DNA of 46,558 nucleotides from a virus. The notes below the pieces were generated by a model. It saw only the letters and a program-made list of their open reading frames with translations. It ran no database searches and had not been told where the DNA came from. The DNA lies in the IMG/VR virus record IMGVR_UViG_3300044620_001849, positions 1-46,558 of that record; one strand, written 5' to 3'. The translations under genes were made by a program, and so were the position numbers. Positions 1 through 46,558 of this stretch are shown in pieces; position 1 is the stretch's first letter; each line of letters begins with the position of its first letter.

Positions 1-1077
1 GGTCTACACATACAAAAAATTACTGGAGACGAGTTTCAACTTTTTCCAATGACTGCTTTTGATCAAATGCAACCGACACTAAATACTTGGGAACCTCGTG
101 TTCAAGAACTCTATACCGGAGTTCCAAATGGAATGCGAAATACAGCTCTTTATGTCCTAGACGTAAAAACACCTAAATTTAAAAAATACCGAATACCCGC
201 GCCAAACAACCCCTACTTTACAAAAGCTGACTGGGAAGACGCAATTATTAAATTTGGCGGAGAATCTTCAGATACGTTTCAACAGCTTGTACTTGGAAAG
301 CATGGTTCGCCGTCTTTTCAAGTTATATCGAGAGACCAGATGAAGCTTACTCCTATAGATTTCTATTCCTTTCGATACACAGCTTCCGATAAGGAAAAGG
401 GAAAACAGTACGCAGAGGCACTTCCTATTGTAAAACTAAAAAACGTAGAAAGTACTCTGTTGGCCATCGACCCTGGTTTTAGCGACCCCACAATTATTCA
501 ACTAATGGGCCTGAGTGAAGGATCCTGGAAGTGTCTTGCTCGTTACCGGCTTCAGCGAATTGACTATCCAGAGCAGGAACAGATTATTGACTATTTGGCT
601 CGCTCGTACAATGTTTCTAAAATTTCAATAGACATCGGTGCCGGTGGCGGCGGTGCGGGCATTATGCAGAGTTTGAGAACTCGTCCTGAGTACTCTTCGT
701 TTGACTACGGAACCAGAATGGAAGGTGTTCAATTTAATGAAAAAGTGAACATAGCCAGCTTAGACAATAATCTTGAAATAACTGAATCCTTTAAAGCTTG
801 GGCAACTGGCGAGCTTATTAAATACATTGCCAGTGGGTTTTTGGTATTCTCGGAAATAGACGCAGAGGGTGTTTCTCAACTTGAGAGAGTAGCGCGGCAG
901 AAAAGAACTTCCGGTCACATGCATTACTATGTTGTTTCCACAAGAGGACATGGAGAAAGCAACGATGACCACATCTACGCAAGTTATCTTTGTTTTGTCG
1001 GCGCTTTAAGGTCAGCCGTCCCTGCGCCAAAACCTTTGGCTATTGGTCGAGCTTCGTCGCATTTCACAGTGAGGTAA
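1..1077 (+). CDS. terL: Terminase large subunit, C-terminal part (cut by window edge)
   Basis: Motor and nuclease that packages phage DNA into the procapsid. The frame is open from base 1, so the N-terminal ATPase lies outside the window and what remains is the RNase H-like nuclease. Visible acidic motifs are AIDPGFSDPT (about residue 157 of the visible part), ISIDIGAGGGG (about 215) and a C-terminal SNDDHIYASY, matching the three metal-binding acidic clusters of terminase nucleases. The portal gene follows after 3 bases, the usual packaging order. The ATG at 49 is internal to the family domain and is not taken as the start. Confidence 0.9.
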   Translation, partial: GLHIQKITGDEFQLFPMTAFDQMQPTLNTWEPRVQELYTGVPNGMRNTALYVLDVKTPKFKKYRIPAPNNPYFTKADWEDAIIKFGGESSDTFQQLVLGKHGSPSFQVISRDQMKLTPIDFYSFRYTASDKEKGKQYAEALPIVKLKNVESTLLAIDPGFSDPTIIQLMGLSEGSWKCLARYRLQRIDYPEQEQIIDYLARSYNVSKISIDIGAGGGGAGIMQSLRTRPEYSSFDYGTRMEGVQFNEKVNIASLDNNLEITESFKAWATGELIKYIASGFLVFSEIDAEGVSQLERVARQKRTSGHMHYYVVSTRGHGESNDDHIYASYLCFVGALRSAVPAPKPLAIGRASSHFTVR

Positions 1078-1080
1078 AAG

Positions 1081-2508
1081 ATGGATAAACCACTTTCTAA
1101 AACAGTAGCAGGTTACACACCTAATCCGATATTTACGTACAATTTAAATACGGTTGGCTACTACGATCCTTTGACTCGTCCTTTCGATAACAGCAAAAAA
1201 TACAGCTATCACGAGATAGTCAAGTACTGCCGCTACTTTTACGAAAAAGACACAATTGCTAGAACGGTAATTAACCGAATGGTTAATCTAGCGATTACAC
1301 GGTTGAGAAACCAAAAAGAAGAAAAAGACGTTAACTCAGCTTTTTTTGATGCAATCGCTGAAAGAATTCAGCCGTTTTTAAAACACATGGCCACTGAGTA
1401 CTTTGTTAATGGAATTGTGGTTCCTGCGTTTACATATAAAACTATTATGATGAATAAGTTAGACCCTTCTCTAGGGCGTAAGCGTGTCGAGATTCCAGAT
1501 CAGTTCTGGGTCCGAAATGCGGCTAACATACAGCTTCGTAAACGACCTACCAGCATGCAAAGAGCGGTTTATCTGGAACTTCCACAAGACGAGATAATGT
1601 TTATTATAAACAAGGGCAAAAGATCCGACGGCACCGACGACACCGCTGCATATAAGGAACTACTTAAGCAGTATCCAGAATATGTTCGAGCAGTTCAAGA
1701 AGGTCAGCGAACTTTTCCTCTTGAGGATGCGAATCCAATCTACTGCGACATAACCTCGTATAACGATTATCCTTTGCCTTACTTGCAAAACGCTTTGTCG
1801 GCCATGCAGCATAAAGAATACTTGAAACTGATGGACAAGACAATTGTATCTCGCTCTATCGAGCTTCTTAGGCAGATTAAAGTAGGTAGCGACGAGTTTC
1901 CTGCTACTGATGATGACATTGCGGCTACTCAGCTGGCAATTGCAGAAGCAGCTGCTTCAGGTGATCGCGTTTTCAACTTATTTACTAATCACACAGTCGA
2001 AATAAGTTGGGTACTTCCTCCGCTCGACGCTTTGCTTAACGAATCAAAGTATGCCGAACCTAACTCGGATATTTTCTTATCGCTTGGTTTCCCTAGAATT
2101 CTTACTGTAGGTGAGTCTTTGCGAAGTAATTCTTCAGACAGCCGAATTGCCTCGCTTGGCCCAATGGCGACTTTGAGTGAACTAAGAGAGAAGCTTATTG
2201 TCTGGATCAAATGGCTTTACGAAGACTTGGCAAACAGAAATAATTTGACAGAGTGGCCGGAGCCGTATTTCAGTCCAATTCAATTCCAAGACATGACAGC
2301 TCTTACACAATTCGCCATTCAGGCGCAGCAAGTAGGCGCAATCTCTAAAGATACTATTGCTCAGCTTTACGGATCGACTTACGAAGAAGAAAAAAGAAAA
2401 ATAAGTTTTGAGGTTACCGAAAATGAACCAAATACAGAAGGACCCGTCTCACCAGAAGAACCTAGTGTGCCCTCCGGGAACGGGGTACAGCCTACGGAAG
2501 CAAGTTAA
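1081..2508 (+). CDS. Portal protein
   Basis: 475 aa protein lying directly downstream of the terminase, in the place and size range of a phage portal, the dodecameric ring through which DNA enters the capsid. The N-terminal section YYDPLTRPFDNSKKYSYHE and the repeated tyrosine/arginine-rich helical segments fit portals of large tailed phages. The C-terminus is acidic and proline-rich (EPSVPSGNGVQPTEAS), as in many portals. The end overlaps the next gene by 86 bases. Assignment rests on context and general character, since no catalytic motif exists in this family. Confidence 0.8.
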   Translation: MDKPLSKTVAGYTPNPIFTYNLNTVGYYDPLTRPFDNSKKYSYHEIVKYCRYFYEKDTIARTVINRMVNLAITRLRNQKEEKDVNSAFFDAIAERIQPFLKHMATEYFVNGIVVPAFTYKTIMMNKLDPSLGRKRVEIPDQFWVRNAANIQLRKRPTSMQRAVYLELPQDEIMFIINKGKRSDGTDDTAAYKELLKQYPEYVRAVQEGQRTFPLEDANPIYCDITSYNDYPLPYLQNALSAMQHKEYLKLMDKTIVSRSIELLRQIKVGSDEFPATDDDIAATQLAIAEAAASGDRVFNLFTNHTVEISWVLPPLDALLNESKYAEPNSDIFLSLGFPRILTVGESLRSNSSDSRIASLGPMATLSELREKLIVWIKWLYEDLANRNNLTEWPEPYFSPIQFQDMTALTQFAIQAQQVGAISKDTIAQLYGSTYEEEKRKISFEVTENEPNTEGPVSPEEPSVPSGNGVQPTEAS

Positions 2509-3136
2509 TCCGTACAGAACGCTGGTCATACACACAACAAACGGAAAACCAAACTCCAACTCTTCGGCAGAGTTGGAGTTCCTGGTTAAATCTCCAAACG
2601 TCTCTGCTCACTACTTTATTTCTAAAGTTGGAAAAGTATATCAAATACTGGATCCCGCAAAGTATACAGCTTGGCACGCTGGAGAAGTTAGTAAAGACGA
2701 TTACAGCAACACGTTTGCTATCGGCGTTGAAGTTCACTTCACGCCTAAAGAGCTTTACTGGAACGGATTTATGTGGGCAGGCTTGACTACGCTTGCTCGA
2801 GAATACTCAAATTTAGAGTTAGTCACTCATCGTCAAATTGCAAAACCTGTGGGACGGAAAATAGATCCTTCAGGAGTGACCGATATTCAATTTGTTAACT
2901 GGTCGAGAAGTTTCAAAGATCCGCAAAATATTGCAAAGTTAAGAGTAAATACTAATTTACGCAGTGTCCCAAGATTTGGAAATAATATTATTCAAGTACT
3001 TCCTGAAAAATTAACAGTCGTAGTTTCATCAGAAAAAGTAGAAGGAGACTTGTACAATGGAAGCAATCTGTGGTATTATTGTAACTGGGCTGGGTACGTT
3101 CACGAATCTTTGGTTGATCTTGCAGGTGCCGTATGA
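2423..3136 (+). CDS. N-acetylmuramoyl-L-alanine amidase (endolysin) with SH3-like tail
   Basis: Cleaves the amide bond between muramic acid and the stem peptide of peptidoglycan to lyse the host. It has an Amidase_2/PGRP-type fold: zinc ligand in LVIHTTNG (about residue 37), NTFAIGVEVH in the core, and the second ligand pair in THRQIAKPVGRKIDPSG (about 143-159). Residues from about 175 (LRVNTNLRSVPR ... LWYYCNWAGYVHESLV) resemble a bacterial SH3b wall-binding domain. The ATG at 2423 has GAGG 9 bases upstream; an ATG at 2408 is also open. The gene starts inside the portal gene in another frame and runs into the next gene by 4 bases, so it is translationally coupled. Confidence 0.85.
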   Translation: MNQIQKDPSHQKNLVCPPGTGYSLRKQVNPYRTLVIHTTNGKPNSNSSAELEFLVKSPNVSAHYFISKVGKVYQILDPAKYTAWHAGEVSKDDYSNTFAIGVEVHFTPKELYWNGFMWAGLTTLAREYSNLELVTHRQIAKPVGRKIDPSGVTDIQFVNWSRSFKDPQNIAKLRVNTNLRSVPRFGNNIIQVLPEKLTVVVSSEKVEGDLYNGSNLWYYCNWAGYVHESLVDLAGAV

Positions 3137-3474
3137 ATGAAACTACTTTAACCGGCGTATTCGGCACTGTTGCTGGTATTCTAATTGCTTGGATTGGTTT
3201 TAAAAAAAGCTCACAGGACGCTACGACTAAATTTCAAGATTCGCTAATAAAGCGAGTCGAGACTTTAGAAACAGACAACGAGAGCTTGCGACAACGTAAC
3301 GAAGAATTGTTGCAGATAAACCTAAAAGAACGTCAGAAGCAATTTGAACTTGAGCAAAAAATTGACCAAATTGAAGGCGAAAAACTTAAGATGCTTGATC
3401 GTATTCAAGATCTTGAACTAATAGTCGAACGGCTTACCAAACAAGTAGGATTACTTACAAAGGAAGGTAACTAA
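3133..3474 (+). CDS. Membrane-anchored coiled-coil protein in lysis cassette
   Basis: 113 aa. One N-terminal membrane segment (GVFGTVAGILIAWIGF, about residues 8-23) is followed by a long charged heptad-rich coiled coil to the C-terminus (RVETLETDNESLRQRNEEL onward). It overlaps the amidase stop by 4 bases and abuts the next membrane protein, so it sits in a lysis cassette. Known proteins of this shape include i-spanins and small holin-like proteins. No lipobox partner is visible, so the exact role is inferred only. Confidence 0.6.
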   Translation: MNETTLTGVFGTVAGILIAWIGFKKSSQDATTKFQDSLIKRVETLETDNESLRQRNEELLQINLKERQKQFELEQKIDQIEGEKLKMLDRIQDLELIVERLTKQVGLLTKEGN

Positions 3475-3942
3475 ATGGAAAATTCTGGAATGGAAGTTGT
3501 TTATCAAATTTTTATTGGGTTGGTTATTCCAGTAGTAGTTTCTGGTCTCAAGCAGGTGTATTGGCCGTCTTCAGTAAAGTTTAGCTTGGTTTTGCTGATT
3601 TCTCTTGTGTGTGCTGCCGTAGTGCCAATTGCTCGATTAAGCAGTCGAGGATCTTTCGACGTTGATGAGTTTCTTCAGTCAATGACGGTAATCTTCACTA
3701 CAACTCAAATCTTCTACAGAACCGCATTTAAAATGCTCAACATTGAAGACAAGATTAATCCACAAGCCGCACTTTTGTCAGCAATTCAAGATCAGGTGTC
3801 GACTTACGTCTCCTCGATAGATTTGCGTACTACTCGAAGTCTCTTGGACCCGTACACAGATCACTCTCTTATCGTCGAAATTACCGACATCAATAACCCT
3901 GACGAAGACGAAGACGAAGCTCTGGAAGATAATAAAGAATAA
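3475..3942 (+). CDS. Holin-like membrane protein
   Basis: 155 aa with two to three hydrophobic stretches: IFIGLVIPVVVSGL (about 12-25), FSLVLLISLVCAAVVPIA (about 36-53) and a weaker one near 70-80. The C-terminal half is soluble and very acidic (DINNPDEDEDEALEDNKE). Position right after the endolysin and the coiled-coil membrane protein, with the ATG touching the previous stop, makes it the best holin candidate. It is followed by a strong terminator, so it ends the packaging/lysis transcript. Confidence 0.6.
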   Translation: MENSGMEVVYQIFIGLVIPVVVSGLKQVYWPSSVKFSLVLLISLVCAAVVPIARLSSRGSFDVDEFLQSMTVIFTTTQIFYRTAFKMLNIEDKINPQAALLSAIQDQVSTYVSSIDLRTTRSLLDPYTDHSLIVEITDINNPDEDEDEALEDNKE

Positions 3943-3951
3943 CTACGGATA

Positions 3952-3990
3952 AAGGCAGACACATCTAAAAGTGTGTCTGCCTTTTCTTGT
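3952..3990 (+). terminator. Rho-independent terminator after lysis genes
   Basis: An 11-bp perfect stem (AAGGCAGACAC with GTGTCTGCCTT, arms 3952-3962 and 3973-3983) is followed by TTTTCTTGTTT. Confidence 0.85.
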
Positions 3991-4009
3991 TTAGTTTGAG
4001 TCAATCCTC

Positions 4010-4038
4010 TTGTTAGTCCTGTCTCTGTGTGCTATAGT
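4010..4038 (+). promoter_or_regulatory. Sigma-70-like promoter
   Basis: TTGTTA (4010-4015), 17-base spacer, TATAGT (4033-4038). It drives the small basic protein and transglycosylase genes, immediately after the upstream terminator. Confidence 0.7.
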
Positions 4039-4066
4039 AGAATTGTTATTAGAACACGAGGTCGAT

Positions 4067-4243
4067 ATGGCAACAACAAAGTATTGGATTGCTGTTAAGA
4101 GGGACGGAAGCGAGTGTTTAGTAACTACGTTTACTGATGCAGCGCTTGTATTTAATGCAGATGGAACGGCAGCAAAGCAAGTCTCAGAGGAAGAAGCCAA
4201 AGCTAAAAAGGCAAAAGTAAAAAAGGAGCGAAAGAAAAAATGA
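4067..4243 (+). CDS. Small basic protein of unknown function
   Basis: 58 aa. The ATG at 4067 is preceded by GAGG; an upstream in-frame ATG at 4010 lies inside the promoter and is rejected. The first 35 residues look like a small beta fold (TKYWIAVKRDGSECLVTTF) and the C-terminus is a lysine-rich tail (KAKKAKVKKERKKK) that could bind nucleic acid. It overlaps the next gene by 4 bases. Not recognised. Confidence 0.7.
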   Translation: MATTKYWIAVKRDGSECLVTTFTDAALVFNADGTAAKQVSEEEAKAKKAKVKKERKKK

Positions 4244-4611
4244 GCACAATCATTTTGTTTTGGTACTTAGTGTGCCACGAAGGAGTTTGCGAAAGAACTT
4301 CTTTTGAAGTGAGTAGAGAAGCAGCGGCGATTATTGCTTGTGAAAGCGGTAATCAGTACGATCTTGGTTCTTATGACCTATACGCAAAGAATCCAAATTC
4401 TTCGGCATCTGGATTATTTCAGTTTATAGACGGAACGTACAAAGGACTGACTGGCAAAGTAAAGGCTAGAACAGACTCTCCTGAAAACCAGCACAAGGCT
4501 TTTAAAAGTCTCTGGGATGACGGAAAAGGCTGGTATCACTGGAACGCTTCGAAGGCTTGCTGGTCTCAGTGGATGTATGTAAACTCTGAAAACGTGGCTG
4601 TGTGGCGGTAA
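4240..4611 (+). CDS. Lytic transglycosylase / Rpf-like muralytic protein
   Basis: 123 aa. After a hydrophobic N-terminus (about residues 1-12) comes a lysozyme-like SLT/resuscitation-promoting-factor domain: AAIIACESGNQYDLG contains the catalytic glutamate (about residue 36), and SSASGLFQFIDGTYKG is the typical substrate-groove motif. WYHWNASKACW near the end resembles Rpf domains. It probably cleaves the glycan strand of peptidoglycan during entry or exit. It is translationally coupled to the small basic protein upstream. Confidence 0.75.
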   Translation: MSTIILFWYLVCHEGVCERTSFEVSREAAAIIACESGNQYDLGSYDLYAKNPNSSASGLFQFIDGTYKGLTGKVKARTDSPENQHKAFKSLWDDGKGWYHWNASKACWSQWMYVNSENVAVWR

Positions 4612-4631
4612 ATAGTATAAAGGGGGCTTTT

Positions 4632-5405
4632 ATGCGGATACGGTACTGTATTGTTACGTTGAATCAATTCTCGTGGGTAGTCGATAGACACTTACCAAGC
4701 GTTGACGAATCCTTAGTCGACGGCGTACACTTATTTTGTAGTGAAGTACAAGATCAATCGTACAATGGAATGAAGTTTGCAGATCCAGCAGAGGTTAAAG
4801 AAGCCGAAGCGCAGCTCAGTCGATTTAAAGACTGGAAAGTTTCTTCCGCGACTAACAACTTTGGCGTTGCAAATGCTTGGAATTTTTTTGCCAAAGAAGC
4901 TGAAAAAGACGGATATGACGCCGTTATCTTAGCAAACGACGACATCTTTCTGTATCCAGAAGTACTTCAAAATTTTGTAGATACGATGAAAGCCTCCGAG
5001 TTTACTAGTTTTGCCGGATCGAACATGTTTTCATTTTTTGGAATACACGTATCTCTCTTTAACAAAGTTGGTGATTTTGACGAAAACTTCTGGCCTGCTT
5101 ACTACGAGGACAACGACTACTTCTATCGCATGAAGCTACTCGGCATTGAGAGCACGCACATAACTGGGGCTTCTTACTTTCATGCGGGAAGCGCGACTCT
5201 TGGTAAATTCGACCTTATGCGGAAAATGATGCATCATCACAATTTTTCTAAGAACACAGAATATTACAAAGAGAAGTGGGGAGGTATGCCACATGAGGAG
5301 AAATTCACCAGGCCGTTCGACGGTGACCAAAACGTTGGTAACCTTAAAGGCAAACTTACTCGGTCAGTCATTAACGGAATTGAACCGCTTATTGCTGAAG
5401 ATTGA
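4632..5405 (+). CDS. Family 2-type glycosyltransferase
   Basis: 257 aa. The ATG at 4632 is chosen because AGGGGG lies just upstream; a longer start at 4602 would overlap the transglycosylase. A GT-A fold is suggested by IRYCIVTLNQFSWV at the N-terminus, NNFGVANAWN (about 74-83) and DAVILANDDIFLYPE with the metal/nucleotide-sugar binding DD (about 105). FWPAYYEDNDYFYRM matches the acceptor-side ED motif of GT2 enzymes. It probably transfers a sugar to a virion or host surface component. Confidence 0.8.
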   Translation: MRIRYCIVTLNQFSWVVDRHLPSVDESLVDGVHLFCSEVQDQSYNGMKFADPAEVKEAEAQLSRFKDWKVSSATNNFGVANAWNFFAKEAEKDGYDAVILANDDIFLYPEVLQNFVDTMKASEFTSFAGSNMFSFFGIHVSLFNKVGDFDENFWPAYYEDNDYFYRMKLLGIESTHITGASYFHAGSATLGKFDLMRKMMHHHNFSKNTEYYKEKWGGMPHEEKFTRPFDGDQNVGNLKGKLTRSVINGIEPLIAED

Positions 5406-5559
5406 ACGGTCAGTCGGATCTGTAGGTTTTTCAAACATTGCGGGAAACACGCTTATTTGGCAAATCTACGTTGACAATTTTGACCAAGAGTTTTGGAGCA
5501 AAGTTTCTAAAGGAAACGGACTGGAATTGTACACTCAGGAACTAGACCGATACTGGTAA
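5293..5559 (+). CDS. Small unknown protein overlapping the glycosyltransferase
   Basis: 88 aa, overlapping the end of the glycosyltransferase by 113 bases in another frame. GGGGAGG precedes the ATG by 8 bases, but the coding character is clear only for the last 50 residues (VGFSNIAGNTLIWQIYVDNFDQ ...), so a start further inside is possible. No domain recognised. Confidence 0.5.
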   Translation: MRRNSPGRSTVTKTLVTLKANLLGQSLTELNRLLLKIERSVGSVGFSNIAGNTLIWQIYVDNFDQEFWSKVSKGNGLELYTQELDRYW

Positions 5560-5585
5560 ACTGTGGTTAAGTTTATCCGAGGTTC

Positions 5586-5615
5586 TTGACAGCGGTGCAA
5601 AGAAAGTACTAAAAT
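5586..5615 (+). promoter_or_regulatory. Sigma-70-like promoter
   Basis: TTGACA (5586-5591), 18-base spacer, TAAAAT (5610-5615), followed by the start codon at 5643 with AAGGAGG in between. Confidence 0.7.
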
Positions 5616-5642
5616 ACGTCAAGAAGTTTGAAGGAGGCCGCG

Positions 5643-5906
5643 ATGCGAAGTAATGTGTATTATGAAGAAATTCAAGGAACGCCGTTTGGAATCTTGGTCA
5701 TTATGGACCTTGAAGAACGCTATCGATGGTTTATTACGCAAGGTGAAGACCAAAGCGACAACGAGTACTTGCTCGAGTGCGTAGATAATCACCCTAATCC
5801 GTACGCTGCTGTCGACGCCGCATTGCAAGTAATGAGCCGAGAGTTCAGCATTTGGATGACGGCGATTGCAGAAAAACGTAAGCAATGGAGTTCGCAACAT
5901 GATTAA
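5643..5906 (+). CDS. Unknown acidic protein
   Basis: 87 aa beginning MRSNVYYEEIQGTPFGILV. AAGGAGG lies 6 bases before the ATG at 5643, which decides this start over an in-frame ATG at 5628. Mixed alpha/beta with many acidic residues; not recognised. The tiny membrane protein that follows overlaps its last 8 bases. Confidence 0.7.
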   Translation: MRSNVYYEEIQGTPFGILVIMDLEERYRWFITQGEDQSDNEYLLECVDNHPNPYAAVDAALQVMSREFSIWMTAIAEKRKQWSSQHD

Positions 5907-6033
5907 TAAAATAAAAGGTGTTGCTTCTTTTTTGCTAGCTGTTGTTTTTGGTTTAGTTTTTGGAGTAGCCGCATTGCTGGGGATACTTTACAGTATCCCC
6001 GCAATAACTGGAAGATCGAATCATTACGATTGA
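5899..6033 (+). CDS. 44-residue single-pass membrane protein
   Basis: It starts MINKIKGVASFLL and has one long hydrophobic helix (about residues 8-31), then a short polar tail. The ATG overlaps the previous stop and GGAG lies 8 bases upstream. An internal palindrome (GGGGATACT with AGTATCCCC, about 5978-6000) sits inside the coding sequence near the end and may act as an RNA hairpin. It ends 10 bases inside the convergent gene. Function unknown. Confidence 0.6.
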   Translation: MINKIKGVASFLLAVVFGLVFGVAALLGILYSIPAITGRSNHYD

Positions 6034-6398
6034 CTTCCGGCAGCCACAAAGAAACAGTCACAATCGAACTCAGACTTTAGCCATCGCTGAAGATGTTCTC
6101 TGTTTCCCCATGTAGTGTACCTTTGAGGTCTTCCTTCTTTTTGAACCGTTGCTGCAAAAACAGCCAGTGGCTCGTTTAGGAGAAATGTTTGCTGATCGAC
6201 AGGGAATATGGTTATTGTATGAATAACTGCTTCTGCAATTAGTACGCCATCGTCGTTAAGCGCAAGATTCGGTGATTCAAACCTTCCTACCCATCCGGCA
6301 AGGCCCCATCTCGACGAGCCCTGCACAACCCACGGACTAGTCATTAAGAGCGTTCGTTCTAATTCTATAATTTGGGTAGCTTCAAAATACTCATTCAT
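6024..6398 (-). CDS. Unknown protein on the opposite strand
   Basis: 124 aa, the only leftward gene in the left half. AGGAGG stands 6 bases before the ATG at 6398. It starts MNEYFEATQIIELERTLL and is rich in aromatic and beta-type segments (SSRWGLAGWVGRFESPN). No domain recognised. It converges with the preceding rightward genes and diverges from the following one across a palindromic control region at 6465-6501. Confidence 0.65.
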   Translation of the reverse strand: MNEYFEATQIIELERTLLMTSPWVVQGSSRWGLAGWVGRFESPNLALNDDGVLIAEAVIHTITIFPVDQQTFLLNEPLAVFAATVQKEGRPQRYTTWGNREHLQRWLKSEFDCDCFFVAAGSQS

Positions 6399-6430
6399 TC
6401 GGCGCCTCCTAATTCGCAACCTTAGTAAGT

Positions 6431-6439
6431 ATTATAACA
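6431..6439 (-). promoter_or_regulatory. Extended -10 promoter for the leftward gene
   Basis: Reading leftward, TGTTATAAT (TGn plus perfect TATAAT) lies 33 bases before the start codon at 6398. No good -35 box is visible. Confidence 0.6.
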
Positions 6440-6464
6440 CATCGTCAAAATCAAAAAGCCATCA

Positions 6465-6506
6465 ATACACCCTCTTGACAAAACCAGTCAAGAGGGTGTA
6501 TTTTTG
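6465..6506. promoter_or_regulatory. Perfect 15-bp inverted repeat between divergent genes
   Basis: ATACACCCTCTTGAC (6465-6479) and GTCAAGAGGGTGTAT (6487-6501) flank a 7-base loop and are followed by TTTTTGTTTT. It looks like a rightward terminator, but it lies upstream of both neighbouring genes. The left arm also contains TTGACA (6475-6480) with TATTTT 18 bases on, so it could be an operator over a promoter for the gene at 6538. Confidence 0.6.
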
Positions 6507-6537
6507 TTTTAGGTTTATTTTAGCAAGAGGATGATCA

Positions 6538-6783
6538 ATGCAATTTGAACGCAACCTACCGAATCCATGGCCTGAAGACTTGTACTACTTTGATTTGTAC
6601 GATCGCTTTCCGCTACTCGTAAGGTACAAGAGCTTTTACTCGGACGACTTTAAAAGTCGAACAGACAGCGTGTCTGTGTGGTATTATAAAAGTCATGCCG
6701 AGATGGACGCGAACGCGGAAAATTATATTGATGTAGTGAACCGGCTTTTAGCGCACTTAGAGGCGTACGAATTTTTACAGTGA
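6538..6783 (+). CDS. Unknown protein
   Basis: 81 aa, rich in tyrosine and phenylalanine (DLYYFDLYDRFPLLVRYKSF), starting after AGAGG. Probably cotranscribed with the next gene, whose ATG is 8 bases after this stop. Not recognised. Confidence 0.65.
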   Translation: MQFERNLPNPWPEDLYYFDLYDRFPLLVRYKSFYSDDFKSRTDSVSVWYYKSHAEMDANAENYIDVVNRLLAHLEAYEFLQ

Positions 6784-6791
6784 GGTGTTCT

Positions 6792-7040
6792 ATGACCGAG
6801 AATCAATCAAACCAAGAGGGTACTGTTCGTCTTGAATTTCCTTTTAAGGGGTACACGTTTGGCTTCGCGCTCTTTAATCACGGGCCAAACAATTACGAAC
6901 TATGTATGGTGGACGCCTCATCTTTGCAAATCTTGATGAGTATTGGCACGTTTGAAACGCTTAATGAAGTACAGAACGAATACATGTACTTTGTTGATAC
7001 ATTCGCAATAGCCATGCGCGATATTGAGTGGAACGGCTAG
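6792..7040 (+). CDS. Unknown protein
   Basis: 82 aa starting MTENQSNQEGTVRLEFPFKG. GAGGTG precedes the ATG at 6792, favoured over an in-frame GTG/ATG a few codons earlier. Predicted small beta-rich fold (GYTFGFALFNHGPNNYELCM). Not recognised. Confidence 0.65.
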   Translation: MTENQSNQEGTVRLEFPFKGYTFGFALFNHGPNNYELCMVDASSLQILMSIGTFETLNEVQNEYMYFVDTFAIAMRDIEWNG

Positions 7041-7056
7041 AGTTACTGATTGAATA

Positions 7057-7065
7057 TGCTACAAT
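7057..7065 (+). promoter_or_regulatory. Possible extended -10 promoter
   Basis: TGCTACAAT (TGn plus TACAAT) stands 57 bases before the ATG at 7122; no clear -35. It would serve the small membrane protein and the R3H ATPase. Confidence 0.4.
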
Positions 7066-7121
7066 ACCCTAAGCCACAAAGTGGCCGCCCAAAATTTTTA
7101 GAAAAGATAGAGGAACTGTGT

Positions 7122-7232
7122 ATGGAACACGTTTTTGGTTTAGTGATAAGTAGTGTATTTGTCGTCCTTGTTCTCTTCAGCGTCTGGTATATGCTAAGTC
7201 TACCCGACCGCGGAGAGCCGACTGATGATTAA
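7122..7232 (+). CDS. 36-residue single-pass membrane protein
   Basis: It begins MEHVFGLVISSVFVVLVLF: one hydrophobic helix (about residues 4-24) followed by an acidic tail. GAGGAA precedes the ATG. A longer in-frame reading from 7050 starts on TTG inside the promoter and is rejected. The stop overlaps the start of the ATPase gene by 8 bases, so the two are coupled. Confidence 0.6.
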   Translation: MEHVFGLVISSVFVVLVLFSVWYMLSLPDRGEPTDD

Positions 7233-8619
7233 TCAAGATATTCCCGCATTTCTAGGTATTCTTCCTCGGTGGGTGGTATACCAGCTTCACACCAGAAAAG
7301 AATCTATTGATGATCTTTTTGAGGTTGTCTTGGACTTAGGCCGCGTTCCCGAAGCTCGTTATCGCACCGCAACGTTCCTCCTTGGGGATCAAGAGGTCAC
7401 CGAGGAGGATCTGGACGAGTCGATCAAGCAATTGAAGTTTGGTGAGGACAACCGTGCAGGCCTGCCCCGCATGCTTCACCGCATCTCCGCCATCCGCAGC
7501 CGTTCTGGCAAAATTGTGGGTCTCACTTGCCGCTTCGGGCGAGCCATCACCGGTACAATCTCCCTGATCGAGGATCTGGTGGCATCCGGCAAGAGCGTGC
7601 TGATCCTGGGCCGTCCCGGCGTTGGTAAGACTACCATGCTCCGCGAGACCGCCCGTGTTTTGGCCGACGAGATGAAGAAGCGTGTGATTATTGTTGACAC
7701 GTCCAATGAAATAGCCGGTGACGGGGATATTGCTCACTCTGGCATCGGTCGTGCTCGCCGTATGCAGGTGCAGCGCCCAAGCGAACAGCATGCGGTCATG
7801 ATCGAGGCAGTGGAGAATCACATGCCGGAGGTCATTATTATCGACGAGATTGGCACTGAACTCGAAGCGCTGGCCTCACGTACCATTGCCGAACGAGGTG
7901 TTCAGCTTATTGGTACGGCTCACGGTCAGTTACTCGAGAACCTCATGGCCAATCCGACGTTGTCGGATCTGGTGGGTGGTATCCAAAGCGTCACTCTTGG
8001 GGACGAGGAAGCTCGTCGTCGGGGCACGCAGAAGACCGTTCTCGAGCGTAAGCAACCACCGACGTTCGATGTCCTTATCGAGATCCGTAGATGGGATGAA
8101 GTCCTTGTCTATGACAACGTGGGTGAGGCAGTCGATTCCTTGCTTGCTGGCGAGGCTCCAGAGGGCGAGCAGCGCACAAGGGGTACCGATGGTACCATTA
8201 CGGTAGAACGCGTCGTCTCAGAGGCAGCTGAGGGCCTAGCTGGGCAATCTGCACAAAGCGTTCGTCGAGCACACAACAATACGCCTACCGCTAAAGGTCA
8301 GCGTCAGCGGGGAGACGGTCCTTTTGAGGTCACGAGCTTTCCCAAGATCAAGACTGTACCGGTAGCACAACGCATTTATGCGTTTGGCCTAAACCGGAAC
8401 AAGCTGGAGAAGGCGATTCAAGTGACTGGCGTACCTGCTACAATTGTGCACGACATTGAGGAAGCCACGATGATCTTCACACTGAAGAGCTATTATCGTC
8501 AGGGCTCGACTCGGCTTCGCGGGGCTCGTCAAAAGAACATTCCGGTGCACGCGTTGCGTTCGCCAAGTGTGAATCAAATTGAGCAGTCGCTGCGTAAGAT
8601 CTTTCAGATAGAGTACTAG
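7225..8619 (+). CDS. R3H-domain AAA-type ATPase (Ycf45 / SpoIIIAA-like)
   Basis: 464 aa. N-terminal domain LPRWVVYQLHTRKESIDDLFEVVLDLG leads into the highly conserved core LHRISAIRSRSGKIVGLTCR. Walker A is GRPGVGKTT (about 128-136), then VDTSNEIAGDGDIAH, Walker B EVIIIDEIGTE (about 202) and GGIQSVTLGDEEARRRGTQK. After a low-complexity linker (about 310-375), the C-terminal part (about 385-464) fits the nucleic-acid-binding R3H-type end of this family, which is known from cyanobacteria, plastids and several other bacterial phyla. Cellular function is not established. Its GC-rich codon use differs from the AT-rich genes just upstream, and it is near full length, so it looks captured from a host chromosome. 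The domain order is complete and no key ATPase residue is missing. Confidence 0.88.
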   Translation: MINQDIPAFLGILPRWVVYQLHTRKESIDDLFEVVLDLGRVPEARYRTATFLLGDQEVTEEDLDESIKQLKFGEDNRAGLPRMLHRISAIRSRSGKIVGLTCRFGRAITGTISLIEDLVASGKSVLILGRPGVGKTTMLRETARVLADEMKKRVIIVDTSNEIAGDGDIAHSGIGRARRMQVQRPSEQHAVMIEAVENHMPEVIIIDEIGTELEALASRTIAERGVQLIGTAHGQLLENLMANPTLSDLVGGIQSVTLGDEEARRRGTQKTVLERKQPPTFDVLIEIRRWDEVLVYDNVGEAVDSLLAGEAPEGEQRTRGTDGTITVERVVSEAAEGLAGQSAQSVRRAHNNTPTAKGQRQRGDGPFEVTSFPKIKTVPVAQRIYAFGLNRNKLEKAIQVTGVPATIVHDIEEATMIFTLKSYYRQGSTRLRGARQKNIPVHALRSPSVNQIEQSLRKIFQIEY

Positions 8620-8630
8620 GGAGAATTGCT

Positions 8631-8948
8631 ATGTATGTAAACAAGGTAGCGGAATCAGTTGAACTGTTTGAACGGGTGCAGCATGCGGTCCAGAATCCGC
8701 GTTCGACGACGATTGTGATGTCGAAGCCGGTGCACATGTCTACCTTGGTGTACCCACTGTACAACTATGCAACTGTGCACGTGGGTACACTCCTTCAGAT
8801 TTACATACATAGCATTCGCCGGGCTGAGAAGGTGTATTTTGGTTTGATTAGTTTTGAGGATGTGGACTTACTGCTGTTCAAGGCACTGAAGGTTTACAAT
8901 CGCACAGAACTTGTGGAGCGTGAAACTCGTTCTACGCTCCACAAATAG
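8631..8948 (+). CDS. Unknown protein
   Basis: 105 aa, GGGAGA before the ATG, 11 bases after the ATPase stop and probably in its transcript. Contains VQNPRSTTIVMSKPVHMSTLVYPLYNY; no domain recognised. The end of the gene and the following spacer carry an imperfect tandem repeat of TCTACGCTCCACAAATAG (second copy TCTCACGCTCCGCAAATAATAG). Confidence 0.65.
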   Translation: MYVNKVAESVELFERVQHAVQNPRSTTIVMSKPVHMSTLVYPLYNYATVHVGTLLQIYIHSIRRAEKVYFGLISFEDVDLLLFKALKVYNRTELVERETRSTLHK

Positions 8949-8992
8949 CGTAGAGTAAATCTCACGCTCCGCAAATAATAGGAGACTGTAAA

Positions 8993-9622
8993 ATGGCAAC
9001 ACTTAACGCGAACTTACCTTACGTAGACGCTTACATCCGTAAGGAGTACACGGGGCATACGGAGCACCTCAGTGGGTACATCTTTGGGGTAAAGTCGTGG
9101 CTTAACCGCCCGATGCACTTCCACTTTCTGTCTTCGATTGGGGCAATTTTCTGGAACATGCCAATTTCCGCGTTTGTGCACGACTTGGAATTTGATAAAC
9201 TGTCGGACGTCGAGCAGACACGACTGTCGTTGCTGCAGACATGGGATTGCCAGTCAAACCACATCGCCGTGACGGTGTTTGCGTTCTTGCAGAACCGTCG
9301 TGTCGATGTGCATTGTCGGGACGACGTTTGGCGAAGTGGCATATACCAGTTCACCATTGACGACTACGACGGCGATCTTAACGAGACGCCTCTCGGGTAT
9401 GCCAACCACCAGGATAGCAAGTGTTACCAGTTTATTCGCCTGGATGACGGCAACTTTGGCATTCATCCGAATAACTTGTTACGCTGGCACAACCCTGACT
9501 TCATCGTACCGTATGATAAGAACAACAAGCCTCGGCTTCACGTCTACAGCGAGGAGATGTCGAGTGAGGACATCGATCGCACCTATGGCAACAGTCCGTA
9601 TTACTTCTACAGCGCTGATTAG
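8993..9622 (+). CDS. Unknown protein, 209 aa
   Basis: Starts MATLNANLPYVDAYIRKEYT after TAGGAG. Many aromatic, histidine and aspartate residues (MHFHFLSSIGAIFWNMP; TIDDYDGDLNETPLGYANH; SADs at the end). No signal peptide or catalytic motif identified. It lies in a run of same-strand unknown genes leading to the methyltransferase. Confidence 0.7.
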   Translation: MATLNANLPYVDAYIRKEYTGHTEHLSGYIFGVKSWLNRPMHFHFLSSIGAIFWNMPISAFVHDLEFDKLSDVEQTRLSLLQTWDCQSNHIAVTVFAFLQNRRVDVHCRDDVWRSGIYQFTIDDYDGDLNETPLGYANHQDSKCYQFIRLDDGNFGIHPNNLLRWHNPDFIVPYDKNNKPRLHVYSEEMSSEDIDRTYGNSPYYFYSAD

Positions 9623-9638
9623 GGATGGAGTGGCGTCA

Positions 9639-9935
9639 ATGAAGGTGACTTACGATCAGCAGAACCTCACAACGCGTCGATTGCTGGCAAGCAAAAGACA
9701 TCTCTGGATGCGGGTAGGGAAATACAAGATTGTGCTACATGGGTATGGAGCATTGGAACTGTACTGGTGCGTAGAAATTATCAACAAAGACAACGATAAG
9801 GATGTCTATCACATCGTTGGCGAACACTCAGATAATTGGCCCACTGGGTGGTCCAAGTTTGTCAGTGTTAGCGATGCGATAAACAATGCTTTATCGGCTA
9901 TTGTCGAGATAGAGGGAAAGAAGGAGAAGGTATGA
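9639..9935 (+). CDS. Unknown protein, 98 aa
   Basis: Begins MKVTYDQQNLTTRRLLASKR; GGAG lies about 9 bases before the ATG at 9639. The longer open frame to the left merely overlaps the upstream gene and is not used. The stop overlaps the next start by 4 bases. Not recognised. Confidence 0.65.
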   Translation: MKVTYDQQNLTTRRLLASKRHLWMRVGKYKIVLHGYGALELYWCVEIINKDNDKDVYHIVGEHSDNWPTGWSKFVSVSDAINNALSAIVEIEGKKEKV

Positions 9936-10291
9936 GAACGAACGCACGAACAGAATTCCTAACGCACGTTGGCGACCGCATCGTCGTCGCCGCCCGCATA
10001 GCGCGAACTTCCTACTTCCAAGACGATTCCGAGCTTGATTCCGAGCTTGATACGGGTGTCTATCTCAAGTTTGGCCTCTACCTCCCCGGTGTCGATGGGC
10101 AAACCGAGTACATCGAGTTTCTCGAGAAGCTGAATTTCCTGTACAACAGTGGGTATGGCCTGCAGTACCTGGACGGTGAGATCTGGTACGACGATGGCAG
10201 TTGGTCGGACCGCCACGAGTACGACGGCGCTGAGTGGTGGGTGCACCGCGAACGGCCACGCATTCCTGACGAATGTATGAAGGAGCTGTGA
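9932..10291 (+). CDS. Unknown acidic protein, 119 aa
   Basis: AAGGAGAAGGT precedes the ATG. A short internal duplication DSELDSELD (about residues 33-41) reflects a repeat of TTCCGAGCTTGA in the DNA. The C-terminus is tryptophan-rich (GEIWYDDGSWSDRHEYDGAEWW). Its stop overlaps the next ATG. No known domain. Confidence 0.65.
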   Translation: MRTNARTEFLTHVGDRIVVAARIARTSYFQDDSELDSELDTGVYLKFGLYLPGVDGQTEYIEFLEKLNFLYNSGYGLQYLDGEIWYDDGSWSDRHEYDGAEWWVHRERPRIPDECMKEL

Positions 10292-10383
10292 TGAATAAGG
10301 TCACTATGGCCCTCTTATGTGCTGTTCTCCTGTCGCTGGCGTTGCGTTTGCTTTATTATGTATTTGACTGGACGTGGTATTAA
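10291..10383 (+). CDS. 30-residue membrane peptide 1
   Basis: Reads MNKVTMALLCAVLLSLALRL and ends VFDWTWY: one hydrophobic helix with an aromatic C-terminal cap. GGAG lies 7 bases before the ATG, which overlaps the previous stop. Same length and same W-x-W-aromatic ending as the next peptide. Confidence 0.55.
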   Translation: MNKVTMALLCAVLLSLALRLLYYVFDWTWY

Positions 10384-10387
10384 TGAT

Positions 10388-10480
10388 ATGCATAATCTCA
10401 TTATTGTCGTGCTCTATGGTGTCTTACTGGCGTTTGTAGGACTGATGTGTTACTTCGCACTCGGATGGTCCTGGTTTTAG
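10388..10480 (+). CDS. 30-residue membrane peptide 2
   Basis: Reads MHNLIIVVLYGVLLAFVGLM and ends ALGWSWF. The single hydrophobic helix and C-terminal aromatic cap mirror the preceding 30-residue peptide. It starts 4 bases after that stop. No strong Shine-Dalgarno, so translation probably depends on coupling. Confidence 0.5.
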   Translation: MHNLIIVVLYGVLLAFVGLMCYFALGWSWF

Positions 10481-10492
10481 AAAGGTGACGGA

Positions 10493-11428
10493 ATGACCTA
10501 CACACTGCATACCGGCGACTGTCGCGACGTGATGGCGACGCTCCCGGCTGAATCCGTCGACGCCATCGTGTGCGACCCTCCGTACGGTCTTTCGTTCATG
10601 GGCAAAGGTTGGGACCATGGCGTCCCCGGTGTCGACTTTTGGGTCGAGGCGTTGCGCGTTTTGAAACCGGGCGGGCACCTCATCGCCTTTGGTGGTACTC
10701 GGACGTATCATCGATTGGCGGTGGCTATCGAGGATGCAGGCTTCGAGGTGCGCGACTGTCTGATGTGGTTGTACGGCAGCGGGTTCCCAAAGTCGCACAA
10801 CTTGCACGGGGAATGGCACGGCTGGGGCACTGCGCTGAAGCCTGCGTACGAGCCGGCGATATTGGCGCGCAAGCCACTGCGGAGCACGGTGGCGGACAAC
10901 GTGGCGCAATGGGGAGTCGGTGGGCTCAACATCGATGCGACAAAGGTTGGCGGCGTTGGCGGCCGCTGGCCAGCCAACGTCATCCTCGACGAGGAGGCAG
11001 CGGCGGCGCTGGATGCGCAGAGCGGGGTGACAAGAAGTAGTGCGGGAGGCAAAAGCGGGAGCAATGCAAACCCAATGAGCTGGACTGAGGTGAACACAGA
11101 CAGACCAAGAAACGGCCACTCGGACTCCGGCGGCGCGTCTCGATTTTTTTACACGGCTAAGGCGTCGCGGTCAGAGCGCGAAGCGGGACTCCACGCCTCA
11201 AATGGCGAACGCGCCAACAATCACCCAACCGTAAAACCCATCGCTTTGATGCGCTACATAATCCGACTCGTCGCACCGCGTGGTGCCGTCGTCCTCGACC
11301 CGTTCATGGGCTCCGGGTCGACGGGGTGCGCGGCGATGGTCGAGGGTATGCAATTCATCGGCATAGACATTATTCCGGAATACGTCGAAATTGCACAGGG
11401 ACGCTTGTCCCGGTGGTCGTCAATGTAA
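10493..11428 (+). CDS. DNA methyltransferase (N6-adenine/N4-cytosine type)
   Basis: 311 aa. Catalytic motif IV is DPPYGLSF (residues 28-31 for DPPY) near the N-terminus, followed by FWVEALRVLKPGGHLIAFGG. The S-adenosylmethionine-binding motif is VVLDPFMGSGSTGCAA (about 264-279) near the C-terminus, with HPTVKPIALMRYII before it. This DPPY-first order is the beta class. It methylates exocyclic amino groups at a target site that cannot be read from sequence. No partner endonuclease is nearby, so protection of phage DNA from restriction or a regulatory role is likely. AGGTGACGG precedes the ATG. Confidence 0.92.
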   Translation: MTYTLHTGDCRDVMATLPAESVDAIVCDPPYGLSFMGKGWDHGVPGVDFWVEALRVLKPGGHLIAFGGTRTYHRLAVAIEDAGFEVRDCLMWLYGSGFPKSHNLHGEWHGWGTALKPAYEPAILARKPLRSTVADNVAQWGVGGLNIDATKVGGVGGRWPANVILDEEAAAALDAQSGVTRSSAGGKSGSNANPMSWTEVNTDRPRNGHSDSGGASRFFYTAKASRSEREAGLHASNGERANNHPTVKPIALMRYIIRLVAPRGAVVLDPFMGSGSTGCAAMVEGMQFIGIDIIPEYVEIAQGRLSRWSSM

Positions 11429-11440
11429 GCACGCAAGGGC

Positions 11441-11469
11441 TTGCATTTTGTTTTGACTTGTAGTACTAT
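11441..11469 (+). promoter_or_regulatory. Sigma-70-like promoter of candidate small RNA
   Basis: TTGCAT (11441-11446), 17-base spacer, TACTAT (11464-11469). No start codon with a usable frame follows before the terminator. Confidence 0.5.
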
Positions 11470-11475
11470 ACGCAT

Positions 11476-11549
11476 GTGCTGATATACCAGACGGCACGAC
11501 CTGGGAACCCCCTCACGTTACGGCAGAACACGTGAGGGGGATTTTTTTT
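11476..11549 (+). ncRNA. Candidate small RNA of about 74 nt
   Basis: Between a promoter-like pair and a strong terminator lies a stretch without an open frame that could encode a protein. It contains a small potential stem (GTGCTG region, 11475-11500) and then the terminator stem. Length and layout fit a phage small RNA or antisense regulator. No known RNA family is recognised. Confidence 0.4.
11508..11549 (+). terminator. Rho-independent terminator
   Basis: CCCCCTCACGT (11508-11518) pairs perfectly with ACGTGAGGGGG (11530-11540); eight T follow at 11542-11549. Confidence 0.9.
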
Positions 11550-11553
11550 CCTC

Positions 11554-11582
11554 TTGACAGCGACTCGCGAATCGTGTATGCT
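11554..11582 (+). promoter_or_regulatory. Sigma-70-like promoter
   Basis: TTGACA (11554-11559), 17-base spacer, TATGCT (11577-11582), directly after the terminator and 38 bases before the next start codon. Confidence 0.7.
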
Positions 11583-11620
11583 TCTGTTGGTTGTTAATTA
11601 CAAACGTATGGAGATGAGCA

Positions 11621-11974
11621 ATGACTGCACCACAAGCACTGACCGACGCCCTTCGAGCCGCCTTTAGCGACTATCGTGAGCTTCAGAGCGAGATCGACGC
11701 CCTTTCCGCCTCGCAAGAGGAAGCACGCAATCAGATCAAGACGCTGGTCACCGAGTTCGGCGGCAAAGCGGCAATCACTGGCCTGGCCTCGGCTTCGGTG
11801 ATTCCGGCCTCAACGACACACAGCTACGACACGAAGGCCATTGACCAGCTGATCATTCAGCTGTTTAGCGACGGCACGTCTGAGGGTGTTAAGCTGGCTC
11901 AGCACCTAACCGACGCACGCAAGTCGAGCACACGCAAGGAATCGCTACGGATCACGCTCGATAAGACTGTATAG
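11621..11974 (+). CDS. Unknown helical protein, 117 aa
   Basis: MTAPQALTDALRAAFSDYRE opens an N-terminal coiled coil (about residues 5-48), then an alanine-rich middle and a C-terminal helix with basic residues (DARKSSTRKESLRITLDK). GGAG precedes the ATG. It is a monocistronic gene with its own promoter and terminator. Not recognised. Confidence 0.7.
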   Translation: MTAPQALTDALRAAFSDYRELQSEIDALSASQEEARNQIKTLVTEFGGKAAITGLASASVIPASTTHSYDTKAIDQLIIQLFSDGTSEGVKLAQHLTDARKSSTRKESLRITLDKTV

Positions 11975-12003
11975 CTCCTAGAGTATAGCTCCTGGAACTT
12001 AAT

Positions 12004-12052
12004 GCTCCCCTGTTTGCTGGCAAGTGCTGGCAAGCAGGGGAGCTTTATTATT
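12004..12052 (+). terminator. Terminator with duplicated loop
   Basis: Outer stem GCTCCCCTG (12004-12012) and CAGGGGAGC (12035-12043), then TTTATTATTATG. The loop carries GCTGGCAAG twice. Confidence 0.75.
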
Positions 12053-12296
12053 ATGTTAAGTTGTGAAACCACTTGATCCTTTTTGAAATTTGTCTACTTG
12101 ACGGGATACAAGGGCGGGTGTGGATGACAAGGTTTGTGTCCACCCGGCCGCCTCGCCTCACATCGCTGGAGCGATGCTCGTCTCGGGTTGGCGGCTTCAC
12201 CAGCGACATTGGTACTGTGGTTGATATTGGTACGCGCCACAGTGCGTCCGTCAAGTCTTTACCAGGTTCAAGTCTACCGGCGGGAGCTTCCCAGCC
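12053..12296 (+). other. Non-coding leader, 244 bases
   Basis: No plausible gene. It contains palindromic pieces (CATCGCTGGAGCGATG at 12160-12175) and, at 12201-12233, CCAGCGACATTGGTACTGTGG followed by ATTGGTACGC. That last element recurs at 16209-16243. Confidence 0.5.
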
Positions 12297-12323
12297 TTTT
12301 CTCTTTTTGTTATGTTTACTGTG
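12297..12323 (+). promoter_or_regulatory. Phage promoter-like box P1
   Basis: First of 13 copies of a contiguous box: a pyrimidine run (TTTTCTCTTTT), then TGTTAT, seven bases (here GTTTACT), then GTG. Across all copies the gap is always seven bases, starts with a purine and has T at its fourth position. There is no -35 box at the normal distance. It lies 32 bases before the start codon at 12355. Confidence 0.7.
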
Positions 12324-12354
12324 TCAACGTAGCTGTCTTAGAAAGGACACTGAC

Positions 12355-12606
12355 ATGGAATGCATCTTCCCCCAGGACTGCAACTGCAGCGATTGCCGCT
12401 TCGAGAGGCTCGAGGCCATCTTCGAAGCCACATCGACGTGGCACACCGGCGAGCGCTCGTCGATCGAGATGTACGTGCCGCTGCCCACCGACACCTGGAT
12501 CACACCAGGCACGATGTTCGGAGACGTTCGCCTCGGATGGACGAGCGTTGGCACGTACGATCCTGGCAGCCCATCGGACCAGGACGAGGACATCCTCCCG
12601 TTCTAG
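12355..12606 (+). CDS. Small Cys-rich protein, 83 aa
   Basis: Begins MECIFPQDCNCSDCRFERLE: four cysteines in the first 14 residues, then an acidic body ending TYDPGSPSDQDEDILPF. The ending resembles that of the protein at 17455 (DTWDPSAP ... DGTVLPF), so the two are probably distant paralogues. The leader can form a short hairpin that leaves GAAAGG, the ribosome site, in the loop. Followed by hairpin H1. No known domain. Confidence 0.7.
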   Translation: MECIFPQDCNCSDCRFERLEAIFEATSTWHTGERSSIEMYVPLPTDTWITPGTMFGDVRLGWTSVGTYDPGSPSDQDEDILPF

Positions 12607-12618
12607 TTCTCCCCAGCA

Positions 12619-12648
12619 TCGGTGTCCATGCTCTGGCATGGACACCGA
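12619..12648 (+). repeat. Hairpin H1 of the GGTGTCCATGC family
   Basis: TCGGTGTCCATGC / GCATGGACACCGA, 13-bp perfect stem with loop TCTG, 12 bases after a stop codon. Of the six family copies this alone does not have a UNCG loop. Confidence 0.8.
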
Positions 12649-12673
12649 ACCACGCATTCACACAGCCACACAA

Positions 12674-12702
12674 TTTTTTTCTTTTTGTTATAGGTATAGT
12701 GG
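12674..12702 (+). promoter_or_regulatory. Phage promoter-like box P2
   Basis: TGTTAT, then AGGTATA, then GTGG, after TTTTTTTCTTTT. It precedes the gene at 12735. Confidence 0.7.
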
Positions 12703-12734
12703 TATTGTAGTTGTCTTTAGAAAGGACACACACC

Positions 12735-12908
12735 ATGTTGAACTTGATCTACGCAATCAAGCACCTGATCTTCGGACCATGCAGCGACGTCGAGTGCGAG
12801 CGGGCAAAATGCCGCTGGGCACGGCTGGCCCTGAACGGCGTTCGCACATGCCCACAGTGCGAAACGTGCATCCAGGCAGACGAGCAAGTCTGCCCAGTGT
12901 GTAACTAG
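12735..12908 (+). CDS. Small double zinc-motif protein, 57 aa
   Basis: The N-terminal hydrophobic stretch MLNLIYAIKHLIFG is followed by motif CSDVECERAKC (residues 16-26), the C-x4-C-x4-C signature shared with three other proteins here. A zinc ribbon completes it: CPQC (39-42) and CPVC (53-56). Ribosome site GAAAGG is 9 bases upstream of the ATG at 12735. Hairpin H2 separates it from the next gene, which lacks its own box, so the two share a transcript. Probably a metal-binding protein that contacts nucleic acid or protein; function unknown. Confidence 0.7.
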   Translation: MLNLIYAIKHLIFGPCSDVECERAKCRWARLALNGVRTCPQCETCIQADEQVCPVCN

Positions 12909-12920
12909 CGCACACACACA

Positions 12921-12950
12921 TCGGTGTCCATGCTCCGGCATGGACACCGA
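12921..12950 (+). repeat. Hairpin H2 of the GGTGTCCATGC family
   Basis: Same 13-bp stem as H1 with loop TCCG closed by C-G. It is followed by three tandem TCACACAG units (12951-12975). It lies between two cotranscribed genes, so it does not act simply as a terminator. Confidence 0.8.
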
Positions 12951-12987
12951 GTCACACAGTCACACAGTCACACAGAAAGGACACACC

Positions 12988-13248
12988 GTGAAACTCATCA
13001 TCAAGAACAACGCCTTCGCCAAAGTCGGCCACCCCTGCAAAGACGTCGAGTGCGAAAACGCTCGTTGCAGGCCGCTGATCCGGTTCATAACCGAGCCGTC
13101 AGCCGAGTGGCACCACGGCAACCCGTTCCGCTACGAGCGCGCGGCGGTGGAGTGGACGTGTAAGTACTGCGAGACTATCAACGGGTCGTTGCGCAGGCAT
13201 TGCACCGAATGCAATCAACACAGGCCATTGAATAATTTCTGGGATTAG
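12988..13248 (+). CDS. RanBP2-type zinc finger protein, 86 aa
   Basis: GTG start at 12988 after GAAAGGAC. It carries the shared motif CKDVECENARC (residues 17-27), then a basic middle. The C-terminal finger fits the RanBP2 pattern W-x-C-x2-C-x3-N-x6-C-x2-C exactly: W56, C58, C61, N65, C72, C75. RanBP2 fingers bind single-stranded RNA or ubiquitin in eukaryotes and are uncommon in phages. Binding RNA, perhaps the many hairpins around it, is an attractive but untested idea. It is the second gene of a two-gene transcript behind hairpin H2. Confidence 0.75.
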   Translation: MKLIIKNNAFAKVGHPCKDVECENARCRPLIRFITEPSAEWHHGNPFRYERAAVEWTCKYCETINGSLRRHCTECNQHRPLNNFWD

Positions 13249-13262
13249 CAGTTCTCAACACA

Positions 13263-13292
13263 TCGGTGTCCATGCTCCGGCATGGACACCGA
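13263..13292 (+). repeat. Hairpin H3 of the GGTGTCCATGC family
   Basis: Same stem and TCCG loop as H2, 14 bases after the stop at 13248 and directly before box P3. Confidence 0.8.
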
Positions 13293-13300
13293 GTCACACA

Positions 13301-13330
13301 TTTTCTCTCTTTTTGTTATGTTTAATATGC
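13301..13330 (+). promoter_or_regulatory. Phage promoter-like box P3
   Basis: TGTTAT, then GTTTAAT, then ATG in place of the usual GTG. It precedes the gene at 13364. Confidence 0.65.
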
Positions 13331-13363
13331 TAAATTAGCTGTCTTACGAAAGGACAAAACACC

Positions 13364-13624
13364 ATGGCAACAGTCGCAAAGATCCGTCAAGTCTGGTCCG
13401 TCAACATCGAGACGTCTCGCATGTTCGAGAACGTCACCGCAATCCTCTACGACGTACGGTTCGCCAACGGCCAGACCCACACCTTCGCACACATGTTGGT
13501 CGGTCGTGTGGACGAGCAGAGCGTGGCTGCAGCCGAGCAGTACGTTCGCTTCGAGGCAACCAGGAACTGGGCCACACACGAGTGGTTCCACGCATGCGAT
13601 GTTGTACGCGACGTTTGGATCTAG
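13364..13624 (+). CDS. Unknown small protein, 86 aa
   Basis: MATVAKIRQVWSVNIETSRM; alternating beta-strand pattern then a helix (DEQSVAAAEQYVRFEATRNW) and a short C-terminal strand. Only one cysteine, so not a member of the Cys-rich group. Single gene between box P3 and a strong terminator. Not recognised. Confidence 0.7.
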   Translation: MATVAKIRQVWSVNIETSRMFENVTAILYDVRFANGQTHTFAHMLVGRVDEQSVAAAEQYVRFEATRNWATHEWFHACDVVRDVWI

Positions 13625-13633
13625 AGTCACACA

Positions 13634-13670
13634 AGCCCTGCATCTCTTCGGAGGTGTAGGGCTTTTTTTA
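13634..13670 (+). terminator. Terminator with UUCG loop
   Basis: AAGCCCTGCATCTC, loop TTCG, GAGGTGTAGGGCTT, then T7. It pairs with the copy at 14967 as a repeat: a T-A pair here is C-G there. Both, and the terminator at 18204, continue into TTTATTGRGTTTCRCACA. Confidence 0.9.
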
Positions 13671-14006
13671 TTGGGTTTCACACATCACACAGCGACCTGC
13701 TGCGCAGGTCGCATTCAGCGTCCCTCTGTCTAGCTGGTCAGCGATCCCTGCAGTCACGTGCATCCCCTCTGTCTCGGTGTCAGGCATCTCTAAACAATGG
13801 TGCATGGTGATGTGCATGATTTTCAGACGTCTTTGGGCGGCTCCTTCGGACCGGGCTGCCATGCTTCGCACCGAGCCGTGCGCGTCTCGGCCCTTCGGGT
13901 AGGCATCCCTGCCGCGATGTGCTGCTACGCAGCACGCCTTCGGCCTTCATGCGATAGCCTTGTGCGTCACACAGGGGTGCCCCGCTGCGGCGGAGGTTTC
14001 CCAGCC
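13671..14006 (+). other. Non-coding palindromic region, 336 bases
   Basis: No gene. Contains GCGACCTGC-TGC-GCAGGTCGC (13692-13712), GTGCTGC-TAC-GCAGCAC (about 13919-13935) and several TTCG-looped stems between 13845 and 13960. Ends in GGTTTCCCAGCC just before box P4, as before boxes P1 and P6 in similar form. Confidence 0.5.
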
Positions 14007-14033
14007 TTTTCTCTTTTTGTTATGTTTGCTGTG
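14007..14033 (+). promoter_or_regulatory. Phage promoter-like box P4
   Basis: TGTTAT, then GTTTGCT, then GTG. It precedes the gene at 14065. Confidence 0.7.
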
Positions 14034-14064
14034 TCATCTTAGTTGTTATGAAAGGACAACAGAC

Positions 14065-14232
14065 ATGGAATGCATCAACAACCGGTTCCCTTGCGACGAC
14101 GTCGAGTGCGAAAACCTCGACTGCTTGAACGCACGCATTCACATCTGCACGGATGTCGAATGCGAAGAGCCACAATGTGTGGCCTACCGCGAGGAGCTCA
14201 AGCGCCTCGAAGGTGACCCCTGGTTGCGCTAG
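14065..14232 (+). CDS. Small protein with two C-x4-C-x4-C motifs, 55 aa
   Basis: Begins MECINNRFPC like the protein at 12355. It carries the shared motif twice: CDDVECENLDC (10-20) and CTDVECEEPQC (28-38), followed by a basic/acidic helix YREELKRLEGDPW. The second motif is nearly identical to the one in the protein at 17455 (CTDRECEEPQC). The tandem motif suggests an internal duplication. The leader forms GTTGT / ACAAC around the GAAAGG ribosome site. No known domain. Confidence 0.7.
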   Translation: MECINNRFPCDDVECENLDCLNARIHICTDVECEEPQCVAYREELKRLEGDPWLR

Positions 14233-14242
14233 GTTCCACGCA

Positions 14243-14272
14243 TCGGTGTACATGCTCCGGCATGTACACCGA
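14243..14272 (+). repeat. Hairpin H4 with compensatory change
   Basis: TCGGTGTACATGC / GCATGTACACCGA, loop TCCG. Relative to H1-H3 a C-G pair became A-T on both arms, keeping the stem. Three TCACACAG units follow (14273-14297), then the next ribosome site without a promoter box. Confidence 0.85.
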
Positions 14273-14309
14273 GTCACACAGTCACACAGTCACACAGAAA
14301 GGCAAAGAC

Positions 14310-14531
14310 ATGCAGTCACGCAAAGAGTGGGTAAAGGCACAGGCAGTCGCTAAGTGGACGTGTATCCCCGGCACCGTAGAGCTCGAAGACGAGTACTATT
14401 ACGAAGGTGAACCGAACACCTTCAAGTACGAGTGTCCCGAGTGCGGATGGAAGTTCCGCCACGATGCGTACTGGGGTGCACTGTACGGCGACACGTGCCC
14501 CAACTGCAAAGTACCGGGGCACGACTTCTAG
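14310..14531 (+). CDS. Zinc-ribbon protein of CPECGWKFR family, 73 aa
   Basis: Basic N-terminal helix (MQSRKEWVKAQAVAKW), an acidic middle, then CPECGWKFR (42-50) and CPNC (63-66), a rubredoxin-like zinc ribbon. The protein at 16661 shares W-T-C-I-x-G near the start, ECPECGWKFR and CPNC in the same order and spacing, so they are paralogues. Second gene of the transcript started at P4. Function unknown; zinc ribbons of this size usually bind nucleic acid or partner proteins. Confidence 0.75.
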   Translation: MQSRKEWVKAQAVAKWTCIPGTVELEDEYYYEGEPNTFKYECPECGWKFRHDAYWGALYGDTCPNCKVPGHDF

Positions 14532-14541
14532 AGACACGCAT

Positions 14542-14569
14542 CGGTGTCCATGCTGCGGCATGGACACCG
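14542..14569 (+). repeat. Hairpin H5 of the GGTGTCCATGC family
   Basis: CGGTGTCCATGC / GCATGGACACCG with loop TGCG; an outer T-G wobble can extend it. 10 bases after the stop at 14531. Confidence 0.8.
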
Positions 14570-14595
14570 GGCCACACAATCCACACAGCCACACA

Positions 14596-14623
14596 TTTTC
14601 TCTTTTTGTTATGTTTACTGTGG
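14596..14623 (+). promoter_or_regulatory. Phage promoter-like box P5
   Basis: TGTTAT, then GTTTACT, then GTGG. It precedes the gene at 14656. Confidence 0.7.
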
Positions 14624-14655
14624 TTTCTTTGATTGCTATAGAAAGGCAACAAACC

Positions 14656-14958
14656 ATGAATGCACGCAACCTCGAAATCTCCCGCAACAACTGCAAGTTC
14701 GAGTTGGTTCAAGCCGACCTGAACTTGGTCCGGGCAAAGGCCGTCCTGGCTGCGGCCAACAAAGAGGGCTTGACCTACATGGTCGAGGCTGCCACAATCG
14801 ACCTCCACTGCGCCCAGGAACGCGTGGAAGTCGCCCTGGCCGCAAAGGTTCGGGCAAACGCCGAGCTTCGGTTTGCCCGGGAATGTGACCGAGCTGCGGC
14901 CGTCGCTAGATTCAACGCTATCCCTGCCCGCCTAGAACGTTGGATAAACAACCTCTAG
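14656..14958 (+). CDS. Helical protein of LRFA family, 100 aa
   Basis: Almost entirely alpha-helical, alanine and arginine rich: KFELVQADLNLVRAKAVLAA, a kink, then EAATIDLHCAQERVEVALAA and AELRFARECDRAAAVARF. It aligns along its length with the protein at 17036 (KYKLVHATKILQAAE, EQATIEW, LRFA), so they are paralogues. No catalytic motif. Its leader can pair TTGC with GCAA around the ribosome site. Confidence 0.7.
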   Translation: MNARNLEISRNNCKFELVQADLNLVRAKAVLAAANKEGLTYMVEAATIDLHCAQERVEVALAAKVRANAELRFARECDRAAAVARFNAIPARLERWINNL

Positions 14959-14966
14959 GTCTCCCC

Positions 14967-15003
14967 AGCCCCGCATCTCTTCGGAGGTGTGGGGCTTTTT
15001 TTA
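14967..15003 (+). terminator. Terminator with UUCG loop, second copy
   Basis: AGCCCCGCATCTC (14967-14979), loop TTCG closed by C-G, GAGGTGTGGGGCT (14984-14996), then T-rich tail. Confidence 0.9.
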
Positions 15004-15019
15004 TTGGGTTTCGCACATT

Positions 15020-15045
15020 CCCCGATCGACTGCGGTCGCTCGGGG
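15020..15045 (+). repeat. R-family hairpin R1
   Basis: CCCCGA-T-CGAC-TGCG-GTCG-C-TCGGGG. Both inner and outer arms pair and the loop is TGCG closed by C-G. R6 (18365-18390) is identical. Confidence 0.7.
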
Positions 15046-15215
15046 AAGCCACGCACCAAGGCGCCGTGGGCAGGAAACTAGATAGACATTGGTGCCCTAC
15101 GGCGCCTTGGACTGCGGCGGCTCGCACGTTGGGAAAACGCAGTTGGTGCTCGCCGCCCACGCCACACAGTCACACAGTCACACTCGCCTGCGGGCGGGCC
15201 ACACAGTCACGCATT

Positions 15216-15241
15216 CACCGATCCACTGCGGTGTCTCGGTG
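15216..15241 (+). repeat. R-family hairpin R2
   Basis: CACCGA-TC-CAC-TGCG-GTG-TC-TCGGTG. Compared with R1, one outer pair changes C-G to A-T and the inner arm GAC/GTC changes to CAC/GTG, both compensated. Confidence 0.7.
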
Positions 15242-15291
15242 AAGTCACACAGGCCTCACACGCCTGCGGGCGAGTCGCACAGTCACACATT

Positions 15292-15317
15292 CCCCGATCC
15301 ACTGCGGTGTCTCGGGG
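15292..15317 (+). repeat. R-family hairpin R3
   Basis: CCCCGA-TC-CAC-TGCG-GTG-TC-TCGGGG, followed by GGTTTTT, so this copy could also terminate transcription. Confidence 0.7.
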
Positions 15318-15335
15318 GGTTTTTCACACATCGGT

Positions 15336-15580
15336 GTGTTGCCTAGAATGCACGGCAATGTGGCGCCGCTTCGCGTCGTGCTGCGGCACCCTTCGGGCCA
15401 CATTGCTATTCGTGCATTCTTTAACGGCAACATACACCGTGCTCGTGGCGCCGCTCCGCGTCGTGCTTCGCACCCCTGTTTCTGCGGAAACAGGGGCCAC
15501 TCGAGAGAAGGGTTCTCGGCAACCTGGCCGCTGGCGCGGTGCTTCGCATCCCTGCTGCTGCGGCAGCAGGGACCAGGTTG
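15336..15580 (+). repeat. Three nested palindrome modules
   Basis: Module 1: AGAATGCACG plus GCAATGTGGC (15345-15364) pairs with GCCACATTGC and CGTGCATTCT (15397-15420), around an inner GTGC-TGCG-GCAC. Module 2: CCCCTGTTTC-TGCG-GAAACAGGGG (15473-15496). Module 3: CAACCTGG / CCAGGTTG (15520 and 15573) around TCCCTGCTGC-TGCG-GCAGCAGGGA (15549-15572). All three share TGGCGC ... GTGCTTCGCA-like text before a TGCG-looped inner stem, so they are diverged copies of one element. Confidence 0.65.
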
Positions 15581-15671
15581 CTGGAGCAGGCCACACACGG
15601 GAGCACGATGTCCCCGTTTCCAACCCAAAGTCCTAGAAAATTCAAAATTACCATATATATAGCAAAGGCCT

Positions 15672-15835
15672 TTTCTGGGCGCTCTTTAAAATTGATTCAG
15701 CAGGTATACTAGATACACCGCACACACACATACATAACCCTGATCTTTGCAACTTACCTTTTCTGGGCGCTCTTTAAATACTATTTGCATACACACACAC
15801 CTCCTACCTTAATCTCTTTCTGGGCGCTCTTTAAA
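15672..15835 (+). repeat. Direct repeat cluster A1-A3
   Basis: TTTCTGGGCGCTCTTTAAA occurs at 15672-15690, 15760-15778 and 15817-15835, exact each time. A1 and A3 are followed within ten bases by TTCAGC. CCGTTTCCAACCC, which accompanies copies A4-A6, stands just upstream at about 15614. Confidence 0.9.
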
Positions 15836-16128
15836 TACTGTTCAGCTTACCATGTGCACTATACCCTTACTTACATACGCTGTACGTAGACTTACTACGG
15901 GTACTGGTATACGTATGCCTACTAGCCTATGCACAGGTGTAGGTGTGTCTATGCGTGTGTGTGTACTGGTGTGTGTGTGCAGGGGCAGCAGTGCAGAGGG
16001 AAGAAGGACAGTGTACGCGGTAGCAGCAGCGGCAAGGGGGAAGAGAGCAGGAGCAGTGCAGGGGCGGTGGTGAGAGAGCGTGCGCGCAAAGGCGGTGGTG
16101 GTGAGCGATCACGGTGCAGGAGCAGGGT

Positions 16129-16205
16129 CGGCGCTCCTCGCTTCGCGAGCTGTGCTGACGCACAGTGTGTGCTCGCTTCGCTGCGCGCACAGCGCCTAAC
16201 GAGCC
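16129..16205 (+). repeat. 77-base structured repeat C1
   Basis: Starts CGGCGCTCCTCGCTTCGCGA, contains CTGTGC-TGAC-GCACAG and GTGTGTGC ... GCGCGCAC, and ends GCGCCTAACGAGCC. C2 differs at only a few positions; C3 keeps the stem with compensated changes. Confidence 0.75.
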
Positions 16206-16208
16206 TCT

Positions 16209-16243
16209 CCAGCGACACTGGTACTATGGTGTGTATTGGTACG
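16209..16243 (+). repeat. GGTAC element, second copy
   Basis: CCAGCGACACTGGTACTATGG followed by ATTGGTACGC repeats the element at 12201-12233 with two substitutions in its first part. It lies between C1 and C2. Two GGTAC half sites about 20 bases apart could be a protein-binding site. Confidence 0.55.
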
Positions 16244-16258
16244 CCCCCGATCCGAGTC

Positions 16259-16335
16259 CGGCGCTTCTCGCTTCGCGAGCTGTGCTGACGCACAGTGTGT
16301 GCTCGCTTCGCTGTGCACACAGCGCCTACCGAGCC
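16259..16335 (+). repeat. 77-base structured repeat C2
   Basis: Direct repeat of C1 at a 130-base offset. The C1 pair of arms GCGCGCAC is GTGCACAC here. Confidence 0.75.
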
Positions 16336-16383
16336 CGGCCACTGAAGCCCGGTGGAGTTGATGTAATCCAGGAGTTTCCCGAC

Positions 16384-16410
16384 TTTTCTCTTCTTGTTAT
16401 GTTTAAGGTG
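16384..16410 (+). promoter_or_regulatory. Phage promoter-like box P6
   Basis: TGTTAT, then GTTTAAG, then GTG. It precedes the gene at 16435. Confidence 0.7.
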
Positions 16411-16434
16411 TTCTTTTAGTTAAAGGGTGCGATA

Positions 16435-16605
16435 ATGACCAACTACAATCAAAAACCCATCTCGGCCTGGAAGATGGCCGACCTCATCGCCCACGAGTAC
16501 GACTCGTGGGTATCTGGAGCCAAGAAGGCTCCAGAAGCTCCCAAGCGGGAGCTTACTCCGGCACAATGCCGGAAAGAGGTAAAGCGGCTGCTCAACAAGA
16601 AGTAG
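16435..16605 (+). CDS. Small basic protein, 56 aa
   Basis: MTNYNQKPISAWKMADLIAH followed by EYDSWVSGAKKAPEAPKREL and a C-terminal basic helix ending EVKRLLNKK. AAAGGG lies about 9 bases before the ATG. Lysine-rich and probably two helices joined by a proline/alanine linker. Its composition suggests nucleic-acid or protein binding. Not recognised. Confidence 0.65.
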   Translation: MTNYNQKPISAWKMADLIAHEYDSWVSGAKKAPEAPKRELTPAQCRKEVKRLLNKK

Positions 16606-16608
16606 CCG

Positions 16609-16637
16609 TTTTTCTCTCTCTGTTATGTATAATGTGG
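16609..16637 (+). promoter_or_regulatory. Phage promoter-like box P7
   Basis: TGTTAT, then GTATAAT, then GTGG. It precedes the gene at 16661, only 24 bases after the box. Confidence 0.7.
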
Positions 16638-16660
16638 TTTCTTACGAAAGGAAAAACACC

Positions 16661-16921
16661 ATGACAAACCCAACTTGGACTTGCATCACCGGAGAGGTCG
16701 GCGACCTCACGGCAGACGACCAATGGTACTGGGACCCCGGCGAGGACGACCGCGAGGACACGTCCAAGCACGAATGCCCCGAGTGCGGATGGAAGTTCCG
16801 CGGCGACGTGCTGTGGGGGTGCACGTTCACCGACAACGGCGACATGTGCCCAAACTGCCTCAGCGTCGTCACCGACGACGACGCTGACGACTGCGCGGGT
16901 TGCTTCAGTCCTCGAGACTAG
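16661..16921 (+). CDS. Zinc-ribbon protein of CPECGWKFR family, 86 aa
   Basis: Paralogue of the protein at 14310: WTCITG (6-11), acidic middle, CPECGWKFR (39-47), CPNC (63-66), plus an extra C-terminal CAGC (about 79-82) set in aspartates. The ATG at 16661 follows GAAAGG; the leader pairs TTTC with GAAA. Probably a zinc-binding adaptor; function unknown. Confidence 0.75.
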   Translation: MTNPTWTCITGEVGDLTADDQWYWDPGEDDREDTSKHECPECGWKFRGDVLWGCTFTDNGDMCPNCLSVVTDDDADDCAGCFSPRD

Positions 16922-16931
16922 GAGCCACGCA

Positions 16932-16961
16932 CCAGTGTACGTGCTTCGGCATGTACACTGG
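16932..16961 (+). repeat. Hairpin H6, the most diverged copy
   Basis: CCAGTGTACGTGC / GCATGTACACTGG with loop TTCG. Relative to H4 the outer arm changes from TCGGT/ACCGA to CCAGT/ACTGG, keeping all pairs, and one pair is a G-T wobble. Confidence 0.8.
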
Positions 16962-16978
16962 GCCAAACAATCACAGCC

Positions 16979-17006
16979 TTTTTTCTTTTTGTTATAAATA
17001 TAGTGG
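16979..17006 (+). promoter_or_regulatory. Phage promoter-like box P8
   Basis: TGTTAT, then AAATATA, then GTGG. It precedes the gene at 17036. Confidence 0.7.
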
Positions 17007-17035
17007 ATTTGTTTCTTATTTTAAGGAGACTAGAC

Positions 17036-17356
17036 ATGTTGGTCAACACAAACACACAGCTGGTTCGTAAGGCCTACGCCATCGCTTTCCGCGAAGAGCG
17101 TATCGCCAAGTACAAGCTCGTGCACGCAACCAAAATTCTCCAGGCAGCCGAAGACACCGACAACACGATGTTGATTGCGTTGGCACGGTACGACTTCGAA
17201 CAGGCCACCATCGAGTGGAACTCGGCCATGGACCGGGCATTCGCACTCGCCCAAGACCTGCGGTTTGCGACAATCGCAAGCCGCTCAGAAATCTGGTGCC
17301 GAATCAACGTATGGGGAGAACGGGCTGCCCTGTGGATTGACACCCTGGGCATGTAG
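17036..17356 (+). CDS. Helical protein of LRFA family, 106 aa
   Basis: Paralogue of the protein at 14656. Helices cover most of the chain (ERIAKYKLVHATKILQAAE; LARYDFEQATIEWNSAMDRA; LRFATIASRSEIWCRINVWG). AAGGAG precedes the ATG at 17036; an earlier in-frame ATG at 17003 lies inside the promoter box. Function unknown. Confidence 0.7.
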   Translation: MLVNTNTQLVRKAYAIAFREERIAKYKLVHATKILQAAEDTDNTMLIALARYDFEQATIEWNSAMDRAFALAQDLRFATIASRSEIWCRINVWGERAALWIDTLGM

Positions 17357-17364
17357 TTCTCTAT

Positions 17365-17404
17365 CCCTCGTATCTACTGCAATAGTAGATACGGGGGATT
17401 TTTT
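17365..17404 (+). terminator. Terminator merged with promoter box P9
   Basis: CCCTCGTATCTACT (17365-17378) pairs with AGTAGATACGGGGG (17384-17397). The T run that follows is also the pyrimidine run of P9. Confidence 0.85.
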
Positions 17405-17426
17405 CTTTTTGTTATGGATTTAGTGG
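17399..17426 (+). promoter_or_regulatory. Phage promoter-like box P9
   Basis: TGTTAT, then GGATTTA, then GTGG. It precedes the gene at 17455. Confidence 0.7.
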
Positions 17427-17454
17427 ATTAGCTTTTTACTTATAGGAGACTATC

Positions 17455-17664
17455 ATGTATTTCCCAGAAGACTACCACTTGTGCACAGACAGGGAGTGTG
17501 AAGAGCCACAGTGCGTGCAGTACTGTGCCGACATCGACAGCCAGAGCGACTACCTAGAGTCCATCTTCGTCGACACGACCGGCTGGGTCGGCGTCGACAC
17601 CTGGGACCCGTCGGCACCACGCGAATTTCAGACCCTAGAGGACGGTACCGTACTACCGTTCTAG
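17455..17664 (+). CDS. Small Cys-rich acidic protein, 69 aa
   Basis: Motif CTDRECEEPQC (10-20) plus a further cysteine in VQYCADID. The acidic C-terminal part DTWDPSAPREFQTLEDGTVL ends in PF, like the protein at 12355. It thus links the motif of the proteins at 12735, 12988 and 14065 to the tail of the 12355 protein. Overall strongly acidic. AGGAG precedes the ATG. No known domain. Confidence 0.7.
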   Translation: MYFPEDYHLCTDRECEEPQCVQYCADIDSQSDYLESIFVDTTGWVGVDTWDPSAPREFQTLEDGTVLPF

Positions 17665-17676
17665 TCCTCTCCACAA

Positions 17677-17709
17677 CCCTGCATCGCTCTGGCGATGCAG
17701 GGAGGTTTT
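17677..17709 (+). terminator. Hairpin terminator with TCTG loop
   Basis: CCCTGCATCGC-TCTG-GCGATGCAGGG, then AGGTTTTC, which leads straight into box P10. Confidence 0.75.
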
Positions 17710-17733
17710 CTCTTCTTGTTATAAGTATAGTGG
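17706..17733 (+). promoter_or_regulatory. Phage promoter-like box P10
   Basis: TGTTAT, then AAGTATA, then GTGG. It precedes the single-strand binding protein gene at 17762. Confidence 0.7.
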
Positions 17734-17761
17734 ATTTGAATTTTATTTTAAGGAGTCTATC

Positions 17762-18199
17762 ATGAAAGACGTGAACCGCATCACCATCACCGGAAACCTC
17801 GGCGCAGAAGTCGACGCTCGGTACACTGCAGCCGGTCGCATTGTCAGCAACTTCTCAGTTGCTGTCAATCAGTCCTACAAGAACACCGACGGCGAAACCA
17901 TCAAGTCCGTGGAATGGTTCCGCGTGGTGGCCTGGGACAAGCTCGGCGAGATTTGCAACGAGTACCTTGTAACAGGTACTCGAGTGTACATCGAGGGTCG
18001 ATTGCAGCAGCGTCGCTACACTGCCAAAGATGGCAGCGAGAAACTCGCTGTGGAAATCGTAGCCGCTGAGATGACAATTCTCAGCGCCCCGCCCGAACAA
18101 CCACAACCTGCGCCTGCGCCTACCGAAAAACCAACCCTCAAAGGTACAATGGTACCTAAAAAGCGGTCAATAGTCTCGGACGAGCAAGCCGACGTCTAA
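17762..18199 (+). CDS. ssb: Single-stranded DNA-binding protein (bacterial SSB type)
   Basis: 145 aa. OB-fold residues 1-108: MKDVNRITITGNLGAEVDAR, IVSNFSVAVNQSYKN, EWFRVVAWDKLGEICNEYL, TRVYIEGRLQQRRY and AVEIVAAEMTIL, the standard SSB order. A proline-rich linker (PPEQPQPAPAPTEKP) leads to a C-terminus ending SDEQADV, which lacks the DDDIPF-type tip that recruits host repair proteins. A second, unrelated single-strand binding protein is encoded at 41266. It is expressed from box P10 and ended by its own terminator. Confidence 0.92.
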   Translation: MKDVNRITITGNLGAEVDARYTAAGRIVSNFSVAVNQSYKNTDGETIKSVEWFRVVAWDKLGEICNEYLVTGTRVYIEGRLQQRRYTAKDGSEKLAVEIVAAEMTILSAPPEQPQPAPAPTEKPTLKGTMVPKKRSIVSDEQADV

Positions 18200-18203
18200 A
18201 TCA

Positions 18204-18241
18204 AACCCCTACACAGCACTTCGCTGTGTAGGGGTTTTTTT
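18204..18241 (+). terminator. Terminator after ssb
   Basis: AACCCCTACACAGC (18204-18217) pairs with GCTGTGTAGGGGTT (18223-18236), then T7 and the shared TATTGAGTTTCGCACA tail. Confidence 0.9.
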
Positions 18242-18290
18242 ATTGAGTTTCGCACATCCCGCTCGCTTCGCTCGCGGGTTAATTCGGTGT

Positions 18291-18390
18291 TTGGCGATCC
18301 ACTTCGTTCCTCGCCAAAACCGTGTATTCCCCGATCCACTTCGTGTCTCGGGGTATCACACATTCCCCGATCGACTGCGGTCGCTCGGGG
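18291..18390 (+). repeat. R-family hairpins R4, R5 and R6
   Basis: R4: TTGGCGA / TCGCCAA (18291 and 18311). R5: CCCCGA-TC-CAC-TTC-GTG-TC-TCGGGG (18329-18353). R6: identical to R1 (18365-18390). R4 shows a compensated outer arm. Confidence 0.65.
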
Positions 18391-18555
18391 AAGTCAGAGC
18401 GGTGCCGCTGGGTAACAAATGCGCTCCGACTTCGTCGGTGCAGGCGCATTTGTTTTGCCAGCGGACCTGTTTAGCTCGCGCCCTGGCCGCGCAGACTCGC
18501 TAGCGCTCGCTGCTGCCAGGGTACATACCTCGCTTCGCGAGGCGCTCGCGTTGGC

Positions 18556-18632
18556 CGGCGCTTCTCGCTACGCTCGCCGTGCTAACGCACGGTGTGTGCT
18601 CGCTACGCTCCGCGCACAGCGCCTACAGCGGC
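18556..18632 (+). repeat. 77-base structured repeat C3
   Basis: Diverged copy of C1/C2. The stem CTGTGC / GCACAG is CCGTGC / GCACGG here, and CTTCGCGA is CTACGCTC, so pairing is kept where sequence changed. Confidence 0.7.
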
Positions 18633-18737
18633 CACGATGAAATCAGGAGCAGCTCGAAACCCAGGCAGCCCCAGCCCCAAACCGAGGCGGCTCGCTGCGG
18701 CTCGCTGAGCCAGCCAGCCCAAGAACTGCGCTTGCCC

Positions 18738-18875
18738 CCGTTTCCAACCCTTTCTGGGCGCTCTTTAGAAATTAGTCTCTCTACATTCTACCGTTTCCAA
18801 CCCTTTCTGGGCGCTCTTTAAAAATTAGTCTCTCTGTATTACTCCGTTTCCAACCCTTTCTGGGCGCTCTTTAAA
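18738..18875 (+). repeat. Tandem direct repeat cluster A4-A6
   Basis: Three units with an exact 53-base period, each CCGTTTCCAACCC followed by TTTCTGGGCGCTCTTTARA (at 18751, 18804 and 18857) and, in the first two, ATTAGTCTCTCT. Box P11 begins 11 bases after the last copy. Confidence 0.9.
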
Positions 18876-18885
18876 AATTTATTGC

Positions 18886-18913
18886 TTTTTTCTTTTTGTT
18901 ATATATAATGTGG
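18886..18913 (+). promoter_or_regulatory. Phage promoter-like box P11
   Basis: TGTTAT, then ATATAAT, then GTGG. It precedes the gene at 18941 and lies directly after repeats A4-A6. Confidence 0.7.
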
Positions 18914-18940
18914 ATTATGTATTTTATAAGGGGGTGTACT

Positions 18941-19255
18941 ATGGAAAGTGTCTTCACGATCGAATTGTTCCACACGGGTCTGTCTGCACTGCAGGCCAAC
19001 GTCATCCGCGCACGGTACAGCGAACGAGACCTGCAAGCCCAAAGTCGCACGACCACGCCCATAACCGTGACGCACCAAAACGTCGTTTTTGGAGTCCGTG
19101 CCGAAAACCCAGAAGACGCAAGAATTCTGGGCTCCCGGATGTGGAACAAACTCGCTCTAGACGCCCGTCGCTGTGGCCGTGGAGATTGGCCATTCAAGGG
19201 AGTCTCTATCAAATCACATGCAGAGGTTTTACTCCAGGAAGAGTGGTTCGAGTAA
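18941..19255 (+). CDS. Unknown protein, 104 aa
   Basis: MESVFTIELFHTGLSALQAN; a beta strand, a helix, then RTTTPITVTHQNVVFGVRAE and a C-terminal helix. AAGGGGG precedes the ATG at 18941, excluding a longer reading that begins inside the promoter box. No domain recognised. Confidence 0.7.
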   Translation: MESVFTIELFHTGLSALQANVIRARYSERDLQAQSRTTTPITVTHQNVVFGVRAENPEDARILGSRMWNKLALDARRCGRGDWPFKGVSIKSHAEVLLQEEWFE

Positions 19256-19269
19256 ATACACGCCGGGGC

Positions 19270-19297
19270 TTTTTTCTTTCTGTTATAGTTGTTGTGG
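19270..19297 (+). promoter_or_regulatory. Phage promoter-like box P12
   Basis: TGTTAT, then AGTTGTT, then GTGG. It starts a longer operon of five to six genes from 19324. Confidence 0.7.
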
Positions 19298-19323
19298 TTT
19301 AAGTTTCACATTTAGGAGAGGCT

Positions 19324-19560
19324 ATGAAAGCAACACTTCGCGACGTTTTGTCCAGGGTCAATGTCGGTACCATGTACGGTACACTGGAGGTCGAGCTCGG
19401 CTCTGACTCGGCCCCAGAACACGAAATCGGAACTGCTGCTGTCCAAGAAGCAATACGCTTTTTGAAGACATCCACTTCCGGACACGAAGACGTAACTGAA
19501 TTCGAGATTCAGTACGAAAACGGAACCACCTACGTATTCTATCTTGACGCTGACTACTAA
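19324..19560 (+). CDS. Unknown protein, 78 aa
   Basis: MKATLRDVLSRVNVGTMYGT, acidic, alpha/beta; AGGAGAGG precedes the ATG. First gene of the P12 operon. Not recognised. Confidence 0.7.
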   Translation: MKATLRDVLSRVNVGTMYGTLEVELGSDSAPEHEIGTAAVQEAIRFLKTSTSGHEDVTEFEIQYENGTTYVFYLDADY

Positions 19561-19570
19561 GGAGCACACA

Positions 19571-19906
19571 ATGCGTAAGCACAGATTTGCAGTACCCTAC
19601 CGCATCGATGCCAAGGGTACAATCACAACCGGGACCGTGAACGTAAGCACAACAGACAACACGCGCTGGGATGTAGTATTCGCCGCAGCTCAGGCAATTA
19701 TGCTTGAGTACGACTTTGTACTGCCTACGCAAATCAACAGCTGGGTACTGAACTACATGCGTGACGGTAGTTACGTATACTGTGTCACACCGAATCTGAC
19801 ATGCACTCTCGATATCCAAGTGCATAGTGTTCGGCCATTAAAAAGCACAGACATCCAAATCTGCCTCGGCAAATACATCATCACACCAGAAGGGACTTAC
19901 CTATGA
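19571..19906 (+). CDS. Unknown protein, 111 aa
   Basis: MRKHRFAVPYRIDAKGTITT; AAGGAG overlaps the upstream stop, deciding the ATG at 19571. Beta-rich with TTDNTRWDVVFAAAQAIMLE as the only long helix. Overlaps the next gene by 4 bases. Confidence 0.7.
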   Translation: MRKHRFAVPYRIDAKGTITTGTVNVSTTDNTRWDVVFAAAQAIMLEYDFVLPTQINSWVLNYMRDGSYVYCVTPNLTCTLDIQVHSVRPLKSTDIQICLGKYIITPEGTYL

Positions 19907-20358
19907 GCAAGTACGACATCTACGTTATCGCCGACAGTGTAAACTGCTCGGCGATACAAAACACAAAACATGAATGGTACATCTTCGAAGACTTGGGTAT
20001 GGACCTACCAGTATTCACCGGGACTGCATATGCAACACTGATGTACTTGCGTGGCCGATTGGCACAAAAGCAGTATCAGTACCCAGTGCCAAAAGAACAT
20101 CTGAAGACCATACTCAGACCACTGCTAGATTCTATCGAAGACCACCAGATTGGTAGCTACGTCGCAACCGAAATTCTCGGACTTGGATTTGACGTAGCTA
20201 TCGATGACTGGGACTCTTTTTCCGGATCCGTGCACGTATTAGTAACGAAGGGAGAAGAACTCGGCCTAACGAAAGACCAACAGGTACTTATCGACCAACT
20301 CGACAACTGGCACACATTGTTTATTCACGACAAAGAGGATGCACCAAATGCGGACTAA
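19903..20358 (+). CDS. Unknown protein, 151 aa
   Basis: MSKYDIYVIADSVNCSAIQN; alternating strands and helices, acidic C-terminus (HDKEDAPNAD). Coupled to both neighbours by overlaps. No catalytic motif seen. Confidence 0.7.
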   Translation: MSKYDIYVIADSVNCSAIQNTKHEWYIFEDLGMDLPVFTGTAYATLMYLRGRLAQKQYQYPVPKEHLKTILRPLLDSIEDHQIGSYVATEILGLGFDVAIDDWDSFSGSVHVLVTKGEELGLTKDQQVLIDQLDNWHTLFIHDKEDAPNAD

Positions 20359-20647
20359 CAAAGCAAACGTAATCAAAGGTATCGCACGCCGTCTCAAACT
20401 CAAAGTAGAATGGGACACATACGCAAAGCTGTGGGACATCCGATTCTCTGACAAAGACGGATGGGTACAGGCCACCACAGGAGAAGCATACATCGCAATG
20501 GTTACGCTCGAGTACGACTACGGTGCTCGTGGATACCGGTGTGAAGTCTGCCACCAAGTATATGCAGATTCACAACAATACATGACAGGCTCAGGTATGC
20601 GCGTACTCTGTATCGGATGCAAACACAACTACGTAGAAAGAATCTAA
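20348..20647 (+). CDS. Zinc-finger-like protein, 99 aa
   Basis: Basic N-terminus (MRTNKANVIKGIARRLKLKV) and a C-terminal CEVC / CIGC pair (about residues 65-68 and 88-91) that could hold one zinc ion. AAGAGG at 20333-20338 fits the ATG at 20348 better than the ATG at 20339. Possible DNA-binding protein; unassigned. Confidence 0.65.
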   Translation: MRTNKANVIKGIARRLKLKVEWDTYAKLWDIRFSDKDGWVQATTGEAYIAMVTLEYDYGARGYRCEVCHQVYADSQQYMTGSGMRVLCIGCKHNYVERI

Positions 20648-20648
20648 C

Positions 20649-21080
20649 ATGTTCTCAAAAGCAGTAATGTTCCCAGCCATCGCCGTCTCCCTGTCAGTGA
20701 CAGTGGAGGCGGCAGGGTATCTCTACGACGTCTTCACTGGAACAGAACCATTCTCACTCAGATTGCTAGAAGACAACGACTTCAACATGGTGCCTGCTAT
20801 TCACGTCTGGGTATACAAATGGGCAAGCAGTCACAACAAAAATACAAACGAAAGCTTAGCCTTTCTGCGTAAAGAAGTATTCCGCATTCAAATGCGTAAG
20901 ACTGCTGTGTCAAACGACTACGTAATGACAAATCAAGCCAATGAGTATTTTGCCTGCTTCGTAAACTTCGACCCAGACAATCTAAATGAATTTGGATTGT
21001 TTACAACCGTAACTCCAGAAGAAATAGAAGACTTTACGTATTCTGACTTAGAAGAGTTAGGGCCTTTCGCTACAGTATAG
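20649..21080 (+). CDS. Unknown protein, 143 aa
   Basis: Hydrophobic N-terminus (MFSKAVMFPAIAVSLSVTVE, about 1-20) that may be a membrane or signal segment, followed by a helical, acidic body. Only AGAAAG serves as ribosome site. A later ATG at residue 7 is possible. Last gene of the P12 operon before a terminator. Confidence 0.6.
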   Translation: MFSKAVMFPAIAVSLSVTVEAAGYLYDVFTGTEPFSLRLLEDNDFNMVPAIHVWVYKWASSHNKNTNESLAFLRKEVFRIQMRKTAVSNDYVMTNQANEYFACFVNFDPDNLNEFGLFTTVTPEEIEDFTYSDLEELGPFATV

Positions 21081-21087
21081 TTACTAA

Positions 21088-21126
21088 CCCGCAGGTATTC
21101 TCCAAAAATACCTGCGGGCCTTTTTT
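21088..21126 (+). terminator. Terminator merged with promoter box P13
   Basis: CCCGCAGGTATT (21088-21099) pairs with AATACCTGCGGG (21107-21118), then CC and six T that open P13. Confidence 0.9.
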
Positions 21127-21149
21127 CTTCTTGTTATAGTTTAAGTGGG
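21121..21149 (+). promoter_or_regulatory. Phage promoter-like box P13
   Basis: TGTTAT, then AGTTTAA, then GTGG. It starts the ArdC operon (21173 onward). Confidence 0.7.
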
Positions 21150-21172
21150 TTTGTTACAATAAGGAGTTTGCA

Positions 21173-22033
21173 ATGACTGCAGTACAGACAGACAAGATGT
21201 GGGCACCGTTGGTCGAGGCCTTGGTAGAGGCATTGGAAAACCACGAAATCACCGGAGAATGGAAACAACCATGGACTTCCATGCAGCACACAAATGCTGC
21301 GACATTACGTCCTTACCAGTCCATGAACGCACTCGCATTGTCAGTAGCGTGCTGGAAAAAGCCGCGCACGCACGCAATCTGGGCCACGTACAAACAGTGG
21401 CAATCACTTGACCTCCAAGTCAAGAAAGGTGCAACAGGCACCGCGCTTTGGACTCCTCCGCGATTCATCAACAAAGACGCTGACGATGGCAGCAAAATTA
21501 AAATGCGTATACACGCAGGCATCTTCTACGTATTTAACGCAGATGATGTAGAAGGTTTTGTGCCACCACAAGAAGAAATTTCCGAGACACAGCGTCTTGT
21601 CGATGCAGAATTCTTTCTGCACAAGCAAAGTCCAAATGTCGTATTCGGCGACCCGACACGAGCATTTTACGCGCCTAACCAGGATTTTATCAACATGCCC
21701 GAGTTTGTAAATTTCAAGTCGCCAGAAGCGTACTACGCCACCCTAGCACACGAATTGGTCCACTGGACCGGCCACAAGTCTCGACTTGACCGACTCAGTA
21801 AAGACCGCGGCGTTGAATACGCAATTGAAGAATTGGTTGCCGAATTCGGATCAGCCATGATTTGTAGCCACCTGGGTATAGCATCCGAAACTCGCGAAGA
21901 CCACCAGCAATATCTCGGCCTTTGGTACAACCGTATCAAATCAGAACCAGATATTGTACGCAAATGTGTGTTAAAAGCCTCACAGGCATTTAACTATATC
22001 AACAGCAGCAGTAATGCAGAGGAGACGGCATGA
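21173..22033 (+). CDS. ArdC-like antirestriction protein
   Basis: 286 aa. The N-terminal single-stranded-DNA-binding half has the family text RPYQSMNALALSVACWKKPR, WATYKQWQSLDLQVKKGATG and IFYVFNADDVEGF. The C-terminal half is a zincin metallopeptidase with HELVHWTGH (about residues 193-201) and a downstream EELVAEFGSAM supplying the third ligand. ArdC proteins of plasmids protect incoming DNA from host restriction. Here it heads an operon in the late part of the rightward block, suggesting a defence-evasion role alongside the two methyltransferases. It overlaps the next gene by 4 bases. Confidence 0.9.
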   Translation: MTAVQTDKMWAPLVEALVEALENHEITGEWKQPWTSMQHTNAATLRPYQSMNALALSVACWKKPRTHAIWATYKQWQSLDLQVKKGATGTALWTPPRFINKDADDGSKIKMRIHAGIFYVFNADDVEGFVPPQEEISETQRLVDAEFFLHKQSPNVVFGDPTRAFYAPNQDFINMPEFVNFKSPEAYYATLAHELVHWTGHKSRLDRLSKDRGVEYAIEELVAEFGSAMICSHLGIASETREDHQQYLGLWYNRIKSEPDIVRKCVLKASQAFNYINSSSNAEETA

Positions 22034-22239
22034 GCAACGCACGCTACATCAGATTCGAGCTAGCACACATCGAAATGAAAGCGGCCATGGAGAAAATGGA
22101 AAAGTACCTTGATGGCGAGGAAATCAGCCCATCAGAATTTCTGTACCTGCGGCAGCTGTACTCAAAGTGCCAAGAGTTTACTCGGACACTCGATGATGCA
22201 GTCAACAGCGGCGACCTAAATGACGACTTCACCTGGTAA
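22030..22239 (+). CDS. Small helical protein, 69 aa
   Basis: MSNARYIRFELAHIEMKAAM; helix-rich with an acidic C-terminus. GGAG precedes the ATG, which overlaps the ArdC stop. Might be a partner of ArdC by position only. Confidence 0.65.
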   Translation: MSNARYIRFELAHIEMKAAMEKMEKYLDGEEISPSEFLYLRQLYSKCQEFTRTLDDAVNSGDLNDDFTW

Positions 22240-22250
22240 ACGTAGTAACA

Positions 22251-22276
22251 GCGGGGGTAGAATTCTCTGCCCCCGC
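22251..22276 (+). repeat. Intercistronic hairpin, copy 1
   Basis: GCGGGGGTAGA-ATTC-TCTGCCCCCGC, 11 pairs with one T-G wobble. No T run follows, only the next ribosome site. A shorter version occurs at 23905-23929. Confidence 0.75.
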
Positions 22277-22291
22277 ACACAAGGAGTAATT

Positions 22292-22753
22292 ATGCACAAC
22301 CACGATGCACCGACAATCGAAATCATCAACGCCGCAAAAGACACAATAAACGAGGAACTCTACGAAAGACTCGAAGGTATCGGCACAGCAGTAATGGACA
22401 AACTCAAATCCAAACATCCATCGCTTGTAGAAAACTTCGATGACCGCGTCATTGAGAAGTATCTCAACAACGTACTGAATGGATACTACGACCCATTTGA
22501 AGCTCTGTATGACGAAACCGAGCTGGAACTGGCCATCGAAGAAGCTGACCCGTATCTCAACGAGCGCACGTGCGACAACTGCACAGGCGCGTATGCAACC
22601 ATTCGCTGGTCAGATGGAGAAGTCCAGAAGGTTTTCTTTTCTTTTATGCAGGTTAGAGAAGATGGTGATGATGAAGCCGTCTTCTATTATATGGAGGATA
22701 GAAATGACCTATACGTAGGCTACAGTAACGGAGAATGGACTATCGTAGAATAG
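22292..22753 (+). CDS. Unknown protein, 153 aa
   Basis: MHNHDAPTIEIINAAKDTIN; mostly helical, acidic, with one CDNC motif (about residue 96) before a beta hairpin. AAGGAG decides the ATG at 22292. Not recognised. Confidence 0.7.
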   Translation: MHNHDAPTIEIINAAKDTINEELYERLEGIGTAVMDKLKSKHPSLVENFDDRVIEKYLNNVLNGYYDPFEALYDETELELAIEEADPYLNERTCDNCTGAYATIRWSDGEVQKVFFSFMQVREDGDDEAVFYYMEDRNDLYVGYSNGEWTIVE

Positions 22754-22760
22754 GTACCCA

Positions 22761-23066
22761 ATGTCAAACGCTCTAGAGTTTTTCAGGTTCTTTCTTGCTA
22801 AACCTAACACACAATTGTCTATACAACAGCGGTTCGCATCGCTGTATGTCTGTAGACTCTATGTTCAGGAAGGAGGTGAGATATTTTCAAGGCCGGACCT
22901 AAAAAACCACAGACAAGTTCTAGAACGTTGGCGCAATAAACAGCGCGTGTGGGTACACCCAGAAGCAGACGCTATCGTGTACTTCCACGCGCTCGACTTA
23001 GCCAAGCATCTACGACTGAGCTACACATTGGCCGAACGACTCGACCCTGACAATCGCATGCCTTAG
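22761..23066 (+). CDS. Unknown protein, 101 aa
   Basis: MSNALEFFRFFLAKPNTQLS; helical, basic, with RRVLERWRNKQR-like text (QVLERWRNKQRVW). Same strand and close to both neighbours. Not recognised. Confidence 0.65.
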   Translation: MSNALEFFRFFLAKPNTQLSIQQRFASLYVCRLYVQEGGEIFSRPDLKNHRQVLERWRNKQRVWVHPEADAIVYFHALDLAKHLRLSYTLAERLDPDNRMP

Positions 23067-23079
23067 GAGCAAGTGCACA

Positions 23080-23892
23080 ATGCAAAAGCATCTATTACCA
23101 ATCAATCTCATCGAGAATACCCAAAACGGTAAACTCAAAGGCGACTCCGTAAACTACAACTTCTTGACCACGTATCAAGAAGTCGGTCCAACCTGCCCAA
23201 CAACATGTTGGTTTCATCCGGAATCTGTGCACTTCACAGAACGCAAAGAAATCGGACTCAACGCGTGCTATACGCTCAAAGGTCAGATGGCCAGACACGT
23301 ATCCAAAGCTAAGTTCGCAAATGCAGTGTGGGACGGCAACGAGCTCAACATCCTGCGTCAAGACCTCGGCTTCAAGTTCCTTATGCACGCCTCAGGTCGC
23401 AAAGCTATCGACGGTATTCGCTGGAGTACCGGCGGCGATATTCTCCACCCCGACACTGGGGAGGTATGGAAAGAATTTGTTGACCTTATCATAGACGCAA
23501 ACGACAAAGCACTCGAGCTCGGTATCCCCACCATCGGCTTCACAGCCACATGGCGTATGCCTGAAGCTCAGCGTCTCCGTGGCCACTTCCACGCATCGTG
23601 CCAATCAGAAGCCGATGTGCTCGAGGCTGTAGCAATGGGATGGACGGTAGCATACGCGGTGCCCAAAAGCAAAGTAGAAGAAGCGCTGGCATTCTTCAAA
23701 CTTCACGGCATTGACGGCTGCTGGTGCCCCGAGCAAGCAGGCAAGACAGACTCGTGTGCCAATTGCGGCATCTGTGCACGCTACAACGCCTATGTCCACA
23801 AACAACATCCACTAGAGCCTCACTACATGCGGTATCGCCGCAAAGACCGCAGTATCAACGTACCACGCTCTATCGTACTCGTCAGCCACTAA
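23080..23892 (+). CDS. Gp88-like Cys-rich phage/plasmid protein
   Basis: 270 aa. Cysteines cluster at both ends: TCPTTC (39-43) and NACYT (63), then near the C-terminus CWCPEQAGK and CANCGICAR (about 211-232). The order TCP-x-x-C, then G-x-x-C-Y, then a C-terminal CxxC set is that of a family found in phages and plasmids (recalled as Gp88/DUF7227-like, not checked). The cysteines could hold an iron-sulfur cluster. Its position after ArdC recalls plasmid transfer/antirestriction modules. Enzymatic function unknown. Confidence 0.65.
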   Translation: MQKHLLPINLIENTQNGKLKGDSVNYNFLTTYQEVGPTCPTTCWFHPESVHFTERKEIGLNACYTLKGQMARHVSKAKFANAVWDGNELNILRQDLGFKFLMHASGRKAIDGIRWSTGGDILHPDTGEVWKEFVDLIIDANDKALELGIPTIGFTATWRMPEAQRLRGHFHASCQSEADVLEAVAMGWTVAYAVPKSKVEEALAFFKLHGIDGCWCPEQAGKTDSCANCGICARYNAYVHKQHPLEPHYMRYRRKDRSINVPRSIVLVSH

Positions 23893-23904
23893 ATATTAGT
23901 AATC

Positions 23905-23929
23905 GCGGGGTAGTTAATCGCTGCCCCGC
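23905..23929 (+). repeat. Intercistronic hairpin, copy 2
   Basis: GCGGGGTAG-TTAATCG-CTGCCCCGC; the stem keeps the T-G wobble of copy 1 at the same place. It lies between two genes of one operon. Confidence 0.7.
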
Positions 23930-23944
23930 AAGAAAGACACAGCA

Positions 23945-24193
23945 ATGCCAATCAGCCAAGACATTCGTGACATCCGTCTTAAGTACGACTGCGTAGTGTT
24001 CGACTGGACTATCACAGACGTGGCCAACCAACTTCGCCGCTTGCACCCAGAGCTCAGTATCGAAGAAGCGTTCGAGCGCGCATTGCCATTCTGGAACGAC
24101 AAGCTCAAAACAGCAATCGTAGCATCCGTAATCGTCGCAGGTATCGAAGCAATCACAACATACATAGAAGAAAGAGACTACACCAATGGGTAA
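23945..24193 (+). CDS. Unknown helical protein, 82 aa
   Basis: MPISQDIRDIRLKYDCVVFD; three helices with a hydrophobic C-terminal one (TAIVASVIVAGIEAITTY). GAAAGACACAGCA precedes the ATG. Overlaps the next gene by 8 bases. Confidence 0.65.
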   Translation: MPISQDIRDIRLKYDCVVFDWTITDVANQLRRLHPELSIEEAFERALPFWNDKLKTAIVASVIVAGIEAITTYIEERDYTNG

Positions 24194-24581
24194 TCGCACA
24201 GCAATCGGATTCCGTCGCCTTCATTCAGACCTCAACACTGTGTATTTGTACATCCACTGGGATGACTACGCAGGTATCAAACCAGAATTCTCGCCCCTTG
24301 TATCCCATATTGTCAACCACACTCGGCCACGCTGGGATGACTACGTCTACGCTACCCGTATGGCCATCTCGCATGTCATCGGAAATGAATACAACAGCCA
24401 ATTCGGTTATGGAGTTACGGCAAATCACTATCCAGACATCGACTACCCATCAATCGCAATCATCAGCTTCCACGACAGATGCATTACCCGAGTAGAGGCC
24501 AACCCGACACAAGAAACTCCCGAGGTAGTACTGTGGAGAATCAACTTCATGCACGTACAGTACAACTATGTAACAGAGTAA
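24186..24581 (+). CDS. Unknown protein, 131 aa
   Basis: MGNRTAIGFRRLHSDLNTVY; rich in tyrosine and histidine, mixed alpha/beta. Last gene of the rightward block, ended by a strong terminator. Not recognised. Confidence 0.65.
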   Translation: MGNRTAIGFRRLHSDLNTVYLYIHWDDYAGIKPEFSPLVSHIVNHTRPRWDDYVYATRMAISHVIGNEYNSQFGYGVTANHYPDIDYPSIAIISFHDRCITRVEANPTQETPEVVLWRINFMHVQYNYVTE

Positions 24582-24603
24582 AAAAAAAGCTAGCAGCAAT
24601 CCA

Positions 24604-24643
24604 GGCCAGGCATGCATTCGTGCGTGCCTGGCCTTTTTTTTTG
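24604..24643 (+). terminator. Terminator at end of rightward block
   Basis: GGCCAGGCATGCA-TTCG-TGCGTGCCTGGCC followed by nine T. Confidence 0.9.
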
Positions 24644-24711
24644 TGTCGACGATGTCGGCCGCGCTGCGGCGCGGCAGAGTTTCCACGCAGCCAGGCAGGA
24701 CCCGTGCCTCC

Positions 24712-24789
24712 TTTCTTGGGCGCTTCTTTCTTTTAAATCAGTTTTCCCAGCCTCTCCCCACATTTGCACCTTTTCTTGGGCGCTTCTTT
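24712..24789 (+). repeat. Direct repeats B1 and B2
   Basis: TTTCTTGGGCGCTTCTTT at 24712-24729 and 24772-24789, each followed by AAATCAG and a T/C run. Related to the A repeats by two single-base insertions. Confidence 0.9.
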
Positions 24790-24837
24790 TTTGGAAATCA
24801 GCTTTTTCCCCTCATCTCAGCCAAGCTGCGGATCCGC

Positions 24838-24909
24838 CGAGGGTGTATGAGGGAGTCGGTCGTCCTGTTTCCGCAAAACAATGGCCACTCGAGGGTGTAT
24901 GAGGGAGTC
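24838..24909 (+). repeat. 20-base direct repeat pair
   Basis: CGAGGGTGTATGAGGGAGTC occurs exactly at 24838-24857 and 24890-24909, a 52-base period. Confidence 0.9.
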
Positions 24910-25247
24910 TGTCGGACTATTTTCGGCCAGCACGCCAAGTTTCCCCGCGATTCGTGCCACTTTTGACGCGTTCTGCTGCCATTTGCTGACGTTTCGGCCA
25001 CTTATGGGACGTTATGTCAAGTTAACATTGTGATTTTTCTCCCAAAACAAAAGTTTAATAGCACATTTTTGCCCGAAATCATCGGCCACGGGCGTATTCT
25101 GCTGCCAAATAATGAATGTCTGGGTGTTCTGTCATACATCAGCTCATTAAGCGTCCCACTTTATTCCTCTGCCATATAAAAGTGACTGGGTAGTCATCAT
25201 ACTAGATAACCCCCAGCCACTATGAATCCCATCCCCACTGCCTGCCG

Positions 25248-25312
25248 TTTCTTGGGCGCTTCTTTAAATGAATTTAGCTTTTCACACGTCCTCTTTTCTT
25301 GGGCGCTTCTTT
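25248..25312 (+). repeat. Direct repeats B3 and B4
   Basis: TTTCTTGGGCGCTTCTTT at 25248-25265 and 25295-25312. B3 is followed by TTTAGCTTTTC and B4 by TTCAGCTTTG. B4 ends 4 bases before the stop of the last leftward gene. Confidence 0.9.
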
Positions 25313-25315
25313 TAT

Positions 25316-25663
25316 TTAATTCAGCTTTGAGCTCTTTACCCAAATGTCCATGATCCGTACCTTTTCGTATGGACTGTCCTGTTCTACTTCTATTCTCGCC
25401 TCTAAATCTTTTTTACGCAAAGAAAGTACATATCGTAACGTATACCAGTATGTTGGCTGTTCCTTTGAGATACTAATGTCACAACAATCAGCCATTGCAA
25501 GTAATTGTTTTACTTGTGTTGCTTTTCCTAATTCCGACAACCATAAAGATGCGGCATCTGTCTTCTTCTTCATACTTAATTCAGATATCTCTTGTGCAGT
25601 GCTGATCACGCTGCTTGCGTACTCCTCTTCTGTCCAGAGTTCTTTTTGTATGTATTCTTCCAT
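25316..25663 (-). CDS. Unknown protein, 115 aa
   Basis: MEEYIQKELWTEEEYASSVI; helical, charged. AAGGAAG precedes the ATG at 25663, so the longer open frame, which would run into the glucosaminidase gene, is not used. Last gene of the leftward block. Confidence 0.7.
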   Translation of the reverse strand: MEEYIQKELWTEEEYASSVISTAQEISELSMKKKTDAASLWLSELGKATQVKQLLAMADCCDISISKEQPTYWYTLRYVLSLRKKDLEARIEVEQDSPYEKVRIMDIWVKSSKLN

Positions 25664-25697
25664 CTTGTACTTCCTTATAATCAGTTCCCGGGGGGAC

Positions 25698-26315
25698 TTA
25701 TTCCTGAGTCTGCATACGAGTAGCATGGGCGGCCAGTTTATCTGCATACCCCTTGCCTGGTACTGCCCACGTTCCTTCAAGGCCGGCAAGAGTAGGCGCA
25801 CATCCAACAACTTTCGGTGGCAGCGGTCGTCGAGCTGTGTGTTCCTTCAAGAACTCTTTTTGTTCGTGTGTTCTCTCTGGTTCTTTTGTAGCGTATCCAA
25901 GTAACCGCGAAATATGTCCGGGGACACTTCCTCGATCCCATGTATCAAAACGCAATCCCTTTTTCCATATGCGAGCCTCGTCGTCATAAGACCATTCCCA
26001 GTATGACGCATCCTTTGGTAGGCTCTTTGCTGTTTGCCCTGTTACTCCAATACCAGCGGGGTTTCTTCTTGGACGTTTACTCCAGAAGCTGCTCAAGAAA
26101 CCAGTCTCGTGAATCATCTGTGCAATTGCTATGCATGGATCTACTCCAATTAACTCGCCTACAGTAAAGTAAGCGGGGATAATTACGTTCTCCAAATCGT
26201 GGCGTGTGTAGTTTGACGACACAGGCATACGCTTGAACACATACTCGGTTGCCTGTTTTTGCGTGCACCGTGCAGGTGCCATAACCTTTGAATCTCTCGT
26301 TACTGGCTCACTCAT
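25698..26315 (-). CDS. Glucosaminidase-type peptidoglycan hydrolase
   Basis: 205 aa. The lysozyme-like glucosaminidase domain shows AIAQMIHETGFLSSFWSKRP with the likely catalytic glutamate (about residue 70), followed by RNPAGIGVTGQ, the typical N-P-A-G-I/L turn. A later GYADKLAAHATRM matches the family's C-terminal helix. It should cut between N-acetylglucosamine and muramic acid. No signal peptide is visible, so it is either released by a holin or carried in the virion. GGGAGAG precedes the ATG. Confidence 0.75.
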   Translation of the reverse strand: MSEPVTRDSKVMAPARCTQKQATEYVFKRMPVSSNYTRHDLENVIIPAYFTVGELIGVDPCIAIAQMIHETGFLSSFWSKRPRRNPAGIGVTGQTAKSLPKDASYWEWSYDDEARIWKKGLRFDTWDRGSVPGHISRLLGYATKEPERTHEQKEFLKEHTARRPLPPKVVGCAPTLAGLEGTWAVPGKGYADKLAAHATRMQTQE

Positions 26316-26565
26316 TACTCTCTCCCTCTGTGTAATAAAGATCAGGACCCATTAATACCCACCGGCCAGGCTTACCGTCGTCTTGATTCGCTTGGTTAAC
26401 TATCTCAACGACGGCATCCACCATGTAGTCAAGCATCACGTCTGTGAAGTCGTCATCACTAATGCCAAGAACCATGCCACTTGAAATATGCGGGCTAAGT
26501 TCTTTGAGCATTGCTCTCCGCCAATCACTTGCGTTTAGCTCGCTTCCTTGTACCTTTAGCTTCAT
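26308..26565 (-). CDS. Unknown protein, 85 aa
   Basis: MKLKVQGSELNASDWRRAML; acidic helical. AAGGTAG precedes the ATG. Overlaps the genes on both sides (8 and 41 bases), typical of a compact translated operon. Confidence 0.65.
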   Translation of the reverse strand: MKLKVQGSELNASDWRRAMLKELSPHISSGMVLGISDDDFTDVMLDYMVDAVVEIVNQANQDDGKPGRWVLMGPDLYYTEGESNE

Positions 26566-26989
26566 CTACCTTATCTTCCTTCTCAACAACAGGAAGAACT
26601 GACTTCTTCTCGGCAGCTTCTTGATATTCTTTTTCAAAATCAACAGCGTTAAGCTCTAAATCAATCAATTCTTCCTCCGACATAATCAAATCCTCAATGT
26701 TCTCTTCATTAACCTCAGCAGGCTGCAGCTTAATGTTGTTGTATCGCACAAGCTCTGCAAGCAATGCTTTCGGATCACTGTCTGTGTAGATCATGTGATA
26801 CTGCACGTAATTATAAGTTAAGCGAAGTGTAGAGGTAATATCATACAGTACTGAATCAAGTTCCTCTAGATCTTTTTTATTATAACTCAAATTTAGCAAG
26901 TTAGCTCGCAATCGTTCTGTGATAACGTCGACAGCTGCTTTTAAAATTTTAATCTGATCTAACTCGCTGCCCATTGACTCAGTCGTCAT
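26525..26989 (-). CDS. Unknown acidic protein, 154 aa
   Basis: MTTESMGSELDQIKILKAAV; long helices and an acidic middle, ending in a basic tail GTRKRAKRK. The ATG at 26989 overlaps the previous TGA (ATGA), deciding it over a start eight codons earlier. Confidence 0.7.
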   Translation of the reverse strand: MTTESMGSELDQIKILKAAVDVITERLRANLLNLSYNKKDLEELDSVLYDITSTLRLTYNYVQYHMIYTDSDPKALLAELVRYNNIKLQPAEVNEENIEDLIMSEEELIDLELNAVDFEKEYQEAAEKKSVLPVVEKEDKVDEAKGTRKRAKRK

Positions 26990-27429
26990 GACTTTTCTCC
27001 TAAATACGACCACGATTTGTTGTTAAGTCTGCTCGGCTTCTCTGGTGAAATGTACGCACACAACGGAAAGAACGCCTGATAAAACTCTTCGTCAGTATGA
27101 GGTAACGGCGAAACCGTAGTCTCGTCATCCCCCTCTTCCTCATCTATCTCCTTACCGTCCTCGTCGTACAGCGGCGAGTCTCCAAGGAGATTACCAATAA
27201 TGTTACCAACGTATTCGTAGTCATCTGGAACCTTTTCTCCCTCGGTAACAATAATAACTGTCCGAGGAACACTAGTTGCAAAATCGTCGTTACCTTCAAT
27301 CATTAACCAAACAAAGTTCTCGTACTGCTGCACTCTTACTTTACCAGCCGGCGGAATTGAAATCTCAACCTCACGTGGCATAGTCTTCTGAGCAAGATTC
27401 ATTAAAGGCTTAATTCTAAACTGTTTCAT
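26986..27429 (-). CDS. Unknown protein, 147 aa
   Basis: MKQFRIKPLMNLAQKTMPRE; beta-rich N-terminal half, a very acidic stretch (DEDGKEIDEEEGDDETT) and a short C-terminal helix. GGGG precedes the ATG. Position between tail-like and unknown genes does not define a role. Confidence 0.7.
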   Translation of the reverse strand: MKQFRIKPLMNLAQKTMPREVEISIPPAGKVRVQQYENFVWLMIEGNDDFATSVPRTVIIVTEGEKVPDDYEYVGNIIGNLLGDSPLYDEDGKEIDEEEGDDETTVSPLPHTDEEFYQAFFPLCAYISPEKPSRLNNKSWSYLGEKS

Positions 27430-27444
27430 AGTTCCCCTACTTAC

Positions 27445-28077
27445 TTACTTAGTCTTGCGGATAAAAGAAGTTAGATCGTTAATCCAGTTCTGAATGTCAA
27501 TCATCTTAGACGAACCTTCGTTCATGCCAGAACGGATTAAGTAGAAAATGTCCCAAATTTTTGTCCACACAATATCCTCAATTTGTGTCTTTGTAAGACC
27601 ACCAGCTGCAGCAGGTTTTTTCTCCAGCTCTGCAATGCGTTTTTCCAAAGCCACTATTTTTGCCATTGCCTGACTCGATTGTGCGTAACCCCCTTCAGCC
27701 CTTTTAGTGGCCGTCTCAATCATTTTGTTCACCAACGCTAACTGAGCTTCGTTAATGTTGACTACCGTGTTCGATACAGTTCCATCTTCAGGAATAAACC
27801 CGGGGATTTCCTCAAGCACAATTTTTTTCGACCCCGCCTGATTGTGCACAAAGAAAAGCTTACCCCAGAGAATAGCAAGACCGCCGTGATCTCCCGGGTA
27901 AAACAAGACTTCTTGCCTTGTTTTCATTCCTTTTGCAATACGCCATACTCTAATACCAAAAGGCGAACCCGGTGTGGTTGCACCCATAGACGTGATATAC
28001 AAAGCACCCGACTTGTCTGTAATAGTGTCGGTTTTTGTCGCTGTGTATGTAATTAAACCTGTGTCAATTTTTGCCAT
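27445..28077 (-). CDS. Possible virion surface protein with coiled coil
   Basis: 210 aa. The N-terminal part looks like a small beta domain (ALYITSMGATTPGSPFGIRV), then a coiled coil (about residues 100-160, ALVNKMIETATKRAEGG; IVALEKRIAELEKK) and a C-terminal helix. The beta-plus-coiled-coil build is common in phage fibres, but no family is recognised. AAGGAG precedes the ATG. Confidence 0.55.
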   Translation of the reverse strand: MAKIDTGLITYTATKTDTITDKSGALYITSMGATTPGSPFGIRVWRIAKGMKTRQEVLFYPGDHGGLAILWGKLFFVHNQAGSKKIVLEEIPGFIPEDGTVSNTVVNINEAQLALVNKMIETATKRAEGGYAQSSQAMAKIVALEKRIAELEKKPAAAGGLTKTQIEDIVWTKIWDIFYLIRSGMNEGSSKMIDIQNWINDLTSFIRKTK

Positions 28078-28087
28078 GCTCGACTCC

Positions 28088-29173
28088 TTACTTGTTTAAT
28101 AAATTTTCAATACGTTTCCCAATCCACGTAATTACGGGAACTGGCCATGAGTTACCCAATGCCCTAAATCTTAAGTAGTCTGGGCATTTTTCAGCTGGCT
28201 TGCCGTTATAAGGTATCTTAGTGTAGTTGTCAGGAAAACCTTGTAAACGTTCATACTCTGTCGCGCTTAAGTTTCGCACAAGAGAGTCGCTAACAGCAAT
28301 AATTTGAGACTGATCAGTAGACAAAGTGAACGTCTTATTTTCACTCGTAAGGAATCCACTTCCGCCGCCAAACTTCTCGCTAAGCCGCTCTCCTCCCTTT
28401 TCCCCCGTGTACCGTCCCTTTCCTCTAAACTTATAAGCTATCGCTACAGCATCTCGTCCGGATACATCTTCTTCATTGCCTCGTAAAGGTAAACCGGCAC
28501 TTGTTTTTGAATCTTCGCCGCTCTCCGTACGTAACCCTGCGCTGCTTTTAAACTCAAATAATACTTGCCCAATGTCGATGTCTTCTCGAGCACTTGCGAC
28601 AACAAACAAACGTCTACGTCGTTGGGCAAGTCCGAAATGTTGAGCGTCCAGTACTCTCCAGACAACTGTTCTTTTCGGCCCAACAACCAAACCCGCGTCT
28701 GCCCACCTTCTGTTTGATAACGTGATAGGTTCTTGCTCTCCGGCAAGCTCTCCAACAAAACAACCGAAGGCATTGTCTGGCGTGTTGAGAACTCCTGGCA
28801 CGTTTTCCCAAAAAACAATTGCGGGTTGCTGTCCGTTTGATTCTCTAATTTCGTCAATTGCATCGGCTACCTCGCAAAATTTTAAAGTTAAGTTAGCTCT
28901 CGAATCTGTCAGAGATTCTCGATTACCTACAGTACTGAATGCCTGGCAAGGAGTTCCGCCGCAAAGTATATCCGGGGATTCAGCTACTTTAGATTTTATC
29001 AAATCTTCTAGGCCGAGCATGTCCCCGTAGTTTACTACGTCAGGGTAGTGATGCTTAAGCACAGCACTAGGGAATTGATCTATTTCACAGTACCATTGTG
29101 GCGCCCATCCGAGCATGCCCCATGCAACTGTTGCTGCTTCGATGCCTGAACAAACTGATCCGTAAGTTAGCAC
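28088..29173 (-). CDS. DNA cytosine-C5 methyltransferase
   Basis: 361 aa. Motif I YGSVCSGIEAATVAW, motif IV catalytic GGTPCQAFS (Cys 76), motif VI FWENVPGVL, motif VIII QRRRRLFVVA, and motifs IX-X near the end (YERLQGFPDNYT; RALGNSWPVPVITWIG). All are present, so it should be active. The target recognition region lies between motifs VIII and IX. The GTG at 29173 preceded by AAGGAG-CAGCAC is the start: the frame continues upstream only through tRNA-Leu. It probably protects phage DNA from cytosine-sensitive restriction. No cognate nuclease nearby. Confidence 0.93.
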   Translation of the reverse strand: MLTYGSVCSGIEAATVAWGMLGWAPQWYCEIDQFPSAVLKHHYPDVVNYGDMLGLEDLIKSKVAESPDILCGGTPCQAFSTVGNRESLTDSRANLTLKFCEVADAIDEIRESNGQQPAIVFWENVPGVLNTPDNAFGCFVGELAGEQEPITLSNRRWADAGLVVGPKRTVVWRVLDAQHFGLAQRRRRLFVVASAREDIDIGQVLFEFKSSAGLRTESGEDSKTSAGLPLRGNEEDVSGRDAVAIAYKFRGKGRYTGEKGGERLSEKFGGGSGFLTSENKTFTLSTDQSQIIAVSDSLVRNLSATEYERLQGFPDNYTKIPYNGKPAEKCPDYLRFRALGNSWPVPVITWIGKRIENLLNK

Positions 29174-29206
29174 GTGCTGCTCCTTAGTAAGATACCGTAA
29201 AACGGC

Positions 29207-29292
29207 TGGTGCCAAAGACGGGAGTCGAACCCGTACGAGGTTGCCCTCAACGGTTTTTAAGACCGTAGCGTCTGCCATTCCGCCACTCTGGC
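29207..29292 (-). tRNA. tRNA-Leu (TAA)
   Basis: Reading leftward GCCAGAG ... ends CCA. The anticodon loop CTTAAAA (anticodon TAA) is closed by ACGGT/ACCGT, a variable arm follows, T-loop GGTTCGACTC. 86 bases with encoded CCA. Confidence 0.93.
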
Positions 29293-29293
29293 T

Positions 29294-29369
29294 TGGTGGG
29301 CCAAGCAGGATTCGAACCTGCAACCAAATCGTTATGAGCGATCTGCTCTGACCTTTGAGCTATTGGCCC
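29294..29369 (-). tRNA. tRNA with CAT anticodon (Met or Ile2)
   Basis: Acceptor GGGCCAA / TTGGCCC, D-arm GCTC/GAGC, anticodon loop CTCATAA, T-loop GGTTCGAATCC, encoded CCA. 76 bases. Sequence alone does not separate elongator Met from lysidine-modified Ile. Confidence 0.9.
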
Positions 29370-29409
29370 AGATAAATACCAGCGGAACTCTATTACCCCG
29401 CTGATATCT

Positions 29410-29415
29410 ATTATA
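29410..29415 (-). promoter_or_regulatory. Possible -10 box before two tRNA genes
   Basis: TATAAT on the leftward strand followed by a stem AGCGG / CCGCT (29378-29404), then the tRNAs. The -35 is poor. The same text GTATAATAG followed by a hairpin occurs before tRNA-Arg. Confidence 0.4.
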
Positions 29416-29422
29416 CACTAAT

Positions 29423-29980
29423 TCAATCCCAACGGTCCCAAGGCGTGCGAAGATAATTGTAATACCCTATGTAGTCATCCAGTTTTAAAAGACCCCCATA
29501 TATGTAGGCTTGTTCGGCCATGATTCCGTCCGCCACGTAATCATGCGTATATCGCAAATACTTCATTACCTTACCGCGAACCATGTAACAAGAAGTATCG
29601 ACGTTGCCGACACACGGATACGCGGTGGGCTCAAGTCGTACACTGTTGTTTCTCCATACTTGCCCCCACGTAATCATATTCAAGTGGCCGTAATTTAAGT
29701 CCTTGACCGTATCATACCATCGAGGATGAATAATATTGTCGTCATCTAAGATGTAAATCCAGTCTTCATCGTTAAATTCAATTGAGTCAAGTGCGTAATT
29801 CCGATTAGGATTACCAGCAAAACCTGTGTACGGAGAGTGCAACACAGTAGCGTTTTCAACTTCTGGCTTGTCCTGCACAGACTGGTCGTATACAACTACC
29901 CAACGGCACTCTTTTGGAATAGACGCGCTGATTTCTGCTAAGTTTTCCGGGCGAGTGCAGGGTGTAATAATGTAGATCAT
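29423..29980 (-). CDS. Glycosyltransferase, GT-A fold
   Basis: 185 aa. MIYIITPCTRPENLAEISAS is a GT2-like N-terminus; DWIYILDDDNIIHPRWY carries the metal-binding DDD (about residues 78-80). YTGFAGNPNRNYALD is the nucleotide-sugar side, and YMVRGKVMKYL is a donor/acceptor loop. Shorter than usual, without a C-terminal extension. Pairs with the next glycosyltransferase gene, 13 bases away, so the two probably act on one glycan. Confidence 0.8.
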   Translation of the reverse strand: MIYIITPCTRPENLAEISASIPKECRWVVVYDQSVQDKPEVENATVLHSPYTGFAGNPNRNYALDSIEFNDEDWIYILDDDNIIHPRWYDTVKDLNYGHLNMITWGQVWRNNSVRLEPTAYPCVGNVDTSCYMVRGKVMKYLRYTHDYVADGIMAEQAYIYGGLLKLDDYIGYYNYLRTPWDRWD

Positions 29981-29993
29981 AAATTTTTCCTTC

Positions 29994-30797
29994 TTACTCA
30001 GCTAAATTTTTCATAAACTCTGAATTACATCTGTTAATTTGGTGCAAAATAACGTACAGCTCTCCAAAGTCATTTAGTATTTTATTATCTTGAACGTTTA
30101 GATCGTCAAAAGAAACACTATCCAATGTCAGTATCTGAGAACTTTTGTATGGTAGGATTTTTGTAGAACCTGCGTGTGTGTGGTTATAAATGTAAATATT
30201 GTACAAGCCTTGGTCCGGAACGTTTCTAAAACCTGGCTTATTCTCCCGCGCGTCGGCGTAGAATTTTAAGTACTCCATGATACCGGCATACTTACCTAGA
30301 GTCGTACCTGCACACACTACTGGCTGATTTTCAAAATTCTCAATGTTGTAATCAGCCGCGGCAGACGCCTGTTCAATCCAATGCCTGTTTAAATTTGAAC
30401 TACTATTGTTTTTGTCCGAGAGTATGTTTCGTTCCGCAGCACAGTACAGCTGCTCTTTAAACTCTATAGAAAACGGATCACCCTGGAAAACAACGTCGTC
30501 TAGATCACTAAACATTATCTTATCGACGTCTTCAGCAGGCCATTTAGACAATATGTCGTAGTAAATTTCAAAACGATTTAACATCAACTCGTATTTAAAG
30601 ACAAAGTCACTGTAAATTTGAAAGTTGTATTCAGCGCACAGATCCTCCAGCTCCTTAAATATTTTACCCCTCTCGCACAATATAATTACTTTGCAATCCT
30701 GATTGTACTTTCTTAAGCTCTTTGCAAAATAGTATATCCCACCCTTGTCAGTTTTTAAACTGTTGTACCCACTATAAACACCAAAGATGACGTTCAT
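29994..30797 (-). CDS. Glycosyltransferase-like protein
   Basis: 267 aa. MNVIFGVYSGYNSLKTDKGG begins a Rossmann-type core, and KIMFSDLDDVVFQGDPF carries a DxD-like DLDD (about residues 96-99). The conserved end VVCAGTTLGKYAGI and FRNVPDQGLYNIYIYNH resemble small family-8/unclassified glycosyltransferases of phages. AAAGGAGG precedes the ATG. Upstream of the gene at 29423 in one transcript. Confidence 0.65.
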   Translation of the reverse strand: MNVIFGVYSGYNSLKTDKGGIYYFAKSLRKYNQDCKVIILCERGKIFKELEDLCAEYNFQIYSDFVFKYELMLNRFEIYYDILSKWPAEDVDKIMFSDLDDVVFQGDPFSIEFKEQLYCAAERNILSDKNNSSSNLNRHWIEQASAAADYNIENFENQPVVCAGTTLGKYAGIMEYLKFYADARENKPGFRNVPDQGLYNIYIYNHTHAGSTKILPYKSSQILTLDSVSFDDLNVQDNKILNDFGELYVILHQINRCNSEFMKNLAE

Positions 30798-30859
30798 GCT
30801 GCTACCTCCTTTTACATTTTTAAATATGCCAAGATTTTATTTTTCCACCGAGTAGTGGT

Positions 30860-30935
30860 TGGTACCGGCGGAGGGAATCGAACCCCCGACAACCTGCTTA
30901 GAAGGCAGATGCTCTATCCGCTGAGCTACGCCGGC
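30860..30935 (-). tRNA. tRNA-Arg (TCT)
   Basis: Acceptor GCCGGCG / CGCCGGT, anticodon loop CTTCTAA (TCT) within TCTGC / GCAGG, T-arm GGGGGTTCGATTCCCTC, encoded CCA. 76 bases. TCT decodes AGA, a rare codon in GC-rich hosts. Confidence 0.93.
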
Positions 30936-30940
30936 ATAGT

Positions 30941-30974
30941 AATAGTACCAACGACTTTCATCGTTGGTACTATT
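30941..30974 (-). repeat. Perfect 14-bp palindrome at tRNA-Arg
   Basis: AATAGTACCAACGA (30941-30954) and TCGTTGGTACTATT (30961-30974) around a 6-base loop. It lies between the tRNA-Arg 5' end and the -10 box, so it would be the first structure in the transcript. Confidence 0.8.
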
Positions 30975-31000
30975 ATACATTATCTATTCGGGAGTTTCAG
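30972..31000 (-). promoter_or_regulatory. Sigma-70-like promoter of tRNA-Arg
   Basis: Leftward CTGAAA (30995-31000), 17-base spacer, TATAAT (30972-30977); it overlaps the last codons of the upstream gene and the palindrome. Confidence 0.6.
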
Positions 31001-31250
31001 TTGTTTCTTCAGCCTTCTTGTCAGCTATCAATTCTTCTAGCGTTTCAATCGGACTCAGAGCGTACACCATATTAAAAACGCCTGCTTCGCAATCAGGGCA
31101 GAAAGATACAGGAAGGATACCAATCCATCCCATAACACCCCATTCTTCCTCGTCGTAGGAAGTACCGCAAATCGAACAGCCTTTACCCATAGGGTGCAAT
31201 GGATCTTTTTCCGGATTGTACTCCGGGTTGTTTGTAATATTCTCAGTCAT
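30984..31250 (-). CDS. Zinc-binding small protein, 88 aa
   Basis: Two CxxC pairs: CSICG (about residues 25-28) and CPDCE (about 51-54), flanking a hydrophobic stretch with GVMGWIGILPVSF. The C-terminal third is acidic. Probably a zinc ribbon. Follows the DUF1599 gene by one base, so it is cotranscribed with the thyX group. Not further assigned. Confidence 0.7.
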   Translation of the reverse strand: MTENITNNPEYNPEKDPLHPMGKGCSICGTSYDEEEWGVMGWIGILPVSFCPDCEAGVFNMVYALSPIETLEELIADKKAEETTETPE

Positions 31251-31251
31251 G

Positions 31252-31695
31252 TTACTTACCCCACTTTCCTCGTCGTAAAATAATCATAATAATTGCGTAG
31301 CTAGCCAGGTCCATGAGAGTATCGTCAACCGATTCGTTCTTTGGTTCCTTCGGCTGCGACCACTTACCAGTACCAATATCCCACCCCATCAGATTCATAA
31401 GGCGAGCTGTCTTATCCCACAGGCGAACAGCTACTCCTTGCTCGCCAGCTCCTTTAATGTTCCATGACGAGTAGTCGGCTGTCTTCTTCTTGTGCATCTC
31501 GAGTAAGCTATCTAAGATGGCTTGAAACTCCTTGGTCTGCTCCGGAATAAGGTGCTCGTTCTTGGGCATATAGCCGGTAGACTTAAGAAGCGGAACGAAG
31601 TCCTCGCTGCTAAACTTGTCACTAAGGCCGTTCTGTGCTTTTTCAAAGGCCTTACGAGCCTCATAAACTTTACTCAACAAATCAGGATCATACAT
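31252..31695 (-). CDS. DUF1599-type nucleotide metabolism protein
   Basis: 147 aa. KKKTADYSSWNIKGAGEQGV followed by RLWDKTARLMNL and ESVDDTLMDLASYAIIMII matches the helical DUF1599 (nucleotide modification associated) family, related to all-alpha MazG/dUTPase folds: E/D residues of two helices coordinate metal. Overlaps thyX by 8 bases and is coupled to it, supporting a role in the dNTP pool or in base modification. Confidence 0.75.
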   Translation of the reverse strand: MYDPDLLSKVYEARKAFEKAQNGLSDKFSSEDFVPLLKSTGYMPKNEHLIPEQTKEFQAILDSLLEMHKKKTADYSSWNIKGAGEQGVAVRLWDKTARLMNLMGWDIGTGKWSQPKEPKNESVDDTLMDLASYAIIMIILRRGKWGK

Positions 31696-32374
31696 CTTTA
31701 TTCTCCAATAATGAAATTTCGCGAAGAGCTTGAAAGTTGTCCTGGATTAGTCCCCAAGCTTGCTGAGCAATTACTCGGTGCTCTTCTTGAGTGTCCAGCT
31801 TACAACGGACAGCACAGTAATGTATCCAAGAACGCAGTGTCCCGTTAACGTACATTCTTGAGTTAACCAGACCCTCAGGAATTATGCTGCGGGCGACTTC
31901 TTTAGCGACGCCGTTCTGAATTGCCCAGTTGTAAGTGCGGGCTACTTCGACCTGAAGAGCCAGCTGCTTAGCTTCCCAAGCGTCATGCAAATCTTGGTCA
32001 TCCGTGTGCAGGCTGCTCTGACGGTTCTTCGTATCCTGCAGTCGCAAGTCTCGAGTAATCATTCCCAAGTCATCTAGGGGATTCGCGTACCGTTGGCTAA
32101 ATTCTTGAAAAGAAAAACTACGATGGCGCAAAATCTGACGAGCCACGTCTCGAGTCGTGTTGATTTCCATCACCACGTTGACCATTTCGAACGGAGACCA
32201 GTGACTGTGCTTGACCAGGTACCGCAGAAGATTAGCAGCGGTTGCGTGATTCGCCTGGTTTGCCGGGTTAGATACCCGGGCGGTGTATGCTAAAAACTCA
32301 GCCACTGTAAGAGCTATGAGTTTACCAGTCGGCCGCGTGATTGCAATAACTTCTGCTGTTCCGAACACTGACAT
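31688..32374 (-). CDS. thyX: Flavin-dependent thymidylate synthase
   Basis: 228 aa. The ThyX signature RHRx7S is present as RHRSFSFQEFS (residues 83-93), with HSHWSPFEMVNVVMEI before it and PEGLVNSRMYVNGTLRSWIHY near the end supplying substrate contacts. It makes dTMP from dUMP with FAD, NADPH and methylene-tetrahydrofolate, supplying phage DNA synthesis. AGGAGG precedes the ATG. Confidence 0.93.
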   Translation of the reverse strand: MSVFGTAEVIAITRPTGKLIALTVAEFLAYTARVSNPANQANHATAANLLRYLVKHSHWSPFEMVNVVMEINTTRDVARQILRHRSFSFQEFSQRYANPLDDLGMITRDLRLQDTKNRQSSLHTDDQDLHDAWEAKQLALQVEVARTYNWAIQNGVAKEVARSIIPEGLVNSRMYVNGTLRSWIHYCAVRCKLDTQEEHRVIAQQAWGLIQDNFQALREISLLENKDV

Positions 32375-32574
32375 TACCTGCCTCCTAAAAATAACATGGG
32401 GTCTACATCAAAAAATTGTGAAAGCTTAATAGCTTCTGCGACTGTAGGCTTACGATTGCCGTCCAACACTAGCTTAAGTTTTTCTACAGTAGTCTCCATG
32501 AAATCCGCCAGTTCTTCTACAGTAGCCTCCGCCACTTTAAGTTCTTGCTTAATCAACGTATGTACACTGCCCAT
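32374..32574 (-). CDS. Small helix-turn-helix protein, 66 aa
   Basis: The N-terminal helix (MGSVHTLIKQELKVAEATVE) leads into LADFMETTVEKLKLVLDGNR and TVAEAIKLSQFFDVDPMLFL, the five-helix pattern of Cro/C1-type regulators. A start overlapping thyX by one base means they are coupled. Likely a regulator; the operator is not visible. Confidence 0.65.
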   Translation of the reverse strand: MGSVHTLIKQELKVAEATVEELADFMETTVEKLKLVLDGNRKPTVAEAIKLSQFFDVDPMLFLGGR

Positions 32575-32582
32575 TGGATCCG

Positions 32583-33617
32583 TTACCGTCCTCTCAAATA
32601 AGTTAGATATTCACAAGCTAATTTCAAGTCTGAATTATACCACAATCTACCGTCCGGCAAGAAAATTATTGCACCGCACCCAGTACTGGCAGTTTCCGCG
32701 TAACCAATTTCCTTCGAGAATGCATCAATTCTTTTGTAGGCACCGGTTAAAACAGCCAACCGTTCCTTACCGTGCTTAATAAACGGACGCAACAGAGTTC
32801 CGATGTGCGTGTGTCCGCCAACACCAATGTCAAACGGGGCAGTCAACCGATCAAACCCTACCTCAATACCGTGAGTAGGATTGAATATGCTACTGTGTTT
32901 CCACTTGTGGCGGACAAGCGTTTCCCAGTGAGCACTGCCGCAAGTAATAGTTACTTGTGCTTCAAAAGGATCATAGATCACATGGGTCTGGCCCAGCAGG
33001 GAAGGTATGATGTCAATGCCGGACAGTTTCGTAGTCCAGTTGTCGTGGTTGCCACTGACCACCAGTAAAAGTTTTTCGTGGATTAGCTCGAGCCATCTAC
33101 GAAACATAGCAATCTCGGCGTGGAAACTGACTGCTTGATTTCGTTGAAGACCTTGCAGTTTTGAAACAATCCAGTTGTCAATACCGTCGCCGTGAAATGC
33201 CGCGTACATTCCAGGCGTGTCACGAATAAGCATCGTGTCTTTCAGAATAGCTGAGTAGTCTGTGCCTATGTTGCCTATGTGCAAGTCCGACAGAAAAGCA
33301 ATACCAGTCGGTTTTGACTCTAAGTGTATGTACTGTTTCTTCCGATGGTCCGCTGTCTGCTTGTAATCGTTATGGGCTGTAGCGGCAGCTTCCCACATCT
33401 TATCTGCTTGAGCAGGGTCGTACTTGTTCGGATCGACAGCTCTGATTATTGGAAACTCTACGGCTGCTTCGTCAGCCACAGACTCCGCAAGATGTTCTTG
33501 AAGAGCAGTAATTGCTTCCTGTTCAGTTCCGAAACGGCCGCCGTGAATCATCTTCTTTTGAACGCTGTCCCACCATCGAATACCATATCGACCGTTGCTA
33601 AAGTAAATTCCCTTCAT
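32583..33617 (-). CDS. Metallophosphoesterase with N-terminal DNA-binding-like region
   Basis: 344 aa. Calcineurin-type motifs: GIAFLSDLHIGNIGTD (about 107-122), GDGIDNWIVSK, VVSGNHDNWT (about 193), and GVGGHTHIGTLLR for the last metal ligands. The first 40 residues (IYFSNGRYGIRWWDSVQKKM ... FGTEQEAITALQEH) resemble an AP2/integrase-type arm DNA-binding motif. It could be a nuclease or phosphatase in replication or repair. AGGAGG precedes the ATG. Confidence 0.85.
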   Translation of the reverse strand: MKGIYFSNGRYGIRWWDSVQKKMIHGGRFGTEQEAITALQEHLAESVADEAAVEFPIIRAVDPNKYDPAQADKMWEAAATAHNDYKQTADHRKKQYIHLESKPTGIAFLSDLHIGNIGTDYSAILKDTMLIRDTPGMYAAFHGDGIDNWIVSKLQGLQRNQAVSFHAEIAMFRRWLELIHEKLLLVVSGNHDNWTTKLSGIDIIPSLLGQTHVIYDPFEAQVTITCGSAHWETLVRHKWKHSSIFNPTHGIEVGFDRLTAPFDIGVGGHTHIGTLLRPFIKHGKERLAVLTGAYKRIDAFSKEIGYAETASTGCGAIIFLPDGRLWYNSDLKLACEYLTYLRGR

Positions 33618-33625
33618 GATTCCTC

Positions 33626-34012
33626 CTAGTTGAGCTCTAGATCCTTTTCAGGTAACTCTGTAAAGGTGTCGTAGTATGCTCCAAATACGTTCTGAGCTGC
33701 TTGCTGTAGCTGCGGAGGTATACTCTTTAGCACGCTTTTATCATGCACCTCAAGCTTTCTTCCAAGAAGTTCAAAAGAAAACTTGAGTATGTCTTTAGTA
33801 ACTCCGAGATGCAAGTCCCTGCGGTTTGCTATTTCAAATACTGAATAACCTTCGCACCAGTCTTGCAGTATCTTTAACGACTGAGGATGGTTGTCTAAAA
33901 GAAAATGACTGTTTGCTTTGACAACCACCTCAATGTTAATACGATCCTCGTCTGCTAGCTTATTAGAGAACCAGTCTCTACACATCTCCCGTAAAAGTAA
34001 ACGACTCTTCAT
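33626..34012 (-). CDS. Unknown helical protein, 128 aa
   Basis: MKSRLLLREMCRDWFSNKLA; the ATG at 34012 has GAGGAA upstream and overlaps the end of the RecB-like nuclease gene. A start 16 codons earlier is open. A middle segment (WCEGYSVFEIANRRDLHLGV) could be a helix-turn-helix. Lies in the replication operon; role unknown. Confidence 0.6.
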   Translation of the reverse strand: MKSRLLLREMCRDWFSNKLADEDRINIEVVVKANSHFLLDNHPQSLKILQDWCEGYSVFEIANRRDLHLGVTKDILKFSFELLGRKLEVHDKSVLKSIPPQLQQAAQNVFGAYYDTFTELPEKDLELN

Positions 34013-34739
34013 TGGCTTCCTCAGGCCAGCAAATGTCTCGATGCGCGCAAACACGGTCACAAAAATAGCTTCGTTCTATTTTAGAATACACAGTGTCATT
34101 GAGTATCGACGTTAGCGTGGCTTCTAGATTTTTTATTTTCTCATCATAATTCTCCATAACCTTTGCTTCTAAAAGTTCAGAAGTACGCAAGTGGTGCCAG
34201 TAAACAGCTTTGGGTTTTTTTCCAAACACTTGTTCGTATGCCCACACATAAATAAGTAGCTGTGGATTGACTGCTAGTTCGGCACTGGTTGGTTTCTTTG
34301 ACGTGCTCTTATGGTCGATGATGTTCTCGTCGACCGTGATCATGTCAATAAAACCACGCATAAGAACCAGCGGATTCTCAGAAGGAAAGGGAAGCTTGAA
34401 GCCGTATTCAATCTGAGAAGGGGAAAACTTTTCCCAGTCCATGTCGCGTACAATTTCACGACCAAGCTGCGAAGCCTTTCCAATGAGATGAGTAGCAACC
34501 AGGCCATTCTCGCTGTTGACTGCCGAGGCAATGGCTTCATTGTAATAGCGCGAGAACACCTGCACAGGTGCGTCCTTGCCGTCGCCGTAGTAATGCTCGA
34601 TTGCGTGATGAAGCGCAGATCCCATCACGGTGTAAACGTGCCGGTTGCTGGTCAATCCGTCTATGTACTGCAGTTTATAAAGCTGAGCACATGTCTTGTA
34701 GAGATTGAAGCGAGAGGCACTAAACTCAGGTAGGGTCAT
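33978..34739 (-). CDS. RecB/Cas4-like PD-(D/E)XK nuclease
   Basis: 253 aa. SASRFNLYKTCAQLYKLQYI is the N-terminal motif with its cysteine. GSALHHAIEHYYG, LMRGFIDMITVDENIIDHKS (active-site D and D-x-K) and QLLIYVWAYEQVFG follow. The C-terminal FCDRVCAHRDICWPEE gives three cysteines that, with the N-terminal one, fit the four-cysteine iron-sulfur site. Likely a 5'-3' end-resecting nuclease that works with the RecA-like protein next door. ATG at 34739; an upstream TTG is not used. Confidence 0.85.
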   Translation of the reverse strand: MTLPEFSASRFNLYKTCAQLYKLQYIDGLTSNRHVYTVMGSALHHAIEHYYGDGKDAPVQVFSRYYNEAIASAVNSENGLVATHLIGKASQLGREIVRDMDWEKFSPSQIEYGFKLPFPSENPLVLMRGFIDMITVDENIIDHKSTSKKPTSAELAVNPQLLIYVWAYEQVFGKKPKAVYWHHLRTSELLEAKVMENYDEKIKNLEATLTSILNDTVYSKIERSYFCDRVCAHRDICWPEEANEESFTFTGDV

Positions 34740-35082
34740 TAGCTTGTCCAATCGGCGAATCAAATCGCATTTTTATGGTATATGCGGAACTTGCAAACAT
34801 TGACTTAGAATATTCAAGAGACTTGACATACGCCTCGTGCTCGGCAAACTGAGCCTTAAGTTCAGCAAGCTCGTCGAGCAGCGCAGAAGTTTCTGAAATC
34901 TTACGAGACCTGGCTACGTTACTACGTGGCTTGTCCTCTTCGACAGCAATTTGCTGCTCGATTCGCTCAATGTCACGCTCCTTGAGAATAATCAATTGCT
35001 TGAGTCTTCCAAATCCTTTGTAAGCTTGCGTGACTTCGTAGTAATCTGGGCAGTTTTGTACCCAAGTTTCAAGATCTCCCAT
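34726..35082 (-). CDS. Coiled-coil protein in recombination operon, 118 aa
   Basis: MGDLETWVQNCPDYYEVTQA then a long coiled coil (LKERDIERIEQQIAVEEDKP; LLDELAELKAQFAEHEAYVK). GGAGG precedes the ATG. Overlaps the nuclease gene by 14 bases and the RecA-like gene by 14, suggesting that the three work together. Confidence 0.7.
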   Translation of the reverse strand: MGDLETWVQNCPDYYEVTQAYKGFGRLKQLIILKERDIERIEQQIAVEEDKPRSNVARSRKISETSALLDELAELKAQFAEHEAYVKSLEYSKSMFASSAYTIKMRFDSPIGQANDPT

Positions 35083-36034
35083 TTAAGTCCTCCCTAATTC
35101 GCTCGTCAACTTCCAATGCTATCTGCTTCATGTCGTAGATAAGAACGCAGTTATCCATTCCCTGCGCTTTTTGCCCCTTGTACTCATACCAAGCACCAGC
35201 TTTCTGAATTATATCATACTCTAATGCCAGCGACAATACATCGTAATCAGGTCCAAGACCCTTACCGTTGAGCATCACGTATTCGCATTTTTGATTACCG
35301 CCGCCCTGTTTATTCTTAGCTACCGTCACTTGTATGTACAGCTTGTCTTCGTCAGTTCGTATCTTAGCAAGCTCGAGAGTAATCCGGCTAAAATATCGCA
35401 AAGCGTACGGCCCGTAAGGTTTCTTTTCGCTTCTGGCCATAGTCGATATGTTTGCGCGGTACTGATTAATAAATATAAACAGAGCGTTAGCGTTATCAAC
35501 TAAGCCAAGCAGCCGCAATATCCACCGAGACAGTAGATTAGCAGAGCCTGCCATGCGTGCCGGGTCATCGATTTCTTTATCAAATTCGTCTTTGGTTATG
35601 AGAGCAGGAACGCTGTCAAAGACTACTACTTGAATACCTTTTTCCAGCAGATGCTCGATTACAGGCAAGCCTTGCTCCGCATAGTCAGGACGATATACAA
35701 GCACCTTGTCGAGGTTGACACCAATCTTACCGGCGTAGACAGAATCAAATGTCCGTTCAAGATCGACAAACAACGAGTTTACTGTTCGTTCAACTTTACC
35801 GAGTTGGATAGATACTTCTTTTATTCCTTGGCGCTGGGCTTGAGCTATGTAGTCAAGAGCCAGTGTTGTCTTGCCGTGTCCCGGCTGAGCCAAGAGCTGC
35901 ATGATTGTGCCACCGCGTACGCCCTCAGAATGTCCAAGGGCTCGGTTAAGTGACTTAATAGACGAGGGATAGAATTGATAAACCTGCGCGTCACTGCCTA
36001 CAAGCATGCCGTCCAGGTTAAGCTTCTTACTCAT
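35069..36034 (-). CDS. RecA/UvsX-like recombinase or Sak4-type ATPase
   Basis: 321 aa from the ATG at 36034, which lies inside the overlapping stop of the previous gene (AATGAGTAA). Walker A AQPGHGKTTLA (about residues 48-58), Walker B IQVVVFDSVPALI (about 140), and NALFIFINQYRANISTM, the L1/L2-like loop before MARSEKKPYGPYALRYFSRI. Strand exchange or loading role in phage recombination, with the nuclease and coiled-coil neighbours. DNA-binding loops look short, favouring a small RecA-type. Confidence 0.85.
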   Translation of the reverse strand: MSKKLNLDGMLVGSDAQVYQFYPSSIKSLNRALGHSEGVRGGTIMQLLAQPGHGKTTLALDYIAQAQRQGIKEVSIQLGKVERTVNSLFVDLERTFDSVYAGKIGVNLDKVLVYRPDYAEQGLPVIEHLLEKGIQVVVFDSVPALITKDEFDKEIDDPARMAGSANLLSRWILRLLGLVDNANALFIFINQYRANISTMARSEKKPYGPYALRYFSRITLELAKIRTDEDKLYIQVTVAKNKQGGGNQKCEYVMLNGKGLGPDYDVLSLALEYDIIQKAGAWYEYKGQKAQGMDNCVLIYDMKQIALEVDERIREDLNGRS

Positions 36035-36275
36035 TTGCTGCTGCCTTTTCGATAAGGGGAACAAAAAACTCAGGAGACTTCATTAGCGTAGCCAAAGCAA
36101 GTGATGCTTTTTGATACGCTGCCAGCGGACTCATACCGTAGAATAATTCGTTCTGATCCGGGATGTCCTCGCAATCAGATGTTTGTACTATGTGAGCTAC
36201 CCATTTGTGGTGCTCTTCCGGATCTGGTTCCAAGTTCTTAAAAACAAAAATCTCCATCTCAATTGTAAACGGCAT
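36027..36275 (-). CDS. Unknown protein, 82 aa
   Basis: MPFTIEMEIFVFKNLEPDPE; small alpha/beta with GMSPLAAYQKASLALATLM helix. AAGGAG precedes the ATG. Coupled to the RecA-like gene by an 8-base overlap. Confidence 0.65.
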   Translation of the reverse strand: MPFTIEMEIFVFKNLEPDPEEHHKWVAHIVQTSDCEDIPDQNELFYGMSPLAAYQKASLALATLMKSPEFFVPLIEKAAANE

Positions 36276-36284
36276 ACATTCTCC

Positions 36285-38231
36285 TTACTTGTCGTACTTC
36301 ATTGATATAGCTGGGTCTACTTTGACAGTTGATCCTAAATTAGGAAGAACTTCTCTAGCTGACTCCTCCATCGCTTCCTTTAATATCATACGCGCAGTTT
36401 CAGAATAGTCAAGCGTGCTCTCGACAATGATCTCGTCGTGCACTGTTGAAACAATAACTGCTTTTTTCATGTCCAGCCTGTCAAAAGTCTTAACCAGTGC
36501 AAGCTTGACCATCGTAGCCGACAGCGCTTGAATAGGGAAGTTAGCAGCTTCTCGCTCTGCGGCTTCTTTTTTCCACTTCACTAAGAAGTCCTCGGATTTC
36601 CAGTAGCGCCTCCTGCCGTAGCTATCGGCTACCCAGCCATTGATGACTGCTGACCTGGAGCTTTTCTTTAACCAAGCGGTGGCCTGAGGAAACATCTTCT
36701 TCCACTGGTCAATGATAGCCTCGCCCTGCGCTGAATTATACTTAGCGCCGACAGGAGCAAGTTTAATCGTCATCTGCTTGGCGAGATTGTCTCCGCCAAC
36801 AGAATAGGCAATCGAGTAGTTAACCATCTTAGCCGCCTCACGCCAAATTTTGTAGGGGTGCTCTTTCTTGTTGTCGTTGGTTATGTCTTTTACATCGAGT
36901 ACGTGCTTAGCCACGTACGTGTGAAGATCATCCAAATTACTTATCAGCTGCTCGTCTCCGCTAGCGTCAGCGATGATTACCAATTCGATAGTCGAGTAGT
37001 CAGCGATGATAAGGCGGCGACGATCATTCGCAACTGCAAATGCGTGGCGAATGCTGTCCTTTATTCCCAAATCTTTCATCTTTTGGTCTGACGGGAGATT
37101 CTGCAGGTTAGGACGAGAACTACTAAATCGACCGGTAGCAGCGCCTATTTGATTAAACGTGCAGTGTATTCGATGAGTGACTGAGTTCTCCATTTCCTGC
37201 AGCCCCAGAACGTATGTGGAGTATAGTTTGCGAGCCCCCACCAGGTAAGCATACGAGTTTAAACGATAGTTATCGTAGCGACCGTACGCTTTGATAGAGT
37301 CAATTAAAGACTCGTCAAAATTACTGGTATCGACCGCGTGCTTGTGTGCCTGTTTTCGGTTTTTAAAATCCCACTCAGTAACCACGCGTGCGTTCAGACT
37401 CTCCAGATCAACATCGACTGAGTTGAAGTACTTAAGCATCTGCTGGTTCGAAGAGGTGTTGGCCGCCGAGTAGCCATCACGAGAAAATACAATCTCCTCT
37501 GCAGACCCGGATTCAATAATCAGCCGCTGCAGCATCTTTTCTGAGTTGTCGATAAGAGTCTCAAAAGTGGGCTCGAGTTTCTTCAAATGCTCTGCATTAA
37601 AGGGCATTCCAAAGTACTCCATCATTGCCACAACCTTCACCAAACGTGCCTCTAGTTTGTAAGGGTTCTGCATGTTCTCGCGCTTTACTTCGGCAATTTG
37701 CTGAGTAAATATACCTCGCAAGACAACGACATCTGCAACGGCATACTCAAGCTGCTCGCTGGTAATTTCTGAAAACGTGCCGTCAGTGAATTGGTCCCTG
37801 ACTGTCTTATCAAGGTCAATGTCCAAACGCCGCTTGGCAATGCTCGCCAAGTCGTTACGAGTTCCAATCAGTCCGGCAGTTAACATAGCCTCTACTACAC
37901 GAGTATCGTGAATAGGGTCAACTATGAACTTACCGAAGTGAAAAAACACCTTGATGTCAAAACTCGCATTCTGAAAAACTTTAACGATGCTTGCGTCGGT
38001 TAACAAAGTTGATAAACTTTTTACACTGTCGACAGGCAGCGCAGTGTAGTCGTAAACAAATACCTGCTCAAATGTAGCAATCTGAACCAGCAGCAGTTTT
38101 GACTGCCGTGGGTCTAACCCAGTTGTCTCGGTATCAACAAAGAGCCTACGAGGTAGGCGGCTAAGCTGCTCGGTAATAGCCTCAAAAGACTGCTCCAGCT
38201 CCTCGATAGTTCGCACATGCTTAATCGACAC
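36285..38231 (-). CDS. Family A DNA polymerase with 3'-5' exonuclease
   Basis: 648 aa. Start is GTG at 38231, preceded by GGAGGT, overlapping the previous gene by 11 bases. Exonuclease motifs: FVDTETTGLDP (about 31-41), VFQNASFDIKVFF (Exo II) and YAVADVVVLRG (Exo III). Polymerase motif A is IADYSTIELVIIADASGD, motif B AAKMVNYSIAYSVGGDNLAK, and motif C VSTVHDEIIVES. No 5'-3' exonuclease domain, as expected for a phage replicative enzyme. It probably works with the helicase, primase and gp32-like protein encoded next to it. Confidence 0.95.
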   Translation of the reverse strand: MSIKHVRTIEELEQSFEAITEQLSRLPRRLFVDTETTGLDPRQSKLLLVQIATFEQVFVYDYTALPVDSVKSLSTLLTDASIVKVFQNASFDIKVFFHFGKFIVDPIHDTRVVEAMLTAGLIGTRNDLASIAKRRLDIDLDKTVRDQFTDGTFSEITSEQLEYAVADVVVLRGIFTQQIAEVKRENMQNPYKLEARLVKVVAMMEYFGMPFNAEHLKKLEPTFETLIDNSEKMLQRLIIESGSAEEIVFSRDGYSAANTSSNQQMLKYFNSVDVDLESLNARVVTEWDFKNRKQAHKHAVDTSNFDESLIDSIKAYGRYDNYRLNSYAYLVGARKLYSTYVLGLQEMENSVTHRIHCTFNQIGAATGRFSSSRPNLQNLPSDQKMKDLGIKDSIRHAFAVANDRRRLIIADYSTIELVIIADASGDEQLISNLDDLHTYVAKHVLDVKDITNDNKKEHPYKIWREAAKMVNYSIAYSVGGDNLAKQMTIKLAPVGAKYNSAQGEAIIDQWKKMFPQATAWLKKSSRSAVINGWVADSYGRRRYWKSEDFLVKWKKEAAEREAANFPIQALSATMVKLALVKTFDRLDMKKAVIVSTVHDEIIVESTLDYSETARMILKEAMEESAREVLPNLGSTVKVDPAISMKYDK

Positions 38232-38535
38232 AGCGCACCTCCAAAGTGTAGGCATCAAACATAAACGCAATTCCTTTGTGCACGGCTACTAAGCGACAGT
38301 CCTCAAGTACGACAACAAGAGCACCGGCATCGCAGACAAGTCGTATACACTTCGGAGTGTAGGACTTACCTTCAGCACTCTTTCTCTTAGTTGGCGGATT
38401 TACTAACGCGGTTAACTTCTGCAGCTCTACCGACAAAAGTTTTGTGCTGAACTCTAGCCCGTCGAACCGAATCAGCACCTCTCGTCCGCAAAGCGGATCA
38501 AGAAGTGCCTGTTCTGGAAATTCTTTGCGCTTCAT
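38221..38535 (-). CDS. Unknown protein, 104 aa
   Basis: MKRKEFPEQALLDPLCGREV; beta-rich (GALVVVLEDCRLVAVHKGIA). GAGG lies upstream and the ATG overlaps the resolvase stop (ATGA). Context only: replication operon. Confidence 0.65.
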   Translation of the reverse strand: MKRKEFPEQALLDPLCGREVLIRFDGLEFSTKLLSVELQKLTALVNPPTKRKSAEGKSYTPKCIRLVCDAGALVVVLEDCRLVAVHKGIAFMFDAYTLEVRCVD

Positions 38536-39137
38536 ACGTCCTCTATCATCTCCTTAAATCGCTCCAAGGTCATAAGATAATATACCACGTAGTCAACTAA
38601 GACACAAACAACTCCGGGCGGTTCTTTACACAGCAGCGATCGCTCTATAGGCATTGCAAAAGTCTTTGCTTTGCTTTTACTGAAGTCCAGTACGTGCGGA
38701 GTCTCTACAATGCTCTTTACTACTTTCTGCAAGTCTATTGACCTGATTAGAACGTAGTCGTCTTGACGCGCGTGATACCTATAGACAAGCATTCCAAAAA
38801 CAGCGCTCATCTGCTGCGCCTCTAAATGAATCTTAGACAGCCAAGCCTTACTTATAGAGATTGACGGTCCGTGCCGATCAAATAACTCAGTAAGTTTGCA
38901 CTCGATTACGTACCTTCCTGGGCGATTACTAAACAAAACTGTAACATCTCCTTTAGTAGTGCCCGCTCCAGACTGTGGGGTTCTGTCTCCTCCCAAATAC
39001 TTAGCAACTCTTCGCTCCATAGCCTTTGCTCTTTGACGGTTAAGGCGGTTGCGTTCTTTACGCTCCGCCTTTAACTCGTCTAGAGCAGCTTTACTAGTTA
39101 TGGGCTTGCTGACTACTGAACTTTTGCGTACTCCCAT
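38532..39137 (-). CDS. Holliday-junction-resolvase-like PD-(D/E)XK nuclease
   Basis: 201 aa. A basic helical N-terminus (AERKERNRLNRQRAKAMERR) precedes the core: RRVAKYLGGDRTPQSGAGTT, GDVTVLF and RYVIECKLTELF, that is the E ... G-D ... E-x-K order of Hjc/archaeal-type resolvases, with the E, D and E-C-K residues in place. Would cut branched or replication intermediates before packaging. Overlaps the helicase gene by 44 bases. Confidence 0.75.
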   Translation of the reverse strand: MGVRKSSVVSKPITSKAALDELKAERKERNRLNRQRAKAMERRVAKYLGGDRTPQSGAGTTKGDVTVLFSNRPGRYVIECKLTELFDRHGPSISISKAWLSKIHLEAQQMSAVFGMLVYRYHARQDDYVLIRSIDLQKVVKSIVETPHVLDFSKSKAKTFAMPIERSLLCKEPPGVVCVLVDYVVYYLMTLERFKEMIEDV

Positions 39138-40299
39138 TAAATATCACCGTACTCATTCCAAGTTTACCATTGCGGTTCTTGTGAAATTTTAAACTTATAG
39201 CCCTGTTGCCATTGTCGTCCGAGATGTCATCAATTGGTGCCATTTCAATGACAGCGTCAGCTACCTGCGCTACCTCCCCGGAATCGCGTACGGCATCTAA
39301 TCCTTCGCGTCCTTTTGTCATTTGACTAAGGACAACGACAGAAATATTAGCTTCTTTAGCGGCTTCTTTCAACGTCTGTGCCACCTCGCCAAGATCGTTA
39401 TTGCGGTTACCCATCGAAGAGTGCCTGACAATCTGTAAGTAGTCGAGAAAAACTACCTTACAGCCTAAGCGTGACGCATCTCTGATTTCTTTTCGTATGG
39501 TTGACAAGCCTACCGTGGGGTCGTCTATTACAGACATCGGCAGGGACTGCAGATACATAACCGCTTGCTCAATTTTATCAGCTTGTTCCTTTGTCACTCT
39601 ACCGAACTGCAAAGAGCTGGCGTCTAGCTTAAGAAGATAAGCAACCCACCGAGATATAAGCTGCTCCTTGCTCATCTCAAGAGAGAAGAAAAGAGAACGA
39701 GTGTTGTACTGACGAGCCATCTCAAGCATCGACTGCCCAATCAAAGCTGTCTTACCAGTGCCCGGCTTCGCCATGATGATATTCAACGTCTTAGGAAGCC
39801 ACTCGCCACCGAGCATTGAGTCCAGAAACTTAATGCCGGTATGAGTAAACTTGTAGCTACCGTCGACTTTTTGATTAAGATCCCCAAGCATTCTCTGGGC
39901 GCCTGGGACCAGCGTTGTGTCGTGCGCTTGAATAATCGGCGGAAAGTTTAAGACCTGCTCTACTTTCTCCTCGTTTGGGTAGTACTGCCGTGACTCGAAG
40001 TCAAGTGACTTTGCAGCCTCAAACAACTGACGTCGACGGGCTATAATTCCCAGCTCGTCAACCACTGCCTGCTGGTTTACGGTAACTTGGACTAGCATTT
40101 GAGCAGGAACATCGCCAGCGAGCGCCATACGCATAACTTCGTAAGAGCATTCGCCGTAGCGAACATAGGCTTCCTTCATGGCTAAGATAATGTCTTTGCG
40201 CTCGTCTGTAAAAAGCGCAGGAGTTATCATGTGAAGCATTTCAGGATTACCCATAAGCGATGAAAGCAATCGCCACTCAGCGTCCGTGTCGTAGTACAT
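39094..40299 (-). CDS. DnaB-like replicative helicase
   Basis: 401 aa. Small N-terminal helical domain (MYYDTDAEWRLLSSLMGNPE; first 100 residues), then RecA-like core: Walker A IIMAKPGTGKTALIGQSM (about 170-187), SLFFSLEMSKEQLISRWVAY, Walker B GCKVVFLDYLQIVRHSS (about 277) and VVVLSQMTKGREGLDAVRDS. Unwinds the fork 5'-3' as a hexamer and is partnered by the primase encoded just upstream, whose stop it overlaps by 23 bases. AAGGAG precedes the ATG. Confidence 0.93.
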   Translation of the reverse strand: MYYDTDAEWRLLSSLMGNPEMLHMITPALFTDERKDIILAMKEAYVRYGECSYEVMRMALAGDVPAQMLVQVTVNQQAVVDELGIIARRRQLFEAAKSLDFESRQYYPNEEKVEQVLNFPPIIQAHDTTLVPGAQRMLGDLNQKVDGSYKFTHTGIKFLDSMLGGEWLPKTLNIIMAKPGTGKTALIGQSMLEMARQYNTRSLFFSLEMSKEQLISRWVAYLLKLDASSLQFGRVTKEQADKIEQAVMYLQSLPMSVIDDPTVGLSTIRKEIRDASRLGCKVVFLDYLQIVRHSSMGNRNNDLGEVAQTLKEAAKEANISVVVLSQMTKGREGLDAVRDSGEVAQVADAVIEMAPIDDISDDNGNRAISLKFHKNRNGKLGMSTVIFNGSTQKFSSQQAHN

Positions 40300-41209
40300 A
40301 CGGTCTCCTTAATAAGCGTGCCCACTCGTTGTACGGTAGGGCCTTGTCTACTACCAGTCTAAGCTCTTCTGGACCCTTTGTCAATAAGTAAGTATCCAGA
40401 TCCATCTTTTTTTCCTTACCCAGAGGCAGTGTTGCTACCTTTAGCTCGGGAATCTTAGAAGCCAGCTTATCAATCGCCTGGTTTACCGACTCCCTTACCG
40501 AAGGATCGTTTTGAGAGTCGAACAAGACCGTTTGAGAACCTTTAGACATCGTACGAATACGCCATCTCCATGTAGATATTCCAGGTACTCCAACAGTGGA
40601 AAACCCAAATTGAGCAGCCACAATTGTCTTTATTTCGCCCTCAGTTATCAAGTGATCAGTCGCCAAGGAATTAGCGTTGTAAGGCCATTCCGATGCTCCT
40701 CTAGCAGCAGTACCTCCAAAAGGTCCTTTATACTTAGGATCTGAATTGTCGACTGATCTTGCTCGTATGTCTACAACTTCACCACTAATTGGATTGAAGT
40801 AAGGAAATGTCAATCTCCCTGCAAGGACTGGGCTGTGGGCTGAGTTGTATAACCCACTGCGTATACCTAAATCAGCAGAAAATCTACCGTGCCTGTCTGA
40901 CTCGGGACAGTACCCGATACAATACTTCTCAATACTTTCTTCACTGATTCCACGCGACAAAGCGTAGCGAAGAGCCGCACCGTCTAAGCACGAGTGATAA
41001 TACTTAGACACAACAGTGTAGAATTCGCGTATCTCAAGCAATTCGGCGGAGTCTTTTGCAAAAGACACGGTAGAGTCTTGATCGTTGTCTGACTTTGTCG
41101 GAGTTGACCGATAACCGCAATTAAAGCAATAGCTTACATCGTTGTCTGGAGTGACATACAAATTGTCTCCACCGCATTGAGGGCAGTCTGTTTTGTATCC
41201 TCGTGCCAT
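40277..41209 (-). CDS. DNA primase with zinc finger and Toprim
   Basis: 310 aa from the ATG at 41209, preceded by GAGGT; an earlier ATG at 41248 lies within the terminator region and is rejected. Zinc finger CPQCGGDNLYVTPDNDVSYC then FNCG (residues 8-29), linker, RGISEESIEKYCIGYCPESD typical of DnaG/T7-type primases, and Toprim with LITEGEIKTIVAAQFG and VLFDSQNDPSVRE. Short for a primase, lacking a helicase domain, which is supplied by the separate DnaB-like gene. Confidence 0.9.
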   Translation of the reverse strand: MARGYKTDCPQCGGDNLYVTPDNDVSYCFNCGYRSTPTKSDNDQDSTVSFAKDSAELLEIREFYTVVSKYYHSCLDGAALRYALSRGISEESIEKYCIGYCPESDRHGRFSADLGIRSGLYNSAHSPVLAGRLTFPYFNPISGEVVDIRARSVDNSDPKYKGPFGGTAARGASEWPYNANSLATDHLITEGEIKTIVAAQFGFSTVGVPGISTWRWRIRTMSKGSQTVLFDSQNDPSVRESVNQAIDKLASKIPELKVATLPLGKEKKMDLDTYLLTKGPEELRLVVDKALPYNEWARLLRRPYVLRHGR

Positions 41210-41222
41210 ATCCACCTCAAAT

Positions 41223-41256
41223 AAAAAAGCTGGGCGGTGTGAAAACACCGCCCAGC
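41223..41256 (-). terminator. Terminator after gp32-like gene
   Basis: Leftward GCTGGGCGGTGT-TTTC-ACACCGCCCAGC, then six T. It lies between the single-strand binding protein gene and the primase gene, so the former may be expressed more strongly than the rest of the operon. Confidence 0.85.
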
Positions 41257-41265
41257 AGTTTAAAC

Positions 41266-42141
41266 CTACTCGTCAAACAACGTATCCGCGCTAGGGACTG
41301 ATGCGGTCTTTGACTTTGGACTATCGATTGCGGACTTTACAACGTCTGCAACATTCTTAGAAGTCTCGAGCAACCGAGGCATTGCAGTGATGTTGTAGGC
41401 GCGCAGTACTTCCGTGTAATCCATGCCCTTAAGGAGGTCCTTAATAGCATCAGGTGGGAAAGGTTTAGCGTAGCCCTCAATGTCGTACATTGGCAGACTC
41501 AGCACATCAGAAGGAATAGGATCACGATTAGCACCGACGTAAACTGCGCGATTGGTGTTAAGGCCCTTCCCACGAGTAACAATTTCGATGTCTACCATCG
41601 TGATTGGAATCAACTCGTTCGTGTCGTCATCAAATACTGACTTACTAAGTTCCTCAATTTCATTAAGGAGGCCATTCCGACCTTGTCCTGAAGAAACAGA
41701 GCCTTCCAGCACTTGCACCTGCATGTTACGCTCAGGCTTCTTGCCAGTAACCGGAACTACTTCGCCACTCTGTGACGTCAGGTATTGATTCTGATTGTTT
41801 CCGTAAATCAGCGAGCCGTCGTCAAGCTTCACTACCATGCTTTTGTCAAGCACGTTCATAAAGAACCGGCGTCGAACGCCGTCGTTATACTGCTTAGGAA
41901 GCAGAGAACGAGCCGAGTAATCAAGAAAGATTCGACGCATAACATCAACCTCTCCCTTTTTAGCCGTAATCCACACAGACAGTACTGTCTGACCCAAGAG
42001 CGGTTCACTTGTATTTTGTGGATCAGGAAGAAACCGAATCACACGCTTACCTTCGCGCACATCAATGAATGGATTTTTGCCGTTTGATGAGCCTGCCGTC
42101 TGCTGTTGCGATGCCCCGCCAATCATCTTACCGAATGCCAT
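41266..42141 (-). CDS. Gp32-like single-stranded DNA-binding protein
   Basis: 291 aa from the ATG at 42141 (AGGAGA upstream). Text such as GKNPFIDVREGKRVIRFLPD, FFMNVLDKSMVVKLDDGSLI and IEIVTRGKGLNTNRAVYVGA is typical of phage OB-fold single-strand binding proteins of the T4 gp32/cyanophage kind. The acidic C-terminus ADTLFDE fits the protein-interaction tail. It coats the lagging strand and works with polymerase, helicase and primase. A bacterial-type SSB encoded at 17762 is separate. Confidence 0.8.
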   Translation of the reverse strand: MAFGKMIGGASQQQTAGSSNGKNPFIDVREGKRVIRFLPDPQNTSEPLLGQTVLSVWITAKKGEVDVMRRIFLDYSARSLLPKQYNDGVRRRFFMNVLDKSMVVKLDDGSLIYGNNQNQYLTSQSGEVVPVTGKKPERNMQVQVLEGSVSSGQGRNGLLNEIEELSKSVFDDDTNELIPITMVDIEIVTRGKGLNTNRAVYVGANRDPIPSDVLSLPMYDIEGYAKPFPPDAIKDLLKGMDYTEVLRAYNITAMPRLLETSKNVADVVKSAIDSPKSKTASVPSADTLFDE

Positions 42142-42304
42142 TGTCTTTCTCCTGCATTGCGACGAGTTCTCTCGCCATAGAATTAAGTTCGTCAAGCACT
42201 GCTTTCCGTACTTCGCTATTGATATTACCACTAGCCTCGAGCCGTGTCAATAGTCTCTTGGCATATTTCTTTGCCAACTGCTCAATCTTATTTAAATTCT
42301 CCAT
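42128..42304 (-). CDS. 58-residue helical protein
   Basis: Reads MENLNKIEQLAKKYAKRLLT ... ELNSMARELVAMQEKDNGIR, helical and charged. GGAG lies 7 bases before the ATG; overlaps the genes on both sides (17 and 14 bases). No domain recognised. Position directly before the gp32-like gene suggests a translated accessory of replication. Confidence 0.65.
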   Translation of the reverse strand: MENLNKIEQLAKKYAKRLLTRLEASGNINSEVRKAVLDELNSMARELVAMQEKDNGIR

Positions 42305-43505
42305 TTATAATCTCCACAAATTGCTGGGCAATCACAGGCCACTTAAACTTTTCCTGATTGATATGCTTCATTCCCTTCGCTCCAAGAGTTTTTCTGTATT
42401 CTTCGTCAATAAACAGTTTATGCAGAGAAGCGACTGCACTTTCCATTTCAGTTACATGGTGAATCGTGTTAAGGCCCCGATCGGTTAGCGAAGGGAACGG
42501 ATAAACATCCATATAATGAGCGTTACCTTCAGGCCACTCGGCCAAGGCAGAGTGATTTGGTAAGATAACTGGAACACCTGCCGCCATTGCTTCGGATGCT
42601 GGTAAGCACCAACCTTCTGCAGCTGTTGTGGTAAAGAAGACGTCCGCGGTATTGTAAACCAAGTTCAGCTGCTGAGGACTAAGCCCCGCATCAGGACGAA
42701 GATTTGGTGACGAAATGGCAAGACGATCTTCAATCCCGAGGTACTCGCACCATTGAATGATGTCAATTCCAAAATCTTGCAAAGCGCCGTGGTAATAAAT
42801 CTTTACCTGCTTTGGAAGATTGTAACGCTTGACCCACTCAGCAAAATAAAAAAAAGTGAGATCCAAACGTTTACGAGGCTGATTGCGCTGCAAACACAGA
42901 ACAATATAGTCGTCTTCGCTCAGATTCATCTGATCTCTGACTTGTTTGCGACTCAGATTCAGCTTGTGAAAAATCTCAGTGTCTACTCCGTGCGGCACAA
43001 CCGCGACATTGCTCAAGCCGAGGTGCTTGCCGGCATTGTCAAATCTGTACTCAAGTTGATTTTTTCCGAAGTTAGTGTAAGTGACCACACGGTCGTAAAG
43101 GCGGAGACCGTCAACAAAATCCTGTTTAACGTTTTCAGCATCAACAGGAGTGTACACAAAAAACTTTGTATTGAGGTCAGGATTTTGTTCTTTTAGGTTA
43201 GTAAATATCTTTGCGTAGTCCATCGCAATCCAAGGATCGTTGAGAACAAACAGGATGTCTGGACGAACTTTCATCAAGATTTCGCCAAGCCTGGTTTTTC
43301 CCCAAATATCGCCACCGCTCCCGCTAGCCGGATACACACGAAGACCGTCCAATAAAGGACTGTAGTCACCGTAGAAATTAACAGCTAGCACATGCATCTC
43401 ATAATGCTTTCTGAAGGTGTTAATCAGATTAGTAGCAACAACACCAAAACCAGTCTGAACCGGAAAATCACCCACAAAAAGCATTTTTGGAATTACCTTA
43501 CCCAT
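42288..43505 (-). CDS. Family 4 glycosyltransferase (GT-B fold)
   Basis: 405 aa. PKMLFVGDFPVQTGFGVVAT is the N-terminal Rossmann strand and acceptor loop; VVPHGVDTEIFHKLNLSRKQ and YIVLCLQRNQPRKRLDLTFF are GT4 hinge and second-domain motifs. WCLPASEAMAAGVPVILPNH is the E-x7-E-like donor-site motif. Transfers a sugar from a nucleotide donor, probably to a surface or virion glycan. AGGAGG precedes the ATG. Placed between tail and replication genes. Confidence 0.9.
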   Translation of the reverse strand: MGKVIPKMLFVGDFPVQTGFGVVATNLINTFRKHYEMHVLAVNFYGDYSPLLDGLRVYPASGSGGDIWGKTRLGEILMKVRPDILFVLNDPWIAMDYAKIFTNLKEQNPDLNTKFFVYTPVDAENVKQDFVDGLRLYDRVVTYTNFGKNQLEYRFDNAGKHLGLSNVAVVPHGVDTEIFHKLNLSRKQVRDQMNLSEDDYIVLCLQRNQPRKRLDLTFFYFAEWVKRYNLPKQVKIYYHGALQDFGIDIIQWCEYLGIEDRLAISSPNLRPDAGLSPQQLNLVYNTADVFFTTTAAEGWCLPASEAMAAGVPVILPNHSALAEWPEGNAHYMDVYPFPSLTDRGLNTIHHVTEMESAVASLHKLFIDEEYRKTLGAKGMKHINQEKFKWPVIAQQFVEIINGEFK

Positions 43506-43513
43506 AGAGCCTC

Positions 43514-44098
43514 CTAATAAATTTTGGTTCCAATGATAGTATTTAAAGGCTGTCTTGTTGCTTTCGGCTGCGCTATTCTGGTCTTGAATAGCGTCTCAAG
43601 CTCGGACAGTAAGTGATCAAGAACATGGTTCATCGACTTAGAACTTTCCGTATTGGTGTACCGAATGTCTTCAGTAGACCAAGACACAAATGTTTGCGAA
43701 CTAGACGTTAATTTGGCTAAGTGAATTAAATAAACAGCTGTAATTGTTATAGCTTCTTCGTCAGCTTGCTCAATAATAGGTGGACTCGGTTGCTCAAAAT
43801 CTAAAAAAGGATTGCGAAAAACATCGTTTTCTTTTAGACTTGTTGGCATAAACGCATACCCATTAACTGTACTAGCCCAGAAATATCCTTGCTGAGCCGC
43901 GTTTGCAGGCTGCTCCGGAGCAATTAATCCGGAACTCCATATCTGATACTTAGCTCTCCAACGTTTTTGCAAAAATTTAACAGCGTTGACTATCGAAGTT
44001 CTTACAAGTGCGTCTGAATTAGCAGTTCCATCAAAGTCCCCTAGTCTCAACTTTATCCCATCGATGAGATAGTCCATATTTGTTACAGTAATTATCAT
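43514..44098 (-). CDS. Unknown protein next to tail genes, 194 aa
   Basis: MIITVTNMDYLIDGIKLRLG; helical with a tryptophan/tyrosine-rich middle (QQGYFWASTVNGYAFMPT). GGAG stands before the ATG at 44098. Lying after tail genes, it resembles head-tail connector-type phage proteins in size and composition, but no family is identified. Confidence 0.6.
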   Translation of the reverse strand: MIITVTNMDYLIDGIKLRLGDFDGTANSDALVRTSIVNAVKFLQKRWRAKYQIWSSGLIAPEQPANAAQQGYFWASTVNGYAFMPTSLKENDVFRNPFLDFEQPSPPIIEQADEEAITITAVYLIHLAKLTSSSQTFVSWSTEDIRYTNTESSKSMNHVLDHLLSELETLFKTRIAQPKATRQPLNTIIGTKIY

Positions 44099-44129
44099 CT
44101 ATATCTCCATAATTATAAGTTTTTTAATT

Positions 44130-44456
44130 CTATCTGTCAAGCGGTGGTTGTGGCCACGTAACGTTTCCCCATCCTGCGGTGGCAACCAGAGCTGGCAGAT
44201 CTCTGAGAGCCTGTCGATACTCTCGCCACTCGAGTAGTTTGTCAGCGGTTAATCCGGTATCTGGTAGTTGAGTCCAATCGCTCTCGTAAAGAAACGTGTT
44301 GCGACGCGCACGAAGTTCTCGCAAAGCTTGGATAAAAGTAAACGGTTTCTCCTGGATAGTACTCCCTTCAGGTAAAGGAGTTGAGTATGGCGTGCCATAC
44401 TCATCCCAGTACCCAAGAGTAATTGTAGCAGGGTCGTAAATTTTAAAAATAATCAT
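44130..44456 (-). CDS. Tail fibre assembly / tail assembly chaperone-like protein
   Basis: 108 aa. The C-terminal half SDWTQLPDTGLTADKLLEWR, EYRQALRDLPALVATAGWGN and WPQPP is the conserved region of the tail fibre assembly-chaperone family. It follows the large tail protein immediately, overlapping its stop, as chaperones usually do. Confidence 0.8.
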   Translation of the reverse strand: MIIFKIYDPATITLGYWDEYGTPYSTPLPEGSTIQEKPFTFIQALRELRARRNTFLYESDWTQLPDTGLTADKLLEWREYRQALRDLPALVATAGWGNVTWPQPPLDR

Positions 44457-46558
44457 TATACACCTATAGCCTGGAATATATTCATAAGTGGGGATGGTGC
44501 TGCAAAACCTTCACCGTTCGCGTTCAATGTAGTATTTGCTGAGGGTGTGAGGACAACGTTATAGGTTGAATTTGCCGAGGCAAAGAATCCAATATTAAAG
44601 TTAAATATGTAACCACCGCCGGTATTTAAACCAGCACCGTGCAGAGTACTTACATAGTTAATACCACCTCGTGTCAAAGTCATACGAAGACTTGTTAAGT
44701 TAGCTACTGTTGCAAAGGTAGCGGAAAACATGTAATAACCTGCGTTAGTTATAGTAATCGTAGATGAGTTTGTAGGTACGGTAATTTTATTACTACGTAG
44801 TGCATTATTCCATACAATAGTCGTGCCCGCAGTTGTAATTGCAACGTCCGCTGTTCTTCTGGCTGTGATATAACCCATGGCATCGGAAGTTAATTTACCG
44901 GTGCTTGAGACTTTAAATCTGTAATCACCTGCACCATCATTAGCCACGTTTAAGGTATCCTCACCATATAGGTCTGTGGTTGCAGTAACAGTTCTGCCGT
45001 AGACATTATTCAGCGACGTAATATTCCCGTTTGTCGATATGTCTCCAGTTGTATTTACTATTTGCGCTACAGCTGGCGCTGCTCCTATTAAAAGTTTCCC
45101 CTCCACTCTAGTATCTCCAACAACATCTAACGTGCCTGCAACATTAGTATTCCCACTTGCTCCGTTAATTTTAAAGACGTGAGGGGGAGGACCCACGTGT
45201 AGAGTTCCGGTTGTACCGTTTACGGTAAATACGTGGTCGCCGGGCCCTACATGTAGATTTCCAGAAGCGTGTATACGACCGAGTGTATTTATATTTCCGT
45301 TAGATGCGTCTACTGTGAATGTGTCGGCGGTGTTGTTGTTTAGTAGCAGTTGGTCTGGACCTAATTTGTACCTTACTGTGCTATTGTAACTATCGGTTCC
45401 ATATATGGTGCCCGGAGCTATATCTGCCTCGTCATTTGGACTTTTTCTTAGGAAGAGACTACCGTTGTAGATATTAATAGCTGCTGAGGTTGCAAGTCCG
45501 TTTGTCGGGAAGTTGAAGTTAATCAAGGCGTTACTGCTTGCGTTGTTTTCAATCTCCAAAGCGTTTATTCCGTCTAACTGTATAACCGACTGAGGAGTTG
45601 TTGCGTGAAAAGCTCCGTTGTACAAAGCCATTCCAACAATATTACCGCCAACCCCACTACCAGCAATCCGCAGTGTGTCCGTAATAGATGGTAAATTACT
45701 ACTAGCAACATCTCCGATATGTAAACCAGTGCTGTCTAATTTTGCTTTACCTGCCGAGATATACCCACTCGGTACTGTGATGTACCCGTTTGTTCCTACC
45801 GTGATACCACTATTTACTATCAAAGTACCCATGTTAGCGGCTACTGCATCAAGTTGTGTAACACTGAGTCGGTCTGCCGTAATACCACTGACAGCTATGT
45901 TATCGGCTTTAATAGTTTCGGCAGCTATGAGTACTCCACTAATTGTACCCGCAAATATATTGTTACCGGTAACACTACCGTCTCTGATAAGTACTCCGGA
46001 TATCGTACCGTCAATAATCTTAGATCCATCGATGCTCTTGGCACCGATTAGATCAGGCCCGACAACGATACTGTCTGAAACTTGAAGAGCTATTGTATCA
46101 ATTAACGAGGCGCTGACGTGATATGCTTTTATTGACCCGACCTCCAAATCAAAAGCTTGCACAGTTTTTCTTGGCAGTATTTGACTTAACGCATAATTAT
46201 CCGCACCGGAGTGCGTGACAGTAATTGCGTTGGCAACTACTGGAAAAGGAAACGATATCTTGTAAGTTCCTGGCTGAGGAAGAGAAATCCAGTAGGCTTC
46301 AGGATTTTCTGGAGTGTCGGCAGAGTAACTTGCAAGCAGTAAGTCTTCGTTTTGGTTTTCTCCTGACACTGTATAGGGAGCTGAAATAAAAACCGGATTC
46401 GTATCTGCCAAGTATTCGCTAAGCTGCACGTAAACGTTAGTTGAGCCACTATAAACAGTAACAGTCAGCCCTCCAAATCGCTCGCTAACGTCAGAATAGA
46501 TAGCGGTTTTGTGTAAACCCGCTTCGTAAAATAACCAGTTGTCCGTTCGATCATCGTA
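44456..46558 (-). CDS. Tail fibre / tail tip protein, N-terminus beyond window
   Basis: 700 residues visible; the frame is open to the window edge (DNWLFYEAGLHKTAIYSDVS upstream of any start), so the GTG at 46429 is not the start. Beta-rich, with repeats typical of fibre shafts: GTISGVLIRDGSVTGNNIFA and a near-duplicate GTISGVLIAAETIKADNI, then paired HVGPGDHVFTVNGTTG and HVGPPPHVFKINGASG. A GITVGTNGYITVPSGYISAG motif fits intramolecular-chaperone-free fibres. Probably recognises the host surface. The chaperone gene follows directly. Confidence 0.8.
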   Translation of the reverse strand, partial: YDDRTDNWLFYEAGLHKTAIYSDVSERFGGLTVTVYSGSTNVYVQLSEYLADTNPVFISAPYTVSGENQNEDLLLASYSADTPENPEAYWISLPQPGTYKISFPFPVVANAITVTHSGADNYALSQILPRKTVQAFDLEVGSIKAYHVSASLIDTIALQVSDSIVVGPDLIGAKSIDGSKIIDGTISGVLIRDGSVTGNNIFAGTISGVLIAAETIKADNIAVSGITADRLSVTQLDAVAANMGTLIVNSGITVGTNGYITVPSGYISAGKAKLDSTGLHIGDVASSNLPSITDTLRIAGSGVGGNIVGMALYNGAFHATTPQSVIQLDGINALEIENNASSNALINFNFPTNGLATSAAINIYNGSLFLRKSPNDEADIAPGTIYGTDSYNSTVRYKLGPDQLLLNNNTADTFTVDASNGNINTLGRIHASGNLHVGPGDHVFTVNGTTGTLHVGPPPHVFKINGASGNTNVAGTLDVVGDTRVEGKLLIGAAPAVAQIVNTTGDISTNGNITSLNNVYGRTVTATTDLYGEDTLNVANDGAGDYRFKVSSTGKLTSDAMGYITARRTADVAITTAGTTIVWNNALRSNKITVPTNSSTITITNAGYYMFSATFATVANLTSLRMTLTRGGINYVSTLHGAGLNTGGGYIFNFNIGFFASANSTYNVVLTPSANTTLNANGEGFAAPSPLMNIFQAIGV

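Follow-up and report, generated by a model that had tools for sequence, protein, structure and literature searches.

A composite early-region spacer with an array of nested, often UNCG-capped stem-loops in a probable Chloroflexota phage

The window analysed here is a virus record of 46.6 kb (IMGVR_UViG_3300044620_001849, positions 1-46,558). It has a close sister phage, G001 (IMGVR_UViG_3300032291_002856, 68 kb), of which 1-29.4 kb aligns with window 17369-46558, mostly at 87-96% identity, and the last 2 kb aligns with window 1-1964. Because the window matches both ends of the G001 record, the two combined suggest a circular or permuted genome of approximately 83 kb. Window 1965-17368 is absent from G001, and therefore the spacer under study, 15004-16383, has no counterpart there. 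The DNA polymerases of relatives in IMG/VR are 59-77% identical; the fullest syntenic relatives are G006 (82.7 kb) and G014 (79.0 kb), with a gene order that wraps around the contig ends. No DNA similarity between the window and named phages was found, and we know of no cultured member of this phage group. A Chloroflexota host is likely, judged from one gene, since the R3H/AAA-type protein (7225-8619) has counterparts in lake Roseiflexaceae and other Chloroflexota that are 60-70% identical to it. After this comparison, it replaced a cyanobacterial host, our first idea from the DNA polymerase matches. The proteins of window 7225-9622 are 95-99% identical to those of G006, whereas most neighbour genes reach only about 35-77%, and we thus read this segment as a recent exchange between related phages. 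In G001, positions 36738-52790 of the minus strand hold a single open frame of 5350 aa (L034).

The region 15004-16383 is best read as a composite spacer, with an intrinsic terminator on one side and the next early promoter on the other. The features of this region, and two further spacers that carry related repeats, are the following (window positions; z values compare folds with shuffles).

14967-14999, + strand: intrinsic terminator of the preceding gene (14656-14958), from repeat comparison and terminator scan
15018-15047, + strand: R hairpin 1, TTCCCCGA-T-CGAC[TGCG]GTCG-C-TCGGGGAA, z -4.6
15053-15115, + strand: long hairpin CCAAGGCGCCGTGGGCA / TGCCCTACGGCGCCTTGG, an inverted repeat with a 20-nt loop, z -4.7
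15182-15275, + strand: nested palindrome around R hairpin 2 (15214-15243), with CACACAGT linkers
15290-15322, + strand: R hairpin 3 (15290-15317) followed directly by GTTTTT, a probable intrinsic terminator inside the region, called by eye
15332-15439, + strand: nested module M1, multi-branched, with UGCG and UUCG as inner loops, z -7.1, 0/200 shuffles as stable
15442-15506, + strand: nested module M2, arm order as in M3, z -1.5 when folded alone
15519-15581, + strand: nested module M3, z -3.7
15672-15690, + strand: 19-bp direct repeat (iteron-like) TTTCTGGGCGCTCTTTAAA, copy 1; six copies in the window, 0.01 expected
15760-15778, + strand: the same repeat, copy 2
15817-15835, + strand: the same repeat, copy 3
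16129-16205, no strand assigned: 77-mer inverted-repeat unit, copy 1
16259-16335, no strand assigned: 77-mer inverted-repeat unit, copy 2
16384-16410, + strand: early promoter-like element, one of 13 copies of TTTTYTCTTYTTGTTAT, marking the end of the spacer
18240-18885, + strand: paralogous spacer with R hairpins, nested stems, 77-mer copy 3 (18556-18632) and three iteron-like repeats (18751, 18804, 18857)
24705-25328, + strand: third spacer, at a convergent junction; the variant repeat TTTCTTGGGCGCTTCTTT occurs here four times

Downstream of the first terminator lies the tail TTTATTGRGTTTCRCACAT, which is also found behind two other terminators, at 13633 and 18203. The early promoter-like element TTTTYTCTTYTTGTTATNNNTANNGTGG occurs 13 times in window 12297-21137, mostly once per gene, and none of the 13 copies falls inside the spacer. 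The terminator-like hairpin at 15290-15322 is absent from the list of the terminator scan. As the earlier note had proposed, there is no credible gene in 15004-16383: the open reading frames tested score like wrong frames (codon scores -0.09 to -0.22; median of real genes about +0.11), and a Pfam/PHROGs profile search with them gave no match. For the flanking genes at 14656 and 16435, no homologues were found in IMG/VR. The DNA of the spacer had no match in the relatives G002-G021 or in 12 candidate host genomes, mostly Chloroflexota, so that direct homologues outside this phage were not found. The gene at 16435-16605 encodes 56 aa with the codon usage of a real gene; its transcript (16413-16615) folds into six hairpins in a row, with an intrinsic terminator at the end, and is among the strongest local folds of the window (z -10.5). 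The idea that this unit is a pure non-coding RNA was abandoned, as it scores like real genes in codon usage. Another spacer, 13680-13996, also follows a terminator and carries palindromes, no iteron-like repeats and a weak fold (z -2.1).

The part from 15004 to 15620 is a genuine, unusual array of nested stem-loops. Its fold lies below all 200 of 200 dinucleotide shuffles (z -7.8); an earlier test of 15004-15640 gave z -15.7 with only 20 shuffles. The structure had been described for the whole 1.4 kb, and this holds for 15004-15620 but not for 15640-16100 and 16100-16400, which fold like shuffles (z about 0). The three nested palindrome modules and the R-family hairpins are present as described, the latter with more copies near 18327 and 18363. 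Behind the long hairpin, a second stem, GGCGGC/GCCGCC, reaches to about 15158. Folded separately, M1 and M3 beat 200/200 shuffles and M2 does not. The modules are related to each other: M1 and M2 have the core GTGGCGCCGCTYCGCGTCGTGC in common, M2 and M3 a 42-nt stretch, and the outer stem of M3, GCAACCTGG/CCAGGTTGC, differs from that of M1, GCAATGTGG/CCACATTGC, by two compensated pairs. Among the R hairpins, two pairs are changed on both sides between copies. Searches with the M-core pattern in IMG/VR and with the R-hairpin pattern in bacterial genomes found none.

UNCG loops are specially stable in RNA. The inner loops, noted earlier as nearly all TGCG or TTCG, are borne out as eight c(UNCG)g hairpins on the plus strand of 15004-15640 and none on the minus strand (shuffle mean 0.16, maximum 3, in 2000 shuffles). 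As CTNCGG is not self-complementary, their restriction to the plus strand points to a sense-strand RNA. They lie between genes, run in gene direction and are presumably transcribed. Together with the compensatory changes between copies, these strand-specific loops support RNA-level structure for 15004-15620. The bias is weak in the paralogous spacer (one hairpin) and, taken over all the G014 spacers together, is not evident (three versus three motifs).

Hairpins closely related to the array, most of them UNCG-capped, also follow six stop codons, and these gene-end hairpins keep 13 of 13 pairs, three of which are changed on both sides. Two of the UNCG hairpins, at 12921 and 14243, are located between a stop codon and the Shine-Dalgarno sequence of the gene that follows, an interval free of early promoter elements; they are therefore probably transcribed, inside mRNAs.

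The next part of the spacer, 15640-16120, is not unusually structured and carries three of the 19-bp direct repeats. Ten copies of the iteron-like motif, in two forms and one orientation, are confined to three non-coding spacers, and in IMG/VR multiple copies of the patterns were found in the sister phage only, while single matches elsewhere look like chance. These ten repeats need an explanation of their own, which makes a replication origin the main rival to an RNA function. According to this rival, the spacer would mainly be a DNA element, an origin or initiator-binding site composed of iteron-like repeats, AT-rich stretches and palindromes, and duplicated in two further spacers. The repeats have the format of iteron-type origins (direct repeats that share one orientation and are about 17-22 bp long) and are adjoined by AT-rich TTTAAA and TATATATA; one of the spacers is at a convergent junction, an unlikely place for promoters; and repeat-rich non-coding regions act as origins elsewhere (PMC7145576). 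However, no initiator gene was identified, three origins would be required, and a DNA function does not account for UNCG loops on one strand. The minimum of the cumulative GC skew also lies elsewhere, at about 60.5 kb of G001, with the maximum at about 12 kb of the window, although gene direction confounds this measure. We regard an origin as the main role of the spacer as rather unlikely, while the DNA repeat cluster beside the hairpin array may be one. At the convergent junction, GACTGGGTAGTCATCATA (window 25184-25201) and a downstream CCCCCAG that could pair with it are conserved in G001 and G006.

Two 77-base structured repeats had been reported near the end of the spacer. They are real repeats, 95% identical, but not demonstrably structured: the two copies and the third (83% identity) fold no better than shuffles when taken alone (z -1.5, -1.8 and -0.4). 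A covariance model of the 77-mer recovered only the four known copies in 0.76 Mb of relatives. A further non-coding repeat, CCAGCGACAYTGGTACTRTGG, is found at window 12194-12238 and 16203-16247, 82% identical over 45 nt.

The paralogous spacer allows a comparison with G001. Its structured part (18240-18640) is 99.3% identical (398/401), against a mean of 87.7% at third codon positions of seven nearby genes; versus the SSB gene alone, the Fisher p is 1.6e-7. A recent recombination tract may also have produced this high identity. Of the three differences, two affect the same arm of one R hairpin and make it match the opposite arm, the pattern of quasi-palindrome correction; the hairpin thereby becomes a perfect palindrome and loses its UNCG loop. 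A DNA-level palindrome correction or template switch explains this change equally well. It is in agreement with a second rival, in which the elements are non-autonomous palindromic repeats, REP/MITE-like or products of template switching, that have little function and build up in the spacers behind terminators. The nested palindromes, their repeated copies in several spacers and their absence from G006 fit such a history. It is nevertheless distinctly unlikely in our judgement: the conservation of the paralogous spacer, which extends to its linkers, exceeds that of third codon positions, the UNCG loops are strand-specific, and the 12 candidate host genomes hold no match to the region. Copy numbers in the window are low (five R hairpins, six gene-end hairpins, three 77-mers), against more than 100 per genome for REP/BIME elements. 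Moreover, a search in which the positive controls were detected found no Y1/RAYT transposase in four phage records, of which at least two (G000, G001) are incomplete.

Comparison with related phages, proposed earlier as a check, gave a divided answer. The distant relative G014 has three copies of a different nested module after T-tailed terminators in its early region, and these analogous modules keep 29 of 29 pairs, six of them changed on both sides; its spacers also carry C-rich linkers. In contrast, G006 has no such hairpin array, and the array is thus not essential to the phage group. None was found in the part of G015 that was examined. As far as these records go, the nested-module architecture recurs in some but not all members of the group, and these have no module sequences in common.

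Of the two forms of RNA offered by the earlier note, a single large RNA like ROOL or GOLLD is not supported, and a set of small RNAs fares better, in that separate hairpin elements beside a DNA repeat cluster, presumably transcribed, fit better than one large molecule. GOLLD and ROOL RNAs often lie beside a tRNA island and are single abundant transcripts that form homo-oligomers. Such an RNA would suit the phage origin, the large non-coding stretch and the strong fold of 15004-15620. Yet Rfam covariance models, including GOLLD and ROOL, gave nothing credible over the region at gathering or relaxed thresholds, the middle (15640-16100) and 16100-16400 fold like shuffles, a terminator-like hairpin lies within the array, the spacer contains no early-type promoter, and the tRNAs (29.2-30.9 kb) are 13-15 kb away on the minus strand. 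One large structured RNA of this kind is very improbable.

Our preferred explanation, held tentatively and at somewhat less than even confidence, is that the array consists of hairpin modules which act as sense-strand RNA, in transcript ends and within spacers, and that a separate cluster of DNA repeats lies next to it. The first 0.6 kb of the spacer would comprise independent RNA stem-loop modules, nested and often UNCG-capped, which would belong to a repeated early-region set whose members stand singly behind stop codons and in clusters where spacers are larger. As no early-type promoter lies inside the spacer, such RNA would have to arise by read-through of the terminator at 14967 or from an unrecognised promoter. 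The modules could serve as stable 3' ends, exonuclease barriers or insulators between many small transcription units, the array doing in bulk the job of the gene-end hairpins, and the iteron-like repeats would have a separate role. A more specific version, a new class of modular phage RNA in which nested, often UNCG-capped multi-branched arrays after early terminators of probable Chloroflexota phages give rise to stable RNAs that have a specific role, be it as a protein sponge or in the insulation or processing of transcripts, we consider unlikely. From a biological point of view, the preferred explanation would show that hairpin-rich early spacers recur, in rebuilt form, within a phage group in which relatives have strongly different early regions, and the array would offer a compact system for asking what cUNCGg hairpin arrays do in phage transcripts.

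Several known systems resemble parts of this spacer. GOLLD and ROOL (PMC12286853) are likewise large non-coding structured stretches in phages; the present region differs in having no covariance-model match, a position away from tRNAs, an internal terminator-like hairpin and only partial structure. With REP/BIME elements (PMC2817692) it has in common clusters of extragenic palindromes, here in few copies, in a phage and with no Y1 transposase found. The PLE replication origin lies in a repeat-rich non-coding region (PMC7145576) and similarly combines several repeat types, some of them iterons, but no RepA-type initiator was identified in our phage, where an origin role is putative. In cluster O mycobacteriophages, a single 17-bp intergenic palindrome motif with invariant arms occurs in 34 copies (PMC4351075); the repetition at many intergenic sites of one phage is alike, whereas the stems described here differ between copies, stay paired and cluster. 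The C(UUCG)G hairpins of T4 and other phages are stable and concentrated in intergenic regions (Tuerk et al. 1988, as cited in PMC8948821). Our hairpins agree with that account in being stable, phage intergenic and closed by a C(UNCG)G loop; compared with the hairpins as outlined there, many are nested into multi-branched modules and duplicated between spacers, and UGCG and UCCG loops are as common as UUCG. On the present evidence, the array is best filed as a variant of the phage intergenic cUNCGg hairpins and not as a GOLLD/ROOL-like RNA.
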